A DNA stretch of 64,000 bases from Chitinophaga sp. MM2321. GTDB taxonomy: Bacteria > Bacteroidota > Bacteroidia > Chitinophagales > Chitinophagaceae. Numbering within the stretch: position 1 is the first letter of the stretch; each line of letters starts with the position of its first letter. The notes under the pieces were generated by a model. The model made no database searches, was not told where the DNA came from, and worked only from the letters and a program-made list of their open reading frames with translations. Below are positions 1-64,000 of this stretch, piece by piece. The DNA lies in contig NZ_OZ035533.1 of NCBI RefSeq assembly GCF_964033635.1, forward strand, positions 2,046,001 to 2,110,000, in the 5' to 3' direction. A program made the position numbers and the translations under genes.

Positions 1-242
1 ATCAGTATATCGCGGTATTCGAAGGTCATTACGGAAGTAGCCACGGAGATACCTCTTTGCCGTTCAATTTCCATGAAGTCGGAAGTGGTGTGCTTCTTGA
101 TTTTATTGGATTTCACGGCACCCGCTGTCTGGATGGCACCGCCGAACAGGAGGAATTTCTCTGTCAGCGTGGTTTTACCGGCATCCGGGTGAGCGATGAT
201 AGCAAAGGATTTTCTTTTACTGATTTCGTTAGCGTACTTCAT
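1..242 (-). CDS. prfC: Peptide chain release factor 3 (RF3), N-terminal part only
   Basis: RF3 is the translational GTPase that recycles RF1/RF2 from the ribosome after termination. The complement of bases 242 to 1 is open throughout and runs off the window edge. Translation starts [20 protein letters not shown] and continues into a P-loop ([10 protein letters not shown], about residues 17-26), then a switch I region with the words [15 protein letters not shown] typical of RF3. Only about 80 of roughly 530 residues are present. The ATG at 242-240 is the natural start, since RF3 proteins begin a few residues before this KR(K/R)[18 protein letters not shown] stretch. A TAnnTTTG-type box lies upstream on the same strand. 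The elongation factor EF-G is a remote alternative, but the IQTAGAVK and ERQRGISV words favour RF3. Confidence 0.93.
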
Positions 243-262
243 ATATATCCGAAAAATGGCAG

Positions 263-270
263 CAAAGGTA
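263..270 (-). promoter_or_regulatory. Candidate -7 promoter box for prfC
   Basis: The minus strand reads TACCTTTG, matching the Bacteroidota -7 consensus TAnnTTTG, 20 bases before the prfC start codon. No clear -33 TTG was found at the usual distance, so this is a single-element match. Confidence 0.4.
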
Positions 271-345
271 ACTAAATTTTTTATCCGGCTATATTTCGTG
301 TTTATTGGCGATGCAGGTGAAATATAAATCCGCTAAATTTGGAAT

Positions 346-1599
346 ATGATAGCAACCCTTAAAATATTGTGGAACAGCTTCAAAATGGCATTACAGGAGC
401 TTCGGGTAAACAAGCTGCGTACCTTTTTGTCATTGTTGGGGATTACCATAGGTATATTCTGTATCATAGCGGTATTTACACTCACTAATAGCCTGGAACG
501 CAATATCAGGAAGGATCTGAGTGCGTTGGGGGATGATGTTATCTACGTGCAGAAATGGCCCTGGGGAGGCAATGGGGAGTATCCCTGGTGGAAATATATG
601 AATCGTCCGCAGCCGGAATACAAAGATTTTAAAAATATCGAGGAGAAAGTGCAGAGCGCCAGCTTTTCTTCTTTCAACTTTGAATCGGGCGGGAAGAAGG
701 TGGAGTATGGGGATGATTATATGGATGGGGTGACGATGATGGCCGTGAGCAACGATTTTGACCAGATTCAGCAGTTGCAGATCATCCAAGGACGTTTTTT
801 TGCCAATAGTGAAAGCAATAGCGGTACCAACGTGGGTATCCTGGGTGCTACTGTGTGGGATGGTTTGTTTAGCTCTGCAGAAGCGGCGCTGGGCAAAACG
901 GTGCGGGTAGCAGGTCGTGATACCAAGATCGTAGGGGTGCTGAAGAAGAAGGGGGAGAGCATGATTGGTGGGTTGAATTTTGATAATGCGATTATCCTGC
1001 CTTATCGGTTTGCCCGAACTTTGGTAGATGAACGCCGTTTTGCCGATCCTTATATCCTGGTGAAAGTCAGGCCCAACGTGTCGCTGGATCAGCTGAAAGA
1101 TGAACTGCGCGGTGTGATGCGTGCCACGCACCGGCTGAAACCCCGGGAGGAAGATGATTTTGCGCTGAATGAAATCAGTTCCGCCAGTGAAAACCTGAAT
1201 GCTATTTTTGGTGCGATCAACCTGGGAGGTGGCTTTATTGCTGTGTTTGCGCTGATCGTAGGAGCATTTGGTATTGCCAATATCATGTTTGTAACCGTAA
1301 AGGAAAGAACCAGCATTATAGGATTAAAAAAAGCTATCGGCGCCCGCAGAGGCATTATCCTGGCGGAATTCCTGATGGAAGCCGTTTGTTTGTGTCTCAT
1401 AGGAGGTTCGCTGGGCTTGCTGATGGTATATGCCGGCACCCTGGTGATCAATATGTCCGGTACTTTTGAAGTGGTTTTGTCTTTAGGCAACATCATTAAA
1501 GGACTCTCCATTTCCGCCGTTGTAGGCGTACTGGCCGGTTTTATCCCTGCCTACTCCGCCAGTAAACTGGATCCGGTGGTAGCGATACGCAGCAACTAG
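346..1599 (+). CDS. MacB/FtsX-type ABC transporter permease
   Basis: Inner-membrane permease of the MacB/LolC type, which couples cytoplasmic ATP hydrolysis to work on substrates in the periplasm. It has one N-terminal membrane helix (about residues 22-44, LSLLGITIGIFCIIAVFTL). A large periplasmic MacB_PCD domain follows (about 45-285), then an FtsX domain with three helices near 290-313, 338-364 and 380-403. The motif VKERTSIIGLKKAIGARRG on the cytoplasmic loop is the family's coupling region. At 417 residues it is full length. No ATPase or membrane-fusion partner lies beside it, so its substrate is unknown. A TAAATTTG box at 334-341 sits only 4 bases before the ATG. If that box is used, the transcript would be almost leaderless, or the true start would be Met14. 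Confidence 0.9.
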   Translation: MIATLKILWNSFKMALQELRVNKLRTFLSLLGITIGIFCIIAVFTLTNSLERNIRKDLSALGDDVIYVQKWPWGGNGEYPWWKYMNRPQPEYKDFKNIEEKVQSASFSSFNFESGGKKVEYGDDYMDGVTMMAVSNDFDQIQQLQIIQGRFFANSESNSGTNVGILGATVWDGLFSSAEAALGKTVRVAGRDTKIVGVLKKKGESMIGGLNFDNAIILPYRFARTLVDERRFADPYILVKVRPNVSLDQLKDELRGVMRATHRLKPREEDDFALNEISSASENLNAIFGAINLGGGFIAVFALIVGAFGIANIMFVTVKERTSIIGLKKAIGARRGIILAEFLMEAVCLCLIGGSLGLLMVYAGTLVINMSGTFEVVLSLGNIIKGLSISAVVGVLAGFIPAYSASKLDPVVAIRSN

Positions 1600-1760
1600 A
1601 GAAATATTTATGGATTTTGGAATTTTGGAATTTAGAGATTTGATTGTGTTTTGTTTATTCTCCCGGAAAAGTCAAATTAAAATATTTTTAATTTAAATAA
1701 CAAAACACAATCAAATCTCTAAATTCCAAAATTCCAAAATCCATAAATATTTGTCTAGTT
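1594..1760. repeat. Long near-perfect inverted repeat (62-bp arms) filling the gap before tsaD
   Basis: Bases 1594-1655 and 1699-1760 are reverse complements with one mismatch (1601 against 1753). The inner 54 bases of each arm (1602-1655 and 1699-1752) match perfectly. The 43-base centre (1656-1698) is AT-rich. The left arm begins at the last sense codon of the permease, includes its TAG stop, and the right arm ends 9 bases before the tsaD ATG. Within the arms, the word GGAATTTTGGAATTT is itself repetitive. A transcript across this region would fold into a very stable hairpin. It could be a miniature palindromic mobile repeat or a transcription/processing element. Confidence 0.9.
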
Positions 1761-1769
1761 TTGTGGCTT

Positions 1770-2777
1770 ATGTCTGTCAGAATATTAGCTATAGAATCTT
1801 CCTGCGATGATACAGGAGCGGCCGTGTTGGTAGATGGGAAGGTGTTATCCAATCATATTGCCAACCAGCGAATACATGAACAATACGGGGGAGTGGTACC
1901 AGAACTGGCGTCGCGTGCGCACCAGGAAAATATAGTGCCGGTAGTAGATATAGCGTTGCAAACAGCGGGGGTGAAACGGAGTGAGTTGAGTGCGATCGCT
2001 TTTACGCAGTCACCAGGACTTATAGGTTCGCTGCTGGTAGGTAGTTGTTTTGCCAAATCAATGGCCATGGCGCTGGATATCCCGCTCATCGGGATACATC
2101 ATATGCAGGCGCATGTACTGGCTAATTTTATTGATGATCCAAAGCCTTCGTTTCCTTTTTTATGTCTGACTGTTTCCGGTGGCCATACACAGATTGTGTT
2201 GTGTGAAAGTCCGCTGCAGATGCGGGTGATAGGCGAAACGCTGGATGATGCAGCCGGAGAAGCTTTTGATAAGAGTGCCAAAATACTGGGACTGCCATAT
2301 CCCGGCGGTCCTTTGATTGATAAATATGCCAAAGAAGGAAATCCTGCAAGATTTAAATTTACCGAACCACGTATCCCGGAACTGAATTTCAGTTTCAGCG
2401 GATTGAAAACAGGCATCCTGTACTTCCTCCAGGAGAACCTACAGAAAGATCCGGAATTTATTAATAAGAACCTGCCTGATATCTGTGCATCTATTCAGCA
2501 ACGTATCGTTAGTATCCTGCTCAATAAGGTATTGAAAGCATCGCAGGAAACGGGTATCCGTGATATTGCCATTGCTGGCGGTGTAAGTGCCAATAGTGGC
2601 CTGCGTGCAGCTTTGCAGCAATATGGCGCCAAGTATCACTGGCGTACTTTTATTCCGAAGTTTGAATATTGTACGGATAATGCAGGTATGATAGCGATGA
2701 TGGCTTATTATAAATATCTCGCAGGCGAATTTACTTCGCTGGATGCAGTGCCTACCGCAAGAGCATCAATGGACTGA
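1770..2777 (+). CDS. tsaD: tRNA threonylcarbamoyladenosine (t6A37) synthase subunit TsaD
   Basis: TsaD transfers the threonylcarbamoyl group to A37 of ANN-decoding tRNAs, working with TsaB and TsaE in the cytoplasm. The protein opens with the ASKHA-fold ATP-binding motif ILAIESSCDDTGAAVL. The metal-binding pair HHMQAH (His111 and His115) is present, as are LTVSGGHTQIV and the C-terminal CTDNAGMIA motif. The ATG at 1770 is preferred over an in-frame TTG at 1761, because family members begin directly before the ILAIESSCDET stretch. The resulting 335 residues are the usual length. It is essential housekeeping and is not functionally tied to its neighbours. The long inverted repeat ends just upstream and may affect its expression. 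Confidence 0.97.
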   Translation: MSVRILAIESSCDDTGAAVLVDGKVLSNHIANQRIHEQYGGVVPELASRAHQENIVPVVDIALQTAGVKRSELSAIAFTQSPGLIGSLLVGSCFAKSMAMALDIPLIGIHHMQAHVLANFIDDPKPSFPFLCLTVSGGHTQIVLCESPLQMRVIGETLDDAAGEAFDKSAKILGLPYPGGPLIDKYAKEGNPARFKFTEPRIPELNFSFSGLKTGILYFLQENLQKDPEFINKNLPDICASIQQRIVSILLNKVLKASQETGIRDIAIAGGVSANSGLRAALQQYGAKYHWRTFIPKFEYCTDNAGMIAMMAYYKYLAGEFTSLDAVPTARASMD

Positions 2778-2780
2778 CCA

Positions 2781-2816
2781 GGATTGCCGGGATTGAACAG
2801 GATTGTCGGGATGGAT
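2781..2816. repeat. Short imperfect tandem repeat after tsaD
   Basis: Two 17-base units, AGGATTGCCGGGATTGA (2781-2797) and AGGATTGTCGGGATGGA (2800-2816), differ at two positions and are 19 bases apart. They lie between the tsaD stop and the GH29 gene. Their function is unknown; they may be a copy of a dispersed intergenic repeat. Confidence 0.6.
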
Positions 2817-2852
2817 GCCGGATGTTTAAATAATATTTTTATATAATTTATT

Positions 2853-5033
2853 ATGCTGTATATGGAAACTGCAAAAAGGATATTCCGGAGGGCGGAGAAC
2901 AGCCGTGTTTTATTGATCATACTGGGTCTGATCATTTTTAATGTTGCCAGGGCGCAGGAGCCGGCATCGTTGTCTGCCTGGAAAGACCAGAAATATTCGA
3001 TGTTCATTCACTGGGGAGCTATTTATTCGACGCTGGGAGGCGTATGGGAGGGCAAGCCGGTAACGAAGGGATACAGTGAGCAGATCCAATCGCAGGGCGG
3101 TATTTTCAGCGATGAATATGGCGATGTAGCCAAACGTTTTAATCCCACACACTGGAATGCTGATTCTATTGTATTGCTGGCCAAAGCAGCGGGCATGAAG
3201 TCGGTTGTAATGACCTCCAAGCATCATGATGGGTTTTGCATGTTTCATTCTGCCTATACAAATTATAATGTGGTAGATGCCACGCCTTTTAAAAGAGATG
3301 TGTTGAAAGAATTGTCGGAAGCCTGTGCCCGGCATGGGTTGAAGTTCGGGATGTATTTTTCACTGATCGACTGGCATTTTCCGCAGGCATATCCTATTTC
3401 CAGCAGCAATAGTGATCCGATTACGCCGGAGCATCATGCGTATAACAAGCAACAGGTAACAGAGCTGATGACGAACTACGGTCCGGTGTCGGAGATATGG
3501 TTTGACATGGGGTCTTTGACGGCGCAGCAGAGCCGCGAGCTGGCGGATGTAGTACATCGTTTACAGCCGGGATGTATGGTGAGCGGACGTTTGGGTAATG
3601 ATGCGGGCGATTTTTGCGTGATGGGAGATAACCAGTATCCTGATTATAAAATAGCTGCACCCTGGCAAACACCTGCTTCCGTATACGATGAAACCTGGGG
3701 CTACCGCTCCTGGCAGGAACATGGTAAAGCAGGGGATAAGGCACACGAAAAACTGGAAGGGTTGATTAAAGTGGTAAGCCGTGGCGGAAATTACCTGTTG
3801 AACATAGGTCCACGTGGCGATGGTTCCGTAGTGGATTTTGAGAAAGAAGTATTGCTGTTGAACGGTCAATGGCTGCAACGCAACGGGGAGGCCATTTACA
3901 GCGCAAGTGCCAATCCGTTTGACACCACCTTTGCCTGGGGAGAGGTAACTACCAAACCTGGCAAACTATATTTACACCTGCTGCAAACACCTGTGGATGG
4001 AATGATTACCCTGCCCGGTTTAAACAGCCGCGTGAGCCAGGTAACCCTGCTGGAAGACAACAAAAAAATATCCTGTAAAATAACGGTGAAAAATGGCGCA
4101 ACGGTACTGCAACTACCGGCTGGATTTAAGATAGGAGAGAAAGATATTAAAGTATTGGCGCTGACCTGTAAAGACGGCGTGAAAATTACGCCGCAACACC
4201 TGTTGAAAAACCCGGTGGTATTAAACAGGGATAATGCTACACCTTTATTCAGTTTTTCAGGGATTGACTACGAAAGTTATTACCGTAGCCGGGTGGGTGA
4301 AACCTGGTCGTTTACCACTGCGAAGCCTGCAAAGCTTCGCCTGATATACAGTGCAGCCGAAAAGGGTAACAGCATACAGCTGACGCTGAATGGCAGCAGG
4401 CAGGAGATCCTGCTGGATGGTGGTACAGAACAGCCTTTGCATAATCAGCCGGGCAGTTTGCAATGGGGGCCTATGTACCAGGCTGGCCCCTTCTGGTCAG
4501 GTATTGATGGCACACAAGGGAATGTGAAAGATATTGATCCGGCCAAACCCTGGACCAATAAAGGTAACGGAGCATGGATGCTTCATACGGACTGGCAGAA
4601 TGATGCACCGCAAACGGTTCCGATGGACAGAAACCAGGCCTGGTATATCCTGCAGGAAATCACGGCGCCAGCGGCGGGAGCTTACCTTGTAGGCTTTACG
4701 AGTGGTGATGGCATTGCGGTATATTTAAACGGAGAAGAACAGATTGTACATAATAATCCTGACAGGGGAACCACGCAAACAGAAGTATTGCTGTTGCCAT
4801 TCAGGCAGGGTAAGAATCAGTTGCTGGTGAAATTTTATAACCGCTTTGATAAGCCATCTACTACCTGGGCTATTAACCGCCAGGTGCCGCAGGTATTGTA
4901 TTCGCAACCGGTACTGTTGCAGGTGGAAGGGAGTGGTAAAGTACAGACCTGTGAGATCAGGCAGGCGCACCCGGTATCTGTACACCGCAATTTGCGGATG
5001 CCTGACTTATCTGTGGTAATGGATGCAAAATAA
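2853..5033 (+). CDS. Secreted alpha-L-fucosidase, family GH29, with C-terminal accessory region
   Basis: Retaining fucosidase expected to release L-fucose from glycans in the periplasm or outside. A signal segment (about residues 19-35, LLIILGLIIFNVARAQ) precedes the GH29 barrel (about 40-360). The barrel holds MFIHWG, the active-site words SKHHDGF (His124-His125) and VSEIWFDMG, in which Asp218 should be the nucleophile. Residues about 365-450 form the usual beta-sandwich. The last roughly 270 residues are an extra beta-rich region ending in a jelly-roll-like part (GAYLVGFTSGDGIAVYLNGE), which may bind carbohydrate. At 726 residues it is far longer than minimal GH29 enzymes. An alternative start at Met4 is equally plausible. 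Its stop is 2 bases before trmN, so the two are probably cotranscribed. Confidence 0.9.
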   Translation: MLYMETAKRIFRRAENSRVLLIILGLIIFNVARAQEPASLSAWKDQKYSMFIHWGAIYSTLGGVWEGKPVTKGYSEQIQSQGGIFSDEYGDVAKRFNPTHWNADSIVLLAKAAGMKSVVMTSKHHDGFCMFHSAYTNYNVVDATPFKRDVLKELSEACARHGLKFGMYFSLIDWHFPQAYPISSSNSDPITPEHHAYNKQQVTELMTNYGPVSEIWFDMGSLTAQQSRELADVVHRLQPGCMVSGRLGNDAGDFCVMGDNQYPDYKIAAPWQTPASVYDETWGYRSWQEHGKAGDKAHEKLEGLIKVVSRGGNYLLNIGPRGDGSVVDFEKEVLLLNGQWLQRNGEAIYSASANPFDTTFAWGEVTTKPGKLYLHLLQTPVDGMITLPGLNSRVSQVTLLEDNKKISCKITVKNGATVLQLPAGFKIGEKDIKVLALTCKDGVKITPQHLLKNPVVLNRDNATPLFSFSGIDYESYYRSRVGETWSFTTAKPAKLRLIYSAAEKGNSIQLTLNGSRQEILLDGGTEQPLHNQPGSLQWGPMYQAGPFWSGIDGTQGNVKDIDPAKPWTNKGNGAWMLHTDWQNDAPQTVPMDRNQAWYILQEITAPAAGAYLVGFTSGDGIAVYLNGEEQIVHNNPDRGTTQTEVLLLPFRQGKNQLLVKFYNRFDKPSTTWAINRQVPQVLYSQPVLLQVEGSGKVQTCEIRQAHPVSVHRNLRMPDLSVVMDAK

Positions 5034-5035
5034 TA

Positions 5036-5758
5036 ATGGCAAATACTTTTTTCAGGTTTAAGCAATTTAATGTTGACCAGGCGCATTGCGCCATGAAGGT
5101 GTGTACAGATGCCTGTATACAAGGTGCTTTCACGGCCCAATACCTGGTGAACAACCAGCTAACGGTGCCGGCTATACTGGATATAGGCGCCGGTACGGGT
5201 TTGCTCAGCCTGATGCTGGCGCAGCAGGTAGACGCATGTATTACCGCTGTGGAGCTGGACCCCGGCGCAGCGGAGCAGGCAACAAAGAACTTCGCAGCCT
5301 CTCCCTGGGCGCACCGGCTGGTACTAACGCATCAGGATATACGAAAAATGGAGGTAGCCATCCCTTATGATTTTATTATTACGAATCCGCCGTTTTATGA
5401 ATCTGCACTGAAGAGCGGGCATGCGCAGAAAGACCAGGCTATGCATGCCACCACCCTGGGTTACGGGGAGTTGATAACAGCAATAGACCGGCATCTTCAT
5501 CCGGCAGGTACTTTTTCAATATTGCTTCCGTTTGTGCAGTTTGAGACGTTCCGTGTACTGGCTGAGGCGGCAGGGTTTCATTTACAGGAGGTGCTGTATA
5601 TCCGTCAAAGTGTGAAGCATGGCTATTTCAGGGCTACCGGTATCTTTGGGCGCGAAGCGTTGGAGACGCATGAAACAGAGCTGGCCATTTACGATGAGCA
5701 TAACGTATATACGTCTCCGTTTGTGGCACTGTTACAGTCCTACTATTTATACCTCTGA
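5036..5758 (+). CDS. trmN: tRNA1(Val) adenine-37 N6-methyltransferase (TrmN6/YfiC type)
   Basis: SAM-dependent enzyme expected to methylate N6 of A37 in tRNA-Val. The Rossmann-fold motif I is LDIGAGTGLLSL (Gly51-Gly55 core). The acidic motif is AVELDPGAAEQA, and the N6-adenine catalytic motif is NPPFY (residues 117-121). Its length of 240 residues is typical. The N-terminal FFRFKQFNVDQAHCAMKVCT stretch (4-23) matches the conserved F-x-V-x-Q-x-x-x-x-MKV(C/G)TD of YfiC proteins. It follows the GH29 gene by 2 bases. Its 3' end overlaps the convergent downstream gene by 12 bases. Confidence 0.92.
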   Translation: MANTFFRFKQFNVDQAHCAMKVCTDACIQGAFTAQYLVNNQLTVPAILDIGAGTGLLSLMLAQQVDACITAVELDPGAAEQATKNFAASPWAHRLVLTHQDIRKMEVAIPYDFIITNPPFYESALKSGHAQKDQAMHATTLGYGELITAIDRHLHPAGTFSILLPFVQFETFRVLAEAAGFHLQEVLYIRQSVKHGYFRATGIFGREALETHETELAIYDEHNVYTSPFVALLQSYYLYL

Positions 5759-6970
5759 GTTTTCTTCTTTTGCATAATTTTCCAGGTAGGCATACTTTGC
5801 CGTGAGGGAGCCATGCGCCGTGATGGTGGCATTCCCGATCATTTCACTGTTGGGCTTCAACAATTCTTCAAATACATATTTCATGAGCTGATCGCCGAAG
5901 TATTGGGAAGCGTCCCGGGGCAGTTCATTAGGCAGATTGCTGACGCACATCATATCTACGGTGCCTGGCAGGTAGGGTGCTGTTTTCGTCATTGTTTCTT
6001 TGATGACGCCATAGACAGGGTCTTCGATGGTACTGTCGCCCAGGTTGCAGGGAATAGACCCATAGGTGTCGTCTGTAATATCGGCGATCACCTGTATGCG
6101 GAAATTATCTTTCTTCAGGTCGGCGGCGCTGAACAGGGGCTGGATCCGCTTATCCCAATAGATGCCGTTCATGAGCACATCGCTCACCGTTACATACGGA
6201 AGAAAACGGCATTCGTAGTTTTCGGGATGGGCATGGAAGTCGGCCCTGCTATATGTTTTATCGTTTTTTCGCAGATAGAGTTCGCCGGCTTTGAGTTGGG
6301 TATATACCGGGTAAGCGTATTGATTAACGAGGTATTCTTCGGGGGGAAGATATTTGACCCCCAGGAGTCCCATGATTTCCAATATGCCTGCTGCCACACG
6401 GCCGGAGCCGGTAACCACGATTTTCATCGGCGGAAGTTTCACGCCAAAGTAGTGTGTGATCAGTTCCTGGAAGTCGCGGCAGGTATGTACAGGCTTGAAG
6501 GAGAAGGCGCCTGTTTTTTTGCCCAGGGCCTGTAATCCGTTGTGGGCGCCTACTACACCGGCAAAGAAGCCGAAACCAAGAATGCGTTGTCCGTCCGGAT
6601 GCACGAGGCATTCATAATCGATCAGTGTGATATTTTTTTTCAGGATTGCCTGGAGCATCTGCCTGTTATGTGGCTGTTCCTTTTTAGTATGACTGAAGAA
6701 GAGATAAGTTTTGCCGGAGAGGAGATTTTCAACGGGGACCTCTTTGATTCCCAGCAGGAAGTGGCAGTGCGAGAGATCCTCTTTCAGGATGATACCTGCT
6801 TTTTCATACTCTTCATCTTCAAAACAACGATGTGGAGAAGGTTGTACCCGCATCTGCACCTGGGGGTAGTGCTGCATGATCCATTGGCATTGTTTGGGAG
6901 AGAACGCAACCCGGTTATCATGCGGATGTTTTTCTTCCCTGATCAGCCCTATATAAATCGTGTTTTCCAT
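5747..6970 (-). CDS. Saccharopine/alanine dehydrogenase-like NAD(P)-dependent oxidoreductase
   Basis: Cytoplasmic oxidoreductase of the alanine dehydrogenase/PNT superfamily, closest in arrangement to saccharopine dehydrogenases. The N-terminal AlaDh_PNT domain begins with IYIGLIREEKHPHDNRVAFS. A nucleotide-binding Rossmann segment (VVTGSGRVAAGILEIMG) lies near the middle. The later words MCVSNLPNELPRDASQYFG are typical of the LYS1/LKR-type C-terminus. The ATG at 6970 gives 407 residues beginning MENTIYIGL. An upstream in-frame ATG at 7033 would add a hydrophobic 21-residue stretch that does not belong to the family. It probably acts in lysine/saccharopine metabolism, but the exact substrate cannot be fixed from sequence. 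No pathway partner is adjacent. Confidence 0.8.
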   Translation of the reverse strand: MENTIYIGLIREEKHPHDNRVAFSPKQCQWIMQHYPQVQMRVQPSPHRCFEDEEYEKAGIILKEDLSHCHFLLGIKEVPVENLLSGKTYLFFSHTKKEQPHNRQMLQAILKKNITLIDYECLVHPDGQRILGFGFFAGVVGAHNGLQALGKKTGAFSFKPVHTCRDFQELITHYFGVKLPPMKIVVTGSGRVAAGILEIMGLLGVKYLPPEEYLVNQYAYPVYTQLKAGELYLRKNDKTYSRADFHAHPENYECRFLPYVTVSDVLMNGIYWDKRIQPLFSAADLKKDNFRIQVIADITDDTYGSIPCNLGDSTIEDPVYGVIKETMTKTAPYLPGTVDMMCVSNLPNELPRDASQYFGDQLMKYVFEELLKPNSEMIGNATITAHGSLTAKYAYLENYAKEENSEV

Positions 6971-7078
6971 TCCTGAATTTACTGCAAATTTTATTGCCAA
7001 TAACGAATAAGCCAATACAGATATAGCCGCCACCTCTGAATGAGGACGGTATTTTTTTATTTTAAAGAGAAAAATTTC

Positions 7079-7109
7079 TTGCAGGTTAAAAAAAGGTTTT
7101 CTATATTTG
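7079..7109 (+). promoter_or_regulatory. Promoter of the tRNA-Leu gene
   Basis: TTG at 7079-7081 and TATATTTG at 7102-7109, separated by 20 bases, match the Bacteroidota housekeeping promoter (-33 TTTG/TTG and -7 TAnnTTTG). The -7 box ends 37 bases before the mature tRNA. Confidence 0.7.
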
Positions 7110-7146
7110 CATCCCGCAATTGACGCGGAGAGTTCTTATAGAGATT

Positions 7147-7230
7147 GCCCAGATGGCGGAATTGGTAGACGCGCTAGACTCAAAATCTTGTATTCGCAAG
7201 GGTGTGCAGGTTCGATTCCTGTTCTGGGCA
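7147..7230 (+). tRNA. tRNA-Leu (anticodon CAA)
   Basis: 84-base type II tRNA. The acceptor arms GCCCAGA and TCTGGGC pair perfectly and are followed by discriminator A. The D arm carries TGGCGGAATTGGTAGACGC, typical of leucine tRNAs. The anticodon loop CTCAAAA gives CAA, which reads the UUG codon. The anticodon stem has one T-T mismatch. The variable arm hairpin (TTGTATTCGCAA) is long, and the T arm GGTTCGATTCC is canonical. CCA is not encoded. An upstream promoter and a downstream terminator frame it as a single-gene transcript. Confidence 0.95.
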
Positions 7231-7252
7231 CAATTACTACCAAAGTTTTAAG

Positions 7253-7282
7253 AAGGTTCACGAAAGTGGACCTTTTTTATTT
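7253..7282 (+). terminator. Intrinsic terminator after tRNA-Leu
   Basis: The 9-base stem AAGGTTCAC/GTGGACCTT (one G-T pair, GAAA tetraloop) is followed by TTTTTATTT. It lies 22 bases after the tRNA. Confidence 0.8.
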
Positions 7283-7329
7283 GTACCCGTCAATGAATAA
7301 TACCGGCATGCGGGCGTTTTTTTAAGATA

Positions 7330-7365
7330 AAAAATCCCGCTCATTTTTCAACTCGCGGGATTTTT
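7330..7365 (-). terminator. Intrinsic terminator for the susD-like gene (may work both ways)
   Basis: AAAAATCCCGC (7330-7340) and GCGGGATTTTT (7355-7365) form an 11-base perfect stem with a 14-base loop. It sits 21 bases past the SusD stop. A- and T-runs on both sides would allow termination in either direction. Confidence 0.8.
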
Positions 7366-7386
7366 CAATCATTATTGTTGTATTAA

Positions 7387-8964
7387 TTAGTAGCCCTGAT
7401 TTTGTGTCAGGTTCTTGTTGATGTCCCTTTCTTTTTGTGGTACCGGCCACAGGTAATCCTTGTTATCCTGGAAAGTACGTTGTTCTACTTTAACGTGTTC
7501 TCCACTGAGCGTTAGTTTACCATTCGCAGGATCAACGGTACCTAATCTTGTACCATACACGGTGCCGGATCTAACGGCGCTGCCAATTTTCCAGCGTTGC
7601 ACATCGTACCAGCGCAGTCCTTCCAATGCCAGTTCTACCCTACGTTCGCGTCTTACCAGCGTACGCATTTTATCGACAGTATTGTATACAGTCCGGTCTA
7701 CCACTGGCATGCCGGCGCGTATTCTGATGGCATCTATTGCAGCATATACAGAATTATCAATCACACCTGATTCAATCTGCGCTTCTGCATAGGTCAACAG
7801 GACTTCCGCATAACGTATCACAATCATATTCAGTCCGGTATTCCACATATCAGTGTAGTCAGACAGGTTAGACGTAAATTTTTTCGGAATGTAACCTGTT
7901 TTGGAATTATTATCGCCGTTATAGTAATCGCCTGAACTGCTTTCTATGGAGTTGTAGTAGACGCCTTCATACAATTGACCGGGGCAAACGATGGTGGCTG
8001 TTAAGCGCGGGTCCCTGTTGTTGTAGGGATCCTTGTCATCGTAGCCGGAAGTGGGATCGTCGATGGTTTTACCGGTTTTTGTTTCGTAGGCATCTACCAG
8101 TGCCTGGGTTGGATCGAGTGAACCCCATCCACCAAAGGAAGACGACGGCATTACGCCGAGATCTGCATTGGAGTAGTCATTTTCCTTATACTGGACATCC
8201 AGGATAACTTCTTTATTATTTTCATTTTGAATACGGAAGAGGTCCTGGTAGTTATTAAACAGTTCGTAGCCTAAGCCCATTACTTTTTTACAATCGGCAA
8301 TACAGTCTGCATAATTCTTATCGTATAATTCCATCCTGGCTCTCAGGGAGAGGGCGGCGCCTTGTGTGATATGTCCTACGTCGCTGCCACTGTAGCTTAC
8401 CGGCAATATGACTGCGATGGCTGCCAGTTCATCTTTCACAAACTTGCGTATTTCGGTAGCAGGTGTTCTGGAAACGGTATTGGCTTCGTCTGTAGTAACG
8501 GTATTTTTAACGAAAGGCACATCCCCATAAAGTTGGGTCATAATAAAGTACTGATAAGCTCTCTGGAAACGGGCTTCACTTTTATACTGTTCCTTTAACG
8601 TGGCATCCATTGGTGTGTTATCTATATTTTCCAGGAACCAGTTGCATTTCTGGATGGTGGTATAGCTCCAGCGGGTGTAAGCATTCGTATTGGCTGGTGT
8701 AATGGCACCACTACCGTAATCTGTGTAACCTTCCCAGGGATATTGGCTGTAGAGATTATCACTGGCAGCATCCAGGTAGAGTAAGGAGTAGTCGCCTTCC
8801 CAATCTTTATAGCAACCATTGAGGGCCGCCAGTGCATCTGACTGGGAGGTCCATAAAGAAGCGTTGTTGTAAGCATTCAATGGCTTTCTATCGAGGAAAT
8901 CCTTCTGACAGGCAGATTGCAGCAAACCTGTAGCGAGTATTATATAGAGAATGTTTCTTTTCAT
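7387..8964 (-). CDS. SusD/RagB-family outer-membrane glycan-binding lipoprotein
   Basis: Surface lipoprotein that forms the lid on its SusC transporter and binds incoming glycan. The signal peptide ends in lipobox LQSAC with Cys19 as the lipidated residue. It is followed by the family's N-terminal words DFLDRKPLNAYNNASLWTS. TPR-like helices with YKSEARFQRAYQYFIMTQLYGDVPFV and the C-terminal RYAEVLLTYAEAQIESG and RRERRVELALEGLRWYDVQRW are diagnostic for RagB/SusD. Its 525 residues are normal. It lies 18 bases downstream of the frameshifted susC-like gene, in the same operon. If SusC is truly broken, this SusD would be without a partner. Confidence 0.95.
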   Translation of the reverse strand: MKRNILYIILATGLLQSACQKDFLDRKPLNAYNNASLWTSQSDALAALNGCYKDWEGDYSLLYLDAASDNLYSQYPWEGYTDYGSGAITPANTNAYTRWSYTTIQKCNWFLENIDNTPMDATLKEQYKSEARFQRAYQYFIMTQLYGDVPFVKNTVTTDEANTVSRTPATEIRKFVKDELAAIAVILPVSYSGSDVGHITQGAALSLRARMELYDKNYADCIADCKKVMGLGYELFNNYQDLFRIQNENNKEVILDVQYKENDYSNADLGVMPSSSFGGWGSLDPTQALVDAYETKTGKTIDDPTSGYDDKDPYNNRDPRLTATIVCPGQLYEGVYYNSIESSSGDYYNGDNNSKTGYIPKKFTSNLSDYTDMWNTGLNMIVIRYAEVLLTYAEAQIESGVIDNSVYAAIDAIRIRAGMPVVDRTVYNTVDKMRTLVRRERRVELALEGLRWYDVQRWKIGSAVRSGTVYGTRLGTVDPANGKLTLSGEHVKVEQRTFQDNKDYLWPVPQKERDINKNLTQNQGY

Positions 8965-8982
8965 GATGTTAAGTACTTTTTG

Positions 8983-11900
8983 TTAAAAACTAACATTTAC
9001 ACCAAATGTGTGCACTTTTACCTGTGGGTAGTAATAAATACTGCTCGAAATGGAAGCTTCCGGATCTATCCATTTGTACAGGTGATCAAACGTGAGGATA
9101 TTTTGTCCGCTGTAGTAAAAACGTACTTTGCTGAGTCCTGCTTTCTTCACAATACTGCCCGGCAGGGTATATCCTATCTGCAGATTTTTGAGGCGCAGAT
9201 AAGAGCCGTCTTTCACCCAGAAGGAGGAAGGCGTACCGCTGGGATCATTTTCTTTATTGGTATACCAGATACGTGGCAAGGAAGCGTTGGTATTATCTGC
9301 AGACCAGGTATCCAGCAACGCAGAAGTAGGTTTACCTGCAGAAGAACTTACACTACCCAGTTTACCCCCGTCGATATAGGTTTTTACACCGGTAGCTCCC
9401 TGCAGAAAAAATGGCGATATCGAAATTTTTCCAGGCACCGCCCAGGTTAATACCAAAAGTTACCTTAGGGAAATAATTACCGATGTATACTTTGTCGGCC
9501 GTGTTAATGGTATCATTACCGTCTTTATCTTTGTATCGGATATCACCCGCAGATGTTCTGTTGGTCTGGAAAGGAAATTTTTTCACCTCATCTGCCGATT
9601 GGAAAATACCATCTGCTTCATATCCATATAGAGAATAAACAGGATAGCCTACCTGTTGGAAAGTATAGCCATCAATCTTGGCGCCTGCGCCATGGCGGTC
9701 AGTTATTTTATTGTTGATAAAAGAGGCGTTGATAGCTGCGTCGTACTTAAAGTCTCCTTTAGTATCATTATAGCTAAGGGAGAATTCCCAGCCTTTGTTC
9801 AGCATGGCGCCTGCGTTCTGCACCGAAGGCTTCAGGCCATATGGAGCACCCACTTCTACAGGCAGCAGAATATCACTGGTAACCTTACGGAAATAGTCGG
9901 CAGTAAAATTTATTTTTCCATCCAGAAATCCCGCATCAAGACCCACACTGGTTTCAGTGGTGGATTCCCATCGCAGATCCGGGTTGGCACCATTAATAGC
10001 CGATATACCGGGGGCGATGGTAGCACCGGTACCACCAAATGTATAGTTCTGGCTACCATTCACCTGCAACACATAAGGATAATAGGGAAAGCTGGGGTAA
10101 TTGACATCATCCGGGCCCACCACGATCTGGTTACCCAGTTGCCCCCAGGAACCCCTTAGTTTGAGGTAAGACACATACTTCTTTAAAGACCCGAAGAAGT
10201 TTTCTCTGTCTATATTCCAGCCGGCAGAGAAGGAAGGAAATGCTCCCCATCTGTGGTCAGAAGCGAAGCGGGAAGAACCATCGTAACGGAGATTGGCTTC
10301 AAATAAATATTTGCCATCGTAATCATAATTCAATCGGCCAAAATAAGACCGGAGTGCTAATTCATAAGAATATCCGCTGGTCTTTTGTCCATCAGTAGAA
10401 GCCAGGTTCACATCCGTTAGCAGGTTGTTCAGAAAACCTTTACGGTAACCATCATCAAAAGTGTATTTGGTCAGTTCCTGTGAGTAGCCGCCCAGTATTT
10501 TGAAATTATGTTTATTAAAGGATTTGGTATAGTCCAGGAGTGCCTGCTGTGTAACCGTGTTACCGAAGGTATTTTCATCTGTCACGGAGTTGGGACCCTG
10601 GTAAAATGTAGGTTTCCCGTTGGCATCATAGTACTGCTGATCAGCAATAAATTTCTTATTGTGACTTATTTTCATCACGTAGGAAAGTGATGGTTTAAAA
10701 TGAAGACCGTTTACAATTTCCCAGTCTGCACCCACATTACCAATCAGGTCGTAGTTATTGAATTTGTTTTGGCTGTTTCCTTCCAGCCATGCCATGGGGC
10801 TACCATCAGCGATGTAGCCATAGTAACCGTTTTCGTATTTATAAGGGATGGTAGGGGAAATACGGTTTACCTGTCTTACCAGCTGCGTAAAATCACCGGT
10901 ATAAGGGTTACTCGGTTCTCTTTTATTGGTGTTAGTGAAGGCAATATTGGCATTTACCTTTACTCTGTCGGTAACCTCGGAGGTGATATTCAGCCTGCTG
11001 GTATAACGTTTTGCATTTGTTTCTTTAATAATGCCATTCTCATCAAACAAACCGAGGGAGAAAGCATATTGTGTTTTGTCACTACCGCCGGATACGCCTA
11101 CGTAGTGATTTTGTTGTAAGCCAATGCCTTGATAAAATAAGTCGAGCCAGTCAGTATTAGGATATTTATAAGGATCAGAACCATCTTTGAATTTCTGCAC
11201 TTCTGCATCTGTCCAGCGTACTGGCTTTCCTTCATTAACGAGGGCTTTGTTATACAGATCTGCTGCCTGCCAGGAAGGTAAAAAGTCTGGTAAGCCGGTA
11301 GCTTTTTGTTTACCTACATATGCGTTATAGGTCACTTGTGGTGTTCCTTTTGTGCCTTGTTTGGTAGTAATGAGTACAACGCCATTGGCTGCGCGGGAGC
11401 CATAGATAGAAGAGGAAGCTGCATCTTTCAGTACAGACAAAGTAGCAATATCATCTGGATTGATATTATTCAGGTTGTTCAGGTTGGTGATGACGCCATC
11501 TATTACAATTATTGGATCCGCGTTATTCATTGTACCGATACCTCTGATGCGGATTCTTGCGGCGTCACTGCCTGGTTGTCCACTGATATTGGCGGTAACA
11601 GTTACACCGGGCATAGTTCCCTGCAGGGCGTTACTCACGCTGGTTACCGGTCTGTTGGTCAGCTGCTCGGAAGTGATGGAGGTGACGGCACCCGTAAGAT
11701 TGGCTTTCTTTTGTATGCCATAGCCTACTACTACAAATTGTTTTAATGCGCTTACATCGGGAGCAAGCGAAATATTGAATTGTTTTCTGCTGGCGATAGG
11801 AATTTCCTGGGTAATATATCCCAGGCTGCTGATGATTAGTACAGCATTTTCCGCTACCTCTTTCAGCTGGAAGGTACCATCCGGACCGGAAATAGTTCCT

Positions 11901-12391
11901 TTACGGGTTCCTTTTATCACCACAGAAGCTCCGGGAATGGGCGCTCCGGTGTCGTCCGTAATGATCCCTGTAATGATAACAGGTGGTGGAGATACCGGCA
12001 TGATATCTATCGGTTTCTCGCTTTTGGTAATGAAGATGGTGTTACCCTGGATTTCAAAACTCAGAGGTTGCTGGAGCAGCACCATTTCCATTGCTGCCTG
12101 TGGCGACGCATTTTTAAGGTCAACCGAAACAGGCTTACTGTTTTTCAGATCCTCTTTATCGTAGAAGAAAACATAACCTGTTTGCTCTTTTATAGCATGG
12201 AGTACTTTCTTAAGACTCACCGCTTTGGCGGAATAGGTGACTGTTTGTGCGCTGCTGCTGGCACTCACCTGCAATGTGGCCACGAGTAGCAGGAAAGAAG
12301 TTAGTCTCATAACTAACAAGATTTTGGTTGGGAGCTCCGCAAACTTCCAATATTTGCGGGTACCGGAGTTACAAATAGCCTTAAGTTGCAT
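8983..12391 (-). pseudogene. SusC/RagA-family TonB-dependent transporter, interrupted by a one-base frameshift
   Basis: Outer-membrane transporter for PUL 1. The N-terminus has a signal segment (about 28-48), then an STN signalling domain (about 60-120, LKKVLHAIKEQTGYVFFYDK). A carboxypeptidase-like beta-sandwich (ITGIITDDTGAPIPGASVVI) and the plug beginning VVVGYGIQKKANLTGAV follow. The barrel reads in one frame to GGAWKNFDIAIF, then shifts. The last 157 residues (FLQGATGVKTYIDG to the terminal FGVNVSF) are in another frame, bases 9456-8983. The join falls in a run of six A on the plus strand (9406-9411). Removing one base restores a continuous 1135-residue protein of normal SusC length. It could be a real mutation, a phase-variable or slippage site, or an assembly error. 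The STN domain marks it as a FecR/sigma-coupled transducer. Confidence 0.9.
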
Positions 12392-12403
12392 ACTTTTGCA
12401 ATG

Positions 12404-12499
12404 TTTGGTTGAATTAATAAATAAAGTTTACCGACTTGTTTGTTGATGAAATTGAACTGTAACCGGGGTAGGACGCCAATCTTAATCCCCGGTTTTTTT
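12404..12499 (+). ncRNA. Candidate cis-antisense RNA over the PUL 1 susC leader
   Basis: On the plus strand, opposite the susC start, TACTTTTG (12391-12398) matches the -7 box TAnnTTTG. An intrinsic terminator follows at 12461-12499 (AACCGGGG/CCCCGGTT, 18-base loop, five T). No coding gene on the plus strand would need this terminator. The start near 12404 is estimated from the box position, and no clear -33 element was found. The RNA would pair with the susC 5' leader, as cis-antisense RNAs are known to do at Bacteroides susC-type genes. The same layout occurs at the PUL 2 susC gene. Confidence 0.45.
12461..12499 (+). terminator. Intrinsic terminator pointing against susC
   Basis: Stem AACCGGGG (12461-12468) with CCCCGGTT (12487-12494), then TTTTT (12495-12499). 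In the susC (minus) direction the hairpin is preceded by A-runs and has no T-run after it. It would therefore terminate only plus-strand transcripts. Confidence 0.65.
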
Positions 12500-12572
12500 A
12501 TTCAATACGTGTAGAAAGCCACTGTTGATTGCTTCAGTTGATTCATTGTTCCGAATATTTCATTGTTCATAA

Positions 12573-13772
12573 CTATGGCTGGATAACGATCCTGTTGCCA
12601 TTTTCAATTCTATACCTGATTCTTGTTTTAGACAATCCTTTTAATACCTGCGACAGGGTGAGATTCCTGCCTATTTCTCCGGTAAATATCCGTTGAGGGA
12701 TATCACCTTCATATTTTACCTCCACATTATACCAGCGTGAGAGCTGGCGCATAACGGTGGGAAGGTCTGCATCATTGAAATAGAAGAAGCCTTCTTTCCA
12801 CGCCAGCACCTGTAATAAATCTACATGATCCAATACCTGTATGGACTGGCCTGTTGTGCTTACCCTTGCCTGCTGGCCTGGTTTAAGTATTTGTTGCTGC
12901 TGCTGTGCAATTATCTTTACAGCTCCCTCCATTAAAGTGGTATTGGTAGTCGCCTCGTCCTGATACGCATTAATATTAAAATGTGTGCCCAGTACTTCTA
13001 TCGTTGTATTGCCGGTCTTCACAAGGAAGGGCATTTTTTCATTTTTTACTACTTCAAAGTAGGCTTCCCCGGTAATGGTTACCATTCTTTCATGCCCGGT
13101 AAATGCAGTAGGGTAGTAGATGGAAGAACCGGCATTTAGCCATACGGCTGTACCATCCGGTAAAATAAGTTTGTACTGTCCGCCCAAGGGGGTACTCATG
13201 GTATTATATAACACTTTATCCGCTGAGCCTCCTAATTCGTCATAGGCGAGTTGACCATTACTCAATTTGGTGATACGGGTATTACCTTGCTGTGCCAGTA
13301 CACCATTGCCTGCGCTGTCGAGCGGTATCCGGGAACCATCTGAGAGGGTGAGCATAGCCCTGTTGCCGCCGGGTGCAATATCCATTACGGAAGGAGTGGC
13401 CACTATAGCTGGCAGGTGTGTTGATGTTGATAAATGATAATAATAAGTGCCGGATATTATAAACACTATACATGCGGCAGCCCACCAATAACGTTGCAGT
13501 AAATGTATGCGCTTTTTAACCGGTGCTTGCTGCGTCAATTTATCCGACTCCAGTATTTCTTTCAGGACTGATTGCCAGTAGGAGTAGTTATATTCAGCAT
13601 CCGTGGTAGCTGCTGATGGCCCGATGGCATGAAGTGCGTCCAGTTGCCGCACTATTTCGCCTGACTCATCATCACTGATCAGTTGTAACAGTTCTTTGTA
13701 TTCCGCCTGTGTGGCGTGCAGCTGCTTTACCTGTTCTGATAAATATTTAAGTCTTTCCGGCGTGGACAACAA
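12573..13772 (-). CDS. FecR-family anti-sigma factor with DUF4974 C-terminal domain
   Basis: Inner-membrane anti-sigma factor that holds the partner ECF sigma until the STN domain of SusC signals. The cytoplasmic N-terminal part spans about residues 1-90. One membrane helix lies near 94-112 (YWWAAACIVFIISGTYY). The periplasmic FecR domain carries TPLGGQYKLILPDGTAVWLN and GEAYFEVVKN. The C-terminal DUF4974/STN-interacting domain has DLPTVMRQLSRWYNVEVKYE. The length of 399 residues is typical. It sits between the sigma gene and susC, in the standard sigma-FecR-SusC-SusD order. Confidence 0.95.
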   Translation of the reverse strand: MLSTPERLKYLSEQVKQLHATQAEYKELLQLISDDESGEIVRQLDALHAIGPSAATTDAEYNYSYWQSVLKEILESDKLTQQAPVKKRIHLLQRYWWAAACIVFIISGTYYYHLSTSTHLPAIVATPSVMDIAPGGNRAMLTLSDGSRIPLDSAGNGVLAQQGNTRITKLSNGQLAYDELGGSADKVLYNTMSTPLGGQYKLILPDGTAVWLNAGSSIYYPTAFTGHERMVTITGEAYFEVVKNEKMPFLVKTGNTTIEVLGTHFNINAYQDEATTNTTLMEGAVKIIAQQQQQILKPGQQARVSTTGQSIQVLDHVDLLQVLAWKEGFFYFNDADLPTVMRQLSRWYNVEVKYEGDIPQRIFTGEIGRNLTLSQVLKGLSKTRIRYRIENGNRIVIQP

Positions 13773-13887
13773 GTGAAATTTTAAGTCTTTTGAATTTAGT
13801 TGACATCAGGGAAAATCACCTTTTGACAAGGCTCCCACTATATACGTACGGTGACAAAACAAATAGTACCTATCCGGTTAAAAAAAA

Positions 13888-14487
13888 TTAAGAAAAAAAC
13901 AGGATATCCCATCCAAGCAGGATGAGCGGAAGTGTAACGCCTTTGCTGATAAGGTATTCCCTGATGGATTTCAGGGAACGGACCAGTGAATTTTTAACGG
14001 TTTGCTGCGATAGTTGCAGCTGATCCGCTATTGCTGCGATTTTCAGTCCCTTCTCCCTGCTGAGCAGGTAGATCTTTTGCGCTTGTGGTGGTAACTGGTG
14101 AATGGCTTGTTTTATCAGTCGGGACGTTTCGGAAAAAGCAATATTTTCTTCCGTCAGGTTGGAATGGTCGCTGCTTTCCCGTGTAATGACCTGGCTGGCT
14201 TTATTACGGACTCCCTGTTTTTGCAGCCAGCTGTAACAACGGTGATACACCATTTTGAAAATCCAGTTGTGCGGAACAATAACATCTGTCAGCTTTTCCC
14301 TGCCCAACCATATGCCCAGGAATATTTCCTGTATAATGTCTTTTTCAGGGCCCTCCACTTGTATAACGCGGGCAATGACGGGTTTGATCTTTGGTACATA
14401 CAGGTGAAACAGCGTTTCAAATGCAACTTCATCCCCCTGAGCAATTTGGAGGAAAAGTGCTGTTTCATTTATTGTGTCATTATTCAT
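13888..14487 (-). CDS. ECF RNA polymerase sigma factor of PUL 1
   Basis: Sigma-70 family member of the ECF class. Region 2 runs through FETLFHLYVPKIKPVIARVI and DIIQEIFLGIW. Region 4 is an HTH, KGLKIAAIADQLQLSQQTVK. The ATG at 14487 (MNNDTINET) gives 199 residues; an in-frame ATG at 14517 would add ten residues not expected in the family. The protein ends in a hydrophobic tail (LPLILLGWDILFFS) beyond region 4. The two other full ECF factors of the window share this trait, which might tether them near the membrane-bound FecR. It should activate the susC/susD operon and perhaps GH43. Confidence 0.93.
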   Translation of the reverse strand: MNNDTINETALFLQIAQGDEVAFETLFHLYVPKIKPVIARVIQVEGPEKDIIQEIFLGIWLGREKLTDVIVPHNWIFKMVYHRCYSWLQKQGVRNKASQVITRESSDHSNLTEENIAFSETSRLIKQAIHQLPPQAQKIYLLSREKGLKIAAIADQLQLSQQTVKNSLVRSLKSIREYLISKGVTLPLILLGWDILFFS

Positions 14488-14652
14488 CCTGTTAAAACCT
14501 GATCCCTTAAATATCATCCAATCGCGGCAAATCTAAAAACAAAGTAGTTGAACGAGCTGTGGTTACGATAGCGATGCAGCTGTAAGGTACAAAAAAACCA
14601 ATTGCCTCATTTAATCCGGTATTCTCTCCTGGCCATATCGTTTCAGGGTTTG

Positions 14653-16188
14653 CTATCGCCTGAACCAGTTGAAATCAGCATGGCCGCCTGCTGCGCGGGT
14701 ATTGAAATTAAACAAAGCAAACCGGTTGGCCGTCCAATCTAACCCCAGACCCATTTTTAGTTCGTTTCCGATGGGAATAAAGTCTTTGCCATTGGTACTG
14801 TAGGCAAACGTGGCAACAAAGCCTTTTTCCCTGACATAGGACTTAAACCAGATCTTAGCACCTTTTAAGTTAACAGTCGCTACAATACTGTCATTGTTTG
14901 TCATTATAATTTTTCTCCTGCCGTTGGTTTGCTGAACGGCTACATAAGCATAGGGAAGCTGGAAGATGCCTAAACCGGCAATATCGCCATCTTTCATCCC
15001 TCTTATATCCATTTCTATGGTTCCTTCCGCATAAGGACCCTCTACCCGTTGAGTTAAAGTGTTGATAGCATGTAGCCATGTTGACGCTTTACCGGCTTTT
15101 AAACGAAGATAGCCCGGACGTTCACTCAGCGACCATTTGCTGTTATCGGGATTATGATTCCATTGCCATTGTAAGGCCAGTTCCGGGGAATTGAATTCAT
15201 CGGAGCTGGCAGGAACAGTTATCGGAGAGGTTACGCCAACCGCAGGTTTAGGGAAGGTATCTACGCCCATCCCGTTTTTACCCAGCAGGGGCCAGCCATC
15301 TACCCAGGTAACTGGTTCAAGGTTAGGTACGCGTCCTATAGGGCCACGGTCCTGCATAATAATAAACCACCAGGAGCCATCTTTTAGCTGTACCATACCG
15401 CCCTGGTGCAGGCCGTTGCCCGGGTAGGTATGATCATCGTGTATCACAACTTTTGATTCATAAGGTCCGTAAATACTGTCTGATCGCAAACAGACCTGCC
15501 GGCCACGCGTACCGCCGGTAGAGCCGAGTATGTAGTATTTATTATTGACTTTGTAGAGATGTGATCCTTCGAGATAAGGGAACCCGGGGTTGTCATAAAT
15601 TTTCCGCTGTGGAACTTTTACGGATTTCGCATCGCTGTTTAATTCCGTGATATAAAGTGTTTGCTGCCCATGCGCAACGTATACTTTACCATTATCGTCA
15701 AAAAAGAGTCCCGGATCATACAGGTATTCATTAAAGATGGTTCTTGTCCATGGTCCCTTTATATTCTTAGCGGTACAGATGGAAAAATGTCCTTCTTTCC
15801 CTTCCATCTTTGGTGTGCAGAAGCCTACGTAAAAGGTGCTGTCATGATAGCGGATGGTGGCTGCCCAGGAACCACTGAGGTACATATCTCCTCCTTTCAT
15901 ATCATAACGGGGATCTTCATCATACCTGGATACGGCATAGCCTCCCATTTCCCAGTTTACCAGATCCCGGGAAACGGCAATGGGGCAACCCGGTACATAA
16001 TGCATGCTGGTGGAAATAAAATAGAATTTATCGTCTACCCTGATAATGTCCGGATCCGGCCAGTCGCCCCACATGAGCGGATTCTTAAAATACCCATTAC
16101 CCAGATCGGGTGTCCAGCTTTTATTGGTTTGTGAGAAGATAGTAGTGAAGCACAGTAGAAATTGAAACAGTAGTATCGTTCTTTTCAT
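14653..16188 (-). CDS. Secreted GH43 beta-xylosidase/arabinofuranosidase with C-terminal beta-sandwich
   Basis: Inverting five-bladed propeller hydrolase, usually acting on arabino- or xylo-oligosaccharides. After a signal peptide (about residues 1-19), the GH43 domain (about 30-320) begins NGYFKNPLMWGDWPDPDIIR, with Asp45 as probable general base. A later Asp in LYDPGLFFDD should tune the acid, and YLEGSHLYKV supplies the expected catalytic acid Glu. Residues about 330-511 form a concanavalin-like sandwich (DUF1349/GH43_C2 type: LQWQWNHNPD, GIFQLPYAYVAV) seen in GH43 xylosidases. It is transcribed toward the sigma gene, with a 135-base gap and its own upstream regulatory region. It gives the only substrate clue for PUL 1: a xylan- or arabinan-type glycan. 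Confidence 0.92.
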   Translation of the reverse strand: MKRTILLFQFLLCFTTIFSQTNKSWTPDLGNGYFKNPLMWGDWPDPDIIRVDDKFYFISTSMHYVPGCPIAVSRDLVNWEMGGYAVSRYDEDPRYDMKGGDMYLSGSWAATIRYHDSTFYVGFCTPKMEGKEGHFSICTAKNIKGPWTRTIFNEYLYDPGLFFDDNGKVYVAHGQQTLYITELNSDAKSVKVPQRKIYDNPGFPYLEGSHLYKVNNKYYILGSTGGTRGRQVCLRSDSIYGPYESKVVIHDDHTYPGNGLHQGGMVQLKDGSWWFIIMQDRGPIGRVPNLEPVTWVDGWPLLGKNGMGVDTFPKPAVGVTSPITVPASSDEFNSPELALQWQWNHNPDNSKWSLSERPGYLRLKAGKASTWLHAINTLTQRVEGPYAEGTIEMDIRGMKDGDIAGLGIFQLPYAYVAVQQTNGRRKIIMTNNDSIVATVNLKGAKIWFKSYVREKGFVATFAYSTNGKDFIPIGNELKMGLGLDWTANRFALFNFNTRAAGGHADFNWFRR

Positions 16189-16295
16189 TGATCACTATAT
16201 TTTGTTTTTCATGTAGCATTATTTTTTGAGTATGGTATTACCGTTTTTCGACTTCCCGGCATATAGTGAATACTATCTCCAAATCAAATACCGCA

Positions 16296-16318
16296 ATTTT
16301 ATTATGTTTATACATATT
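16296..16318. promoter_or_regulatory. Palindromic operator-like site, copy 1
   Basis: ATTTTATTATGTTTATACATATT contains TATGT (16303-16307), a 4-base spacer and ACATA (16312-16316). It differs from copy 2 at only two positions, both in the spacer of the palindrome. Conservation of the half-sites with drift in the spacer is what a transcription-factor site would show. Confidence 0.55.
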
Positions 16319-16427
16319 GGCAAATATATCTTCTTTGATCATAAACACAAAATACCGCTTCACAAGTAGGTAAGAGCAATTAAGGAGGCTCATAAAAGAG
16401 AATCATTACTATTTTTCAATTCCATAA

Positions 16428-16450
16428 ATTTTATTATGTTTGAACATATT
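16428..16450. promoter_or_regulatory. Palindromic operator-like site, copy 2
   Basis: Same 23-base element as copy 1, 132 bases downstream, with TATGT (16435-16439) and ACATA (16444-16448). Pairs at this spacing are consistent with looping or with control of divergent promoters. Confidence 0.55.
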
Positions 16451-16730
16451 AACATCTCACCTTAATATCTACATTTATGGAGAATGCGTCTTAATTGCAT
16501 ACTCGTCATGCGATACTCCCGTTCAGCTATAGCGATAGCTGTATTTGAGTTGTTTGGTTCAAGAAGAACAATGCAATCCTTATGGCCGGTTATGGCTGAT
16601 TAAGAAAAATATGAAGTGATCTGAAAAATGACGATGATTTTTGTAATGGGAGAAAGAGAGAGATGTCTGGATGTTGAAGGAATCAAAAAAGCATTCGAAT
16701 TGGTCAAAATGAGAATAGTCTAAACCTCCG

Positions 16731-16756
16731 TGTACGCTTATTTTTGTAAGCGTGAC
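16731..16756. promoter_or_regulatory. Palindrome overlapping a -7 box ahead of the aldo/keto reductase gene
   Basis: ACGCTTA (16734-16740) and TAAGCGT (16747-16753) are perfect complements with a 6-base centre. Flanking TGT and ACA extend the symmetry with one unpaired base. The centre overlaps TATTTTTG (16739-16746), a TAnnTTTG match. A repressor bound here would block the promoter; as RNA it would be a leader hairpin. The first gene of the cluster starts 16 bases downstream. Confidence 0.5.
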
Positions 16757-16771
16757 AGTAAAAAATGATTC

Positions 16772-17680
16772 ATGCTTGCAATCAGGAATAATGAGCGATG
16801 TGTGCTTGGTACGGCCGGTCTTGGTGGTATATGGGGCAAAGTAGACCCGAAGGAATCTGTTGACACGATACTCACAGCCCTTGAAGCAGGAATTAATGCA
16901 ATTGATACTGCCCCTGCTTATGGTGATGCAGAAATGTATGTGGGGGAAGCTCTTCGTTTGTGGTCTGGTGAGCGCCCACAACTCAGTACCAAGGTAGGCA
17001 GGCTTAAATCCTACGCAGCTGATGAGGGACGGTACGACTATAGCCATTCCGGTATGCAGCGTAGTGTAGCGCAAAGCCTGGAAACATTGGGTGTACCGCA
17101 ATTGGATATTTTATTTCTGCACGACCCTGATGCCATTCATCCTGCTGAAGTCGAAATGGTAATTGAATCCTTACAAACATTTAAAGCAAAAGGCTATACC
17201 CGCAAAATAGGGGTAGGCGGTAACCCGCCGCTGTGGTTATTGCCCTACCTGAAATCGGGGGTATTTGATGTGTTGATGGAATTTAATAAACTCAACGCAT
17301 GCTCTGCTGTAGCATTGAAAGAGAATCTTCCGTTCTGTATCGATAATAAAATCACCTATTTCGCCGCAAGTCCTTTGAATATGGGCTTACTTGGCAGCAA
17401 TTATGAAAACTTTATAACCAATAACCCGGCATGGCTTAACATAAAATTTGTTGATGCAGCCATAAAGATGAAAAGCATTGCCGACAGGCATGAAATGGCG
17501 CTACATACACTTGCACACAGGTTTCTGCTGTCAATTCCACAGTTGTTTCATATTGTAATCGGAGCATCAAACCGGCAACAACTGAATGATACGCTTAATG
17601 ATTTTAATAACGGAACACTACCGCGCGACATTTTTTTGGAAATAATGAATAATCTCGATAAAACGGAATTACATGCATAA
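16772..17680 (+). CDS. Aldo/keto reductase, likely sugar 1-dehydrogenase
   Basis: Cytoplasmic NAD(P)-dependent TIM-barrel enzyme. The complete AKR tetrad is visible: Asp45 and Tyr50 in INAIDTAPAYG, Lys74 in STKVGR and His117 in LFLHDPD. The branch resembles D-threo-aldose/L-fucose dehydrogenases, which oxidise the anomeric carbon of a free sugar to the lactone. That fits the enolase-type dehydratase that follows and overlaps it by 8 bases. The length of 302 residues is typical. It is the first gene of the plus-strand cluster and lies just behind the palindromic control region. Substrate (L-fucose, L-galactose or similar) is inferred from context only. Confidence 0.88.
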   Translation: MLAIRNNERCVLGTAGLGGIWGKVDPKESVDTILTALEAGINAIDTAPAYGDAEMYVGEALRLWSGERPQLSTKVGRLKSYAADEGRYDYSHSGMQRSVAQSLETLGVPQLDILFLHDPDAIHPAEVEMVIESLQTFKAKGYTRKIGVGGNPPLWLLPYLKSGVFDVLMEFNKLNACSAVALKENLPFCIDNKITYFAASPLNMGLLGSNYENFITNNPAWLNIKFVDAAIKMKSIADRHEMALHTLAHRFLLSIPQLFHIVIGASNRQQLNDTLNDFNNGTLPRDIFLEIMNNLDKTELHA

Positions 17681-18845
17681 AATAGATGAGGAGATTTTCA
17701 ATATAACAAAAGCATATATCAGGATTTTGAAACCGGCAAAGGCTGTTACTCCATTTGAAGATGCAACTATGGGTCCTTTTCACAGTTTCGGAATTGCCAT
17801 GTTGAGTCTTGAAGATGAAAACGGGTTTACAGGAGAAGCACCGGTATTTCATTCTTATAATAATATTTTTGAAAACTGCTTGCTACCAATTTTGTTCCAT
17901 AACAATAACGCTTCTTATGAAACGATGTATTATCGCTTGTATTGGTCGATACGCAATGAAGGTTTCCGTGGGCAGGCGGCAGCTTTAATAGGACAAATAG
18001 ATATTGCCCTTCATGATTTGGCGGCAAAACGGAAAGGATTGCCGCTTCATCAATATCTGAATGCATCGAGGAACCTGGTAAGAGTTTATGGTAGTGGAGG
18101 AGGTACTAATTATTCGCTGAAAGAACTGGAAGCTGAAGTAGTTTTTTTTCTGAGTGCCGGGGTTGATTGTTATAAGATGAAAGTGGGAAAATATTTTGGA
18201 ACGAGGATGAAAGAAGACGTAGATCGTGTGAAATTTGTGAGAAACCTGTTGGGTAAGGATGTAAGACTTGCTGTTGATGCCAATCAGATCTGGAATTGCG
18301 AGCAGGCACGCAAATTTATAGATCTTACAGGTAATGAAAATTTAGCCTGGTTTGAGGAGCCCATACATTCTGCTTCACTCGATCAGATCGCACAACTGTG
18401 TAAAAGCACAACATCAAAAATAGCATATGGTGAATCGGAACGTTCTGCTTTGGTATTCCCTGCATTAGTGAATGCAGGGGTGCGTCATTTACAACCGGTA
18501 CCAACGCAAATAAATGGGGTAAACGAGTGGATGCAGGTTAGGGATCTTGCTGCTAAAGAGGGGATTGAATTTTCGTCAGGTGGTTATTCCTGGGTTACTG
18601 CACCGTTCATTGCTTCTGCAACTGAAGACTGCCAGGTTGAGTACTTATATTCATTGATGGCTGGATTGGAAAAGTATTTTTCTGTTTACCCCAAATTGAA
18701 AAACGGGATGTTTGAACTTTCTGATGTTGAAGGGTTATCCGTTCGGGTTGACTGGGATTATTGTCAGAAGAAAGAGCTGATCGCTGGTTTTCAAAGCTGG
18801 GAAAGTGATCAGGTGGCTCAATATCGTCCGATAGTAAATATGTAA
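17673..18845 (+). CDS. Enolase-superfamily (mandelate racemase/muconate lactonising type) enzyme
   Basis: Cytoplasmic Mg-dependent enzyme that abstracts a proton alpha to a carboxylate, probably as a sugar-acid dehydratase or epimerase. A capping domain (about 1-135) precedes the barrel. Seen are the base motif KMK (Lys168, Lys170) and three metal ligands: Asp202 (AVDANQIW), Glu228 (FEEP) and Glu254 (YGESE). The second half of the usual MR-type site is missing. Where a His-Asp dyad would be expected, the sequence reads LQPVPTQINGV and SSGGYSWVTA. It may therefore use one base only, or catalyse something unusual. It overlaps the aldo/keto reductase by 8 bases, so the two are translationally coupled. 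Confidence 0.85.
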   Translation: MHKIDEEIFNITKAYIRILKPAKAVTPFEDATMGPFHSFGIAMLSLEDENGFTGEAPVFHSYNNIFENCLLPILFHNNNASYETMYYRLYWSIRNEGFRGQAAALIGQIDIALHDLAAKRKGLPLHQYLNASRNLVRVYGSGGGTNYSLKELEAEVVFFLSAGVDCYKMKVGKYFGTRMKEDVDRVKFVRNLLGKDVRLAVDANQIWNCEQARKFIDLTGNENLAWFEEPIHSASLDQIAQLCKSTTSKIAYGESERSALVFPALVNAGVRHLQPVPTQINGVNEWMQVRDLAAKEGIEFSSGGYSWVTAPFIASATEDCQVEYLYSLMAGLEKYFSVYPKLKNGMFELSDVEGLSVRVDWDYCQKKELIAGFQSWESDQVAQYRPIVNM

Positions 18846-18863
18846 CCCTTAATCTTATTTATT

Positions 18864-20417
18864 GTGAACGTAACGATTTCCTGGGTTGATTATCTTGTAT
18901 TACTTGTTTATACTGTTTTGCTTTTGGCTTTTGGTTTTTATATCAGCAAAAAGCAAAGCGGTGATATTTTTTTGGGAGGAAGGTCGCTTAAATGGTGGCA
19001 GATCGGTTTTTCACTTTTTAGCGCCAATGCGGGCCCTACGATGTTGATCGGTTTTGCGAGTATTGGTTTTTCGCAAGGTGTAGTAGGGAGCAATTTCGAA
19101 TGGCTTGCCTGGATATTCCTGATGTTGTTGGCTATGTTTTTTCTGCCGCATTACATGGCAACCAGGGTAACTACGGTGCCACAATTCCTGTTGCTGCGTT
19201 TTGGAAAACGGTCGTATAATTTTCTTATCATTTACAGTTTATTGTCTATTTTGTTTGTATGGCTGGGTAGTGCTATGTATGCAGGGGGACTTATCATCTC
19301 ACAGATATTTGATTGGCCGTTGATGAAATCGGTTATCATTGTTGCTGTAATTGCGGCCAGCTTTACTTCAATAGGAGGATTGAAAGCAGTGGTACGTACC
19401 GGTATTTTTCAATCGCTCATCATTATCACCTCTTCCATTATTCTTACTTTTTTAGCATTGAAAAAAATCGGTGGAGTGCAGGCTTTTGTAAGTGCGGTGC
19501 CGGCTGATTACTGGAAACTGTTTCGCCCTGCTTCTGATCCGGAGTATTCATGGATCGCTATCCTGGCCGGTTATCCCGTTGTTGCCATTTATTATTGGTG
19601 TGCCGACCAAACCATTGTGCAGAAAGTATTGGCGGCAAAAGATCTGAAAGAAGGACAATATGGCGCCATGTTTATTGCGGTACTTAAAATAATCATGCCG
19701 CTGATTTTTATTTTTCCGGGCATTATGTGCTTTGTCTTGTTTAAAGAAACAGCGCAACCTGATAATGCATACATCACGCTTGTGACACAGCTGATGCCGC
19801 ATGGTCTGCTGGGTTTGTGTATTGCTGCGCTGATTGCTGCATTGATTGATACCGTGTCGTCCGGTCTGAATTCGTTCAGTACGGTTTTTACACTCGATGT
19901 AGTAGCACAATTTAAAGTGATGAATGAAAGCGACAAACGGAAAATGGGCAAATGGCTTACCTGGGTAGCTGCAACACTGGGGGGTTGTATTGCTTTCCTC
20001 TACTCACATTCAGGTAAGAATTTTTTTGAATTAAGCCAGGGTTTGGTATCGATACTGGCACCTCCTTTATCCGTTGTTTTTTTAGCTGGTATTATGTGGA
20101 AACGTGTTAACAGCATTGCAGCAGAAACAGTTTTATATGGCGGAGGCCTGATCTCCCTTCTGATTGGTTTGTGTCATGTGCTGGGTTATCCTTACAAAGG
20201 TTTCTGGCCACATTTTTTGATTTTGTCTGTTTATTTGTTTTTATCTTTTTCATTTGTAATCGTATTGGTAACATTGTTTACCAAGCCAAATGAGCGGCAG
20301 TCGCTTCCATCATTGGTGGAAACCAACAGGCAGGCAGGACATCAACCCAAAGCGGTTTGGATAAGATGGGCCTTGCTGGCTGCTGTAATGGGGGCTATCT
20401 ATTTTATATTCCGTTAA
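18864..20417 (+). CDS. Sodium:solute symporter (SSS family), probable sugar importer
   Basis: Inner-membrane Na+-coupled transporter of the SSS/SGLT family. The protein is hydrophobic throughout, with about 13-14 helices. It includes the early motif GGRSLKWWQIGFSLFSANAGP, shared with SGLT-type sugar transporters. ALIDTVSSGLNSFSTVFTLDV in the second half corresponds to the Na+-site helix. The start is GTG at 18864, which places the first helix (VDYLVLLVYTVLLLAFGFYI) at the expected position. Length is 517 residues. It lies 18 bases after the enolase-family gene. Together with the MFS porter three genes on, it gives the cluster two independent importers, perhaps for two related sugars. Confidence 0.9.
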   Translation: MNVTISWVDYLVLLVYTVLLLAFGFYISKKQSGDIFLGGRSLKWWQIGFSLFSANAGPTMLIGFASIGFSQGVVGSNFEWLAWIFLMLLAMFFLPHYMATRVTTVPQFLLLRFGKRSYNFLIIYSLLSILFVWLGSAMYAGGLIISQIFDWPLMKSVIIVAVIAASFTSIGGLKAVVRTGIFQSLIIITSSIILTFLALKKIGGVQAFVSAVPADYWKLFRPASDPEYSWIAILAGYPVVAIYYWCADQTIVQKVLAAKDLKEGQYGAMFIAVLKIIMPLIFIFPGIMCFVLFKETAQPDNAYITLVTQLMPHGLLGLCIAALIAALIDTVSSGLNSFSTVFTLDVVAQFKVMNESDKRKMGKWLTWVAATLGGCIAFLYSHSGKNFFELSQGLVSILAPPLSVVFLAGIMWKRVNSIAAETVLYGGGLISLLIGLCHVLGYPYKGFWPHFLILSVYLFLSFSFVIVLVTLFTKPNERQSLPSLVETNRQAGHQPKAVWIRWALLAAVMGAIYFIFR

Positions 20418-20435
20418 CGATATTAATCATTTAAG

Positions 20436-21251
20436 ATGGAGATTCTTTTCTTCTGCCCTCGATGGGGAAGTGAAAATTTAAGTTGGGATATTTTTTGTGA
20501 AAAAGCAAAAGATGAGGGGTTTGATGGTGTTGAAGCAGCCATCCCTTTTGAACCTGAGTTAAAAGATGAAGTACTGAAGGCCCTCACAAAACATAGTCTG
20601 CAATTGATTGGGCAGTATTATCAATCTTTTGAAAAGAATTTTGCGGAGCATAAGACCAGTTATGAAAAACATCTGGCAAACCTTCTTAGTGTAAAGCCGC
20701 TGAAGATTGATGCCCAAACGGGTAAGGATTATTTTACAATAGCGCAGAATAAAATACTCTTTGACCTGGCAACAAAAATGTCATTAGAAAGCGGCATCCC
20801 TATTGCGCATGAAACACACCGGAATAAGGCTTTATTTGCAGCACATAGTACGGAAAAAATATTGCAGGAAATACCTGGTTTAACCATTACCGCCGATTTT
20901 TCTCACTGGTGTAATGTGGCGGAAAGCTTATTGGAGGATCAGGAGGACGCAATGGATCTGGCTTGTAAGCATGCTATACATATTCATGCACGGGTGGGGT
21001 ACGAGCAGGGGCCACAGATTAACGATCCCCGTGCGCCGGAATGGGAAAAACAACTCAACGCCCATTTAGAATGGTGGGATTGTATAATAAAGCAACAGCG
21101 ACAGCAAGGGGCATTAAAAATGACTATTACGCCGGAGTTTGGACCAATACCTTATATGCAGACATTGCCTTTTTCGCAAACACCTGTTGCCAGCCAGTGG
21201 GATATTAATGTTTACATGATGCAGTTGTTAAAGCGGCGGTATCAGCAATAA
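20436..21251 (+). CDS. Sugar phosphate isomerase/epimerase-like TIM-barrel protein
   Basis: AP-endonuclease-2/xylose-isomerase-like barrel, 271 residues, with no signal peptide (start MEILFFCPRWG), so cytoplasmic. Conserved acidic and histidine metal ligands are probably in GIPIAHETHRN, LTITADFSHW, AIHIHARVGYEQGP and MTITPEFGP. The family includes sugar isomerases, epimerases and lyases, and exact chemistry cannot be read from sequence. Its place between two transporters suggests it converts the imported sugar or its acid. Confidence 0.82.
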   Translation: MEILFFCPRWGSENLSWDIFCEKAKDEGFDGVEAAIPFEPELKDEVLKALTKHSLQLIGQYYQSFEKNFAEHKTSYEKHLANLLSVKPLKIDAQTGKDYFTIAQNKILFDLATKMSLESGIPIAHETHRNKALFAAHSTEKILQEIPGLTITADFSHWCNVAESLLEDQEDAMDLACKHAIHIHARVGYEQGPQINDPRAPEWEKQLNAHLEWWDCIIKQQRQQGALKMTITPEFGPIPYMQTLPFSQTPVASQWDINVYMMQLLKRRYQQ

Positions 21252-21269
21252 CTAATTAATAGTTTACGC

Positions 21270-22652
21270 ATGGAAACAATTTCAGCATTAACAAATGCGG
21301 CGGTTCGGCCAGCAGTAAAATTTAATGCTTCCTATATATTTTTAGTCAGCATGGTTTCTGCATTGGGTGGATTGTTATTTGGATTTGATACGGCTATTAT
21401 TTCCGGTGCTATCAATTTTATTGAACCCTATTTTAAGTTGAACGAATACTCGTTGGGTTGGGCAGTAAGTTGCATTTTGGTTGGCTGTGTAATTGGTGCG
21501 GCTATTGCCGGAAAACTGTGTGATTTGTGGGGTAGGAAGAAAACCTTACTTCTATGTGGATTTTTATTTGCGGTTACAGGTATTGGTACTGCTATGGCAC
21601 ATTCATTAACAGTGTTTGTGTTTTTTAGAATAGCAGGTGGTTTGGCTGTAGGAACTGCTGCTATGGCGGCGCCCATGTATATTGCTGAAACGGTGCCTGC
21701 CGCTTTACGCGGAAGAATGGTTTCGCTTTATCAGTTGGCAATTGTTTTTGGAATATTGCTGGCCTACTTCTCCAATTATTTATTAGCCGATGCAGGTGAA
21801 AATAACTGGCGTTGGATGTTTGCCTCCCAGGTATTACCATCAGCGTTGTTCTTTGGCTTTATGTTTTTAGTACCCGAATCACCACGATGGTTGATAAAAA
21901 TGGAGCGAAAAAATGAGGCCACAGTTATTTTAACAAAAGTTGGAGGAACGGAGTACAGCAACCTGGAGTTAGCAGCAATTGAAGAAAGTTTTCAGCATGA
22001 GCATAAAGAAAAATTTACTGATTTATGGCTTCCTGCTTTTCGCCCCCTGCTATGGATGGGGATTATTATTGCCATTTTTCAACAGGTTACAGGCATCAAT
22101 GCCATCTTATATTATGCGCCGGAAATAATAAAAAAAACAGGTGTAAACAATGAAAATGCTTTGCTGCAAACCATTGGTATTGGAATCATTATGGCGATGT
22201 TTACCCTGGTAGCCATTTGGCTGGTTGATAGAGCGGGTAGGAAAATTTTATTGCAGATTGGTTGTGCTGTAATGGGGCTTTCGCTTATAGGCGTAGCGAC
22301 TTGCTTTCATTTCCGGTATTTTGATAATTACCTGGTGCTATTGTTCCTGATGCTGTATATAGCAGGTTTTTCAGCCAGCCTGGGGGCAGTAACATGGGTC
22401 ATTCTTTCTGAAATATTTCCCAACCGCATCAGGGGCCTGGCATTATCAGTAAGTACCTTGTTGTTATGGATAGCCGATTTTGCTGCAAGTTTTACATTCC
22501 CCATTCTAAATGAAAAATTTGGCGTAGAAATAACGCTGCTCATCTTTTCGACATTATGTATTATTTATTATATCTACATCAACCAAAAAATTCCGGAAAC
22601 AAAAGGGAAGACATTAGAAGAGTTGGAAAAGATGCTGGTGAAATCTTCCTGA
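21270..22652 (+). CDS. MFS sugar porter (XylE/GalP type)
   Basis: Twelve-helix proton-coupled sugar importer of 460 residues. Signatures seen are GLLFGFDTAIISGA in helix 1, the loop motif DLWGRKKT, the mid-loop PESPRWLIK, the sugar-site helix QQVTGINAILYYAPEI, the second loop DRAGRK, and the C-terminal PETKGKTLEELE. These identify the sugar-porter subfamily that carries monosaccharides such as xylose, galactose, glucose, fucose or rhamnose analogues. It lies 18 bases after the TIM-barrel gene, in the same operon. Confidence 0.94.
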   Translation: METISALTNAAVRPAVKFNASYIFLVSMVSALGGLLFGFDTAIISGAINFIEPYFKLNEYSLGWAVSCILVGCVIGAAIAGKLCDLWGRKKTLLLCGFLFAVTGIGTAMAHSLTVFVFFRIAGGLAVGTAAMAAPMYIAETVPAALRGRMVSLYQLAIVFGILLAYFSNYLLADAGENNWRWMFASQVLPSALFFGFMFLVPESPRWLIKMERKNEATVILTKVGGTEYSNLELAAIEESFQHEHKEKFTDLWLPAFRPLLWMGIIIAIFQQVTGINAILYYAPEIIKKTGVNNENALLQTIGIGIIMAMFTLVAIWLVDRAGRKILLQIGCAVMGLSLIGVATCFHFRYFDNYLVLLFLMLYIAGFSASLGAVTWVILSEIFPNRIRGLALSVSTLLLWIADFAASFTFPILNEKFGVEITLLIFSTLCIIYYIYINQKIPETKGKTLEELEKMLVKSS

Positions 22653-22697
22653 AACCATACTATAAAAAGATCTCTATTTGTCGCTCAAACTTTTTTT

Positions 22698-23573
22698 ATG
22701 AAAAATCCGTCACAATTTGTTATCAATGGTAACCTCAGTTCTGAAAACACACAGTTCTACAAGGAATACGGCTATTTAATTGCTCAGGGTCTTGTTTCAC
22801 CCGATGAAATCGACAAGTTAAGAAGGGATACCGTAAAGATATTCAGGGGCGAATATGGTGTAATGGAAGGATTGATGCCTGTTGCAGCCGATGAAACAGA
22901 TGCCGATGTATTGAAAAAGTATGTGGCTATTCATTTTCCGCATAAAATTTCTCCGGTGATTAAAGACTTCCTGACGCAGGGGAAGATAGTAGACGTGTTG
23001 ACAAATATAGTAAGCCCCAATGTGAAATGCATGCAAAGTATGTTGTTTGTGAAAGGACCCGGTAAGGCCGGTCAGGCCTGGCACCAGGATGAATTTTACA
23101 TTCCTACAAGGGATAAATCATTAATTGGTGTATGGATCGCTATTGACGATGCTTCTATTGAAAACGGATGTTTATGGATTATCCCCGGCAGCCACAAACC
23201 CGGTTACATCATGCCAAGGGTGGACAATGATAGTAATGAATATGCTGATGTTGATACGATTGATGTGAGTAGTTATAAGCAGGAGGAAATCATTCCTGTT
23301 GAAGTAAAGAGCGGTTCAGTTATATTCTTTAATGGATATTTGTTGCACAGCTCCATGCGCAATAAAACAACCGCAAATTTCCGTACGGCATTGGTGAATC
23401 ATTACATGAGTGCTGAAAGCATGCTACCCTGGGATCAGGATGGAAAACTACCTTCAACAGAAGATATGAGAGATATTGTGATGATAGCAGGTACTGATCC
23501 ATATTCCGCCAAACCCATTACAGATATGAACAAGCCATACTTAAGACCAGAAGTGCTTATTATTAAAAAGTAG
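22698..23573 (+). CDS. Phytanoyl-CoA dioxygenase (PhyH)-family Fe(II)/2-oxoglutarate oxygenase
   Basis: Cytoplasmic non-haem iron oxygenase of 291 residues. The iron triad is His129 and Asp131 (AWHQDEFY) plus His217 (NGYLLHSSM). Arg229 (NFRTALVNHY) should bind 2-oxoglutarate. The PhyH-type double-stranded beta-helix covers about residues 20-275. PhyH members hydroxylate a wide range of small molecules. In a sugar cluster, one attractive role is oxidative removal of an O-alkyl group or hydroxylation of a modified sugar, but that is inference. It sits between the MFS porter and the mutarotase, 18 bases before the latter. Confidence 0.88.
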   Translation: MKNPSQFVINGNLSSENTQFYKEYGYLIAQGLVSPDEIDKLRRDTVKIFRGEYGVMEGLMPVAADETDADVLKKYVAIHFPHKISPVIKDFLTQGKIVDVLTNIVSPNVKCMQSMLFVKGPGKAGQAWHQDEFYIPTRDKSLIGVWIAIDDASIENGCLWIIPGSHKPGYIMPRVDNDSNEYADVDTIDVSSYKQEEIIPVEVKSGSVIFFNGYLLHSSMRNKTTANFRTALVNHYMSAESMLPWDQDGKLPSTEDMRDIVMIAGTDPYSAKPITDMNKPYLRPEVLIIKK

Positions 23574-23591
23574 ACAACGAAAAGAAACGTT

Positions 23592-24038
23592 ATGAAAAAA
23601 ATAATTTTCTTCCTGCTTGCCGGTGCCACGCTGGCTGCAACCGCGTTGATAACTGGATGTACTCAAAAACAGGTTGAGGTGAAAAAAGTACAGGAGTTTG
23701 AGGACAGGGTTTTTGTTGTAAACATTGTACATGATTCATTGAAATTAAAAGCGTACCTCAATTATCACAAACAGGTATGGCCGCAGGTGGAAGCCGGATT
23801 TAAAAAAGCAGGGTACAGGAAAATTGTGCTCTACCGGTACGACTATTTATTGGTAATGAAGATTACAGTGCCTGTTGGTGCTGATTTAGGAGAAATGGGT
23901 AAACTGGCTGAAGCATCTGATCCACGTTGTGCAGCATGGAATAAATTAATGAATACTTATCAGCAAGGTGTACAGGGAACATTACCTGGACAAACATGGG
24001 TTGAAGCAAAACCGTTTTACCAGTTTAGCAGACCATAA
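23592..24038 (+). CDS. L-rhamnose/L-fucose mutarotase-like lipoprotein (RhaM/DUF718 family)
   Basis: Small dimeric alpha/beta-barrel protein that interconverts anomers of deoxy-sugars. The first 23 residues are a signal peptide with lipobox LITGC (Cys23 lipidated), so this copy should be anchored in an envelope membrane rather than being cytoplasmic like E. coli RhaM. The catalytic region LNYHKQVWPQVEAGFKKAGY contains His59, which corresponds to the family's YxxxH(xx)VWP signature. The C-terminal EASDPRCAAWNKLMNTYQQ is also typical. Length is 148 residues, about 105 without signal and linker. It points to a 6-deoxyhexose such as fucose or rhamnose as the substrate of the cluster. Confidence 0.87.
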   Translation: MKKIIFFLLAGATLAATALITGCTQKQVEVKKVQEFEDRVFVVNIVHDSLKLKAYLNYHKQVWPQVEAGFKKAGYRKIVLYRYDYLLVMKITVPVGADLGEMGKLAEASDPRCAAWNKLMNTYQQGVQGTLPGQTWVEAKPFYQFSRP

Positions 24039-24089
24039 GAATAAATAGTAAAGCAATTTTATCGTGATTCAAATTTATAAGCTACTTGT

Positions 24090-26024
24090 ATGAAAATCGT
24101 TTTTCAAATTATAATGTTTTGGATGATTAGTGTGGGTGTTTGTGCGCAAAGTAACCTGGTCAATAAGAATAAACCTGTTCATAAAGAATATTATGTATCG
24201 GTAAGTGGTAATGATACAAACGATGGAAGTAAAACAAAACCCTTTAAAACCATTTCAGCAGCCGCCAATGTAGCTATGCCGGGCGATGTAATTACCGTTC
24301 ATGCAGGTGTGTACCGGGAGCAGATCGCACCTCCGCGTGGAGGTAATTCCGAAAATGAGCGGATCGTTTACCAGGCGGGCAAAGGAGAGAAAGTAGAGAT
24401 TAAAGGATCTGAAATTATAAAGGGTTGGGAAAAAACAGGTAATGATACCTGGGTAGTAAAAATTCCCAATAGCTTCTTTGGGAAATTTAATCCCTTTGAT
24501 GATTTGATCCGTGGGGATTGGTATTCAGGCGGCAAGTTTCATACGGGGGCTGTGTACCTGAATGGTGACTGGTTGATGGAATCATTAAAGAAGGATGACG
24601 TGATGCGTCCGGCCAATGAAAAAGATCCGCTATGGTGTGCTAGTGTAGATGCTGCTACCACTACGATTTGGGCGCAGTTTAAAAATACAGACCCCAACAA
24701 AGAAACCGTCGAGATTAATGTGCGTCAAAAGGTTTTTTATCCGGAGCAACCATTTACCAATTTCATAATGGTTAGGGGCTTTATTATGCAGCATGCTGCT
24801 ACCAACTGGGCGCCGCCTACCGCAGAGCAAATGGGATTGATTGGCACTAATTGGAGCAGGGGCTGGATTATTGAGAACAACATTGTTCAATATTCTAAAT
24901 GTGTCGGTATATCATTGGGTAAGTATGGTGATGAATACAACAACAAAAATACCGAATCGGCAGAAGGCTATGTAGGCACTATCAACAGGGCATTGAAGTT
25001 TGGATGGAATAAGGGAACTATTGGCGGTCATTTGGTACGCAACAACAGCATTGCATATTGTGAACAAACTGGTATTGTGGGTAGCATGGGTTGTGCATTC
25101 AGCACTGTTGAAGGCAATATCATTCACGATATCCATATAAGAAGATTGTTTGGTGGAGCAGAAATGGCAGGCATTAAATTTCATGGCGCTGTGGATGTGG
25201 TTATCCGTAATAACCAAATCTATCGGACTGCTTTGGGTATCTGGTTGGATTGGATGGCGCAAGGCGTGCAGGTAAAGAATAATCTGATGTATGATAACCT
25301 GGATCGTGATCTCTTTTTAGAGGTGAATCATGGGCCTATGCTTGTGAGCAATAATATTTTTCTCTCTAAAAACAGTTTGCTGATGAATTCGAGCGGAGCT
25401 GCATTTGTACATAACATTTTTGCGGGAAATATGGAAGTTGTATCCTACGATGCTCGTCTGACACCTTACCACAAAGCTCATTCTACCTATGTAGCCGCAT
25501 TGCACGATAATCCCGGCGGTGATATTCAGTTCGTCAATAACTTATTTGTGAATGGCGCTAATGCAGGTCAGTATAAGAAAAGTATTTTACCAGTGGTGTT
25601 TCACGGAAATGTATATACGAAAGGAGCTATCAGAGCTGTGTCCGGTAATAAGCAAAGAAGTTTTGGTGAAATAAGCGCGGAAGCAAAAAAGAAAATTGCA
25701 AATGTGCAGGACAAGGATGCCATGGAAGATACTTTTATAGCGGATGAAAATTTTGATGCAGGTGCAAGGCTGGTAGCAGAAGGGGATAAAATGTACCTGG
25801 AAATTGCACTGGACAAAAAATGGCTGACTGCGCAAAAAAGGAACATGGTAACCACCGGATCTTTGAGCAATGCCATTATTCCCGATTTACCTTTTGAAAA
25901 TACGGATGGATCTCCGTTGAAGATCGATGTTGACTATTCAGGGAATAAACGCAGTGCGGGTAATCCATCGCCTGGCGCGGTTGAAATCATTAAGAATGGA
26001 AAACAACGGATCAGAGTATGGTAG
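24090..26024 (+). CDS. Secreted right-handed parallel beta-helix protein, putative glycosidase or lyase
   Basis: Signal peptide (about residues 1-20, ISVGVCAQS), then a DUF1565-type opening YYVSVSGNDTNDGSKTKPFK and a solenoid of short beta-strand repeats with many Asn turns (IIENNIVQYSKC, HLVRNNSIAYCEQTG, VVIRNNQIYR, VQVKNNLMYDN, MLVSNNIFLS). This is the pectate-lyase/rhamnogalacturonase-like fold. The layout resembles GH141, a family that includes an alpha-L-fucosidase, which would suit the mutarotase next door. Membership cannot be proved by eye. At 644 residues it is a single-domain enzyme acting outside the cytoplasm. Confidence 0.75.
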   Translation: MKIVFQIIMFWMISVGVCAQSNLVNKNKPVHKEYYVSVSGNDTNDGSKTKPFKTISAAANVAMPGDVITVHAGVYREQIAPPRGGNSENERIVYQAGKGEKVEIKGSEIIKGWEKTGNDTWVVKIPNSFFGKFNPFDDLIRGDWYSGGKFHTGAVYLNGDWLMESLKKDDVMRPANEKDPLWCASVDAATTTIWAQFKNTDPNKETVEINVRQKVFYPEQPFTNFIMVRGFIMQHAATNWAPPTAEQMGLIGTNWSRGWIIENNIVQYSKCVGISLGKYGDEYNNKNTESAEGYVGTINRALKFGWNKGTIGGHLVRNNSIAYCEQTGIVGSMGCAFSTVEGNIIHDIHIRRLFGGAEMAGIKFHGAVDVVIRNNQIYRTALGIWLDWMAQGVQVKNNLMYDNLDRDLFLEVNHGPMLVSNNIFLSKNSLLMNSSGAAFVHNIFAGNMEVVSYDARLTPYHKAHSTYVAALHDNPGGDIQFVNNLFVNGANAGQYKKSILPVVFHGNVYTKGAIRAVSGNKQRSFGEISAEAKKKIANVQDKDAMEDTFIADENFDAGARLVAEGDKMYLEIALDKKWLTAQKRNMVTTGSLSNAIIPDLPFENTDGSPLKIDVDYSGNKRSAGNPSPGAVEIIKNGKQRIRVW

Positions 26025-26064
26025 GTTTACGCAAGTAATGTGTTTTAATTGAAAAGAATTATTT

Positions 26065-28713
26065 ATGCTGCAGAAGAATCTGTTTCCGGGAAGATTAAAA
26101 TTGTTTGTACTGGCAGTGTGTATGCTCTTGATGTGTGATGTGACTGCACAGAATAACACTGTTTCCAACAAGGTTACTGATGTTTGGATTGTTGTGAAAA
26201 GTCATTTTGATCTTGGCTTTACTGATCTGGCCGAAAATGTTTTCCAGCGATACCGCACCGAAATGATGGACAAGTCGCTTAAAGTTATGGAGGCCAACAG
26301 AGGGCTGTCTAAAGAAAACCAATTTGTATGGACAGTGCCGGGTTGGCCATTATATGCGCAAATGCTTGGTCCAAAACAGGATTCTCTCCGAAAAAAAAGA
26401 ATTGAACAGGCTGTGAGAGACGGAATGTTAACACCACATGCGCTGGCTTTTTCAACACATACCGAATCGCAGGACCTGGAAGATTTGGTACGCAGTCTTT
26501 CCTACAGCAGTAATGTTTGTAAAGAATATGGACGCCCGCTTCCTATTGCAGCGAAGATGACGGATGTTCCTTCGCACAGTTGGGTTCTTCCAACTTTATT
26601 ATATCACGCAGGAATAAAATTTTTACATATCGGTGTTAATCCGGCAAGTCAGTATCCTCGCGTACCGCAACTGTTTTGGTGGCAAGGGGCAGATGGCTCA
26701 AAGGTTTTGTGCGGTTATACCATTGATTATGGCAGCAGCTTTTTACCGCCTGCCGATTGGCCATGTAAAAATTATTTGTCCCTGATTATGGCCGGTGATA
26801 ATCATGGCCCGCCCTCAACTGAAGAAGTAGCCCGGTGGAGAACACAATACGAGGATAAAATGCCTGGCGTAAAAGTGCATTTCGGAACGCTTGATGATTT
26901 TGCAAAAGCAGTATTGGAAGAGAAGCCCGAATTGCCTGTAGTAAAAGGTGATATGCCCGATACATGGATTCATGGCCTTATGTCGATGCCACAGGCAACA
27001 AAAGCGGCGAGGAATACCCGTCCGCTCGAGCCTGCACTTGAAACATTCGATACGCATCTTCGGTATTGGGGGCTCCATCCAGACAGTTTGGAAAAACAAC
27101 TTGCAAAGGCTTATGAGCAAAGCTTGCTTTACAGCGAGCATACATGGGGTATGAACGCAGAATACGGGCCAAGACGTTTGTACGGCGACGCATGGAAGCA
27201 ATGGATGACTGAGATGGAAAATGAACCCCTACCCGCTGATGGTGATTATTCAAAATTGCCCCGTGGTAGTAAACGAAAGTGGCTTCAGTCTTATGATGAT
27301 CACCGGAATTATGCCAACACAGCTGCATCAATTGTAAACAAAGAATTAAATGATAGACTTTTGCTGCTGGCATCATCAGTTAAAACAAAGGGTAAAAGTA
27401 TTGTTGTTTACAATGCACTTCCGTGGAAGCGGTCAGGTGTTACTGAAGTTGATGGATTAAAAGTCTTTGTAAAAGATGTTCCCGCAAAGGGATATAAAAC
27501 AGTACCCTTCAGGGAAGAAGTAGCAGTTGAAGGAAATGAGACAAAAATAGAAACGAACTATTTTGTAGCCAGTTTCGATCTTGAAAAGGGCGGCATCCGT
27601 TCTTTAGTTGAAAAGGCTACCGGCAGGGAGTTGGCTGATCAAAGCAGCCCTTATATAATTGGACAGTTTTTGCATGAACGGTTTAGTACAAAGGAAGTGT
27701 TTGATCGTTTTTTTGATAAATATTCCCGTTTACATGAAGGGTGGGCGCTGAATGATATTGGCAAACCCGGTATGCCTGATGAAAGCAAAGTACCCTATAT
27801 GATTACAACCCCTGCAGGTTGGAAAATCAGGTCTACACAATCAGCTATAGAAGAAACTGTCACACTTACCGCTTCTGATTGTAGAGGATTGGCAAAGGGT
27901 TATACAATTAGTTTTTCATTTCCTAAACATATGCCATCTGTTGATGTATCATGGAAAGTTGATACGAAGACCGCAGACAAACATCCGGAAGGAGGTTGGC
28001 TTTGTTTTCCATTTAATATCCAAAAGCCTGTTTTTACACTAGGCCGGTTAGGCGCACCTGTTAACCCTGCTGTTGATATTATCCCGGGAACCAATCGTTA
28101 TTTGTATGCTGTTACAACAGGGGTGGCTATTTCGGGGAATGACGCAGGCGTTGCGCTTTGTCCCATTGATGCGCCGCTGGTTTCACTTGATAAACCGGGA
28201 TTGTGGCATTGGAGCATGGACTTTGTTCCGCAAAAGCCAACTGTTTTTGTGAATCTATATAACAATATGTGGAATACAAATTTTCCACTTTGGCAAGATG
28301 GCTCCTGGAGTGAAAGAATTCGCTTTTGGCCTGTTGCAAAAGATGTAAACGCCATAGATGACCTTGCAGTTCAGTCCTGGGAAGCGAGGTTGCCATTGCT
28401 GGCTGCAATTACTGATAATGCTTCAGGTACACTACCTGCAATACAGGAAGGATTAAGCGTTTCCCGTAAAGGTGTGCTGGTAACAGCATTCGGCGCTGAC
28501 CCCAACGGCAGTAAGGGTACCTTGTTACGTGTATGGGAGCAGACGGGTATCAGTTCTTCCGTAACAATCAAATTTCCTCATGGTATGAAAATTAAGTATG
28601 CTGTTCCGGTTAATCTGCGAAGTGAAATATCTGGAAAGAAGATATTGATTAAGAACAACAGCCTTACTGTGTCATTACAGCGATTCGAACCATTGAGTTT
28701 TATATTGGAATAG
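26065..28713 (+). CDS. Secreted GH38-like glycoside hydrolase
   Basis: A signal peptide (about residues 10-29) is followed by a GH38-type alpha/beta domain. Its zinc-site entry, TDVWIVVKSHFDLGFTDLA (His47, Asp49), replaces the usual HSHxDxGW motif of alpha-mannosidases. A probable nucleophile is Asp167 in AAKMTDVPSHSWVLP. Residues about 300-400 form the middle helical domain, and about 500-880 the large beta-sandwich (NYFVASFDLEKGGIRSLVEK). At 882 residues it has full GH38 architecture, but the altered motif and length suggest a divergent branch whose substrate may not be mannose. It lies 40 bases after the beta-helix gene. Confidence 0.82.
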   Translation: MLQKNLFPGRLKLFVLAVCMLLMCDVTAQNNTVSNKVTDVWIVVKSHFDLGFTDLAENVFQRYRTEMMDKSLKVMEANRGLSKENQFVWTVPGWPLYAQMLGPKQDSLRKKRIEQAVRDGMLTPHALAFSTHTESQDLEDLVRSLSYSSNVCKEYGRPLPIAAKMTDVPSHSWVLPTLLYHAGIKFLHIGVNPASQYPRVPQLFWWQGADGSKVLCGYTIDYGSSFLPPADWPCKNYLSLIMAGDNHGPPSTEEVARWRTQYEDKMPGVKVHFGTLDDFAKAVLEEKPELPVVKGDMPDTWIHGLMSMPQATKAARNTRPLEPALETFDTHLRYWGLHPDSLEKQLAKAYEQSLLYSEHTWGMNAEYGPRRLYGDAWKQWMTEMENEPLPADGDYSKLPRGSKRKWLQSYDDHRNYANTAASIVNKELNDRLLLLASSVKTKGKSIVVYNALPWKRSGVTEVDGLKVFVKDVPAKGYKTVPFREEVAVEGNETKIETNYFVASFDLEKGGIRSLVEKATGRELADQSSPYIIGQFLHERFSTKEVFDRFFDKYSRLHEGWALNDIGKPGMPDESKVPYMITTPAGWKIRSTQSAIEETVTLTASDCRGLAKGYTISFSFPKHMPSVDVSWKVDTKTADKHPEGGWLCFPFNIQKPVFTLGRLGAPVNPAVDIIPGTNRYLYAVTTGVAISGNDAGVALCPIDAPLVSLDKPGLWHWSMDFVPQKPTVFVNLYNNMWNTNFPLWQDGSWSERIRFWPVAKDVNAIDDLAVQSWEARLPLLAAITDNASGTLPAIQEGLSVSRKGVLVTAFGADPNGSKGTLLRVWEQTGISSSVTIKFPHGMKIKYAVPVNLRSEISGKKILIKNNSLTVSLQRFEPLSFILE

Positions 28714-28839
28714 GTTTTATAAGTGTAGTATAATAATTTCGCCGGACAGCTGCTGAACAAATCAGAACAAAATTATTTCGCAGTAGAAGGAAAATACAAG
28801 AAATTTCCTTTAACCTGGTCATATACAGTTAACGAAAGT

Positions 28840-30720
28840 ATGAATAAACTTATTTTATCACTCATCTCTTTAATGCTTTGTGTACAGTTGTCTGCGCAAT
28901 CTGTACAACCACTTACATCACCCGATGGAAAGCTTCAGTTTTTATTTGAGTTAAATGCCGGAGGTGCACCGGTATACAGTATAACATATCAGCAAAAAAC
29001 TGTTGTGCTTTCTTCTGCTTTAGGATTAAGTGGATGGGAAAAGGGATTTATCGTGGCCGATGTTGTTATATCAAAAAAAGATACGATATGGAAACCGGTA
29101 TACGGTGAACGCAGTTTAGTAAGAGATCATTACAATGAAATTACAGTTACACTATTACGGCGTAAAAATGGAAAACAGCAATTCCAGATCCAGGTAAGGG
29201 CCTACAATGAAGGTATCGCTTTTCGTTATTTGTTGCCTGAAGATACGAATGGGGGAACGGATATAAGCATTAAGGCGGAGTATACTGAATTTTCTATGCC
29301 TGAAGGAACAAAAGCATGGTTCGCAGCAAGTGCACAAAGCCATTATAGTTTGTTGCCCTTAAAAGGCTGGCCGGGTGAAAGTGAGCGACCACTAACGCTG
29401 GAAATGCCCAATGGCCTGTATGTTAGCTTGGCAGAAGCTGAAATGGTGAATTACTCACGCACAAAATTTGCCCTTCATCCTACTAAAGAAAATACTATTT
29501 GTACAGCAATAAATGGGAGTGTAGATTTTTTTACGCCTTTTGCTACACCATGGCGGGTGGTAATGGTAGCACAACGCCCAATTGATCTATTGGCAAATAA
29601 TGATCTTCTTTTAAACCTTAATCCACCGTGCGCAATTGAAAATACTTCCTGGATAAAACCGGGTAAAATTATGCGTGAAGTATCCCTTACGATGAAAGGT
29701 GCAAAGGAGCTGATTGATTTTGCCGTAAAACGTAAACTTCAATACATTCACTTCGATGCCGGCTGGTATGGCTATGAATATGTGGTGGCCTCCGATGCAA
29801 CCCGTGTGAATGTTGACCCCCGACGTAATGCTAACAGTGACCTCAACCTGCAGGAAGTAATAAAGTATGCCAATGAAAAAGGCATCGGCGTGTTTTTATA
29901 TGTAAATCAAAGAGCATTATATAAGCAACTGGACGAGTTGCTTCCGCTATATCAAAAGTGGGGCGTAAAAGGTATTAAGTTTGGCTTTGTGGAAGTAGGA
30001 TCGTATAAATGGACAACATGGCTGCATGATGCCGTGAAGAAATGTGCGAAGTATAACCTCATGGTTGATATTCATGATGAATATCGTCCTACGGGTTTTA
30101 GCAGAACCTATCCCAACCTGCTGACACAGGAAGGAATACGTGGTAATGAAGAAATGCCCGAGGCAACAAACAGCACTATTCAGCCTTTTACACGCTGCAT
30201 TGCAGGAGCCGCAGATCATACCATTTGCTATTATCATCGTCCTGAACTAAAGAAGCAATTGGCAGGAATACAGCATGCCAGGGTTATGAAAACTACGTCG
30301 GGCCATCAGTTAGCACTTGCAGTAGTACTTTATAGTCCTTTACAATTTTTGTATTGGTACGATACACCGGAAGATTCGCAAGATGAACCTGAGTTGGAGT
30401 TTTTTGATAACGTATCTACGGTATGGGACGATACAAAAGTGGTGGATGGTGAAATTGGAAAACACATTACCATTGCTCGTCGTAAAGATGATGACTGGTT
30501 TGTAGGCACCGTTACCAATACGGAAAAAAGAGAGCTGAAGGTTCCCTTAACATTTCTGACGCCGGGAAAAAAATACCGGGCAAGTATTTATTATGATGAT
30601 CCTGCTTCTAAAGTAAGAACAAAGGTTTCTATCAAAAGGATGAATGTAACGTCAGCGTCTGTATTGGATGCCAAGCTGATTCCCTCAGGTGGACAGGCTG
30701 TCTGGATAAAACAGTTATGA
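28840..30720 (+). CDS. Secreted GH97 alpha-glucosidase/alpha-galactosidase-type enzyme
   Basis: SusB-related exo-glycosidase of 626 residues with a signal peptide (about 1-20, CVQLSAQS). The N-terminal beta-supersandwich (about 22-275) leads into a TIM barrel with QYIHFDAGWYGYEY, GIKFGFVEVG (about 378-387), VDIHDEYRPTGFSRTYPN (about 409-426) and EGIRGNEEMPEA (about 431-442). The C-terminal sandwich follows. From memory of the family, retaining members have Asp at the end of the fourth barrel strand while inverting SusB has Gly; this protein reads KFGF there, favouring the inverting type. The equivalent of a SusB Glu appears as Asp in IHDE, so the assignment is tentative. It ends 32 bases from the convergent AraC gene. 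Confidence 0.9.
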   Translation: MNKLILSLISLMLCVQLSAQSVQPLTSPDGKLQFLFELNAGGAPVYSITYQQKTVVLSSALGLSGWEKGFIVADVVISKKDTIWKPVYGERSLVRDHYNEITVTLLRRKNGKQQFQIQVRAYNEGIAFRYLLPEDTNGGTDISIKAEYTEFSMPEGTKAWFAASAQSHYSLLPLKGWPGESERPLTLEMPNGLYVSLAEAEMVNYSRTKFALHPTKENTICTAINGSVDFFTPFATPWRVVMVAQRPIDLLANNDLLLNLNPPCAIENTSWIKPGKIMREVSLTMKGAKELIDFAVKRKLQYIHFDAGWYGYEYVVASDATRVNVDPRRNANSDLNLQEVIKYANEKGIGVFLYVNQRALYKQLDELLPLYQKWGVKGIKFGFVEVGSYKWTTWLHDAVKKCAKYNLMVDIHDEYRPTGFSRTYPNLLTQEGIRGNEEMPEATNSTIQPFTRCIAGAADHTICYYHRPELKKQLAGIQHARVMKTTSGHQLALAVVLYSPLQFLYWYDTPEDSQDEPELEFFDNVSTVWDDTKVVDGEIGKHITIARRKDDDWFVGTVTNTEKRELKVPLTFLTPGKKYRASIYYDDPASKVRTKVSIKRMNVTSASVLDAKLIPSGGQAVWIKQL

Positions 30721-30752
30721 GAAAAATTTATATCGTTTGAATAGGTACTTGC

Positions 30753-31649
30753 CTATTTTGTTTGAGAAGTTTTGGCTGAAGATTTGGTATCTGCCTCGTA
30801 TTGTTTCATAAAATCTCTCGGCGATAATCCTTTTATTCGTTTAAAATGTTTGTTGAAGTTGGAGATATTATTGTACCCACTTTCATAACAGGCTTCTGTA
30901 ACATTATGAACTCCTTCCAGCAATAGTTTAGCGGCGTGCCCGATACGGACTTCTTTTACAAAATCAGTTAAGGTCCTGTTTGTTTTTTGTTTGAAGAAGC
31001 GACAAAAAGCAGCCGTTGACATAGGGATAATACCTGCTACGTCGTGCAATCCAATATCCTCTTTAAAGTTTCGGAATATATAATCAAATACTTTATTTAT
31101 TTTTTGCGCCTCACTTGATGTTACGATGGTATTATAATATGGAGATGACAAAATTCTGGCTGTTGTTGATTGGGTAAGAATGTCAAGCAGTCGTAACATC
31201 AACGCTGCCCGGCCAAGCCCTTTTTCAAACAACATTTGCTGCATCACCATTTTTGCCCGCTGAATTGTTTGTCCTGAAAATAATACCCCTTTCGCTGCTT
31301 TTTCAAAGAGTTTATTTAACTCTTTAGCCTCCGGCTTTTCGAGTAGCTCTTTTCCCAAAAAATCGGGAAAGAAATGAATAACGATAGCCTGTGGCTGTAT
31401 CATCTGATCAATAGCTTGGTAATATTGCCAGCAATGTGGCAGGTAGCCGCCCAGTAATACTAATTCAGGTCCCTCAAAATCTTCAATATGGTCACCAATA
31501 AAGCGTTTGCCCGTACAGTTTTCCAGTAAAGCAATTTCAAAGTTTACATGACTTTTGAGCGTAGTGTATTTTTTGAGCTCCAACATGTCGGAGCGAACAG
31601 TAAAAGACTGATCGGGTGGAAATGTAAAATTCTCATATAAATACTGCAT
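30753..31649 (-). CDS. AraC-family transcriptional regulator (cluster-linked)
   Basis: Single-component regulator of 298 residues. A cupin-like N-terminal ligand-binding region (about 1-170) is followed by the double HTH of AraC proteins (about 195-285): DIGLHDVAGIIPMSTAAFCRFF and VTEACYESGYNNISNFNKHF, ending KGLSPRDFMKQY. It is convergent with the sugar cluster and divergent from the unassigned genes at 32.1 kb, and could control either. Palindromic sites exist 15 kb away at the head of the cluster, but AraC proteins usually bind direct repeats, so a link is not established. Confidence 0.92.
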   Translation of the reverse strand: MQYLYENFTFPPDQSFTVRSDMLELKKYTTLKSHVNFEIALLENCTGKRFIGDHIEDFEGPELVLLGGYLPHCWQYYQAIDQMIQPQAIVIHFFPDFLGKELLEKPEAKELNKLFEKAAKGVLFSGQTIQRAKMVMQQMLFEKGLGRAALMLRLLDILTQSTTARILSSPYYNTIVTSSEAQKINKVFDYIFRNFKEDIGLHDVAGIIPMSTAAFCRFFKQKTNRTLTDFVKEVRIGHAAKLLLEGVHNVTEACYESGYNNISNFNKHFKRIKGLSPRDFMKQYEADTKSSAKTSQTK

Positions 31650-32131
31650 GCCTGTTTAAAATATGTACTTGAAAGAATGGAATTCCAATTTAAACGAAAT
31701 TTTTTAAATATATCCATTTACTATTCCCGGGGGAAACCGTGTTCCAAAGGTGCAGATAGCAAAAAAAAATCAATAACAATCAAATTAGTGGTGGTTTAAA
31801 AACGCATATTAAGTGAATTTCACCCATGAAATACCTTAATCTATACTAAATGATTAATTTCTAATACTAATTGATCCAAAAGAGAATGCGGCTTTACTTG
31901 GTGTTACTGTTTTCCGCGTGGGAGGCAAGGGAAGGGAAGGGAAGGGAAGGGAAGGGAAGTACCGTTGCTAGCGACCAGGGACAATTTGAAATAACCGTAC
32001 CTGCCGGGAGCAGTTATAATAATTTCTCGTAAGTTGTAAAGAGACGGCTTTTAGCCTCCTCTTTATCTTCGTCTTGCACAAAAGAAGTAAGATACTTCTA
32101 TGCCAGTATCGGAGACAAATCAGCATTTGAT
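31650..32131. other. 482-base intergenic region with a simple repeat
   Basis: No gene recognised. It holds the AAGGG repeat at 31927-31959, a 15-base palindrome GAAGTAAGATACTTC (32084-32098) and AT-rich stretches. It should contain the divergent promoters of the AraC gene and the 32,132 gene. No full TAnnTTTG/TTG promoter pair was recognised. Confidence 0.6.
31927..31959. repeat. Pentanucleotide tandem repeat (AAGGG), about 6.6 units
   Basis: 33 bases of uninterrupted AAGGG repeats, between the AraC gene and the unassigned secreted protein. In a promoter region, changes in copy number by slipped-strand copying could alter spacing and expression. Read on the other strand it is a CCCTT tract. 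Confidence 0.9.
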
Positions 32132-34444
32132 ATGAAAAACATGAATATACAGTACAACTACCCCGGTAACTTTAAAAGAATTGTCTTTTTAGTCCTGTTG
32201 GTAACATACCTGTTTTCTGGCCAGGGTTATGCCCAGGTAAATCTGTCCACCGATTATTTCAGGATACACATCAATGAGAAAGGTTTTATTACCAGTATGA
32301 AGAATATCAGAAAGACACCTGTCCGGGAGTTTAGTCCAACTGATAAGCCATCACCATTGCTGTGTTTGTACAACGGTAATGAAAAAAAGTATTACGAGCC
32401 GCAGAAAGCCACTTATTCAAAAGGTACCGGCATACTTTCATTAAACTACGCGAACGGTTCTGTAGCCCGGGTTAAAATTGAAACCAACACAAAATATTTT
32501 AAGTTGACATTGAAATCACTTACCAACCGGCAAGGAATTGAAGATGTCCAATGGGGATTTTATTATACCAATATTACCAATCTTTTGGGAGAAATTATAG
32601 GCGTAGCCCGGGATACCAGTGAAGCCGTTAACTATGCTATTGGCATGCTGGCGCTTAACGACAATACTTTGGGTGGTACTTCCGAAACTATTGCGGATGC
32701 AGCTCCTTTTCAATATATTATCCATAGCCCCGATTCCCAACGCTACCCCTTACCCGAAAATTTGCATGAAGGACAGGTGTTTACACTGGGAGGCGATGGC
32801 GTCAGCGATGTGGCTTTTTACGCACATAAAGAGCCTTACTACCGCATTATGTATGGCAATGCTGCGCAGGTAGACAAAAAAGGAAGGATTTCCATCGCCT
32901 ATCATTCGAGAGACCGGTCTATAAAAAGGGAAGTTTATTTTTCCTTAATCCCCAATATGGCTGCCAACACGCCAAACCATATTGAAGTGCAGCCGTTGCC
33001 CGGTGTTGATTATATTGGCTCATCTATAGCTTTATGGGGGAGTCCCGACAGTATTGCTTTGATGCATGTAATCAGGAATATCGTTCGCTCCGAGGGGTTG
33101 CCTTACCCCACAATTGGTGGGAAATGGGTAAAAGATCCGGCTGCTTTTGTTCCTGATGCCATTACCAGCGGAGGTTTGTACGATAGTATAATCCCCTATA
33201 CCACCAGGTTAGGTTTTAAAACGATCAGTTTGTACGATCAGGGGTTTTTAAGGCCGGATCGTGGAAATGAAGGATACCTTGACGGGAAAAATTTTGAAAA
33301 AAAGCCCTTGAACCTAACAGCAGGAAATAAATCTCATAAAGAGTTTTCTGAAATGGCTGCAAAACAGGGGATTACAATAGGAAGAACCCCGATAACCAAT
33401 TCCCTGGCTCCCGGAACGATGGATGCCAGCCCTTATCCGAGCGACAGCCTGTGCTATCAGCAAAAACGGGTATTGGTAAAAAGTCTTGGTCCAACAGATA
33501 CGATCATCCTGGTGGATGACCCCAACCACCTGGAAGAGATTGCGAGTTGGGAAGGACATTGTGCAGATTTGAATATGATAAAGATCGGGAAAGAACTTAT
33601 TCACTATCTGGGTGTATCAGAGAAAGCACCTTACCGGCTTTTAAATGTAAAACGAGGCTACTGGAAAACCACCCCTGCGGCTCACAACGCCGGGGATGCC
33701 ATTTATAAGCTCCAGGTAACCATTAACTACGGATACGATGGATTGATTCCCAATATGCAATTGCAGGATAAAATTGCCGAGTACTATGCCGATGTTTGTC
33801 ACATAAACGGTTTAGGCTATTATGACTTCGACGGACAGGAGTTTTTGTTCAATAACGGGCATGGCTACTATTCGACGAAACGTTTTTTCCATCACATGTT
33901 TCAAAGAGCTGCAAAACTGGGTGTTCCGTATATCCGTTTTACCGGGGCTACGCTGTCAGAAGGTTCATGGCATTATCAAAGTATCTGGAATGTGGGCGGG
34001 GGTAAAAACTTATACGATGTTGACACCAGGGAATGGGGGAGTACTACCAGCCAGGGTAAGGATCTCCGGGATGTAACTTATGCCAACTTCTTCCCTGTGG
34101 GTATGGGAGGGAATTTCCCTATCAAGGCCAGTTCAACGGTAGAACAATACGAGCATATACAATCTGTTTCTGTAGGTGTTGGCACAACATACAGCCTGCA
34201 ACTAAACCAGAAAGACGTTGAAAGTTGCCCTCAGAAGGATGCTATTTTCGAAGTGATCAGAACATGGGAAAATGCAAGGGCTGCCAATGCGTTCTCCAGG
34301 AGCTTAAAGAAAGAACTGGCTGATCCGGCAAAAAGCTGGCGGTTGCAACAGGTAGACAATAATAACTGGAAACTATACCCGATGCTGAACGGCGAAAAAG
34401 GCGCCGCTATTGTTTTGACGAGAGATATAACAGGTGGATATTGA
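32132..34444 (+). CDS. Unassigned secreted protein, probable TIM-barrel glycoside hydrolase
   Basis: Not recognised as a known family. It has 770 residues with a signal peptide (about 14-35, IVFLVLLVTYLFSGQGYAQ). Residues about 36-320 are beta-rich (FRIHINEKGFITSMKNI), like the N-terminal sandwich of many glycosidases. About 330-680 looks like a TIM barrel, with alternating strands such as LGFKTISLYDQGF, QGITIGRTPITNS, INGLGYYDFDGQEFLF and GVPYIRFTGATLSEGSW. The acidic cluster YYDFDGQE (about residues 563-570) is a likely catalytic site. It lies only 3 bases before the next gene, so the two probably act together on one substrate outside the cytoplasm. The start at 32132 could also be Met4. 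Confidence 0.72.
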   Translation: MKNMNIQYNYPGNFKRIVFLVLLVTYLFSGQGYAQVNLSTDYFRIHINEKGFITSMKNIRKTPVREFSPTDKPSPLLCLYNGNEKKYYEPQKATYSKGTGILSLNYANGSVARVKIETNTKYFKLTLKSLTNRQGIEDVQWGFYYTNITNLLGEIIGVARDTSEAVNYAIGMLALNDNTLGGTSETIADAAPFQYIIHSPDSQRYPLPENLHEGQVFTLGGDGVSDVAFYAHKEPYYRIMYGNAAQVDKKGRISIAYHSRDRSIKREVYFSLIPNMAANTPNHIEVQPLPGVDYIGSSIALWGSPDSIALMHVIRNIVRSEGLPYPTIGGKWVKDPAAFVPDAITSGGLYDSIIPYTTRLGFKTISLYDQGFLRPDRGNEGYLDGKNFEKKPLNLTAGNKSHKEFSEMAAKQGITIGRTPITNSLAPGTMDASPYPSDSLCYQQKRVLVKSLGPTDTIILVDDPNHLEEIASWEGHCADLNMIKIGKELIHYLGVSEKAPYRLLNVKRGYWKTTPAAHNAGDAIYKLQVTINYGYDGLIPNMQLQDKIAEYYADVCHINGLGYYDFDGQEFLFNNGHGYYSTKRFFHHMFQRAAKLGVPYIRFTGATLSEGSWHYQSIWNVGGGKNLYDVDTREWGSTTSQGKDLRDVTYANFFPVGMGGNFPIKASSTVEQYEHIQSVSVGVGTTYSLQLNQKDVESCPQKDAIFEVIRTWENARAANAFSRSLKKELADPAKSWRLQQVDNNNWKLYPMLNGEKGAAIVLTRDITGGY

Positions 34445-34447
34445 CGA

Positions 34448-36820
34448 TTGAATATACGTTGTCACTTTACTAAAGTAAAAAATTACCGATTAGATATGAT
34501 ACGTGTGTCTAGAGCTTCGTTGCTTGTTTTGTCCTGTAGTTTTATGTCGCAGGTTATATATGCGCAGTCTTTTAATGAGGTTAATAACGTATTAAAAGCC
34601 ATTAGTGGAAGTATTCAGTTAGGAGTAAGTAAATATGAAGGCTACAACCCCGTAGAGAAAATGACTGTTGTTCAGAATTCTCAACAGTTCACATTTGATA
34701 ACTGGCGTATGCAATTACATGCTAAACCGGTACTTAATCACCCGGAGGCGCTGGATATAACTGCCAGTTTTAAGTTAACAGAAGGCGTTTCACTTTCTAC
34801 CGCCCTATCTGTTTCGTTTGGTTTTAGTAAGTGGAGCCAGGACAATTATGTAATGGTGCCTGCTATTGTCTATAATGGCAACCGTTATCACAGCATTGGA
34901 AACAGCTACAGCCCTCCTTATACAAAGGATATGTATTACAATCCCAAAGTACCGCTTACCATTTCCAACAATCCACGCCTGGCAATTGAATATGGAAAGG
35001 CATCGCTAGTTGAATTGCAAACAGGTAACGCTGCTACTCCTGCTATGTGTTTCTTTTCACCAGCTACAAAAAAGGGTTTTATAGTACTTACAGATCAGCA
35101 GTCGGAATGGGGTAATCATGGAATGACAATCGCAGAAAATGCCGCGCAGGACAGTTGCAGCTTTTCACTATCGGTACCAGCTATGCGGAAACTGGCCGCC
35201 GGGTTTGGTGACTTTCACCAGAGCGGCGATAAGGCAGTCAACTGGAAAGCAGGAGATGAAGTGAAGTTGCAATGCAGGATCTATGTATTTGATGCAAAAA
35301 ATATTCCTGACCTGCTTACGAAATTTATACATGTTCGGAAAGCCTTTATTGGACCCAACGAGCCACGTAACCAGCTACCGATGAGCAAGGAGTTAGAAAT
35401 GGCCACCACTATTTGCAGCAATAATTTTGTAACCGTTCCGGTAGGAAGCTATTACACACCCGAAAACAATAAAGATTTTCAACTGGGCTGGGTAAGTGGT
35501 ATGATGAACAGTTATCCGATGCTGGCGCTTAATAACGAAAAAGAGCGCAATCGTGTAGCAGCTGAACTTGATTTTGTGGTAAGTAAATTACAAGGGAAGA
35601 GTGGCTATTTTTATGGAGGCATTACAGCGAATGGTGAATTGCGCCCTGAAAAAATGCATCCCGATTTTCCTGAACCGCAGGCAATGGTGCGTAAAAACAG
35701 TGACGCCCTGCTTTGGTTAATGAAGCACTTGTTGCTCTTTAAAGCGCAGGGATATGGCAGTATGATAAAACCGGAATGGGAAAATGCTGCTCAAAAACTG
35801 GCAACAGCATTTGCAAATACCTGGAGAAAGTATGGTGAATTCGGACAGTATATTGCACCCGAAACAGGTGAAATAGCCGTATTCAATTCAACAGCCGGAG
35901 CGATTGCACCTGCGGGGCTGGCCATTGCTGCCGGATATTTTAAACAACCACAATGGTTGCAGATAGCAAAAGAATCCGCTAACTATTATTACACAAGAGA
36001 TGTAGTAAAACAAGGACTCACTGGTGGTCATTGTGGTGATATTTCAATGGATGCAGATGCTGAATCGGCTTTTGGGTTTTTGGAATCATTAATGGCATTA
36101 TACTATTATACAAGCGATAAAACCTGGTTGCAAAAGGCCGAAGTACAGGCTGCGCTTTGCGCTACATGGACAATTTCCTATGATCCCGTTTTCCCATCTA
36201 ATAGTCAGATTGGAAAACTACAATCAAAAATGGCGGGTGCTGTTTGGGCAAGTATTCAAAACAAACATGCGGCGCCGGGCATCTGTACAGCATCTGGTGA
36301 TTATTTGTTTAAACTCTATCGTGCTACCGGTAATCAATTGTATGCCGATTTGATCAGAGATATTCAACATGCACATGCAGAAGCGGTAAACATACCGCCG
36401 CATCATATAACAACCAATAATCTTGTCGGTTCAAGTATGGAGCGCATACAACCCAGCGATGCAGAAGGAAGAGAAAGTATCGGCAACTACATCAATACCC
36501 GCAACTCATGGACAGAAACCAATGGTATGCTCATGGGACTGGAATTGCCGGGTATATATATACAAACCGACAAGAATAAACTGTATGTGTTTGACCATGT
36601 AGCAGCAAAAATTGTTAAGCAGGAGGCTAATGGTACCACGCTGTTGCTGAAAAATCCTACACAGTTTGATGCAAATGTGGCCGTTTTTGCTGAAACCAGT
36701 CAGCAGGCATTAAAGGCGCTTGACTACACCGCTTTTGTAAACTGGCCTAAAGTAAAACTAAAAACGGGAGAAACAAGGCAGGTTTATATTACTGCGGCGG
36801 GGAAAGTAAAACTGCTGTAA
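34448..36820 (+). CDS. Unassigned secreted protein, probable (alpha/alpha)-barrel carbohydrate-active enzyme
   Basis: No family recognised. The open frame starts at 34448, but Met17 at 34496 (MIRVSRASLLVLSCSFMSQV) gives a cleaner signal peptide ending VIYAQ. Residues about 40-300 are beta-rich. About 320-700 consist of long helices with the periodic pattern of an (alpha/alpha)6 toroid (FANTWRKYGEFGQYIAPETG, SAGAIAPAGLAIAAGYF-like stretch, DADAESAFGFLESLMALYYY), as in several hydrolase and lyase families. A short beta domain ends it (ANGTTLLLKNPTQFDANVAV). Its gap to the preceding gene is 3 bases (51 with the later start), so they form an operon pair. Function is unknown. Confidence 0.72.
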   Translation: MNIRCHFTKVKNYRLDMIRVSRASLLVLSCSFMSQVIYAQSFNEVNNVLKAISGSIQLGVSKYEGYNPVEKMTVVQNSQQFTFDNWRMQLHAKPVLNHPEALDITASFKLTEGVSLSTALSVSFGFSKWSQDNYVMVPAIVYNGNRYHSIGNSYSPPYTKDMYYNPKVPLTISNNPRLAIEYGKASLVELQTGNAATPAMCFFSPATKKGFIVLTDQQSEWGNHGMTIAENAAQDSCSFSLSVPAMRKLAAGFGDFHQSGDKAVNWKAGDEVKLQCRIYVFDAKNIPDLLTKFIHVRKAFIGPNEPRNQLPMSKELEMATTICSNNFVTVPVGSYYTPENNKDFQLGWVSGMMNSYPMLALNNEKERNRVAAELDFVVSKLQGKSGYFYGGITANGELRPEKMHPDFPEPQAMVRKNSDALLWLMKHLLLFKAQGYGSMIKPEWENAAQKLATAFANTWRKYGEFGQYIAPETGEIAVFNSTAGAIAPAGLAIAAGYFKQPQWLQIAKESANYYYTRDVVKQGLTGGHCGDISMDADAESAFGFLESLMALYYYTSDKTWLQKAEVQAALCATWTISYDPVFPSNSQIGKLQSKMAGAVWASIQNKHAAPGICTASGDYLFKLYRATGNQLYADLIRDIQHAHAEAVNIPPHHITTNNLVGSSMERIQPSDAEGRESIGNYINTRNSWTETNGMLMGLELPGIYIQTDKNKLYVFDHVAAKIVKQEANGTTLLLKNPTQFDANVAVFAETSQQALKALDYTAFVNWPKVKLKTGETRQVYITAAGKVKLL

Positions 36821-36846
36821 TTTTCAAAGAAAGATGATGGGACTGA

Positions 36847-39225
36847 TTATTCTTTTCTCAGGCTTTTCACCGGGTTCACTAATGCCGCTTTGATAGACTG
36901 GTAGCTGACCGTTAATATGGCAATCGCTACTGATAAGAAACATGCCGCCGCAAATACCCACCATTGAATACTGACATGATATTCATAATCCTGTAACCAT
37001 TTATACATACTCCAATATGATAATGGCGCTGCTATTACAAATGAAATAATGACCAGCTTTACAAAATCTTTGGATAATAAAGTAGTAATGTTTGTTATAG
37101 ATGCGCCTAATACTTTCCGCACACCAATTTCCTTTATCCTGCTTTCTGCCATATATGTAGCAAGACCAAATAAACCAAGGCATGAAATGAAAATGGTAAG
37201 TCCTGCAAATAAAGCGGCTAAAGTCCCCTGGCGTTGTTCATTGTCGAATTTTTCCGCATAGGCTTCATCTACGAACTTATATTCAAAGGGATATTCCGGG
37301 TTGTATTTTTTGAAAATAGCTGCTACCTTTTTCAGGTTTTGAGCAGTAGCATTATGCCCGTTTAGTTTTATCTGTATCACTTTAAAACTCATGAAGCTAC
37401 TCTTGGCACCGCATATCAATATCGGTCTTGTTGGCTCATAAGGGCTGGTAAGAATAAAATCTTTTATAACCCCTACAATATGCCAGTCAATGCCAAGGTC
37501 ACTTACTATTTTGCCAATCGGGTCTTTGAACTTCATTGTTTTCAGTGCCGATTCATTTATAATCAGCCCCGTTGAATCAGTAGGGAACTTTTTTAAGTCG
37601 AAATCACGGCCTTCTATAAATTGTAACCCTGCTGTAGTACCCAGTCCTTCATCAGATAAATACCGATCGAAAGATGTTTTATCATCCGGGTCCTTTCCTT
37701 CCCAGTTCTGTCCCCAGCCATTGCTCCACCGCTCCGTAAGCGGGGAGTTTGTTCTTGTAATGGATGTTGCAATACCTGATTCGAGCAATTCATTTTTTAT
37801 CAATGCATAGTTCTTGGGTATATCGCCCGTCATGAAATGGTAAATGAGATTATCTTTGTTATACCCTGTCTCCCGGTCACGGGCATAGTCTATCTGTTGT
37901 TTTACGATAATCGTGCAGATGATAAGCATGGTGGCAAATGTGAACTGCAATATGACCAGTATCTTTCTTGGCGTTACTAATGCATTTGCTTTTTTGAATG
38001 TACCTTTTAACACCTTAACGGGCTGGAAAGATGAAAGAAAGAATGCGGGATAACTGCCGGCTAATAAACCCGTGAACAGGATAAACCCGATAAATGCCAC
38101 CCATGTATAGATACTGCCAAAGTTTAGAAATAGTTTTTTATCTGTAAGCTGGTTGTAGCTGGGTAGGCTTATCTGAACAATAATGATAGCTACAATACCT
38201 GCCAGGAAGGCGATAAAAACAGATTCCCCGATAAACTGGCTGATGAGAGAACTTTTCTGGGCGCCCACTACTTTTCGTATCCCTACTTCCTTCGCCCGCT
38301 TCTCACTTCTTGCAGTACTCAGGTTCATAAAATTGATGCAGGCAATCAATAATATTAACCCCGAGATGATACCGAATATTTTTACAAATGTGCTGCGACC
38401 GCCGTTGTCTTCCACACCATTGGTGAAGCTTGAATACATACGCCAGCGGTGAAGCGGGTAAATAAACAGCTCCCATTTTATCTTTTTTGCTTCATCGCTG
38501 TATTGTTGTTTCAATCCTTTTATTTTAGGAGCCACAGCAGCATAGGTTGCATTTGGCTTCAGCATCACATAGGTAGGGGTGCTGTTATCGCTCCAGCCCC
38601 AATCCTCTCCCTCCCTGTATTTTAAGGATGACCAGGGCAATAGGTACTCAAAATCAAACCTTGTATTATTAGGAGGATCTTTTAGAATGCCGGTAACAGT
38701 GAAATTATCTCTATTGTCAATTTTTATAATTTTCCCCATGGCGTCTTCATGGCCGAATAAACTTTTGGCTGTTTTTTCAGTAAGCACTACTGAATGTATA
38801 TCATACAGGGCGGTGGACGGATTTCCTTTCAGCATCGGGAAACTAAACATCTGGAGAAAACCGGTATCAACCGTCATTCCCGACTTCATTAATTTTTTAT
38901 CACCAACTGAAAAGAGCATATTATCATTCGTGTTTACCCTTACGGTACGCGCTATTTCAGGCAGATCTTTTTCCAGTGCGCGGGCCGTCAATGCAGATAC
39001 GGTATTCCAGCAGGAGACTTTGCCATCAAATGGTACACGATTCCATACCTCGTATATCCTGTCTTTGTTTTTATGAAACTCATCGTAGCTTTGCTCGTCT
39101 TGTATCCACAGCAAAATAAGGATCGCCGCAGCCATGCCTACTGCAAGACCTGCAATGTTGATTGCCGAAAATCCTTTATTACGCAGAAGATTCCGGTAAA
39201 CGACTTTGAAGAAATTTCTAATCAT
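36847..39225 (-). CDS. Two-module MacB/FtsX ABC transporter permease
   Basis: Inner-membrane permease of the duplicated form common in Bacteroidota (792 residues). Each half has an N-terminal helix, a periplasmic MacB_PCD domain and an FtsX three-helix bundle. The first module opens with YRNLLRNKGFSAINIAGLAVG, and FtsX motifs RSEKRAKEVGIRKVVGAQKS and ESRIKEIGVRKVLGASITN mark the two cytoplasmic coupling loops. No ATPase, membrane-fusion protein or regulator is adjacent, so its substrate is unknown. It is convergent with the unassigned pair, 26 bases apart. It has no evident functional link to the sugar genes. Confidence 0.92.
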   Translation of the reverse strand: MIRNFFKVVYRNLLRNKGFSAINIAGLAVGMAAAILILLWIQDEQSYDEFHKNKDRIYEVWNRVPFDGKVSCWNTVSALTARALEKDLPEIARTVRVNTNDNMLFSVGDKKLMKSGMTVDTGFLQMFSFPMLKGNPSTALYDIHSVVLTEKTAKSLFGHEDAMGKIIKIDNRDNFTVTGILKDPPNNTRFDFEYLLPWSSLKYREGEDWGWSDNSTPTYVMLKPNATYAAVAPKIKGLKQQYSDEAKKIKWELFIYPLHRWRMYSSFTNGVEDNGGRSTFVKIFGIISGLILLIACINFMNLSTARSEKRAKEVGIRKVVGAQKSSLISQFIGESVFIAFLAGIVAIIIVQISLPSYNQLTDKKLFLNFGSIYTWVAFIGFILFTGLLAGSYPAFFLSSFQPVKVLKGTFKKANALVTPRKILVILQFTFATMLIICTIIVKQQIDYARDRETGYNKDNLIYHFMTGDIPKNYALIKNELLESGIATSITRTNSPLTERWSNGWGQNWEGKDPDDKTSFDRYLSDEGLGTTAGLQFIEGRDFDLKKFPTDSTGLIINESALKTMKFKDPIGKIVSDLGIDWHIVGVIKDFILTSPYEPTRPILICGAKSSFMSFKVIQIKLNGHNATAQNLKKVAAIFKKYNPEYPFEYKFVDEAYAEKFDNEQRQGTLAALFAGLTIFISCLGLFGLATYMAESRIKEIGVRKVLGASITNITTLLSKDFVKLVIISFVIAAPLSYWSMYKWLQDYEYHVSIQWWVFAAACFLSVAIAILTVSYQSIKAALVNPVKSLRKE

Positions 39226-39428
39226 AAAATGTCAATAACTCATTGAAATGGTAACGGGTACAGTTTGAAGGGACAGTGTGCTAAGACAGTGCCGGATAGT
39301 CATGTGGTTGATTTACAGTGAGATAGTTGCCTCCTCAATACGAATTTGTTCGTTTTCGATACAAAAACTGTTCACTTTTGAACGCTTCCCAAATTCTAAA
39401 AGAAAAACTTCATACCTTAAAATAAAAA

Positions 39429-40022
39429 ATGATTTTTAGTAAAGTCCGCTTCAGACTGGTTCTCTTTTTTTTGCTGATCCTTTCTGTTCATTCATTTGGA
39501 CAATCAGAAAACCCGGCTGTCAGGGATGTAACTGTGGAGATGCTGGCATGGGTCAAGCATTTGAATAATGATATAGATAAATATTATTCCCCCGAAAAAG
39601 GAGCCGAGTTAAACCAGTATCTGGAAGAGTTGAAACAGGACCTGACCAGTTACATGAAGACGAGAAAAACCCTTTCAGACAGTTTGTTCCGGAATAATAT
39701 CGCTCCCGGAAGGAAGGATATCAATAACCTGGAATTGATGAAAACGAAGATGAGCACCGTTATGGAACGGATGCGCAGTGTTACTGATTTGGCAAGCAAG
39801 GAGCTCCGGGCAGAAGGCGACCGTCTGAATGATGAAATTTATGATGTTTTATATGGACAGCAAGTCCGCTACTTATCCAGCCTGGAAGCATTTTTTGCCG
39901 GTGTTGAGGTGAGTAAAAAGGATCTGGCTATTGATGGCAGTAAAAGTATTCCCCGTTTAGAAGAGTGTATTAATCTTATTTCCGTATTACAAGGTAAGAT
40001 TGATAAAAAGATGAAGAAATAA
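39429..40022 (+). CDS. Small secreted helical protein of unknown function
   Basis: No family recognised. 197 residues: a signal peptide (about 1-25, LVLFFLLILSVHSFGQ), then an almost entirely helical, charged domain rich in Lys, Glu and Asp (ELNQYLEELKQDLTSYMKTR, MKTKMSTVMERMRSVTDLAS), suggesting a helical bundle or coiled coil in the periplasm. It stands alone, 83 bases before the PUL 2 sigma gene and in the same direction, and may or may not belong with it. Confidence 0.6.
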   Translation: MIFSKVRFRLVLFFLLILSVHSFGQSENPAVRDVTVEMLAWVKHLNNDIDKYYSPEKGAELNQYLEELKQDLTSYMKTRKTLSDSLFRNNIAPGRKDINNLELMKTKMSTVMERMRSVTDLASKELRAEGDRLNDEIYDVLYGQQVRYLSSLEAFFAGVEVSKKDLAIDGSKSIPRLEECINLISVLQGKIDKKMKK

Positions 40023-40105
40023 AAGCGACCGTAGTTACAGGAGCTTAAACTTTGTCCGGTGGAATTGTAATAATATAATTATATTGAAGGTATATTATGT
40101 TTTAA

Positions 40106-40693
40106 ATGTTGCCAACCAGCTTGTATACTGAGAGCGAGTTAGTCCAGAAAGTAGCCGGGGGGGATGAAGCAGCTTATAAAGAATTATTCACACGTTACTG
40201 GGACCAGATTTATTCCACCGCGTTCATGTTTACCAAATCTCCGGAGATGTCCGAAGATATGGCACAGGAAGTATTTGCCAGGATCTGGGTAAAGCGTGAA
40301 AAGTTAAAAGACGTCATCAGGTTCGATGCTTTCCTTTTTATAACCGCCCGGAACCTGATTTTTGATCAGCTTCGCCAGAAAGTGTTCACGTATGAATATG
40401 GACAATACCTGACAGAGTATTTTAAAGACCCCTCTCTTTCTCCCGTTGATAATATTGAATTAAAGGAGATGGAAAAAATTATCCGCGAGGGCATTAGCTC
40501 ACTACCCCGCCAACAACAAACTGCTTTTTGTCTCAGCCGCTTCCAGGGCTTAAAACACGAAGAAATCGCCGTGAAGATGGGCATCTCCAGGGAAAGCGTT
40601 AAAAGCCATATTGTAAGGGCGATCGCCAGTCTCCGGAAACATCTGGGACAACATGCAGCACCGGTACTTGTCTTTATAATGCTGCAATTATAA
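40106..40693 (+). CDS. ECF RNA polymerase sigma factor of PUL 2
   Basis: 195-residue ECF sigma factor. Region 2 reads AYKELFTRYWDQIYSTAFMF and EDMAQEVFARIWVKREKL. Region 4 reads RFQGLKHEEIAVKMGISRES. The C-terminus ends in a hydrophobic run (APVLVFIMLQL), as in the other two full sigma factors. It precedes FecR, SusC and SusD in the same direction, so it should be the dedicated activator of that operon. Confidence 0.94.
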   Translation: MLPTSLYTESELVQKVAGGDEAAYKELFTRYWDQIYSTAFMFTKSPEMSEDMAQEVFARIWVKREKLKDVIRFDAFLFITARNLIFDQLRQKVFTYEYGQYLTEYFKDPSLSPVDNIELKEMEKIIREGISSLPRQQQTAFCLSRFQGLKHEEIAVKMGISRESVKSHIVRAIASLRKHLGQHAAPVLVFIMLQL

Positions 40694-40814
40694 AATATTT
40701 TTTTTCTGTTGCTCCCTATTTTCTCCAGCTTACGTCTTTATAGTAGTATGAATGAGTTGCCGGATGCTGATACCGCATACAGGTATCATCATGGCACCAT
40801 ATAAAATATTGACT

Positions 40815-42011
40815 ATGACGTCGGATTTCGAGCACTTATTGGAAAACTTTCTGCAAGGTGAGCTAACACCGGAAGAATTAAAAGTGTTTTTAGCAGGTAC
40901 AGAGGACCAGGATAACCTGGAAGTCCTGCGCCGCGTTTTAGCCGAAAAGCTGCATCAGAAAGCGTATAGTGGCTTGTCGGGGTCCGCTGATATTGACAGA
41001 ATGTTCCGGCAGATGCAGGAAAAAGCAAAAATGCAGGAACAGAATGAAGCTGAAATTATACCTATACGGTCAACACGGAAATATTTACAGTTTACAAAGG
41101 TTGCTGCAGCCGTTATGCTGCTGATTGGCATTACCGCCTACTTCTGGAGCCGTTATACGCCCAGCAGCCCGCTTGCCCAAAAGGATAAGAAATCTGAATT
41201 GAAAAAGGATGTAATGCCAGGCGGCAACAGAGCGGTGCTGACTTTATCAAATGGCGCAAAAATCGTACTGGACAGTGCTTCCAACGGGATGCTGGCACAA
41301 CAGGGGAACAGCAGTGTGGTAAAATTGTCAAATGGACAGTTATCTTACCAGCAAAATGGCGGGGCTAGCAGGGAGATCCTGTATAATACTATGAGTACGC
41401 CGCGTGGAGGCCAGTATAAACTGATCCTGCCGGATGGTACACAGGTATGGCTGAATGCATCTTCGTCAGTCACCTATCCAACTGCCTTTGCCGGCAAGGA
41501 AAGAAAGGTGGATGTGGTGGGAGAAGCCTATTTTGAAGTAGTGCAAAATGCAGAGATGCCTTTTAAAGTAACCGCAAATGGCGTAGCGGTAAATGTATTG
41601 GGCACACACTTTAATGTAAATGCCTATGGCGATGAGGCCACCACAAAAATTACGTTACTGGAAGGTGCGGTAAGGATAACAAAAGGTACGGCTACCACTT
41701 TACTGAAGCCTGGCCAGCAGGCACAGGTATCCAGGAGTAATGAAATAAAATTTAATGATGGGGTAGAAGTAGAAGAAGCCGTAGCCTGGAAAAATGGCCT
41801 GTTCTGGTTCAACGGAGTAGACCTACCCGGTATCATGCGGCAGTTATCAAGATGGTATGATATTGATGTAGCCTACGAGGGAGAGATACCCCACCGGCAC
41901 TTTTCCGGACATGTATTCCGTCATCTCAATTTATCTGAAGTATTAAAAATATTAGAATTAAGCCACGTTCATTTCAGAATAGAAGGGAAAAAACTGATAG
42001 TAACACCATAA
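40815..42011 (+). CDS. FecR-family anti-sigma factor with DUF4974 domain
   Basis: Inner-membrane anti-sigma factor. The start chosen is MTSDFEHLLENFLQGELTPE at 40815 (398 residues). In-frame ATGs at 40752 and 40791 would add sequence not seen in relatives. A cytoplasmic sigma-binding region comes first, then one membrane helix (VAAAVMLLIGITAYFW). The periplasmic FecR domain carries STPRGGQYKLILPDGTQVWL and VVGEAYFEVVQNAEMPF, and the C-terminal domain has PGIMRQLSRWYDIDVAYE. It lies between the sigma gene and susC. It resembles the PUL 1 FecR closely, including the PGGNRAVLTLS and NGMLAQQGN words, suggesting a common origin. Confidence 0.93.
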   Translation: MTSDFEHLLENFLQGELTPEELKVFLAGTEDQDNLEVLRRVLAEKLHQKAYSGLSGSADIDRMFRQMQEKAKMQEQNEAEIIPIRSTRKYLQFTKVAAAVMLLIGITAYFWSRYTPSSPLAQKDKKSELKKDVMPGGNRAVLTLSNGAKIVLDSASNGMLAQQGNSSVVKLSNGQLSYQQNGGASREILYNTMSTPRGGQYKLILPDGTQVWLNASSSVTYPTAFAGKERKVDVVGEAYFEVVQNAEMPFKVTANGVAVNVLGTHFNVNAYGDEATTKITLLEGAVRITKGTATTLLKPGQQAQVSRSNEIKFNDGVEVEEAVAWKNGLFWFNGVDLPGIMRQLSRWYDIDVAYEGEIPHRHFSGHVFRHLNLSEVLKILELSHVHFRIEGKKLIVTP

Positions 42012-42070
42012 AGGTCAACCAGAAAAGAACACGTTAAAAAAGAAGAAACAATTTATTTAGTCAGCTAAAC

Positions 42071-42102
42071 AAAAACCGGGAAGTGTTTGCGGCACCCCCC
42101 GG
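42071..42102 (-). terminator. Intrinsic terminator pointing against susC of PUL 2
   Basis: Minus strand: CCGGG (42102-42098) pairs with CCCGG (42080-42076), with an inner CAC/GTG pair and a 7-base loop, then TTTTTGTTT. In the susC direction it has an A-run before it and no T-run after it. Confidence 0.55.
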
Positions 42103-42170
42103 CGAAGCGTTCAGGCCAGTCTTATTTATATAAGACTGATGGAATCTCATTACCTATTCTTTCACCTAAA
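42071..42170 (-). ncRNA. Candidate cis-antisense RNA over the PUL 2 susC leader
   Basis: On the minus strand, TAACTTTG (42183-42176) matches the -7 box TAnnTTTG and overlaps the A of the susC start codon. TTTG at 42210-42207 is a possible -33 element, with a slightly long 23-base gap. Transcription from about 42170 would meet an intrinsic terminator at 42102-42071. The geometry is the same as at PUL 1: -7 box ending on the start codon, terminator about 100 bases away. The product would cover the susC 5' leader. Ends are estimated. Confidence 0.45.
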
Positions 42171-42182
42171 CAGCACAAAGTT

Positions 42183-45100
42183 ATGTTTTTAAAAGTTTTC
42201 TGTAAACAAAGACTGATAACCGCTGTTTGCAATTGGCCCTGTGCAAACAGTAAAACAATGCAGTTTATGAAGATAACCAGCATTTTATTACTAGGTATTT
42301 GCCTTCAGGTGAGCGCCAAAGTATATCCCCAGAAAATAACCCTTTCTGAAAAGAAAGCGCCCCTGGAAAAGCTTTTCAGGGAGATCAAGCTACAGAGCGG
42401 GTATCTCTTTTTTTATGACCCCGACGTCATTAAAAAGACACAACCAGTTGACATTAATGTAGACAAAGCCGGCCTGGAAGAGGTGCTGGCCATTTGCTTC
42501 AGAAACCAACCGCTGGAATACACGATCAGCAATAAGATCATTATTGTTAATCCAAAAACAGCGAACCTGGAATCCTCGTCCATGCTGGCGCCACCACCTG
42601 TGGACATCAGTGGAAAGGTGGTAGACGAAGCGGGAAATCCTTTACCCGGGGCTTCCGTAAAGATAAAGGGGAGCAGCAAAGGCGCTTCGGCTGATGCCAA
42701 TGGAAATTTCAACCTGCAGATTCCCGATAACAAGGCCGTTTTGATCGTTTCTTTCATCGGCTACGAAAGCCAGGAAGTGGCGGCTACAGGCGGGCAGATG
42801 TCCATTGTTTTGAAGCGGGAAGACACGCAGATAAGTGACATCGTAGTAATTGGATACGGTACTTCAAAGAAAAGTGATCTCACAGGGTCATTATCTTACG
42901 TTTCCAGTAAGGATTTCGAAGACCAGCCCGTTACCCGTTTAGACCAGGCTTTACAAGGCAGGGCAACCGGTGTTCAGGTAACCACTACTTCCGGTTCTCC
43001 CGGTGGTGATGTGCGTATCAGGATAAGAGGTTCCAACTCCTTAACAGGCGATAATAGTCCGCTGTATGTGGTAGACGGCTTTGTAGGGGCAGACTTTAAT
43101 AATATCAACACAGAAGATATCGCTTCTATTGTTGTCTTGAAGGATGCTTCTTCTACTGCTATCTATGGCAGCAGGGGCGCTAATGGTGTCATCATTATCA
43201 CTACCAAAACGGGCAAGTCCGGTAAGATGCAGGTAAATCTCATGACCAGGCTCAGTACTTCAGAAGTGATTGGCCGTTATGATGTGATGAATGCCGCAGA
43301 CTTTGCGGAGACCGTCAATGCCCGCGACCTGGCACTGACACCTCCCGGCGGTGGATACACACCGCGCTTTTCTGATGCAGAGATCCAGGGATTCCGGCAA
43401 AAAGGCGGAACAGACTGGCAGGATGAAATTTTCAGATCCGGCATAGGAAAAGAATACCAGCTTGGTTTTACAGGAGGTTCCGAGAAAACCACCTACCTGA
43501 TCAACGGTAATTATTTAAACCAGGAAGGTATTATCCGCAACTCGGATTTTAAGCGTTATTCTATCCGCTCTAACGTTGCTTCGCAGATTACTGACAAGTT
43601 TTCTCTCCGGCTTAATTTTACCGGTATCAGAAGAGAAAATCATAATAGCAGTGGTACCGGAGCAAGGGGCAGTTCTTTAGGACAGGCACTTGCGTGGGCG
43701 CCTACAACGCCTGTTTATGCGCCTAACGGACAGTATACCATCAAAGATCCCACCAGTTCTATCTTCTCTAATCCGGTAGCGATCAATGAACAATCCGATA
43801 ACCGAAACGACAGAACGAACGTAAACCTGATAGGTGGAGTACGTTATCAGTTTTTGCCGGAATTATCCCTGGATATTCAGGGTGGTATCAACTATACCAA
43901 TGATCAGTACAAAGGATTCGCTGGCCCTGCCATCACGGCTAATACGCCTTCGGCTTCCCGTGCTTCCAATGAAAATATCCTGATACAGAACACCAATAAC
44001 CTGACCTATAAAAAGGTATTTAATGATGTTCATAATCTGGAAGTGACCGGGGTATTGGAAACACAACAATCCAAAGGAACCGGTTTTGATGTATCAGTGA
44101 ATGGGCTTACTTATCCCGATCTGAAATACAACAACATGGCACTTTCCGTTTCCTCTCAAGTGGGTTCCGGTTATGGTGAGTGGAGTTTGTTATCGTTCTT
44201 AGGTAGGGTTAACTATGATTATAAAGATAAATATTTCGTGTCTGCCTCTATTCGCCGCGATGGATCTTCCAAATTCCGCGGAAAGAATAAGTTCAGCACC
44301 TTCCCGTCCGCAGCTGTTGGCTGGAAATTATCTGAAGAACCGTTCCTCAAAGACCTGAATATTTTCCAGAATTTGAAATTAAGAGGTAGCTGGGGCTTAA
44401 CGGGTAATCAGGGTATTAATCCTTATGCAACCCTTTCTGCCTATACCACCAATCTGGATGATGCGGGGATGGTATTCAATGGCGCAGCCGGTACGATTGT
44501 TTCCGGTATTGCTTTGGGTAATCCGGGTAACCTGGATCTGAAATGGGAAACAACCGAACAGATTAATGCCGGGATAGATGTGGAAATTTTCCAGGGAGCC
44601 GTTACGCTGACTGCCGATTATTTCGTAAAGAATACCCGTGATCTATTGCTGAATCAGCCTGTACCAGGCTACCTGGGTGGCAATTCCATTCTGTCGAATG
44701 TGGGTAATATGCAAAACAAGGGATGGGAGTTTTCAGTGGGTGTGAATGCATTTGCCAGAAGGGATTTCAACTGGAATAGTTCATTCAACGTCTCTTTTGT
44801 AAAAAATACATTGGTAAGCTTGGGCGAAGACCGGGAGGAAATACGGTTTGACGAGTTTATATTAAGACCAGGCGAACCTATTGGTACTTTCTTTGGCTAT
44901 AAATACCTGGGCACCTATAAGGCTAAGGACGCAGCCGACGCGGCAAGATATGGCCTTAAACCAGGCGATGCCCGCTACCTGGATGTGAATGACGATGGGA
45001 AGTATGACGAAGATGATTACCAGATAATAGGACATGCATTACCTAAAACTTCTTTAGGATGGAATAATACTTTTACTTACAAAAACTTTGGGCTGAATGT

Positions 45101-45569
45101 TTTCGTGCAAGGATTGTATGGCATGGACAAGTTAAATTATTCTTATGCTTATGGTATGCTGGGAAGCACGGATGCTAAAGAGATCCTGTTCTCTGATATC
45201 AAAAACCGTTATATTCCTGGCGTAAATGAAACATCCGATATCCCGGGTTTCAGTTCTGCACCTAGTAATTCCGAAGCGCAAAGTTCCCGCTTTATTGAGA
45301 GAGCAGATTTCTTAAGACTGAAAAATCTGAGTTTATCTTATGATTTTAAAAGAGTACAGTTGAAAAACATTGCATCGGCAAGGTTATTTATCAGTGCTAC
45401 CAATCTGCTTACTTTTTCCAATTACCGCGGCATAGATCCTGAAGCCAACTCTAATCAATCTGAAGGGCTTACCTGGAATGGATATGTAGCTGATACCCAA
45501 CAGGGGTTGGATCAAGGGGCCTATCCTAACGCGAAGGTCTATACGATTGGATTAAACGTAACATTTTAA
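42183..45569 (+). CDS. SusC/RagA-family TonB-dependent transporter with STN domain
   Basis: Outer-membrane glycan transporter and signal transducer of PUL 2. The start at 42183 (MFLKVFCKQRLI) gives 1128 residues; an in-frame ATG at 42087 lies in the leader hairpin and is unlikely. Domains are a signal segment (about 32-50, ITSILLLGICLQVSAKV), STN (about 55-125, LEKLFREIKLQSGYLFFYDP), a carboxypeptidase-like sandwich (ISGKVVDEAGNPLPGASVKI), the plug beginning VVIGYGTSKKSDLTGSL, and a 22-strand barrel ending YTIGLNVTF with terminal Phe. It is intact, unlike the PUL 1 copy. The STN domain should contact FecR upstream. Confidence 0.95.
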   Translation: MFLKVFCKQRLITAVCNWPCANSKTMQFMKITSILLLGICLQVSAKVYPQKITLSEKKAPLEKLFREIKLQSGYLFFYDPDVIKKTQPVDINVDKAGLEEVLAICFRNQPLEYTISNKIIIVNPKTANLESSSMLAPPPVDISGKVVDEAGNPLPGASVKIKGSSKGASADANGNFNLQIPDNKAVLIVSFIGYESQEVAATGGQMSIVLKREDTQISDIVVIGYGTSKKSDLTGSLSYVSSKDFEDQPVTRLDQALQGRATGVQVTTTSGSPGGDVRIRIRGSNSLTGDNSPLYVVDGFVGADFNNINTEDIASIVVLKDASSTAIYGSRGANGVIIITTKTGKSGKMQVNLMTRLSTSEVIGRYDVMNAADFAETVNARDLALTPPGGGYTPRFSDAEIQGFRQKGGTDWQDEIFRSGIGKEYQLGFTGGSEKTTYLINGNYLNQEGIIRNSDFKRYSIRSNVASQITDKFSLRLNFTGIRRENHNSSGTGARGSSLGQALAWAPTTPVYAPNGQYTIKDPTSSIFSNPVAINEQSDNRNDRTNVNLIGGVRYQFLPELSLDIQGGINYTNDQYKGFAGPAITANTPSASRASNENILIQNTNNLTYKKVFNDVHNLEVTGVLETQQSKGTGFDVSVNGLTYPDLKYNNMALSVSSQVGSGYGEWSLLSFLGRVNYDYKDKYFVSASIRRDGSSKFRGKNKFSTFPSAAVGWKLSEEPFLKDLNIFQNLKLRGSWGLTGNQGINPYATLSAYTTNLDDAGMVFNGAAGTIVSGIALGNPGNLDLKWETTEQINAGIDVEIFQGAVTLTADYFVKNTRDLLLNQPVPGYLGGNSILSNVGNMQNKGWEFSVGVNAFARRDFNWNSSFNVSFVKNTLVSLGEDREEIRFDEFILRPGEPIGTFFGYKYLGTYKAKDAADAARYGLKPGDARYLDVNDDGKYDEDDYQIIGHALPKTSLGWNNTFTYKNFGLNVFVQGLYGMDKLNYSYAYGMLGSTDAKEILFSDIKNRYIPGVNETSDIPGFSSAPSNSEAQSSRFIERADFLRLKNLSLSYDFKRVQLKNIASARLFISATNLLTFSNYRGIDPEANSNQSEGLTWNGYVADTQQGLDQGAYPNAKVYTIGLNVTF

Positions 45570-45587
45570 ATTTTAAAAAAGATTATC

Positions 45588-47060
45588 ATGAAAAAATATA
45601 TGGTCTTTCTTTTTTGCGGGCTATTGGTGAGTTGTTCTAAATTTCTGGAAGAATCGCCTAAAGGGCTGGTTCAGGGCTCGGCAGCAATAGCTGATGTAAC
45701 AGGATTGGAAGCTGCGCTGACCGGATCTTACAAAGGACTGGCACGTACGTGGTCCAGAGGGTTTATCAATTCCAGCACGCAGGGATTTGGTATGGGTGGC
45801 GATGATCTGACCACGTTGTTTGGTGGGAATAAGGCCGAATTCAGACAAATTGATCAGTTTGCAGTGACATCATCAAACGGCCATATCGCGATGATATGGA
45901 ATGGCTGTTACAAAACGATTCAAGGCGCTAATAATGTCATTGAAAATGCACCGGGTATCGTTCCTATTGCAGCTACTGATCAGGCCACGATCAATCAGAT
46001 ACTGGGAGAAGCCTATTATCTGCGGGCTTTAAGCTACTATTGGCTGGTAAGGGGATTTGGTCCTATTCCACTGCTAACAAAAGTGGAATACGTTGTTACA
46101 ACGGAGTTGCTGAACATGACAAAATCGGAGCCCATTGACGTATATAAAGTCATCGAAAGTGATTTAGCGATTGCTGAAACACTCGTGGGAAACACTAAAC
46201 GCGATCCAGGAAGACCTAACAAAGGCACAGTGAAAGCCCTGATGGCAGACGTTTATCTCACAGAAGCCGGATGGCCGATCAAAGACGCTTCCAAATATGC
46301 AATGGCTGCCAGTAAAGCAAAAGAAGTGATCGATAATAAAGCCACCTATGGTTTTGAACTGGTAGACTTTGCCGTATTATGGGCTGGTAATGTTACCGCT
46401 ATCGGTACAAAAGAAGAGGTAATGGCCATTCATACATCGGAAAATTATGGCGGATCTACCAACTCTATGGCGGGTGCTCCGACTGTTCCTGCGGAAGAAG
46501 GTGGCTGGGAAGATTATCACGCGGAAATCAATTTTTTTAATAATTTCCCCGCCGGCAAAAGAAAGGATATTACCTTTTATACGGTGTTCCATAAAGCAGA
46601 TGGTACTTTAGTGGAATGGCAGAATAGTATTGCCAAGCATCCTTATTATGGGAAATTCAGGATCGAACACAACGACCGTTGGTATTCCTCTATGCCGGTG
46701 CATTTAATGCGCTATGCGCATGTGCTGCTGATCTATGCAGAAGCACAGGCCAGAGCTACCGGTACACCTAATGCAGATGCTTATAAGGCATTGAACGAGG
46801 TGCGTAAACGCGCCGGATTAGGAGACGCTCCCACTAATTTAGGAGGACCTGCTTTTGCGGATGCGGTAGTAATGGAAAGAGCATGGGAATTTGCCGGTGA
46901 GGCAACCACCCGGTGGTTCGATTTAATTCGTCTGGAAAAAGTAGAAGAAGCAAACTCAAATAAAAACGCGGCAGACCTTCAACCAATAGGGACTATTACC
47001 AAAGATGATTACTGGTTTCCTGTTCCATTAGGTGATGCGAGCGTCAATCCTAACTTATAA
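45588..47060 (+). CDS. SusD/RagB-family outer-membrane lipoprotein
   Basis: Glycan-binding lid of the PUL 2 SusC transporter, 490 residues. The lipobox LLVSC places the lipidated Cys at residue 16, followed by SKFLEESPKGLVQGSAA. The conserved helix YYLRALSYYWLVRGFGPIPL, MRYAHVLLIYAEAQARATG and VVMERAWEFAGEATTRWFDL are typical SusD words. It starts 18 bases after susC. The PQQ dehydrogenase starts 6 bases after its stop, so all three are cotranscribed. Confidence 0.95.
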   Translation: MKKYMVFLFCGLLVSCSKFLEESPKGLVQGSAAIADVTGLEAALTGSYKGLARTWSRGFINSSTQGFGMGGDDLTTLFGGNKAEFRQIDQFAVTSSNGHIAMIWNGCYKTIQGANNVIENAPGIVPIAATDQATINQILGEAYYLRALSYYWLVRGFGPIPLLTKVEYVVTTELLNMTKSEPIDVYKVIESDLAIAETLVGNTKRDPGRPNKGTVKALMADVYLTEAGWPIKDASKYAMAASKAKEVIDNKATYGFELVDFAVLWAGNVTAIGTKEEVMAIHTSENYGGSTNSMAGAPTVPAEEGGWEDYHAEINFFNNFPAGKRKDITFYTVFHKADGTLVEWQNSIAKHPYYGKFRIEHNDRWYSSMPVHLMRYAHVLLIYAEAQARATGTPNADAYKALNEVRKRAGLGDAPTNLGGPAFADAVVMERAWEFAGEATTRWFDLIRLEKVEEANSNKNAADLQPIGTITKDDYWFPVPLGDASVNPNL

Positions 47061-47066
47061 CAAAAC

Positions 47067-49253
47067 ATGATGATCTTTTTTCAGTACTTAAAATTTTTTC
47101 CGGTCGTAGGTGCATTATTCATCCTGACCTCCTGCAACAATCACCAGCCGGAAGATTATAGTGGCTGGAAAAGGGCACATGGTAATGAGGAAGGGAATAA
47201 ATATTCTTCCTTAACACAAATAGATACTTCCAATGTGAATGAGCTGGAGGTGGCCTGGGAATTTCATACCCGGGATGCCGATACCTCCGCTCATTCACAA
47301 ATTCAATGCAATCCGGTTGTTGTAAATGGTATCATGTATACCACATCTCCCATGCTGAAAGTATTCGCCATTGATGCGGCTACCGGTAAGGAGAAATGGG
47401 TGTTCTCGCCCAATGATACCACTGTTGGGGAAAAGTGGTTTCACTTTATGATGAACAACAACCGGGGCGTTGCTTACTGGAGTGATGGCAAAAAAGAACG
47501 ACGTATTTTTTATACTGCCGGTCCTTACCTGTATGCGCTTGATGCGGATTCAGGTAAACCGGATCGCAGTTTTGGTGTAAACGGGAAAGTGGATTTACAC
47601 GAAGGATTGGAAATGGAAAACGTACAGGACCTGTTTGTCACCAATACTTCTGCGCCATCTGTTTATAAAGATCTGGTGCTGTGCGGATCAAGGGTATCCG
47701 AGGCAATGGATGCTGCACCTGGCGATATACGGGCATATGATGTGAGAACAGGTAAAAAGGTATGGCAATTTCATACGATTCCACACCCCGGAGAACCGGG
47801 TTATGAAACATGGGAAAATCCGGAAGCCTATAAAATGACCGGGGGCGCTAATAACTGGATGGGAATGACGATTGACCAGAAAAGAGGCATCGCTTATATT
47901 CCATTAGGATCAGCTGCTACAGATTTTTATGGCGGAAAAAGACGGGGCTCAAATTTATATGCGGACTGCATCCTGGCACTTGATGCTGCTACCGGCAAAT
48001 ACATCTGGCACTTTCAATATATCCACCATGATACCTGGGACTGGGACCCTTCTTCAGCGCCGGTTTTATTAACCGTAAATCATGACGGTAAAAAGATAGA
48101 TGCCGTAGCACAAACCACTAAAACAGGGTTTGTGTTCCTGTTTGACCGTGAAAACGGAACGCCCCTTTTTCCGGTAATAGAAACACCTGTTGATACCGTA
48201 ACAGAACTGACCGGTGAAAGGTTATGGCCTACACAACCCATTCCGCAGAAACCAGCTCCTTTCGTGCGTCAACAGTTTACTGTAAATGATATTAATCCTT
48301 ACTTATCAAAAGAAGAATATGATGATGTAAAGAAAAAACTACTTTCTTACCGAAGTAATAAATTGTTTACCCCACAATCAAAACAGGGAACGGTTATCCT
48401 GCCGGGGTTTGATGGCGGTGCAGAATGGGGCGGACCCGCAGTAGATCCGGAAACGGGGATCTTGTACGTAAATGCGAATGAAATGGCATGGATACTCCGG
48501 ATGCTTGATGTTGATAAGAAAAAGGTACACACCGAAAATTTCGCACAGGCAGGAGCAAGGCTCTATAAACAAAATTGTATGAGTTGTCATGGTCCCGAAC
48601 GGGAAGGCAGCGGCAACTACCCGGCTATAACAGCGGCAAATAAAAAATACAATGCTGGCAGTTTTGTAGCTTTCATCAATGTAGGAAGAGGGATGATGCC
48701 GGCTTTTAAACACCTCAGCCAGCAAGATAAAGATGCCATCGCATCGTTTGTTTTAAATCTTAAAAAAGAACAGGGCAAAAAATATATTTCACAACTAACT
48801 GCAGCAGATTCTTTCCGGATGGTACCGTATCAGCATTCCGGCTATGATAAATTCCTGACCGCATCCGGTAATCCGGCTATCGCTCCGCCCTGGGGCTCGA
48901 TGACGGCCATTGACCTGAACACGGGAGAGCATGTATGGAAAACAACACTCGGTGTTGATTCTGTTTTACAGGCAAGCGGTGCAAAGGTTACAGGAACTGA
49001 AAATTATGGCGGGCCCGTAGTAACAAAAGGTGGCTTGTTATTCATTGCGGCTACTAAAGACGGGAAGTTCCGCGCATTTAATAAAAGAACGGGCAAACTA
49101 TTGTGGGAAGCGCCTTTATCTGCTGCCGGATTTGCCACGCCAGCTACCTACGAAGTGAACGGGAAACAATATGTGGTGATTGCCTGTGGTGGTGGAAAAT
49201 TGAAGACAAAATCCGGTGATAGCTATGTTGCTTTTGCATTACCGGGAAAGTAA
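47067..49253 (+). CDS. Lipoprotein PQQ-dependent dehydrogenase with built-in cytochrome c domain
   Basis: Quinoprotein that oxidises sugars or alcohols in the periplasm and passes electrons to haem c. The lipobox ILTSC (Cys23) indicates membrane anchoring. Propeller repeats typical of PQQ enzymes are visible (VFAIDAATGKEKWVFSP, YALDADSGKPDRSFGVNGKV, AIDLNTGEHVWKTTLG, FRAFNKRTGKLLWEAPL), with the active-site-like NNWMGMTIDQ and HHDTWDWDPSSAP. Inserted at about residues 495-570 is a monohaem cytochrome c with Cys504, Cys507 and His508 (CMSCH) and probable axial Met in GRGMMPAF. The 728-residue layout resembles soluble glucose or polyol quinoprotein dehydrogenases. PQQ synthesis genes are not in the window. 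Its place 6 bases after susD is unusual for a PUL. Confidence 0.9.
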   Translation: MMIFFQYLKFFPVVGALFILTSCNNHQPEDYSGWKRAHGNEEGNKYSSLTQIDTSNVNELEVAWEFHTRDADTSAHSQIQCNPVVVNGIMYTTSPMLKVFAIDAATGKEKWVFSPNDTTVGEKWFHFMMNNNRGVAYWSDGKKERRIFYTAGPYLYALDADSGKPDRSFGVNGKVDLHEGLEMENVQDLFVTNTSAPSVYKDLVLCGSRVSEAMDAAPGDIRAYDVRTGKKVWQFHTIPHPGEPGYETWENPEAYKMTGGANNWMGMTIDQKRGIAYIPLGSAATDFYGGKRRGSNLYADCILALDAATGKYIWHFQYIHHDTWDWDPSSAPVLLTVNHDGKKIDAVAQTTKTGFVFLFDRENGTPLFPVIETPVDTVTELTGERLWPTQPIPQKPAPFVRQQFTVNDINPYLSKEEYDDVKKKLLSYRSNKLFTPQSKQGTVILPGFDGGAEWGGPAVDPETGILYVNANEMAWILRMLDVDKKKVHTENFAQAGARLYKQNCMSCHGPEREGSGNYPAITAANKKYNAGSFVAFINVGRGMMPAFKHLSQQDKDAIASFVLNLKKEQGKKYISQLTAADSFRMVPYQHSGYDKFLTASGNPAIAPPWGSMTAIDLNTGEHVWKTTLGVDSVLQASGAKVTGTENYGGPVVTKGGLLFIAATKDGKFRAFNKRTGKLLWEAPLSAAGFATPATYEVNGKQYVVIACGGGKLKTKSGDSYVAFALPGK

Positions 49254-49280
49254 ACGGGAATAATTTAAAAAAAAACGGCC

Positions 49281-50105
49281 ATGAGAATGACAACGGCATA
49301 CAGGTTAATCTTCAGTTTATTATTGTTGACGATAATGAATGAAGGCTATGCACAGCAAGTGAATAAATGGCCGGGCGGTAAAAAAGCGGCTATTGTTTTA
49401 TCGTATGATGATGGGTTGACCTCACAGCTGGATATAGGCATTCCTCAACTGAACAAGTATAAATTAACCGGCACCTTTTTTCTCACCGGTAGTGTAACGG
49501 AAGACCAGATGCTGCGCTGGCGCAGCATTAGTAAACAAGGTTTTGAACTGGCCAATCATACGCTGTACCATCCCTGCTCAGAGCGGATGTATAAAAATTC
49601 ACCGCAATATTATGCAGAGAATTATGATGTGAATACAACATTGCGGGAAATTGGTATGATGAATAAAATACTGTTTGGTATTGATGGAAAAAGAACCCGC
49701 ACATTTGCTTTCCCCTGTAGTGAGTCATTAGCCGGTGGAGTGGATTATACAGATAGCTTAAAGCGTTCAGGGCTTATTAAATATGTTCGTTGGGGTGGAG
49801 ATGAAAAAGCGGTTATCACCGATTTGAAGGGGCTGAATTTTTTCCGGGTGCCCAGTTGGGGCGTTACGAATAGTCCGGACGGCAATGCATTGATTGCTTT
49901 TGTTAAAGCTGCGCAGCAGAAAGGGGGCCTGGGCGTTTTTATGTTTCATGGAGTAGGCGGCGATTATATAGAAGTGTCGGCACAGGCGCATGAACAGCTA
50001 TTGCAGTACCTGGCAAGCCACGGTAATGATGTGTGGGTGGCAACATTCCAGGAAGTGATGGACTATATTGCCGCTCAGCGGAAAGGTAAAAAGGAGATGA
50101 AATAG
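49281..50105 (+). CDS. Secreted polysaccharide deacetylase (CE4/NodB family)
   Basis: Metal-dependent esterase removing N- or O-acetyl groups from glycans. A signal peptide (about 1-24, NEGYAQQ) precedes the NodB domain. The catalytic base and metal ligand are Asp43-Asp44 in VLSYDDGLTSQLD. The metal-binding His pair is His93 and His97 in ELANHTLYHP. A later FPCSESLAGG and GVFMFHGVGG carry the remaining active-site words. Length is 274 residues. It lies 27 bases after the PQQ gene and 1 base before the next gene. It suggests that the PUL 2 substrate carries acetyl groups. Confidence 0.9.
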   Translation: MRMTTAYRLIFSLLLLTIMNEGYAQQVNKWPGGKKAAIVLSYDDGLTSQLDIGIPQLNKYKLTGTFFLTGSVTEDQMLRWRSISKQGFELANHTLYHPCSERMYKNSPQYYAENYDVNTTLREIGMMNKILFGIDGKRTRTFAFPCSESLAGGVDYTDSLKRSGLIKYVRWGGDEKAVITDLKGLNFFRVPSWGVTNSPDGNALIAFVKAAQQKGGLGVFMFHGVGGDYIEVSAQAHEQLLQYLASHGNDVWVATFQEVMDYIAAQRKGKKEMK

Positions 50106-50106
50106 T

Positions 50107-51114
50107 ATGGACACTTATTTTTTCAGCATGGAACGGAGAACAATTGTCGCCATCGTTATTTGCTGCCTGACGATCATGATAGGACAGCCTGTATGGGCAC
50201 AAGTAAAAAATTATTATGGAGAGAAATCAACGGCGCCTGTTATTCCTCCCAAAGAGCAACGTATCCGGGTGATCATAGCCAGCGATGCCGCTACGGAAGT
50301 GGATGATGTATGGGCCATCTCCCTGGCGCTTCTTTATCCGGAACGGTTTGAGATAGAAGGATTTGTTGGTGGAAATTTTGATTATGGCATGTTGGGCGAA
50401 TTTGGTCCAGAAAGTATAGAAAAATCAACGGCGCTTATCCGTACTATCCTCAGCAAAGCAGGGATGGCAGGGAAATATCCCGTGTATGCCGGCTCACAGC
50501 CGATGCAGTATCACAGTACCTCAAACAAATCGCCGGGAGTGGACTTTATTATAAAAAGAGCCATGGCCGGAACACCGGAAAATCCTTTATGGATCATAGG
50601 ACTGGGGTCTGCAACAGACATCGCTGCCGCTTACCTGCAGGAACCTGCTATTAAAGACAGAATCGTGGTATTCTGGCATGGGCGCACCCAGTGGCCGTTT
50701 AAAGCCTATAACTATAACATTTTTGGCGATATGCATGCGGCCCGCATTTTATTTCATACCCCTTTACCATTTGTATTATTTGATACAGGTGGCCAGTTAT
50801 CTGCTTCTATGGAAGATTCCAAAGCGCATGTAAAACCTTATGGAGAGCTGGGGGAATACCTGTACAACTACCGTCTTAAAAATGAACAATGGAAAAGCGC
50901 CAATAGGGGCTTTTTTGATATGGGAGATATTGCCGTGCTGATTGATCCGGAAATCGGAAAATGGGAAGCAGCCACCTGCCCGACTATAGAACCAGATCTT
51001 ACCTACAACTTTTACAGGAGTAACGGAAAACTATTAAGATGCTACGATGCAGACCGGGAAAAAACGTTTGAATTACTCTATAAGAAGTTGAAAGAAAAGT
51101 ATGAGAAGAATTAG
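50107..51114 (+). CDS. Secreted nucleoside hydrolase-like protein
   Basis: Inosine/uridine nucleoside hydrolase fold, 335 residues, with a signal peptide (RTIVAIVICCLTIMIGQPVWAQ, shown by its hydrophobic core at about 12-31). The calcium-site motif appears as IASDAATEVDDVWAISLAL, a variant of DTDxGxDDA, and later acidic words fit (DFIIKRAM, DTGGQLSASM). Secreted members in PULs may cleave N- or O-ribosides or related glycosides. Met8 is an alternative start. The gene starts 1 base after the deacetylase and overlaps GH2 by 14 bases, indicating translational coupling. Substrate unknown. Confidence 0.82.
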   Translation: MDTYFFSMERRTIVAIVICCLTIMIGQPVWAQVKNYYGEKSTAPVIPPKEQRIRVIIASDAATEVDDVWAISLALLYPERFEIEGFVGGNFDYGMLGEFGPESIEKSTALIRTILSKAGMAGKYPVYAGSQPMQYHSTSNKSPGVDFIIKRAMAGTPENPLWIIGLGSATDIAAAYLQEPAIKDRIVVFWHGRTQWPFKAYNYNIFGDMHAARILFHTPLPFVLFDTGGQLSASMEDSKAHVKPYGELGEYLYNYRLKNEQWKSANRGFFDMGDIAVLIDPEIGKWEAATCPTIEPDLTYNFYRSNGKLLRCYDADREKTFELLYKKLKEKYEKN

Positions 51115-53533
51115 CCTGGCTTTGTTGCTGATAGTATTATCAGTGCCTGTTTTTGCACAACAGGAATATGGTCGTGAATTATTTAATTTCGCCTGGAAGT
51201 TCCATCATGGTGAGCTTCCGGACGCCTTTAAACCCGCTTTTAATGATAAGGATTGGCGGCTGCTGGATGTGCCGCATGACTTTAGTATCGAAGGTTCTTT
51301 TAATAAAGACCTGCCGAGTTGCAACAGCTATCTGCCGGGTGGAATAGGATGGTACCGCAAGTCGTTTACTGCACCGTTAAAGGAAAAAGGAAAGAAAGTA
51401 TTTATTCATTTTGATGGGGTCTATAAAAACAGTGAGGTCTGGATTAACGGACATTACCTGGGTAAACGTCCCAGCGGCTATATAGCTTTTGAATACGACC
51501 TTACACCCTGGATCATTTTCGGCAAAGAAAATGTGATCGCCGTAAAGGCTGATCACACGGACCTTACAGACTCTGGATGGTATACAGGTTCCGGCATTTA
51601 CCGGAATGTTTACCTGTTGTATAAGCATCCTGTTCATATAAAACAGTGGGGCACTTTTGTCCGCACACCAAGCGTATCGCATGCACAGGCGCTGGTAAAT
51701 ACCTCCATTGCCTTGCAAAACGAAACAGAAAAGACTCGTTCCGTTGTTGTTGAAACCAGTTTGCTCGATGCTGCCGGCAATAACATTGCCAGGACAACGG
51801 CCAACGGAAGCATCTCCGGTAAAGGAGAGACAACATTTGAACTAAGTCTCACTGTTCCCAAGCCTCAGTTATGGTCTGTAGATACGCCGTATCTGTATAC
51901 GCTGCGGACAACCATCAGATCAGGTGGAAAGGTCATTGATCAGCAGGATATAAAAACAGGTATCAGGGAGCTCCGGTTTGACAGTGAAAAAGGTTTTTTT
52001 CTGAATGGGAAAAACATGAAGCTGAAAGGCGTTTGTATGGTACATGATGCGGGTGTACTGGGTTCAGCTGTGCCCCGCGCCGTTTGGGAATCAAGACTGC
52101 ATACCCTGAAAGAATTAGGATGTAATGCCATCCGTGCCTGTCATAACCCGCACTCAGCGGAATTCCTGGACGTTTGTGATGAACAAGGTTTCCTGGTAAT
52201 AGCAGAAGCTTTTGATGAATGGGATCATCCTAAAACCAAATGGATTGACGGATGGAATCAGACCAAAAAAGTAAAGAACGGATATGCGCAGTATTTCCCG
52301 CAGTGGGGAGAAACGGATCTCCGCGATGAAGTATTGCGCGACAGAAATCATCCATCTGTTATCATGTGGAGCATTGGCAATGAAATAGATTTCCCGAATG
52401 ACCCTTATACGCATCCCAGTCTTGATAGCTTTGCCAATCCGCAAACTTTTGCGCGGTATACACCTGGTAATCCCGATGCAGCCAGGCTGAAGGACCTCGC
52501 TCAAAAGCTCACAACCGTTGTTAAATCTGTTGATACTACACGCCCGGTTACCTCTGGTCTTGCTTCTGCTTATATGTCTACACAAGTAGGTTATGCAGGT
52601 GCTTTAGATGTAGTGGGGTATAATTACCAGGAAAGCCTATATCCTGCAAATCATAAAAAGTATCCGGGACAGATCCTCTATGGCAGTGAAACCGGCCACC
52701 GGTTTGAATACTGGAAAGCCGTAACGGATAACGATTTTGTAATAGGACAATTTTTATGGACCGGATTTGAATACATGGGGGAATCATTTAAATGGCCGCA
52801 ACGGCTTAATCCTTTTGGAATAATTGACCTGGGAGGTTTTTTTAAACCGGAAGCGTATTTCCGCCAAAGTTTGTGGAGCGAAAAACCAATGGCATACATC
52901 GGCGCATGGGATACAACGGTAACGGAACCTACCATCTACTATTTATGGGATCATCATAATGCATTGCCTCATTGGAACTGGACAGCCGGTAAAACAATTA
53001 AAATACGCGGATTCACTAACTGCGAAGAAATGGAACTGTTCTTAAATGGCAAATCATTAGGAAAGAAAAAGATGGCCGACTTTGCAGATCATGTGATCAC
53101 CTGGTTGGTGCCATATGAAAAAGGTACGTTGAAAGCAAGGGCAGGTTCAGGTGGAAAAGTTTTGGCGGAGTATGAATTGAACACGGCGGGAGCCGCCACG
53201 CAGCTCAGGGCGGAGCGTGACAAGCCTTATTTAAAAGCAGACAGACAAGATGTAACAAGTATATCGGTTTATGTAGATGATCAGCATAACGTACCCGTTT
53301 ATCTCGCAGAAAATAACATTACTATTCATACAGCAGGACCGGTAAAATTATTGGGAATAGAAAATTCAAATCCTACAGATACATCAGATTATAAAGGAAA
53401 CCATCATCATGCTTTCCGGGGAAAACTAAAGGTGTATATTCAGGCATTGGACAAGCCAGGCAAAGCCGTGGTTACCATCAGCTCCCCGGGATTAAAAGAT
53501 GCGGTAGTGGATTTAATGATTAAACAGAAATGA
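51101..53533 (+). CDS. Secreted GH2 beta-galactosidase-type enzyme
   Basis: Retaining exo-beta-glycosidase of 810 residues with a signal peptide (about 1-20, VLSVPVFAQQ). Domains in order: jelly roll (about 30-190, DVPHDFSIEGSF, PGGIGWYRKSF), immunoglobulin-like (about 190-295), TIM barrel (about 300-610), then DUF4982/Ig-like C-terminal domains. Acid/base Glu428 is in SIGNEIDFP, and nucleophile Glu530 is in ILYGSETGHR. GH2 members may also be beta-glucuronidases or mannosidases, so galactose is only the default guess. It overlaps the preceding gene by 14 bases and the following one by 4. Confidence 0.92.
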   Translation: MRRISLALLLIVLSVPVFAQQEYGRELFNFAWKFHHGELPDAFKPAFNDKDWRLLDVPHDFSIEGSFNKDLPSCNSYLPGGIGWYRKSFTAPLKEKGKKVFIHFDGVYKNSEVWINGHYLGKRPSGYIAFEYDLTPWIIFGKENVIAVKADHTDLTDSGWYTGSGIYRNVYLLYKHPVHIKQWGTFVRTPSVSHAQALVNTSIALQNETEKTRSVVVETSLLDAAGNNIARTTANGSISGKGETTFELSLTVPKPQLWSVDTPYLYTLRTTIRSGGKVIDQQDIKTGIRELRFDSEKGFFLNGKNMKLKGVCMVHDAGVLGSAVPRAVWESRLHTLKELGCNAIRACHNPHSAEFLDVCDEQGFLVIAEAFDEWDHPKTKWIDGWNQTKKVKNGYAQYFPQWGETDLRDEVLRDRNHPSVIMWSIGNEIDFPNDPYTHPSLDSFANPQTFARYTPGNPDAARLKDLAQKLTTVVKSVDTTRPVTSGLASAYMSTQVGYAGALDVVGYNYQESLYPANHKKYPGQILYGSETGHRFEYWKAVTDNDFVIGQFLWTGFEYMGESFKWPQRLNPFGIIDLGGFFKPEAYFRQSLWSEKPMAYIGAWDTTVTEPTIYYLWDHHNALPHWNWTAGKTIKIRGFTNCEEMELFLNGKSLGKKKMADFADHVITWLVPYEKGTLKARAGSGGKVLAEYELNTAGAATQLRAERDKPYLKADRQDVTSISVYVDDQHNVPVYLAENNITIHTAGPVKLLGIENSNPTDTSDYKGNHHHAFRGKLKVYIQALDKPGKAVVTISSPGLKDAVVDLMIKQK

Positions 53534-53535
53534 TT

Positions 53536-54405
53536 ATGGCAATACCAAGGAGAACTTTCATTCAACAGGCAGGACTGCTTTCAGCAGGTCTGTTTATCAA
53601 TCCATCCGATTTCCTGCTCAAAGCGCCGGAAGCGGGATTGCAGCTATGGACATTGCGGGAAGAATTGAAGAAAGATGTGAAAGGAGTCATGGCAAAAGTG
53701 GCAGCAGCAGGATATGCAGATGTGGAGACTTTTGGCGGCGGCAACCAGTTTTTCGGACTGGCCCCGAAAATATTTAAGCAATTGCTGAACGATCATCAGC
53801 TCATCTCTTCCAGTGGGCATTACTATTTCCCGGTGAATTACCAGGTGGCTAAAGAATTTGATGATGTTATCCTATCCTTTATGGAGGCGGCCAACATCAT
53901 GCAACAAACATATATAGTAATTCCCAGTTTACCGGAAGCATTGTACAACACAGCTGATGGCTGTAAAATGGCGGCTGAAAAGCTGAACAGGGCCGGTGAA
54001 TTATGCAGGAGCGCCAACTTACAGCTGGCCTATCATAACCATGATTTTGAGTTTAAGCAATTTGGTACACAAACCGGTTATGATATCTTGTTGAAAGAAA
54101 CGGATGCTTCTTTGGTAAAAATGGAGCTGGACCTGTATTTTGCCATCAAGGCAGGTAAAGATCCGCTGGCGCTTTTCGCAAAAGCACCTGGCCGGTTTGC
54201 GTTGTGGCATATCAAGGATATGGATAAATCAGATCCGGCATTAAATACAGAAGTAGGAAGCGGGAGTATCAATTTCAAAAAGATCTTTGCACATGCACAA
54301 GAAGCAGGGGTGCGCCGCTATTTTATCGAACAGGAAAATTTTTCTATGAACCCGTTCCGCAGTATAAAAAAGAGTTGTGATTTTTTTAAGAAGACATTCA
54401 GGTAG
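53536..54405 (+). CDS. Exported sugar isomerase/epimerase-like TIM-barrel protein, Tat-type leader
   Basis: Xylose-isomerase-like barrel of about 289 residues. The start MAIPRRTFIQQAGLLSAGLF at 53536 carries a twin-arginine-like leader, implying folded export to the periplasm; the ATG at 53530 overlaps the GH2 stop by 4 bases and gives two more residues. Metal-ligand words are LAYHNHDFEF, VKMELDLYFA, LWHIKDMD and RYFIEQENF. Exported relatives in Bacteroidota have been linked to eliminases or isomerases acting on 3-keto glycosides, which would make sense after a PQQ oxidation step in the same operon. That link is inference. It is the last gene of PUL 2. Confidence 0.85.
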   Translation: MAIPRRTFIQQAGLLSAGLFINPSDFLLKAPEAGLQLWTLREELKKDVKGVMAKVAAAGYADVETFGGGNQFFGLAPKIFKQLLNDHQLISSSGHYYFPVNYQVAKEFDDVILSFMEAANIMQQTYIVIPSLPEALYNTADGCKMAAEKLNRAGELCRSANLQLAYHNHDFEFKQFGTQTGYDILLKETDASLVKMELDLYFAIKAGKDPLALFAKAPGRFALWHIKDMDKSDPALNTEVGSGSINFKKIFAHAQEAGVRRYFIEQENFSMNPFRSIKKSCDFFKKTFR

Positions 54406-54469
54406 TGATAGAAGGACGCTATGATGTAATCAAATATCAGGTATATTGCATGCAGTGCAGTTAAGTTAA

Positions 54470-56176
54470 GTGAACGAACATAGCAACCTCATGTATAAAG
54501 AGCCTCAAAATGATTCCCCGGGGAAGCAGGGATCGGCAGTAACTCCTATCGTAGATTTATTACAGGGAAGTGAAGAGCAGTATCAGCAACTATTCTTCGG
54601 GTTTCCGGTTGCCATGTATTCAACAAATCAGCAAGGTTATATAACGTCCTACAACAAAGCGGCAGCAATGCTTTGGGGGCGTGAGCCGGTTATAGGGGTG
54701 GACTTATGGTGCGGCTCCTGGAAGATTTCCCGGCCGGATGGGTCGCATCTTCCATTGGATAGCTGCCCGATGGCCATTGCTTTGAAAGAGGGGCGTCCTT
54801 TATCAGGAGAAGAGATCATAGTGGAGCGCCCGGATGGGGAAAGACGGAATGTGCGTGTCCATCCCAGACCCATTTTTGATCAGTCCGGTAAAATTACCGG
54901 GGCAGTGAATATGTTGATTGATTTTACGGAGATAAAACAATCAGAGCAGGCGTTACAGGAAAATGAGCGAAAACTTCGCCAGTTGGCGGACCAGCTGGAG
55001 CAAAAAGTAGCAACAAGAACACTGGAAGTAGAGCAAAAAAATGAAGCACTGATAAGGAGTGAGGAGCGGTTTCATAAAATGATCGCGGAAGTGGAAGATT
55101 ATGCTATCCTGCTGTTGGATAAAAATGGTATTATACAGAACTGGAACAAAGGTGCAGAAAAAATAAAAGGGTATAAAGAAGAAGAAATTGTAGGAAAGAG
55201 TTTCAGGATATTCTATCTGCCGGCAGATCAGCAAAATAAATTGCCGGAAAAATTGATTGAAGAAGCGCGGACACTTGGGCGGGCCAGCCATGAAGGTTGG
55301 CGGCTTAGAAAAGACGGTACCGCATTCTGGGGAAGCATTGTTATCACCGCTTTACATGATGATCAGGGCAACATCATCGGGTTTTCAAAAGTAACCCGCG
55401 ACCTTACCGAGAGAAAAGCAGCGGAAGATAAAATGAAACAGTACGCGGGTGAACTGGAATTGCAGAACAAAGAACTCCAGCAGTTTGCTTATGCTGCTGC
55501 GCATGATATGAAGGAGCCTTTGAGAAAGATCCAGTTTTATACTACCGCTATTATGGGTAACGAGATGGTGCAATTGCCCGGTAAAGAAAAAAACTATTTA
55601 GACCGGACCAGCATGGCAGCCATGCGCATGCAGGAATTGATTGAAGATCTGCTGACTTACACCAAAATGTCTACAACCGCTGAAATGTTTGAGCAGGTTG
55701 ATTTGAATAAAACTTTGGAAGAAGTCTGCTTTTCTTACCAGGACGTTATTGACCAAACAAATACTGTTATAGCAGCAGTCCCGCTACCGGTTATCACCGG
55801 GATACCTTTTCAAATCCGGCAGTTGTTTGACAACCTGATAGGTAATGCACTTAAATATCATTCTCCGCAACGGGTGTTGCATATTATAATTAATTATGAA
55901 AGGGTACTGAACCCTGCTGAAGAAGCAGGAAGCATAACTGCTGGTCAGGAAATGCACAAAATATCTATTCAGGACAACGGGATTGGATTTGAGGCTGAAT
56001 TTTCGGAAATAATCTTTGAAATGTTTGAGCGGCTGCATGGGAGAGAGAATTATCCGGGAACGGGCATCGGCTTATCCCTGTGTAAAAAGATCATGCAGAA
56101 TCATAAAGGTTTCATAGAGGCGGCGGCCATTCCTGGTGAGGGAGCCTGCTTTACCTTTTATATACCCTGTGGTTGA
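54470..56176 (+). CDS. PAS-domain sensor histidine kinase
   Basis: 568-residue cytoplasmic kinase without membrane helices. The first PAS domain (about 28-160) includes FFGFPVAMYSTNQQGYITSY and a PAC tail DFTEIKQSEQALQ. A coiled coil follows (about 160-200). The second PAS domain (about 203-325) has DYAILLLDKNGIIQNWNKGA. HisKA carries His345 in AYAAAHDMKEPLRK, and HATPase_c ends with DNGIGFEAEFSEIIFEMF and GTGIGLSLCKKIMQNH. The start is GTG at 54470; ATG at 54491 is an alternative. It converges on a single-domain response regulator, overlapping it by 19 bases, which is probably its partner or modulator. Confidence 0.9.
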   Translation: MNEHSNLMYKEPQNDSPGKQGSAVTPIVDLLQGSEEQYQQLFFGFPVAMYSTNQQGYITSYNKAAAMLWGREPVIGVDLWCGSWKISRPDGSHLPLDSCPMAIALKEGRPLSGEEIIVERPDGERRNVRVHPRPIFDQSGKITGAVNMLIDFTEIKQSEQALQENERKLRQLADQLEQKVATRTLEVEQKNEALIRSEERFHKMIAEVEDYAILLLDKNGIIQNWNKGAEKIKGYKEEEIVGKSFRIFYLPADQQNKLPEKLIEEARTLGRASHEGWRLRKDGTAFWGSIVITALHDDQGNIIGFSKVTRDLTERKAAEDKMKQYAGELELQNKELQQFAYAAAHDMKEPLRKIQFYTTAIMGNEMVQLPGKEKNYLDRTSMAAMRMQELIEDLLTYTKMSTTAEMFEQVDLNKTLEEVCFSYQDVIDQTNTVIAAVPLPVITGIPFQIRQLFDNLIGNALKYHSPQRVLHIIINYERVLNPAEEAGSITAGQEMHKISIQDNGIGFEAEFSEIIFEMFERLHGRENYPGTGIGLSLCKKIMQNHKGFIEAAAIPGEGACFTFYIPCG

Positions 56177-56598
56177 GCATCCACTGTATTAATACTATTA
56201 CCCCGTATTTCCAGGATCTGCGTTGCCAGGGCCGTAAGCTCTGTAAGGTTAACCGGCTTCGTGAAATAGTGGGTGGCGCCTCTTTCCATGCATAGCTTTA
56301 TATGTTCCGGTTGCCGGGAGGTACTCCATACTATTTTAGGAATGGAGCCATAACGGGGACGATCATTCATTCTCTCTAAAACATCGGCTGCACTCAGGAT
56401 CGGCATTTTATAATCAAGAACTACAAGCGCAGGCAACTCATGATCAGCACAACCTTCCAGGTATTTCAGGACTTCCTGCCCGTTCTGTACACTTTGTATC
56501 GCCACAGTAGCATCGAGATTTAAAATAGCTTCCACTAAAATTTCCTGGTCTTCAATATCATCGTCTGCCAGGAGAATATATGCCATCTTTTTTACCAT
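56158..56598 (-). CDS. Single-domain response regulator (CheY/Rcp1-like)
   Basis: Receiver domain only, 146 residues. The acidic pocket is LADDDIEDQE (Asp12-Asp14), the phosphorylation site is Asp62 in VVLDYKMPIL, the switch Thr/Ser lies in IVWSTSRQPEHI, and the conserved Lys is in HYFTKPVNL. The C-terminus overlaps the convergent kinase gene by 19 bases. With no output domain, it probably works by protein contact or phosphotransfer. Met5 is an alternative start. Confidence 0.92.
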   Translation of the reverse strand: MVKKMAYILLADDDIEDQEILVEAILNLDATVAIQSVQNGQEVLKYLEGCADHELPALVVLDYKMPILSAADVLERMNDRPRYGSIPKIVWSTSRQPEHIKLCMERGATHYFTKPVNLTELTALATQILEIRGNSINTVDAQPQGI

Positions 56599-56768
56599 CG
56601 TTATTATTTAAACATTGCGGACATGGCAATGGGTATCACAATTAATGCCAGTCCTTAAAAGGCCCCGGCACTGCCTGTACCAACGAACATATGATGGTAG
56701 TAATTTCGGGTCATTTGGTTACAGTGGAATACCATCCCGGAAACAGCATCTCAGCATCCCAAAATGTT

Positions 56769-57692
56769 TTAATCCCCTTTCACCTTCATTTGTAAGGTGT
56801 AAATGGCTGTGGATGCGGTAATGAATAACAGGTTGTTATCTTTTCCGCCAAAGCAGATATTAGCGGTCCATTTTTCCGGGATGGCGATATGTTCAATTTC
56901 CTTCCCTGTTTTGTCATAAACCAATACACCGTTGCCACATAGGTACAAATTACCCAAATTGTCCAGGGTCATCCCATCACCACCTTTGGAAATGAAGAGT
57001 TGCTTGTCTGAGAGGGTACCATCCTTATTGATTTTGTACCGGTAGGTTTTATCGGCGCCGATATCAGCTACATAAAGCCATTTCCCATCGCGGGTACCGA
57101 TGATACCATTGGGTTTTGTAAGATCTCCGGCTGCCAGTAGCGGTTTCTTTTTGCCTTTTGGCAGATAGTATACCTGTTGAGCTTCAATATCGGGTTTTTG
57201 CCTGTCCCAATAAGCGCGTTGATAATAAGGATCGGTAAAGTAAATATTGCCCGCAGGGCTTATCCATACGTCGTTCGGGCCATTCAGCCGGTGTCCTTCG
57301 AAATTGTTTACCAGCACGGTCACCTTTCCTTTGGGCGTAATGGACCATAGTTCATCTTTTTCATCTGCACAGGCCAGCATATTGCCTTTCCTGTCGAAGT
57401 AAAGACCGTTGGAGCGACCGGCAGGGTCCATGAAAACAGACAATTTCCCGTCTGTATCATATTTCCAGATCTTGTTATTGGGTTGATCCGTAAAGTAGAT
57501 ATTGCCTTTTTTATCTGACGCCGGCCCTTCGGTAAAAGAAAACTGGCTGGAAACCAGTTGCGGAGTGGCATTATCAGCAATGATGCCGGCATTGGGTTGC
57601 TGACCCTGTACCGGTTGTAGTGCGTATATCAGGCAAAAGAAAATGCCTGCATAAACTTGTTTTATTATTTGCATATCGTGGAATCGTTTCAC
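56769..57692 (-). CDS. Secreted SMP-30/gluconolactonase-family lactonase
   Basis: Six-bladed propeller lactonase of 307 residues, expected to hydrolyse sugar lactones with a divalent metal. The signal peptide is QVYAGIFFCLIYALQPVQGQ (start at Met1 or Met7). Metal ligands are likely Glu in FSFTEGPASDKKGNIYF, Asn in RLNGPNDVWISPAGNIYF, and Asp in WLYVADIGADKTYRY. A secreted lactonase would complement the PQQ dehydrogenase 8 kb away or the aldo/keto reductase route, both of which could yield lactones; this is a contextual guess. It is divergent from the GH99-like gene. Confidence 0.88.
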   Translation of the reverse strand: MKRFHDMQIIKQVYAGIFFCLIYALQPVQGQQPNAGIIADNATPQLVSSQFSFTEGPASDKKGNIYFTDQPNNKIWKYDTDGKLSVFMDPAGRSNGLYFDRKGNMLACADEKDELWSITPKGKVTVLVNNFEGHRLNGPNDVWISPAGNIYFTDPYYQRAYWDRQKPDIEAQQVYYLPKGKKKPLLAAGDLTKPNGIIGTRDGKWLYVADIGADKTYRYKINKDGTLSDKQLFISKGGDGMTLDNLGNLYLCGNGVLVYDKTGKEIEHIAIPEKWTANICFGGKDNNLLFITASTAIYTLQMKVKGD

Positions 57693-57734
57693 AAGTGTAG
57701 TAATTATCGGGAAATTATTATAGAAAAGATGGTA

Positions 57735-57773
57735 TTAACGGGCGAATTAGTATTTAATTAAGTCTGCCGTTAA
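57735..57773. promoter_or_regulatory. Inverted repeat between SMP-30 and GH99-like genes
   Basis: TTAACGG (57735-57741) and CCGTTAA (57767-57773) are perfect complements with a 25-base AT-rich centre. It lies in the divergent promoter region, with no T-run on either side, so it looks like an operator or mRNA hairpin rather than a terminator. Confidence 0.4.
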
Positions 57774-57856
57774 GCCATCGGTATTAGTTTGCAGGCTGCT
57801 GCAAGAACAGCAATAACATCTTCCGCTTATCAAATTACTTTCTAAATTAATTCCAC

Positions 57857-59143
57857 ATGAGAAACTCATTATTGTTGGTAGCTGCTGTGCTTTTGCTATG
57901 TTGTCAGACTTTATCAGCACAAAACAAGGACAGTACACAAACTACCTACCCATCATTTAAAGGACTGGTGATGGCCGGATACCAGGGCTGGTTCAGGGCA
58001 GAAGGCGATGGTACTTCCTCCCGGCGTCATGTTTATGGCGATGAAACCCGCAGTGGTATTGATGCATGGCCGGATGTAAGCGAGTATGAACAAACCTATG
58101 CCACTCCTTTTTTGCTGAAAGATGGCAGCCAGGCGCGTTTCTTTAGCTCGCACGATAAAAGTACCGTTGATCTTCATTTTAAGTGGATGCAGGAATATGG
58201 CGTAGATGGTGTATTCATGCAACGGTTCTTCCAGGAAACAAAGCGGGACCGGAAAAGCAGGTCCGAATCCACCACTATCCTGAGCAATGCATTGCTGGCG
58301 GCATCAAAATATAAAAGAGCGATTGCTGTTATGTATGATCTTTCCGGTTTGAAAGGAAAGGGGGAAGATTGTTCTTCTATTATTGACGATTGGAAATACC
58401 TGGTAGATGAGATCGGGGTTACCCGGCAGACGGGCACCCATACCTATCTGCATGAAAATGGCAAGCCGGTAGTGGTGATCTGGGGCGTGGGTTTTCCGGA
58501 CCGGCCTTATGATATCCGTAACATTGGTCTGGAACGGGTCATTGATTTTCTGAAAAATGATCCGGTATATGGCAACTGTACCGTGATGCTGGGTGTGCCT
58601 ACTTCCTGGCGGGAACTGAATGCAGATTGTATCCACGATCCTTACCTGCACACGCTGATCAGGCAGGCAGATATGGTATTGCCCTGGACAGTACAAAGAT
58701 TTTCGCCGTTGCTGCATAATGATATGGACCGCTACCGGGATCTGCTGATCAGTGATATGGAATGGTGCCGTAAAAACAAGGTGGAATATGTTCCCTGTGT
58801 ATATCCCGGTTTCAGCTGGCATAACCTGAGCCGTTATGAATTTCCTGATGATGTAAAACCACTGGGCTCTATTCCGCGGCAGGGCGGCCGGTTTTACTGG
58901 CAGCAATTAGCTACTGCCATCAATGCAGGTGCTTCTATGATTTATGTAGCGATGTTTGATGAAGTAAATGAAGGTACAGCCATTTTTAAATGTTCGGATA
59001 ACCCACCTGTAACAAAAACGGATGTTGCATTTATTGGTATGGATGGAAAGCCTTCCGACTGGTATTTATGGCTCACCGGTGAGGCGGCAAAGATGTTGCG
59101 TAAAGAAAAACCTGTTAGCCTGGTGTTGCCGGAACGTAAATAG
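57857..59143 (+). CDS. Secreted GH71/GH99-like glycoside hydrolase
   Basis: 428 residues with a signal peptide (about 1-22, LLLVAAVLLLCCQTLSAQ). The barrel begins GLVMAGYQGWFRAEGDG and includes LHFKWMQEYGVDGVFMQRFF, VVVIWGVGFPDRPYD and MIYVAMFDEVNEGTAIFK. In the last, Glu369 and Glu372 are three residues apart, like the two catalytic glutamates of GH99 endo-mannosidases. Members often act on mannan-type or other alpha-glycans; the exact specificity of this GH71/99-like branch is unknown. It is a stand-alone gene facing away from the SMP-30 lactonase. Confidence 0.88.
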   Translation: MRNSLLLVAAVLLLCCQTLSAQNKDSTQTTYPSFKGLVMAGYQGWFRAEGDGTSSRRHVYGDETRSGIDAWPDVSEYEQTYATPFLLKDGSQARFFSSHDKSTVDLHFKWMQEYGVDGVFMQRFFQETKRDRKSRSESTTILSNALLAASKYKRAIAVMYDLSGLKGKGEDCSSIIDDWKYLVDEIGVTRQTGTHTYLHENGKPVVVIWGVGFPDRPYDIRNIGLERVIDFLKNDPVYGNCTVMLGVPTSWRELNADCIHDPYLHTLIRQADMVLPWTVQRFSPLLHNDMDRYRDLLISDMEWCRKNKVEYVPCVYPGFSWHNLSRYEFPDDVKPLGSIPRQGGRFYWQQLATAINAGASMIYVAMFDEVNEGTAIFKCSDNPPVTKTDVAFIGMDGKPSDWYLWLTGEAAKMLRKEKPVSLVLPERK

Positions 59144-59314
59144 TACATGAACAGGGGGGTGAAACGCCTGCATGAGGCTTGCGCATTTTCGCTGGGGGTA
59201 GGGAATTATTTTTAAAAAAACTTGTAGCGTTTAGAAATGGTTAACACTTCGCACTTTTGGAAGCTGTAATATTGATGACAAGCAGTAAACGTCAATTATC
59301 TTTTAAACCATGAA

Positions 59315-59641
59315 ATGGCTATGAAAATTTTCCCAACCCCAGCCAGGGCTTCTTCCGGCAATAATGACAAGGCATTTGAAGCAGCATACGGGAAGTATTA
59401 TAAGTCGCTGTTTTATCTTGCCTACCTGAAGGTGAAAGATTATTCCGATGCAGGGGAGGTGGTAAAACAGGTTTTTATCACTGCTTACGGGATGAAAACA
59501 GTGGATTGGACAAGTCCCGACCTGGCGGATTTCCTGGCCAGGAAAGTGGTTGCAGCCTGCTGTGGCCGTCATGCAGGGATAGGAAGTATGCTGAAAGGCC
59601 GGGTGGCCCCGGCAGAAAAGATCCTATCCCTGATAAAATAG
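59315..59641 (+). CDS. Small orphan sigma-70 region 2-like protein
   Basis: 108 residues resembling only region 2 of ECF sigma factors: FEAAYGKYYKSLFYLAYLKV followed by DYSDAGEVVKQVFITAYGMK. Region 4 is absent, since the frame ends soon after. It also lacks the usual D-x-x-Q-E-x-F polymerase contact, reading DAGEVVKQVF. It could be a remnant, a regulator that titrates partners, or a family of its own. Start at 59315 or Met3 (59321). It is 36 bases before the AraC gene in the same direction. Confidence 0.55.
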   Translation: MAMKIFPTPARASSGNNDKAFEAAYGKYYKSLFYLAYLKVKDYSDAGEVVKQVFITAYGMKTVDWTSPDLADFLARKVVAACCGRHAGIGSMLKGRVAPAEKILSLIK

Positions 59642-59692
59642 CTAAAGGGCGCTGCCGGTTATTATATCAGGTGAATAATGCAACTTTGCAGT

Positions 59693-60595
59693 ATGGCAGA
59701 TATAAAGTCGATCCAGGATTTTTATGCAGAAACTGCTGCTTCCGTACCGGAGAATGTGCCGAAAGAAATAGGGCATTTCAACGTGTTTGAAACCGCTCAT
59801 TTTGCCGGAGAAAAGGCGGCGCCCATGCCTTACGACCGCCGGGCCTATTATAAGATTAGCCTGATCATAGGAAAAAACAGGGCGGAATATGCCGACAAAG
59901 TCATTGATATTGAAGCGCATGCCCTTCTTTTTGCGACGCCTAAAATACCTTATAACTGGCAACCGTTGAGCGATGTACAGGGTGGTTATTTCTGCATCTT
60001 TACAGAAGATTTTCTGACAAAAAACAGTAGTGACCTGCTGTTGCAACAGCTGCCGGTATTCAGTCCGGGAGGTCATCCTGTACTATCTCTTACAGCTGAG
60101 CAGGTAAAGGAGGTGGAGCATATCTTCCTTAAAATGTTTAAGGAAATGAACAGCGACTATGTATATAAATATGACCTGCTCCGGAACTATGTGATAGAAC
60201 TCATCCACAACGGGCAGAAGTTGCAGCCTGTTACTACCTTGTATACTGATTCCAATGCAGCCGGCAGAATTTCTGCGCTTTTTACGGAACTCCTGGAAAG
60301 GCAGTTCCCCGTTGAGTCTCCGCGGCAACAGCTGAAACTGCGGGCAGCAAAGGATTATGCCAGCCAGTTGTCGGTACATGTCAATTATCTCAACAAAGTA
60401 TTAAAGGACGTTACCGGCAAAACCACTACCGTACTCATTGCGGAGCGATTGGTAAAAGAGGCCAAAGTAATGCTGAAACATACCGATAGGAACATTTCAG
60501 AAATTGCCTGGAGCCTGGGATTTGAAGATCCCTCTCACTTTAATTATCTCTTTAAAAAACATACGCTGCTTACACCCACCGCATTCCGGTCCTGA
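59693..60595 (+). CDS. AraC-family transcriptional regulator
   Basis: About 300 residues from ATG at 59693 (MADIKSIQDFYAETAASV); an ATG at 59678 adds five. N-terminal cupin-like region (KISLIIGKNRAEYADKVIDI, HALLFATPKIPYNWQP) and C-terminal double HTH: DYASQLSVHVNYLNKVLKDV and ISEIAWSLGFEDPSHFNYLF, ending LTPTAFR. It precedes the SDR gene in the same direction. A pair of this kind often forms a regulator and its target. Confidence 0.92.
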   Translation: MADIKSIQDFYAETAASVPENVPKEIGHFNVFETAHFAGEKAAPMPYDRRAYYKISLIIGKNRAEYADKVIDIEAHALLFATPKIPYNWQPLSDVQGGYFCIFTEDFLTKNSSDLLLQQLPVFSPGGHPVLSLTAEQVKEVEHIFLKMFKEMNSDYVYKYDLLRNYVIELIHNGQKLQPVTTLYTDSNAAGRISALFTELLERQFPVESPRQQLKLRAAKDYASQLSVHVNYLNKVLKDVTGKTTTVLIAERLVKEAKVMLKHTDRNISEIAWSLGFEDPSHFNYLFKKHTLLTPTAFRS

Positions 60596-60692
60596 TATTT
60601 GAATTTCGCTAGTATTGATTTGATACCCGCAAGCATGCAGGGCCATGCCCATGCTACCTTTGCTGTATCAATCATTCAAAATAGTTATTCAA

Positions 60693-61457
60693 ATGGAATC
60701 CAATAACAAAATAGCACTCGTAACCGGTGCCAATCGCGGCTTAGGAAAGAACATGGCTTTGAAACTCGCAGCAAGTGGTGTAGATATTATTGCGGTATAC
60801 CGTAGTAATAAAGAAGAGGCCGAAGCAGTGGTGGCCACTATTGAAAAAACCGGCAGAAAGGCTGCCCTGTTGCAACTCGACGTCGCAGATACCTCCTCCT
60901 TTGATACTTTCTTCCAATCGCTGGGCAGCATCCTGAAAGAAAAGTGGAACCGGCACCAGTTCGATTTCCTGGTCAACAACGCCGGTATTGACGCGCATTC
61001 CCTGTTCCCTGATACCACTGAAAACGCATTTGATGCCCTGATGAATGTGCATTTCAAAGGCGTCTATTTCCTCACCCAGAAAGCCCTGCCTTTTATCAAT
61101 GATAACGGCAGGATCATCAATCTTTCTACGGGCTTAACCAGGTTTGCAACACCCGGCTATGCTGCTTATGCAGCCATGAAAGGCGCGGTGGAAGTGCTCA
61201 CAAAATACCTGGCCAAGGAACTGGGTCACCGGGGCATTACGGTGAATGCAGTGGCGCCGGGTATTACGCATACCGACTTTACAAAAAATGCTTTTGCGCA
61301 TCAGCCGCAGCTGGAAACTGTTATGAGCTCCTTTACTGCCCTGGGCAGGGTAGGGCAGCCGGATGATATAGGCGGTATTGTTGCTTTCCTTTGTACACCG
61401 GAAGCCCGCTGGATTACTGCACAAAGAATTGAAGCGTCGGGCGGCCTCTTTTTGTAA
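60693..61457 (+). CDS. Short-chain dehydrogenase/reductase (SDR)
   Basis: Classical NAD(P)-dependent SDR, 254 residues from MESNNKIALVTGANRGLG at 60693; an upstream in-frame ATG at 60645 would add 16 residues that relatives lack. Seen are the cofactor motif TGANRGLG, the stabilising VNNAGID, Ser in IINLSTG, and Tyr-x-x-x-Lys in GYAAYAAMKG. The C-terminal ASGGLFL is typical of 3-oxoacyl-ACP-reductase-like members. The substrate is not predictable. It is probably controlled by the AraC gene just upstream and converges on the FemAB-like gene 9 bases away. Confidence 0.92.
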   Translation: MESNNKIALVTGANRGLGKNMALKLAASGVDIIAVYRSNKEEAEAVVATIEKTGRKAALLQLDVADTSSFDTFFQSLGSILKEKWNRHQFDFLVNNAGIDAHSLFPDTTENAFDALMNVHFKGVYFLTQKALPFINDNGRIINLSTGLTRFATPGYAAYAAMKGAVEVLTKYLAKELGHRGITVNAVAPGITHTDFTKNAFAHQPQLETVMSSFTALGRVGQPDDIGGIVAFLCTPEARWITAQRIEASGGLFL

Positions 61458-61466
61458 TCCGTCATT

Positions 61467-62591
61467 TTACCTCACGTGGTATCCCTTGCTGCTCAGTTCT
61501 GCCGCTGTAAAGGCAATATATTGGGCTTCATGCAGGGGATAATCCCAACATCCCATGCGGTGGTACATTTCACCGCCAAAGCCCCTTTTAAACTTATACA
61601 GGCCATACAACGGATGTTGTGGGTCAGGGGTAGGAGACACGCCGAAGAAGTCGTATTCGGTGCAGCCTTTTTGTTTGGCGCGCCGCATCGCTTCCCATTG
61701 CAGGAGGTAGGTGCCCATATAGTTCCGGTTCATATTGGCAGAGGCGCCATAGAGATAGGTACCCCTGTTGCCAGACACCACGAGGAACATGGCGGCCAAC
61801 GGCATGCCGTCTGCTTCTGCCAGCAGCATTTCAACTTCCGCAGGGGAGTTGGTGTTGCTGGCGCGGGCGGTTAATACGGTCTTGAAATAATTAATGTCAT
61901 CCTGACAAATACCGTTCCTGGCCGAAGTTTGCGTGTATAGGTCGTACCACGTGGTGATATCTTCCAATCCGGAGGATTTTACCGTTACGCCTTTCCTTTT
62001 TGCCAGCTGAATATTGTACCTGGTTTTGGTCTTCATATTTTCCAGCAAAACATGTTCATCTCTCTTTAAATCCATAAAAATAGTATTGGATGGGAGGATG
62101 TCGCTGTTCGTCTTTTTCAGGTTCCAGTTCTGTGTGTTATAGTTAAAGCGTAGTTCCTGCATCTTTTTGCCGGGAGGGCCTGTCCAGATACCTTGTTCGT
62201 CAAAATATTGCTCGTCCATAGACCAGTGCGACTGCCATGCCAGATCATAACGGATCATAATACATTTATTGGGCAGCAACGGACGGAGGGACTCCGATAA
62301 TTCTTCCAGGAAAACGCCCTGGCGGTCCATATGGGGCTCCGTTTCAGGGCCGTAGGGCACATAGGCCATGCAATATTCATCATTGATCTGCCGGATGATC
62401 ACCAGCACATCGCTCTCTACAAATTTATGTTCAGGTGTATCTGTAAATAATTCACTTTTTGCTACCTTAAAATCAAAGGCACTCGACATCAACCCCTGTC
62501 GGGTCTTCACTTCCGACCAAAAGGCCGTTTGTTGCAGTATAGGTGTTTTATTCACCTGTTCTATTTCTTTTTTACTGACTTTGATATTCAT
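61467..62591 (-). CDS. FemAB/FemX-like aminoacyl or acyl transferase (GNAT fold)
   Basis: About 374 residues from ATG at 62591 (MNIKVSKKEIEQVNKTPILQ); an ATG at 62609 adds six. Two GNAT-like halves are visible. The second contains TKTRYNIQLAKRKGVTVKSS and the hallmark NMNRNYMGTYLLQWEAMRRA with GCTEYDFFGVSPTPDPQHPL. Family members use aminoacyl-tRNA to build peptidoglycan cross-bridges in Gram-positives. In Bacteroidota the role is not settled and could be modification of cell-wall or lipid precursors. The 5' side carries a roughly 300-base leader with a strong promoter-like box at 62900-62907 and conserved-looking hairpins. Confidence 0.85.
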   Translation of the reverse strand: MNIKVSKKEIEQVNKTPILQQTAFWSEVKTRQGLMSSAFDFKVAKSELFTDTPEHKFVESDVLVIIRQINDEYCMAYVPYGPETEPHMDRQGVFLEELSESLRPLLPNKCIMIRYDLAWQSHWSMDEQYFDEQGIWTGPPGKKMQELRFNYNTQNWNLKKTNSDILPSNTIFMDLKRDEHVLLENMKTKTRYNIQLAKRKGVTVKSSGLEDITTWYDLYTQTSARNGICQDDINYFKTVLTARASNTNSPAEVEMLLAEADGMPLAAMFLVVSGNRGTYLYGASANMNRNYMGTYLLQWEAMRRAKQKGCTEYDFFGVSPTPDPQHPLYGLYKFKRGFGGEMYHRMGCWDYPLHEAQYIAFTAAELSSKGYHVR

Positions 62592-63095
62592 TTCTGACCG
62601 TATTAGCAATGATGATCATGCTGATATTATCACTTTTTGTTAAATGAAATAATCATTTAACCTCGCGGTGAAAGCATGATAAAAAAAGATAAAATGGGAT
62701 TCCCCCGAACATGGTAATAAACTATAAATGGTTCGGGGCTTTTGTATGAAAGTCTTTGTAATTAGAGACGAAATACAGTTTCTTACAAAAGCAGAAAAAG
62801 GGGGCAGTATCCGCTACAGGCGGCACCGGCACGCAATAAGCCAGAGACTTATCCGTGCAATCTATCGGGCGATATGATATGCAGTGTAACATGCCGGCGC
62901 AAAGGTACGAAAAAAATATTTTTTACTTCCTGGGGTAGCGAAGATGACATTTTGCTGTTCTTGTGGCGGAGCAGTAAAATCCGCCGTGAGTACAATTTGC
63001 GGGATACACCGAATCAGGGTGACAGGCACAAATGGTAAGAGAATGTTAAAAGATTGATTTTTTTTATTAAGTTAGCATAAACGTTTTAGCAACCA
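62592..63095. other. Intergenic region of about 500 bases between the FemAB-like gene and the sigma gene
   Basis: No coding gene recognised. On the minus strand it contains a -7 box and a roughly 200-base structured stretch ending in a hairpin with an 8-base perfect stem, described separately. The right part (62950-63095) should hold the sigma gene promoter, but no full consensus was found. Confidence 0.6.
62696..62893 (-). ncRNA. Candidate structured RNA or long 5' leader upstream of the FemAB-like gene
   Basis: The minus strand has TACCTTTG (62907-62900), a good -7 box in the common CGTACCTTTGCG context, with no gene start for about 300 bases. Downstream RNA can fold a strong hairpin: GCACG and GATAAG pair with CTTATT and CGTGC around a 7-base loop, with one bulged G. 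A later 8-base perfect stem CCCCGAAC/GTTCGGGG follows (62738-62731 with 62710-62703, 20-base loop). No known riboswitch, 6S, tmRNA or SRP signature was recognised. Ends are approximate. Confidence 0.35.
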
Positions 63096-63704
63096 ATGAA
63101 CAGGGCTGACATTTCTGAATGGCAACACCGGATCAACCAAAATGATGACGAGCAGGCATTTGCCTGTTTGTTTCGCCATTTTTATGACCGCCTCATTCAT
63201 TTTTGTGTACAGTATGTGCATGTCACCGAAGCGGCGGAAGAAATTGTGTCGGACGTTTTTGTGAAGCTATGGAACCGTCGCAGCGAGCTCGACAAAGTAA
63301 ATAATCTCCAGGTATATCTTTTTGTTGCCGTAAAAAATCATTCGCTCAATTATCTCGAACAGTATTCCCATCTCCGCATTGTGCCGCTGCATGAATCCGG
63401 TATGGCCAATCTCCGCAACAGCGTAGACCTGGAACGTGACCTGGAATGGAAAGAGATGCGTTTTAAGATGGACCAGATCGTGGAATCACTGCCGGAACAG
63501 TGCCGCCGGATCTTTAAACTCATCAAAGAAGATGGTTTTAAATATAAAGAAGTAGCCCAGATCCTCAATATCTCTCCCAGAACCGTAGAAACACAGCTTT
63601 TTAGGGCCATGCGCCGTCTTAATGATGGTTTGTCAAGGCTGCACAAGGGCCGGAACATATTGCCGCCGTTGCTGATCTTATTGGCATTGTCGTACTTTGT
63701 CTGA
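63096..63704 (+). CDS. ECF RNA polymerase sigma factor (third system)
   Basis: 202-residue ECF sigma factor of the Bacteroidota PUL type. Region 2 runs through FACLFRHFYDRLIHFCVQYV and EEIVSDVFVKLWNRRSEL. Region 4 is EDGFKYKEVAQILNISPRTV. The hydrophobic tail LPPLLILLALSYFV at the C-terminus recalls the two other full sigma factors. It is followed 82 bases later by the start of a FecR gene, so a third SusC/SusD locus probably continues beyond the window. Confidence 0.94.
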   Translation: MNRADISEWQHRINQNDDEQAFACLFRHFYDRLIHFCVQYVHVTEAAEEIVSDVFVKLWNRRSELDKVNNLQVYLFVAVKNHSLNYLEQYSHLRIVPLHESGMANLRNSVDLERDLEWKEMRFKMDQIVESLPEQCRRIFKLIKEDGFKYKEVAQILNISPRTVETQLFRAMRRLNDGLSRLHKGRNILPPLLILLALSYFV

Positions 63705-63786
63705 TCCCCCCAAAAAAATATTTTTCCCGCTTGTAAGTAATTCCCTCTCCTTTACCTGTCCTTGGTATCGTATACGATTCCATTTT

Positions 63787-64000
63787 ATGATCCACGAAGA
63801 GAAATTTATCAACCTGGCCACACATGTACTTACAGGAGTGGCTACTGTGGCGGAAAAGCAGGAGCTGGATGCCTTGCTGACGCAATACCCGGAATTAGCG
63901 GAACGTTACACCCTGCTCGCTAACTACTTCACCGACCCCGGCAACCGGGCGGCGGAGAACACCGAGCTGGTGTTGCAACGTACATTGGCAAAAATCAGAT
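63787..64000 (+). CDS. FecR-family anti-sigma factor, N-terminal part only
   Basis: An ATG at 63787 opens a frame that runs off the window with 71 codons (MIHEEKFINLATHVLTGVAT and on). The helical, acidic N-terminus with an EEKFINLATHxLTG(E/V)AT-like stretch and EKQELDALLTQYPE matches the cytoplasmic sigma-binding part of FecR proteins, and the position directly after an ECF sigma gene fits. The membrane and periplasmic parts lie outside the window. Confidence 0.8.
   Translation, partial: MIHEEKFINLATHVLTGVATVAEKQELDALLTQYPELAERYTLLANYFTDPGNRAAENTELVLQRTLAKIR

Follow-up and report, generated by a model that had tools for sequence, protein, structure and literature searches.

Two neighbouring genes of a Chitinophaga genome, here called P1 and P2, probably represent two enzyme families that lack an assignment but have known folds and sit in a type of locus already known. 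Both genes are intact, their predicted folds can be recognised at the superfamily level, their acidic sites are conserved, and P1, P2, GH120 and an aldose-oxidation operon are recurrently linked. In the explanation that we favour and hold to be rather probable from sequence comparisons and structural models, P1 and P2 would be enzymes that are exported and cleave glycans within a polysaccharide-utilisation system, each removing a different unit of the same glycan, one of the released aldoses being oxidised. Confidence in this explanation is tempered because PL27 is not the sole whole-length match of P2, the GH127 link of P2 depends on the subset of sequences compared, and the gene order found here is the minority order. 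The window, i.e., the whole stretch of 64,000 nucleotides that was analysed, covers positions 2046001-2110000 of a 6.78-Mb single-contig Chitinophaga genome. The features of the two genes are as follows:

32132..34444, + strand: P1, intact ORF of 770 aa with an N-terminal beta-sandwich and a (beta/alpha)8 barrel carrying a beta-domain insert
33449..33715, + strand: insert of P1 (about residues 440-528), resembling the beta domain of phage-tail-like proteins
33830..33841, + strand: codons of D567-G-Q-E570, proposed catalytic site of P1 from conservation and its place at the end of a barrel strand
34496..36820, + strand: P2, ORF from ATG, 774 aa, with a beta-sandwich, an (alpha/alpha)6 barrel and a C-terminal beta domain

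The original prediction described two large, nearly touching proteins, and the ORF listing shows a long intact reading frame for each at these coordinates. The 3-base gap that it reported between them holds only if P2 starts at the alternative TTG at 34448, which would give a protein of 790 aa. The start is taken here as the ATG at 34496 because the signal-like sequence begins directly there, as in most P2 homologues. The gap is then 51 bases, against 10-89 bases in the 13 adjacent pairs elsewhere. Signal peptides had been proposed for both proteins. Indeed, both N-termini look signal-like when the sequences are read by eye, the stretch opening P1 being comparable to that of P2, and the P1 model has a single N-terminal helix at 13-28. 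The AlphaFold models (P1: pLDDT 82, pTM 0.83; P2: pLDDT 80, pTM 0.86) agree with the architectures suggested beforehand, namely a beta-sandwich followed by a TIM barrel in P1 and by an (alpha/alpha)-barrel in P2.

Sequence conservation and the model make P1 a candidate alpha-glycosidase. The predicted acidic motif YYDFDGQE is found at residues 563-570. Both Asp of its DFDG core had been put forward for substitution; D567 is invariant in the alignment of the family (127/127 rows), but D565 is kept in just 108 of the 127. Position 570 is E in 125 rows and D in the other two. W332, E488, R508, W613 and W635 are invariant as well, while H614 is kept in 124 rows and E674 in 120. Beyond E570 and E674, no general acid/base kept family-wide was found in the 127 rows. 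In the model, a strand at 561-565 precedes a helix at 578-595, and D567 stands directly after the strand. By strand count this would be barrel strand 4, which carries the nucleophile in GH31 and GH36.

No match above cut-off to P1 or P2 was found in Pfam, the part of the proposed HMM check covered here, or in NCBIfam. Searched as single sequences with phmmer, the two proteins returned nothing from the PDB sequences at E<=10. A P1 profile of 55 rows listed eight PDB chains, all at E 0.74 or worse, and a P2 profile of 18 rows listed one chain, also at E 0.74 or worse; these were taken as chance matches. The weak Pfam matches of 55 P1 members are scattered. The commonest are Rcc01698_C (6/55, at the insert) and GtfA_EBD (5/55), and no weak match is consistent across the family beyond these two insert-type domains. 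The ORF L143, judged tail-like by eye, matches the P1 profile at positions 442-521 alone (E 1.6e-4). A tail-type domain within a sugar enzyme is unusual.

The comparison of predicted structures that had been proposed places the folds at the superfamily level and yields no placement at the family level. For P1, the best Foldseek E-value belongs to the GH31 sulfoquinovosidase 5oht (3.4e-10). The ten best fold matches have TM-scores of 0.25-0.41. Amylase-type barrels, GH38 sandwiches and a pyruvate kinase are also among the 49 matches at E<=0.001. P1 is placed at the superfamily level only because these TM-scores are low and the matched folds are mixed. Profile comparison detected no kinship of P1 with GH31 (0.3%) or GH36 (2.0%), and this link was rejected.

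The catalytic Asp of GH31 lies in a W-x-D-x-x-E motif at strand 4. P1 shares the D-x-x-E spacing (D567/E570; WNDMNE in 29 of 30 GH31 homologues of the genus), but its motif reads DFDGQE, and neither P1 nor any of the 55 members matches PF01055 (GH31). With GH36 the P1 model has the beta-sandwich and TIM barrel in common. The nucleophile motif of GH36, K-W/Y-D, occurs as KWD in 14/14 GH36 homologues of the genus and is absent from P1, which has YDFD instead; no match to PF02065 (GH36, Melibiase) above cut-off was found in P1 or the 55 members. The FpGalNase alpha-galactosaminidase (PDB 9ayu, 8x1b, 9awt), which we take to be a GH36 enzyme, differs from P1 in sequence (9-10% identity) and in that P1 bears the beta-domain insert. 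The Pfam models of GH97, GH101 and GH129 do not match P1 or the 55 members either, the GH129 result hinging on the coverage of GH129 by Pfam. The motif of GH18 is of the D-x-D-x-x-E type; a GH18-like reading of P1 was ruled out by spacing and fold.

In P2, D403, E523, H591, C597, E649, R650 and D655 are among the residues that are invariant in 32 aligned rows (the Streptomyces rows are not among them), and so are R231 and R399. D403, E523, H591 and E649 are candidate catalytic residues. Weak Pfam matches over 18 P2 members point to GH127 (12/18, best 2.1e-5), GH88 (9/18) and GH76 (4/18), and the P2 of the window has no match to PF07944 (GH127; cut-off 24.9 bits) at E<=10. GH127 contains beta-L-arabinofuranosidases and their kin. 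Its hhalign alignment spans the P2 barrel and the following beta domain, and P2 adds an N-terminal beta-sandwich. The hhalign probability is 96.7% with the whole GH127 set, 95.4% with the rows having zinc motifs and 70.6% with strong hits only. GH88, compared with the same GH127 sets, reaches 38-89%, and the P2-GH127 score may come from nothing more than the pattern of helical repeats. The zinc-site motifs of GH127 are ETC and CCxxN, found in 11/30 and 9/30 of the GH127-hit proteins (a mixed set); the stretch of P2 aligned to the CC of GH127 has no CC pair. These comparisons suggest that P2 is remotely akin to GH127-type barrel families. P2 as a GH88 member was rejected (profile comparison 1.3% and 21.9% in the two directions).

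In the Foldseek search, the first two ranks for P2 are held by 5no8 and 5nok, structures of the PL27 L-rhamnose-alpha-1,4-D-glucuronate lyase BACCELL_00875. As far as the part of the source consulted describes its architecture and reaction (PMC8377490), this enzyme has the same order of a beta-sandwich and an (alpha/alpha)6 barrel as P2. P2 might then be a PL27-like lyase removing an L-rhamnosyl-type cap from a uronic acid, with the rhaM, AKR and enolase-type genes of the operon catabolising the freed L-rhamnose. We consider this improbable. Among the 50 rows of the VIA comparison, 5no8 alone has a range (30-687) that begins at the start of the P2 sandwich, the operon includes a rhaM-family gene, and the invariant His and Arg of P2 (H591, R231, R399, R650) would suit such a lyase. 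However, the superposition has an rmsd of 6.2 and about 10% identity, and 5no8 is not listed by the P2 profile search of the PDB at E<=10. Other enzymes with a sandwich and an (alpha/alpha)6 barrel also match the fold, i.e., glucodextranase 1ug9, the GH116 enzyme 5ost and cellobiose phosphorylase 8hob, which align with P2 over 820-924 columns. Moreover, the GH120 and GH95 neighbours point to the hydrolysis of other sugars, and membership of the rhaM family does not fix the sugar.

The original prediction could not place either protein in a named family. This stands for the libraries searched, Pfam, NCBIfam and PDB. It is thus most likely that P1 and P2 are carbohydrate-active enzymes and belong to none of the families named in these libraries, which agrees with the idea of undescribed enzymes, with the remote GH127-type kinship of P2 as a qualification. 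It is somewhat unlikely that P1 and/or P2 already belong to a recent CAZy family absent from Pfam and NCBIfam and are hence ordinary members. A CAZy family that postdates the Pfam copy would stay invisible, and the GH127 link of P2, at 71-97% by subset, fits this idea; the lack of any PDB sequence relative at E<=10, with only chance-like profile matches, speaks against it. So does the literature on Chitinophaga PULs and novel glycoside hydrolases, in whose titles and abstract openings no description of these genes was found. The titles and abstract openings of papers on the operon, SGBP domains and new families gave none either.

The linkage of the two genes was studied in 80 loci, kept out of 138 confirmed stretches with a P1 relative (12 of the 80 are short-flanked). 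P2 is present in 17 of them, and P1 stands without P2 in 63; 20 control stretches of 20 kb each, spaced evenly along the window's own genome, contain neither gene (0/20). In 13 loci the genes lie on the same strand less than 300 bp apart (10-89 bases). A further locus (L085) has a gap of 398, its start being called late, and three have one of 5.3-8.4 kb (L061, L089, L107). The adjacent pairs have the order P1-P2 of the window in 3/13 (L031, L083, L087) and P2-P1 in 10/13, seven of these ten being from Sphingobacterium. Adjacency spans Chitinophagaceae, Sphingobacteriaceae and one Dysgonomonadaceae MAG. Conservation side by side, which the original prediction had made a check, is therefore seen in both orders and in a minority of the loci.

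A P2 tree of 32 rows, 31 of them different, contains a nine-row clade of Niabella, Proteiniphilum and Sphingobacterium characterised by the order P2-P1. This order occurs again in L050, inside a clade which otherwise has the order P1-P2 or is without an adjacent P1. Since the order P2-P1 is found in two places of the tree, the pairing must have arisen, or changed its order, on more than one occasion, and this speaks for a functional link between P1 and P2.

P2 also occurs without a P1 relative, in 7 of 15 listed 20-kb loci (L176-L178, L180, L181, L183, L184). Among 11 loci of the same genus with a close P2 (57-66%), a P1-family gene lies within 20 kb in seven, and it is always the 39-43% paralogue P1b. 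Within 12 kb of P2 on two Streptomyces plasmids, no gene is labelled as P1. P1 and P2 are hence partners and not an obligate pair, because each is often found alone. Independent occurrence without a genomic link had been named as evidence against the pair; linkage in 17/80 loci, against none of the control stretches, stands beside these solitary genes. The latter, and the density of PUL genes in the window's genome, would also suit two enzymes that serve different glycans and became neighbours only through frequent shuffling of PUL genes. This is rather unlikely, as the genes adjoin directly in 13/80 loci, in both orders and across the families named above, and are absent from all control stretches.

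The genes next to the pair bear on its function. The original prediction had noted a sugar cluster and an AraC regulator alongside, and both were found:

16772..17680, + strand: aldo/keto reductase (AKR), whose nearest solved relatives are L-galactose dehydrogenases
17673..18845, + strand: enolase-superfamily (MR_MLE) acid-sugar dehydratase or cycloisomerase
18864..20417, + strand: sodium:solute symporter (SSF)
23592..24038, + strand: rhaM-family (L-rhamnose mutarotase) protein, PF05336 above cut-off
24090..26024, + strand: GH120-type beta-helix protein, PF21258 above cut-off
26065..28713, + strand: GH38-like/DUF5054 protein, PF01074 and PF16477 above cut-off
28840..30720, + strand: GH97 protein, three GH97 domains above cut-off
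30753..31649, - strand: AraC-type regulator, divergent from P1, PF12833 above cut-off; it recurs in homologous loci

The full order in the window is AKR, MR_MLE, SSF, an AP_endonuc_2-like gene (below cut-off), MFS, PhyH, rhaM, GH120, GH38-like, GH97, the divergent AraC gene, P1 and P2. The MR_MLE enzyme is nearest to 3,6-anhydro-L-galactonate cycloisomerase and L-talarate/galactarate dehydratase. Relatives repeat, whole or in part, a core of AKR, MR_MLE, SSF and rhaM, a divergent AraC gene, then SusC, SusD, P1 and P2. The aldose-oxidation operon consists of an AKR or SDR dehydrogenase, an enolase-type dehydratase, a transporter and a mutarotase or lactonase, and it is often beside SusC/SusD.

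Several of these genes are more frequent at the 17 loci with P2 than at the 63 with P1 only: GH120 (7/17 vs 4/63, p 0.0012), SSF (9/17 vs 8/63, p 0.001), rhaM (8/17 vs 7/63, p 0.0023), MR_MLE (7/17 vs 7/63, p 0.008), GH95 (5/17 vs 3/63, p 0.009) and AKR (7/17 vs 8/63, p 0.014). These p values are optimistic because the sequences are related. No clear enrichment was found for GH38 (3/17 vs 3/63, p 0.11) or for the family c9 (4/17 vs 9/63, p 0.46). The latter is a third unnamed family of about 930-1000 aa (e.g., L034:586-3378), near P1 or P2 in 13/80 loci and with a weak GH36-type signal (Pfam E 0.0089; hhalign 12-21%).

SusC and SusD do not lie between the AraC gene and P1 in the window; the nearest pairs are at 7.4-12.4 kb (- strand) and 42-47 kb (+ strand). 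In the P1 loci, SusD is found on the same strand at most 6 kb upstream of P1 in 28/67 full-flank loci. Near P1, SusD occurs in 40/68 loci vs 9/20 control stretches and SusC in 42/68 vs 12/20. Their presence says little, since such genes are common in the window's genome (132 SusD matches). In three Chitinophaga loci (L162-L164), P1 closes a SusC-SusD-DUF4959-DUF4998 operon as the sole glycosidase-like gene. The next five flanking genes, scanned in L163 only, encode a 2OG-Fe(II) oxygenase, a PMT_2 protein, two sigma-like proteins and an SDR.

Since many relatives carry SusC-SusD between the AraC gene and P1, a decayed SusC at this place in the window is possible. At positions 31961-32011, 17 encoded residues resemble SusC in its N-terminal part (25 bits). 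As the scar of a lost SusC this resemblance was dismissed as not significant, 9/300 shuffles scoring as high. An AGGGA microsatellite of 7.4 copies lies at 31923-31959 in the same interval.

Of 59 related genomes, 15 carry a P1 relative, and all 15 are of the window's genus; across the phylum the count is at least 15 of 395, two of them being short weak matches. P2 was found in 14 of the 59 (two weak) and in at least 7 of the 395, with full length in three; for each genome, no more than two candidates were scored in the alignment searches across the phylum. At two weak P2 places (L158, L159) the ORFs look by eye like thioredoxin-domain proteins. Judged by their titles, the loci with P1 relatives belong to Bacteroidota, including Chitinophaga, Pedobacter, Sphingobacterium, Dyadobacter, Arenibacter, Algoriphagus and others.

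In PLSDB, P1 relatives occur on two Embleya plasmids (about 22% identity over 93-94%), and P2 on two Streptomyces plasmids with 55.5% identity over 96% (L325, L326; NZ_CP109328.1, NZ_CP108854.1). On L326, P2 is preceded by a sugar-type ABC transporter, MR_MLE, ALDH, SMP-30/gluconolactonase, GH120 and SDR; on L325 it has no labelled partner genes. Together with the Bacteroidota loci, the L326 genes indicate that an aldose-oxidising set adjoins P2 both in Bacteroidota and on one actinomycete plasmid. The GC3 of P2 on L326 is 0.72, vs 0.79-0.91 for the eight neighbouring ORFs, as expected of an import. P2 has likely crossed phyla to the Streptomyces plasmid or plasmids. The C-terminal stretch of the Streptomyces GH120 protein (L326:7557-10391) matches the fungal fucose-specific lectin family just above its cut-off (26.0 vs 25.3 bits).

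In the favoured mechanism, the neighbouring AraC regulator probably controls P1 and P2, and both proteins would be exported. P1, within the GH31/36/97/101/129 fold class, would be a retaining exo-alpha-glycosidase whose nucleophile is D567. P2 would be an exo-acting hydrolase of the (alpha/alpha)6 superfamily (GH127/GH88/GH76/PL27-like), a lyase being less likely. The two enzymes would each take a different unit from one glycan, perhaps in sequence as the original prediction had it, and could do so in either order; one released aldose would enter non-phosphorylating oxidation via its aldonate. Hints on this sugar diverge. An L-sugar, for instance L-fucose or L-galactose, is suggested by the AKR relatives and the GH95/GH29 genes, and L-rhamnose by rhaM; a pentose would be just as compatible with GH120, GH43 and the Streptomyces ALDH. 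The best NCBIfam match of this ALDH is 2,5-dioxovalerate dehydrogenase, at 68 bits vs a cut-off of 750.

A bolder proposal, which we put forward tentatively and with more doubt than belief, is that P1 and P2 are the founding members of two new CAZy families, P1 as a new GH31/36-type alpha-glycosidase branch with a phage-tail-like insert and P2 as a new beta-sandwich (alpha/alpha)6 family. With GH120 they would form a glycan-to-aldonate pathway in which one sugar is oxidised and not phosphorylated, and part of it (P2, GH120 and the oxidation genes) would have moved to a Streptomyces plasmid. If the proposals on P1 and P2 hold, two families without a characterised member in the libraries searched would become assignable CAZymes. 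As P1 occurs in many Bacteroidota genera, assaying a single member would allow many genomes to be annotated. Through the recurrent link with aldose oxidation, the choice of released sugar is narrowed to an aldose that is burned via its aldonate, and the question of the substrate thereby becomes testable. Where P1 is the sole glycosidase-like gene in a SusCD operon, a growth phenotype alone could reveal the substrate.

Further carbohydrate genes lie elsewhere in the window. A GH29 alpha-L-fucosidase gene is found upstream at 2853-5033, and a SusCD cluster with a sigma factor, FecR and GH43 occupies 7387-16188 on the - strand. A second cluster on the + strand (40106-54405) comprises a sigma factor and a FecR-like protein (both read by eye), SusC, SusD, a PQQ dehydrogenase with a cytochrome, a polysaccharide deacetylase, and nucleoside-hydrolase-like, GH2 and AP_endonuc_2 proteins. 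To our knowledge, a PQQ dehydrogenase within a PUL is uncommon.
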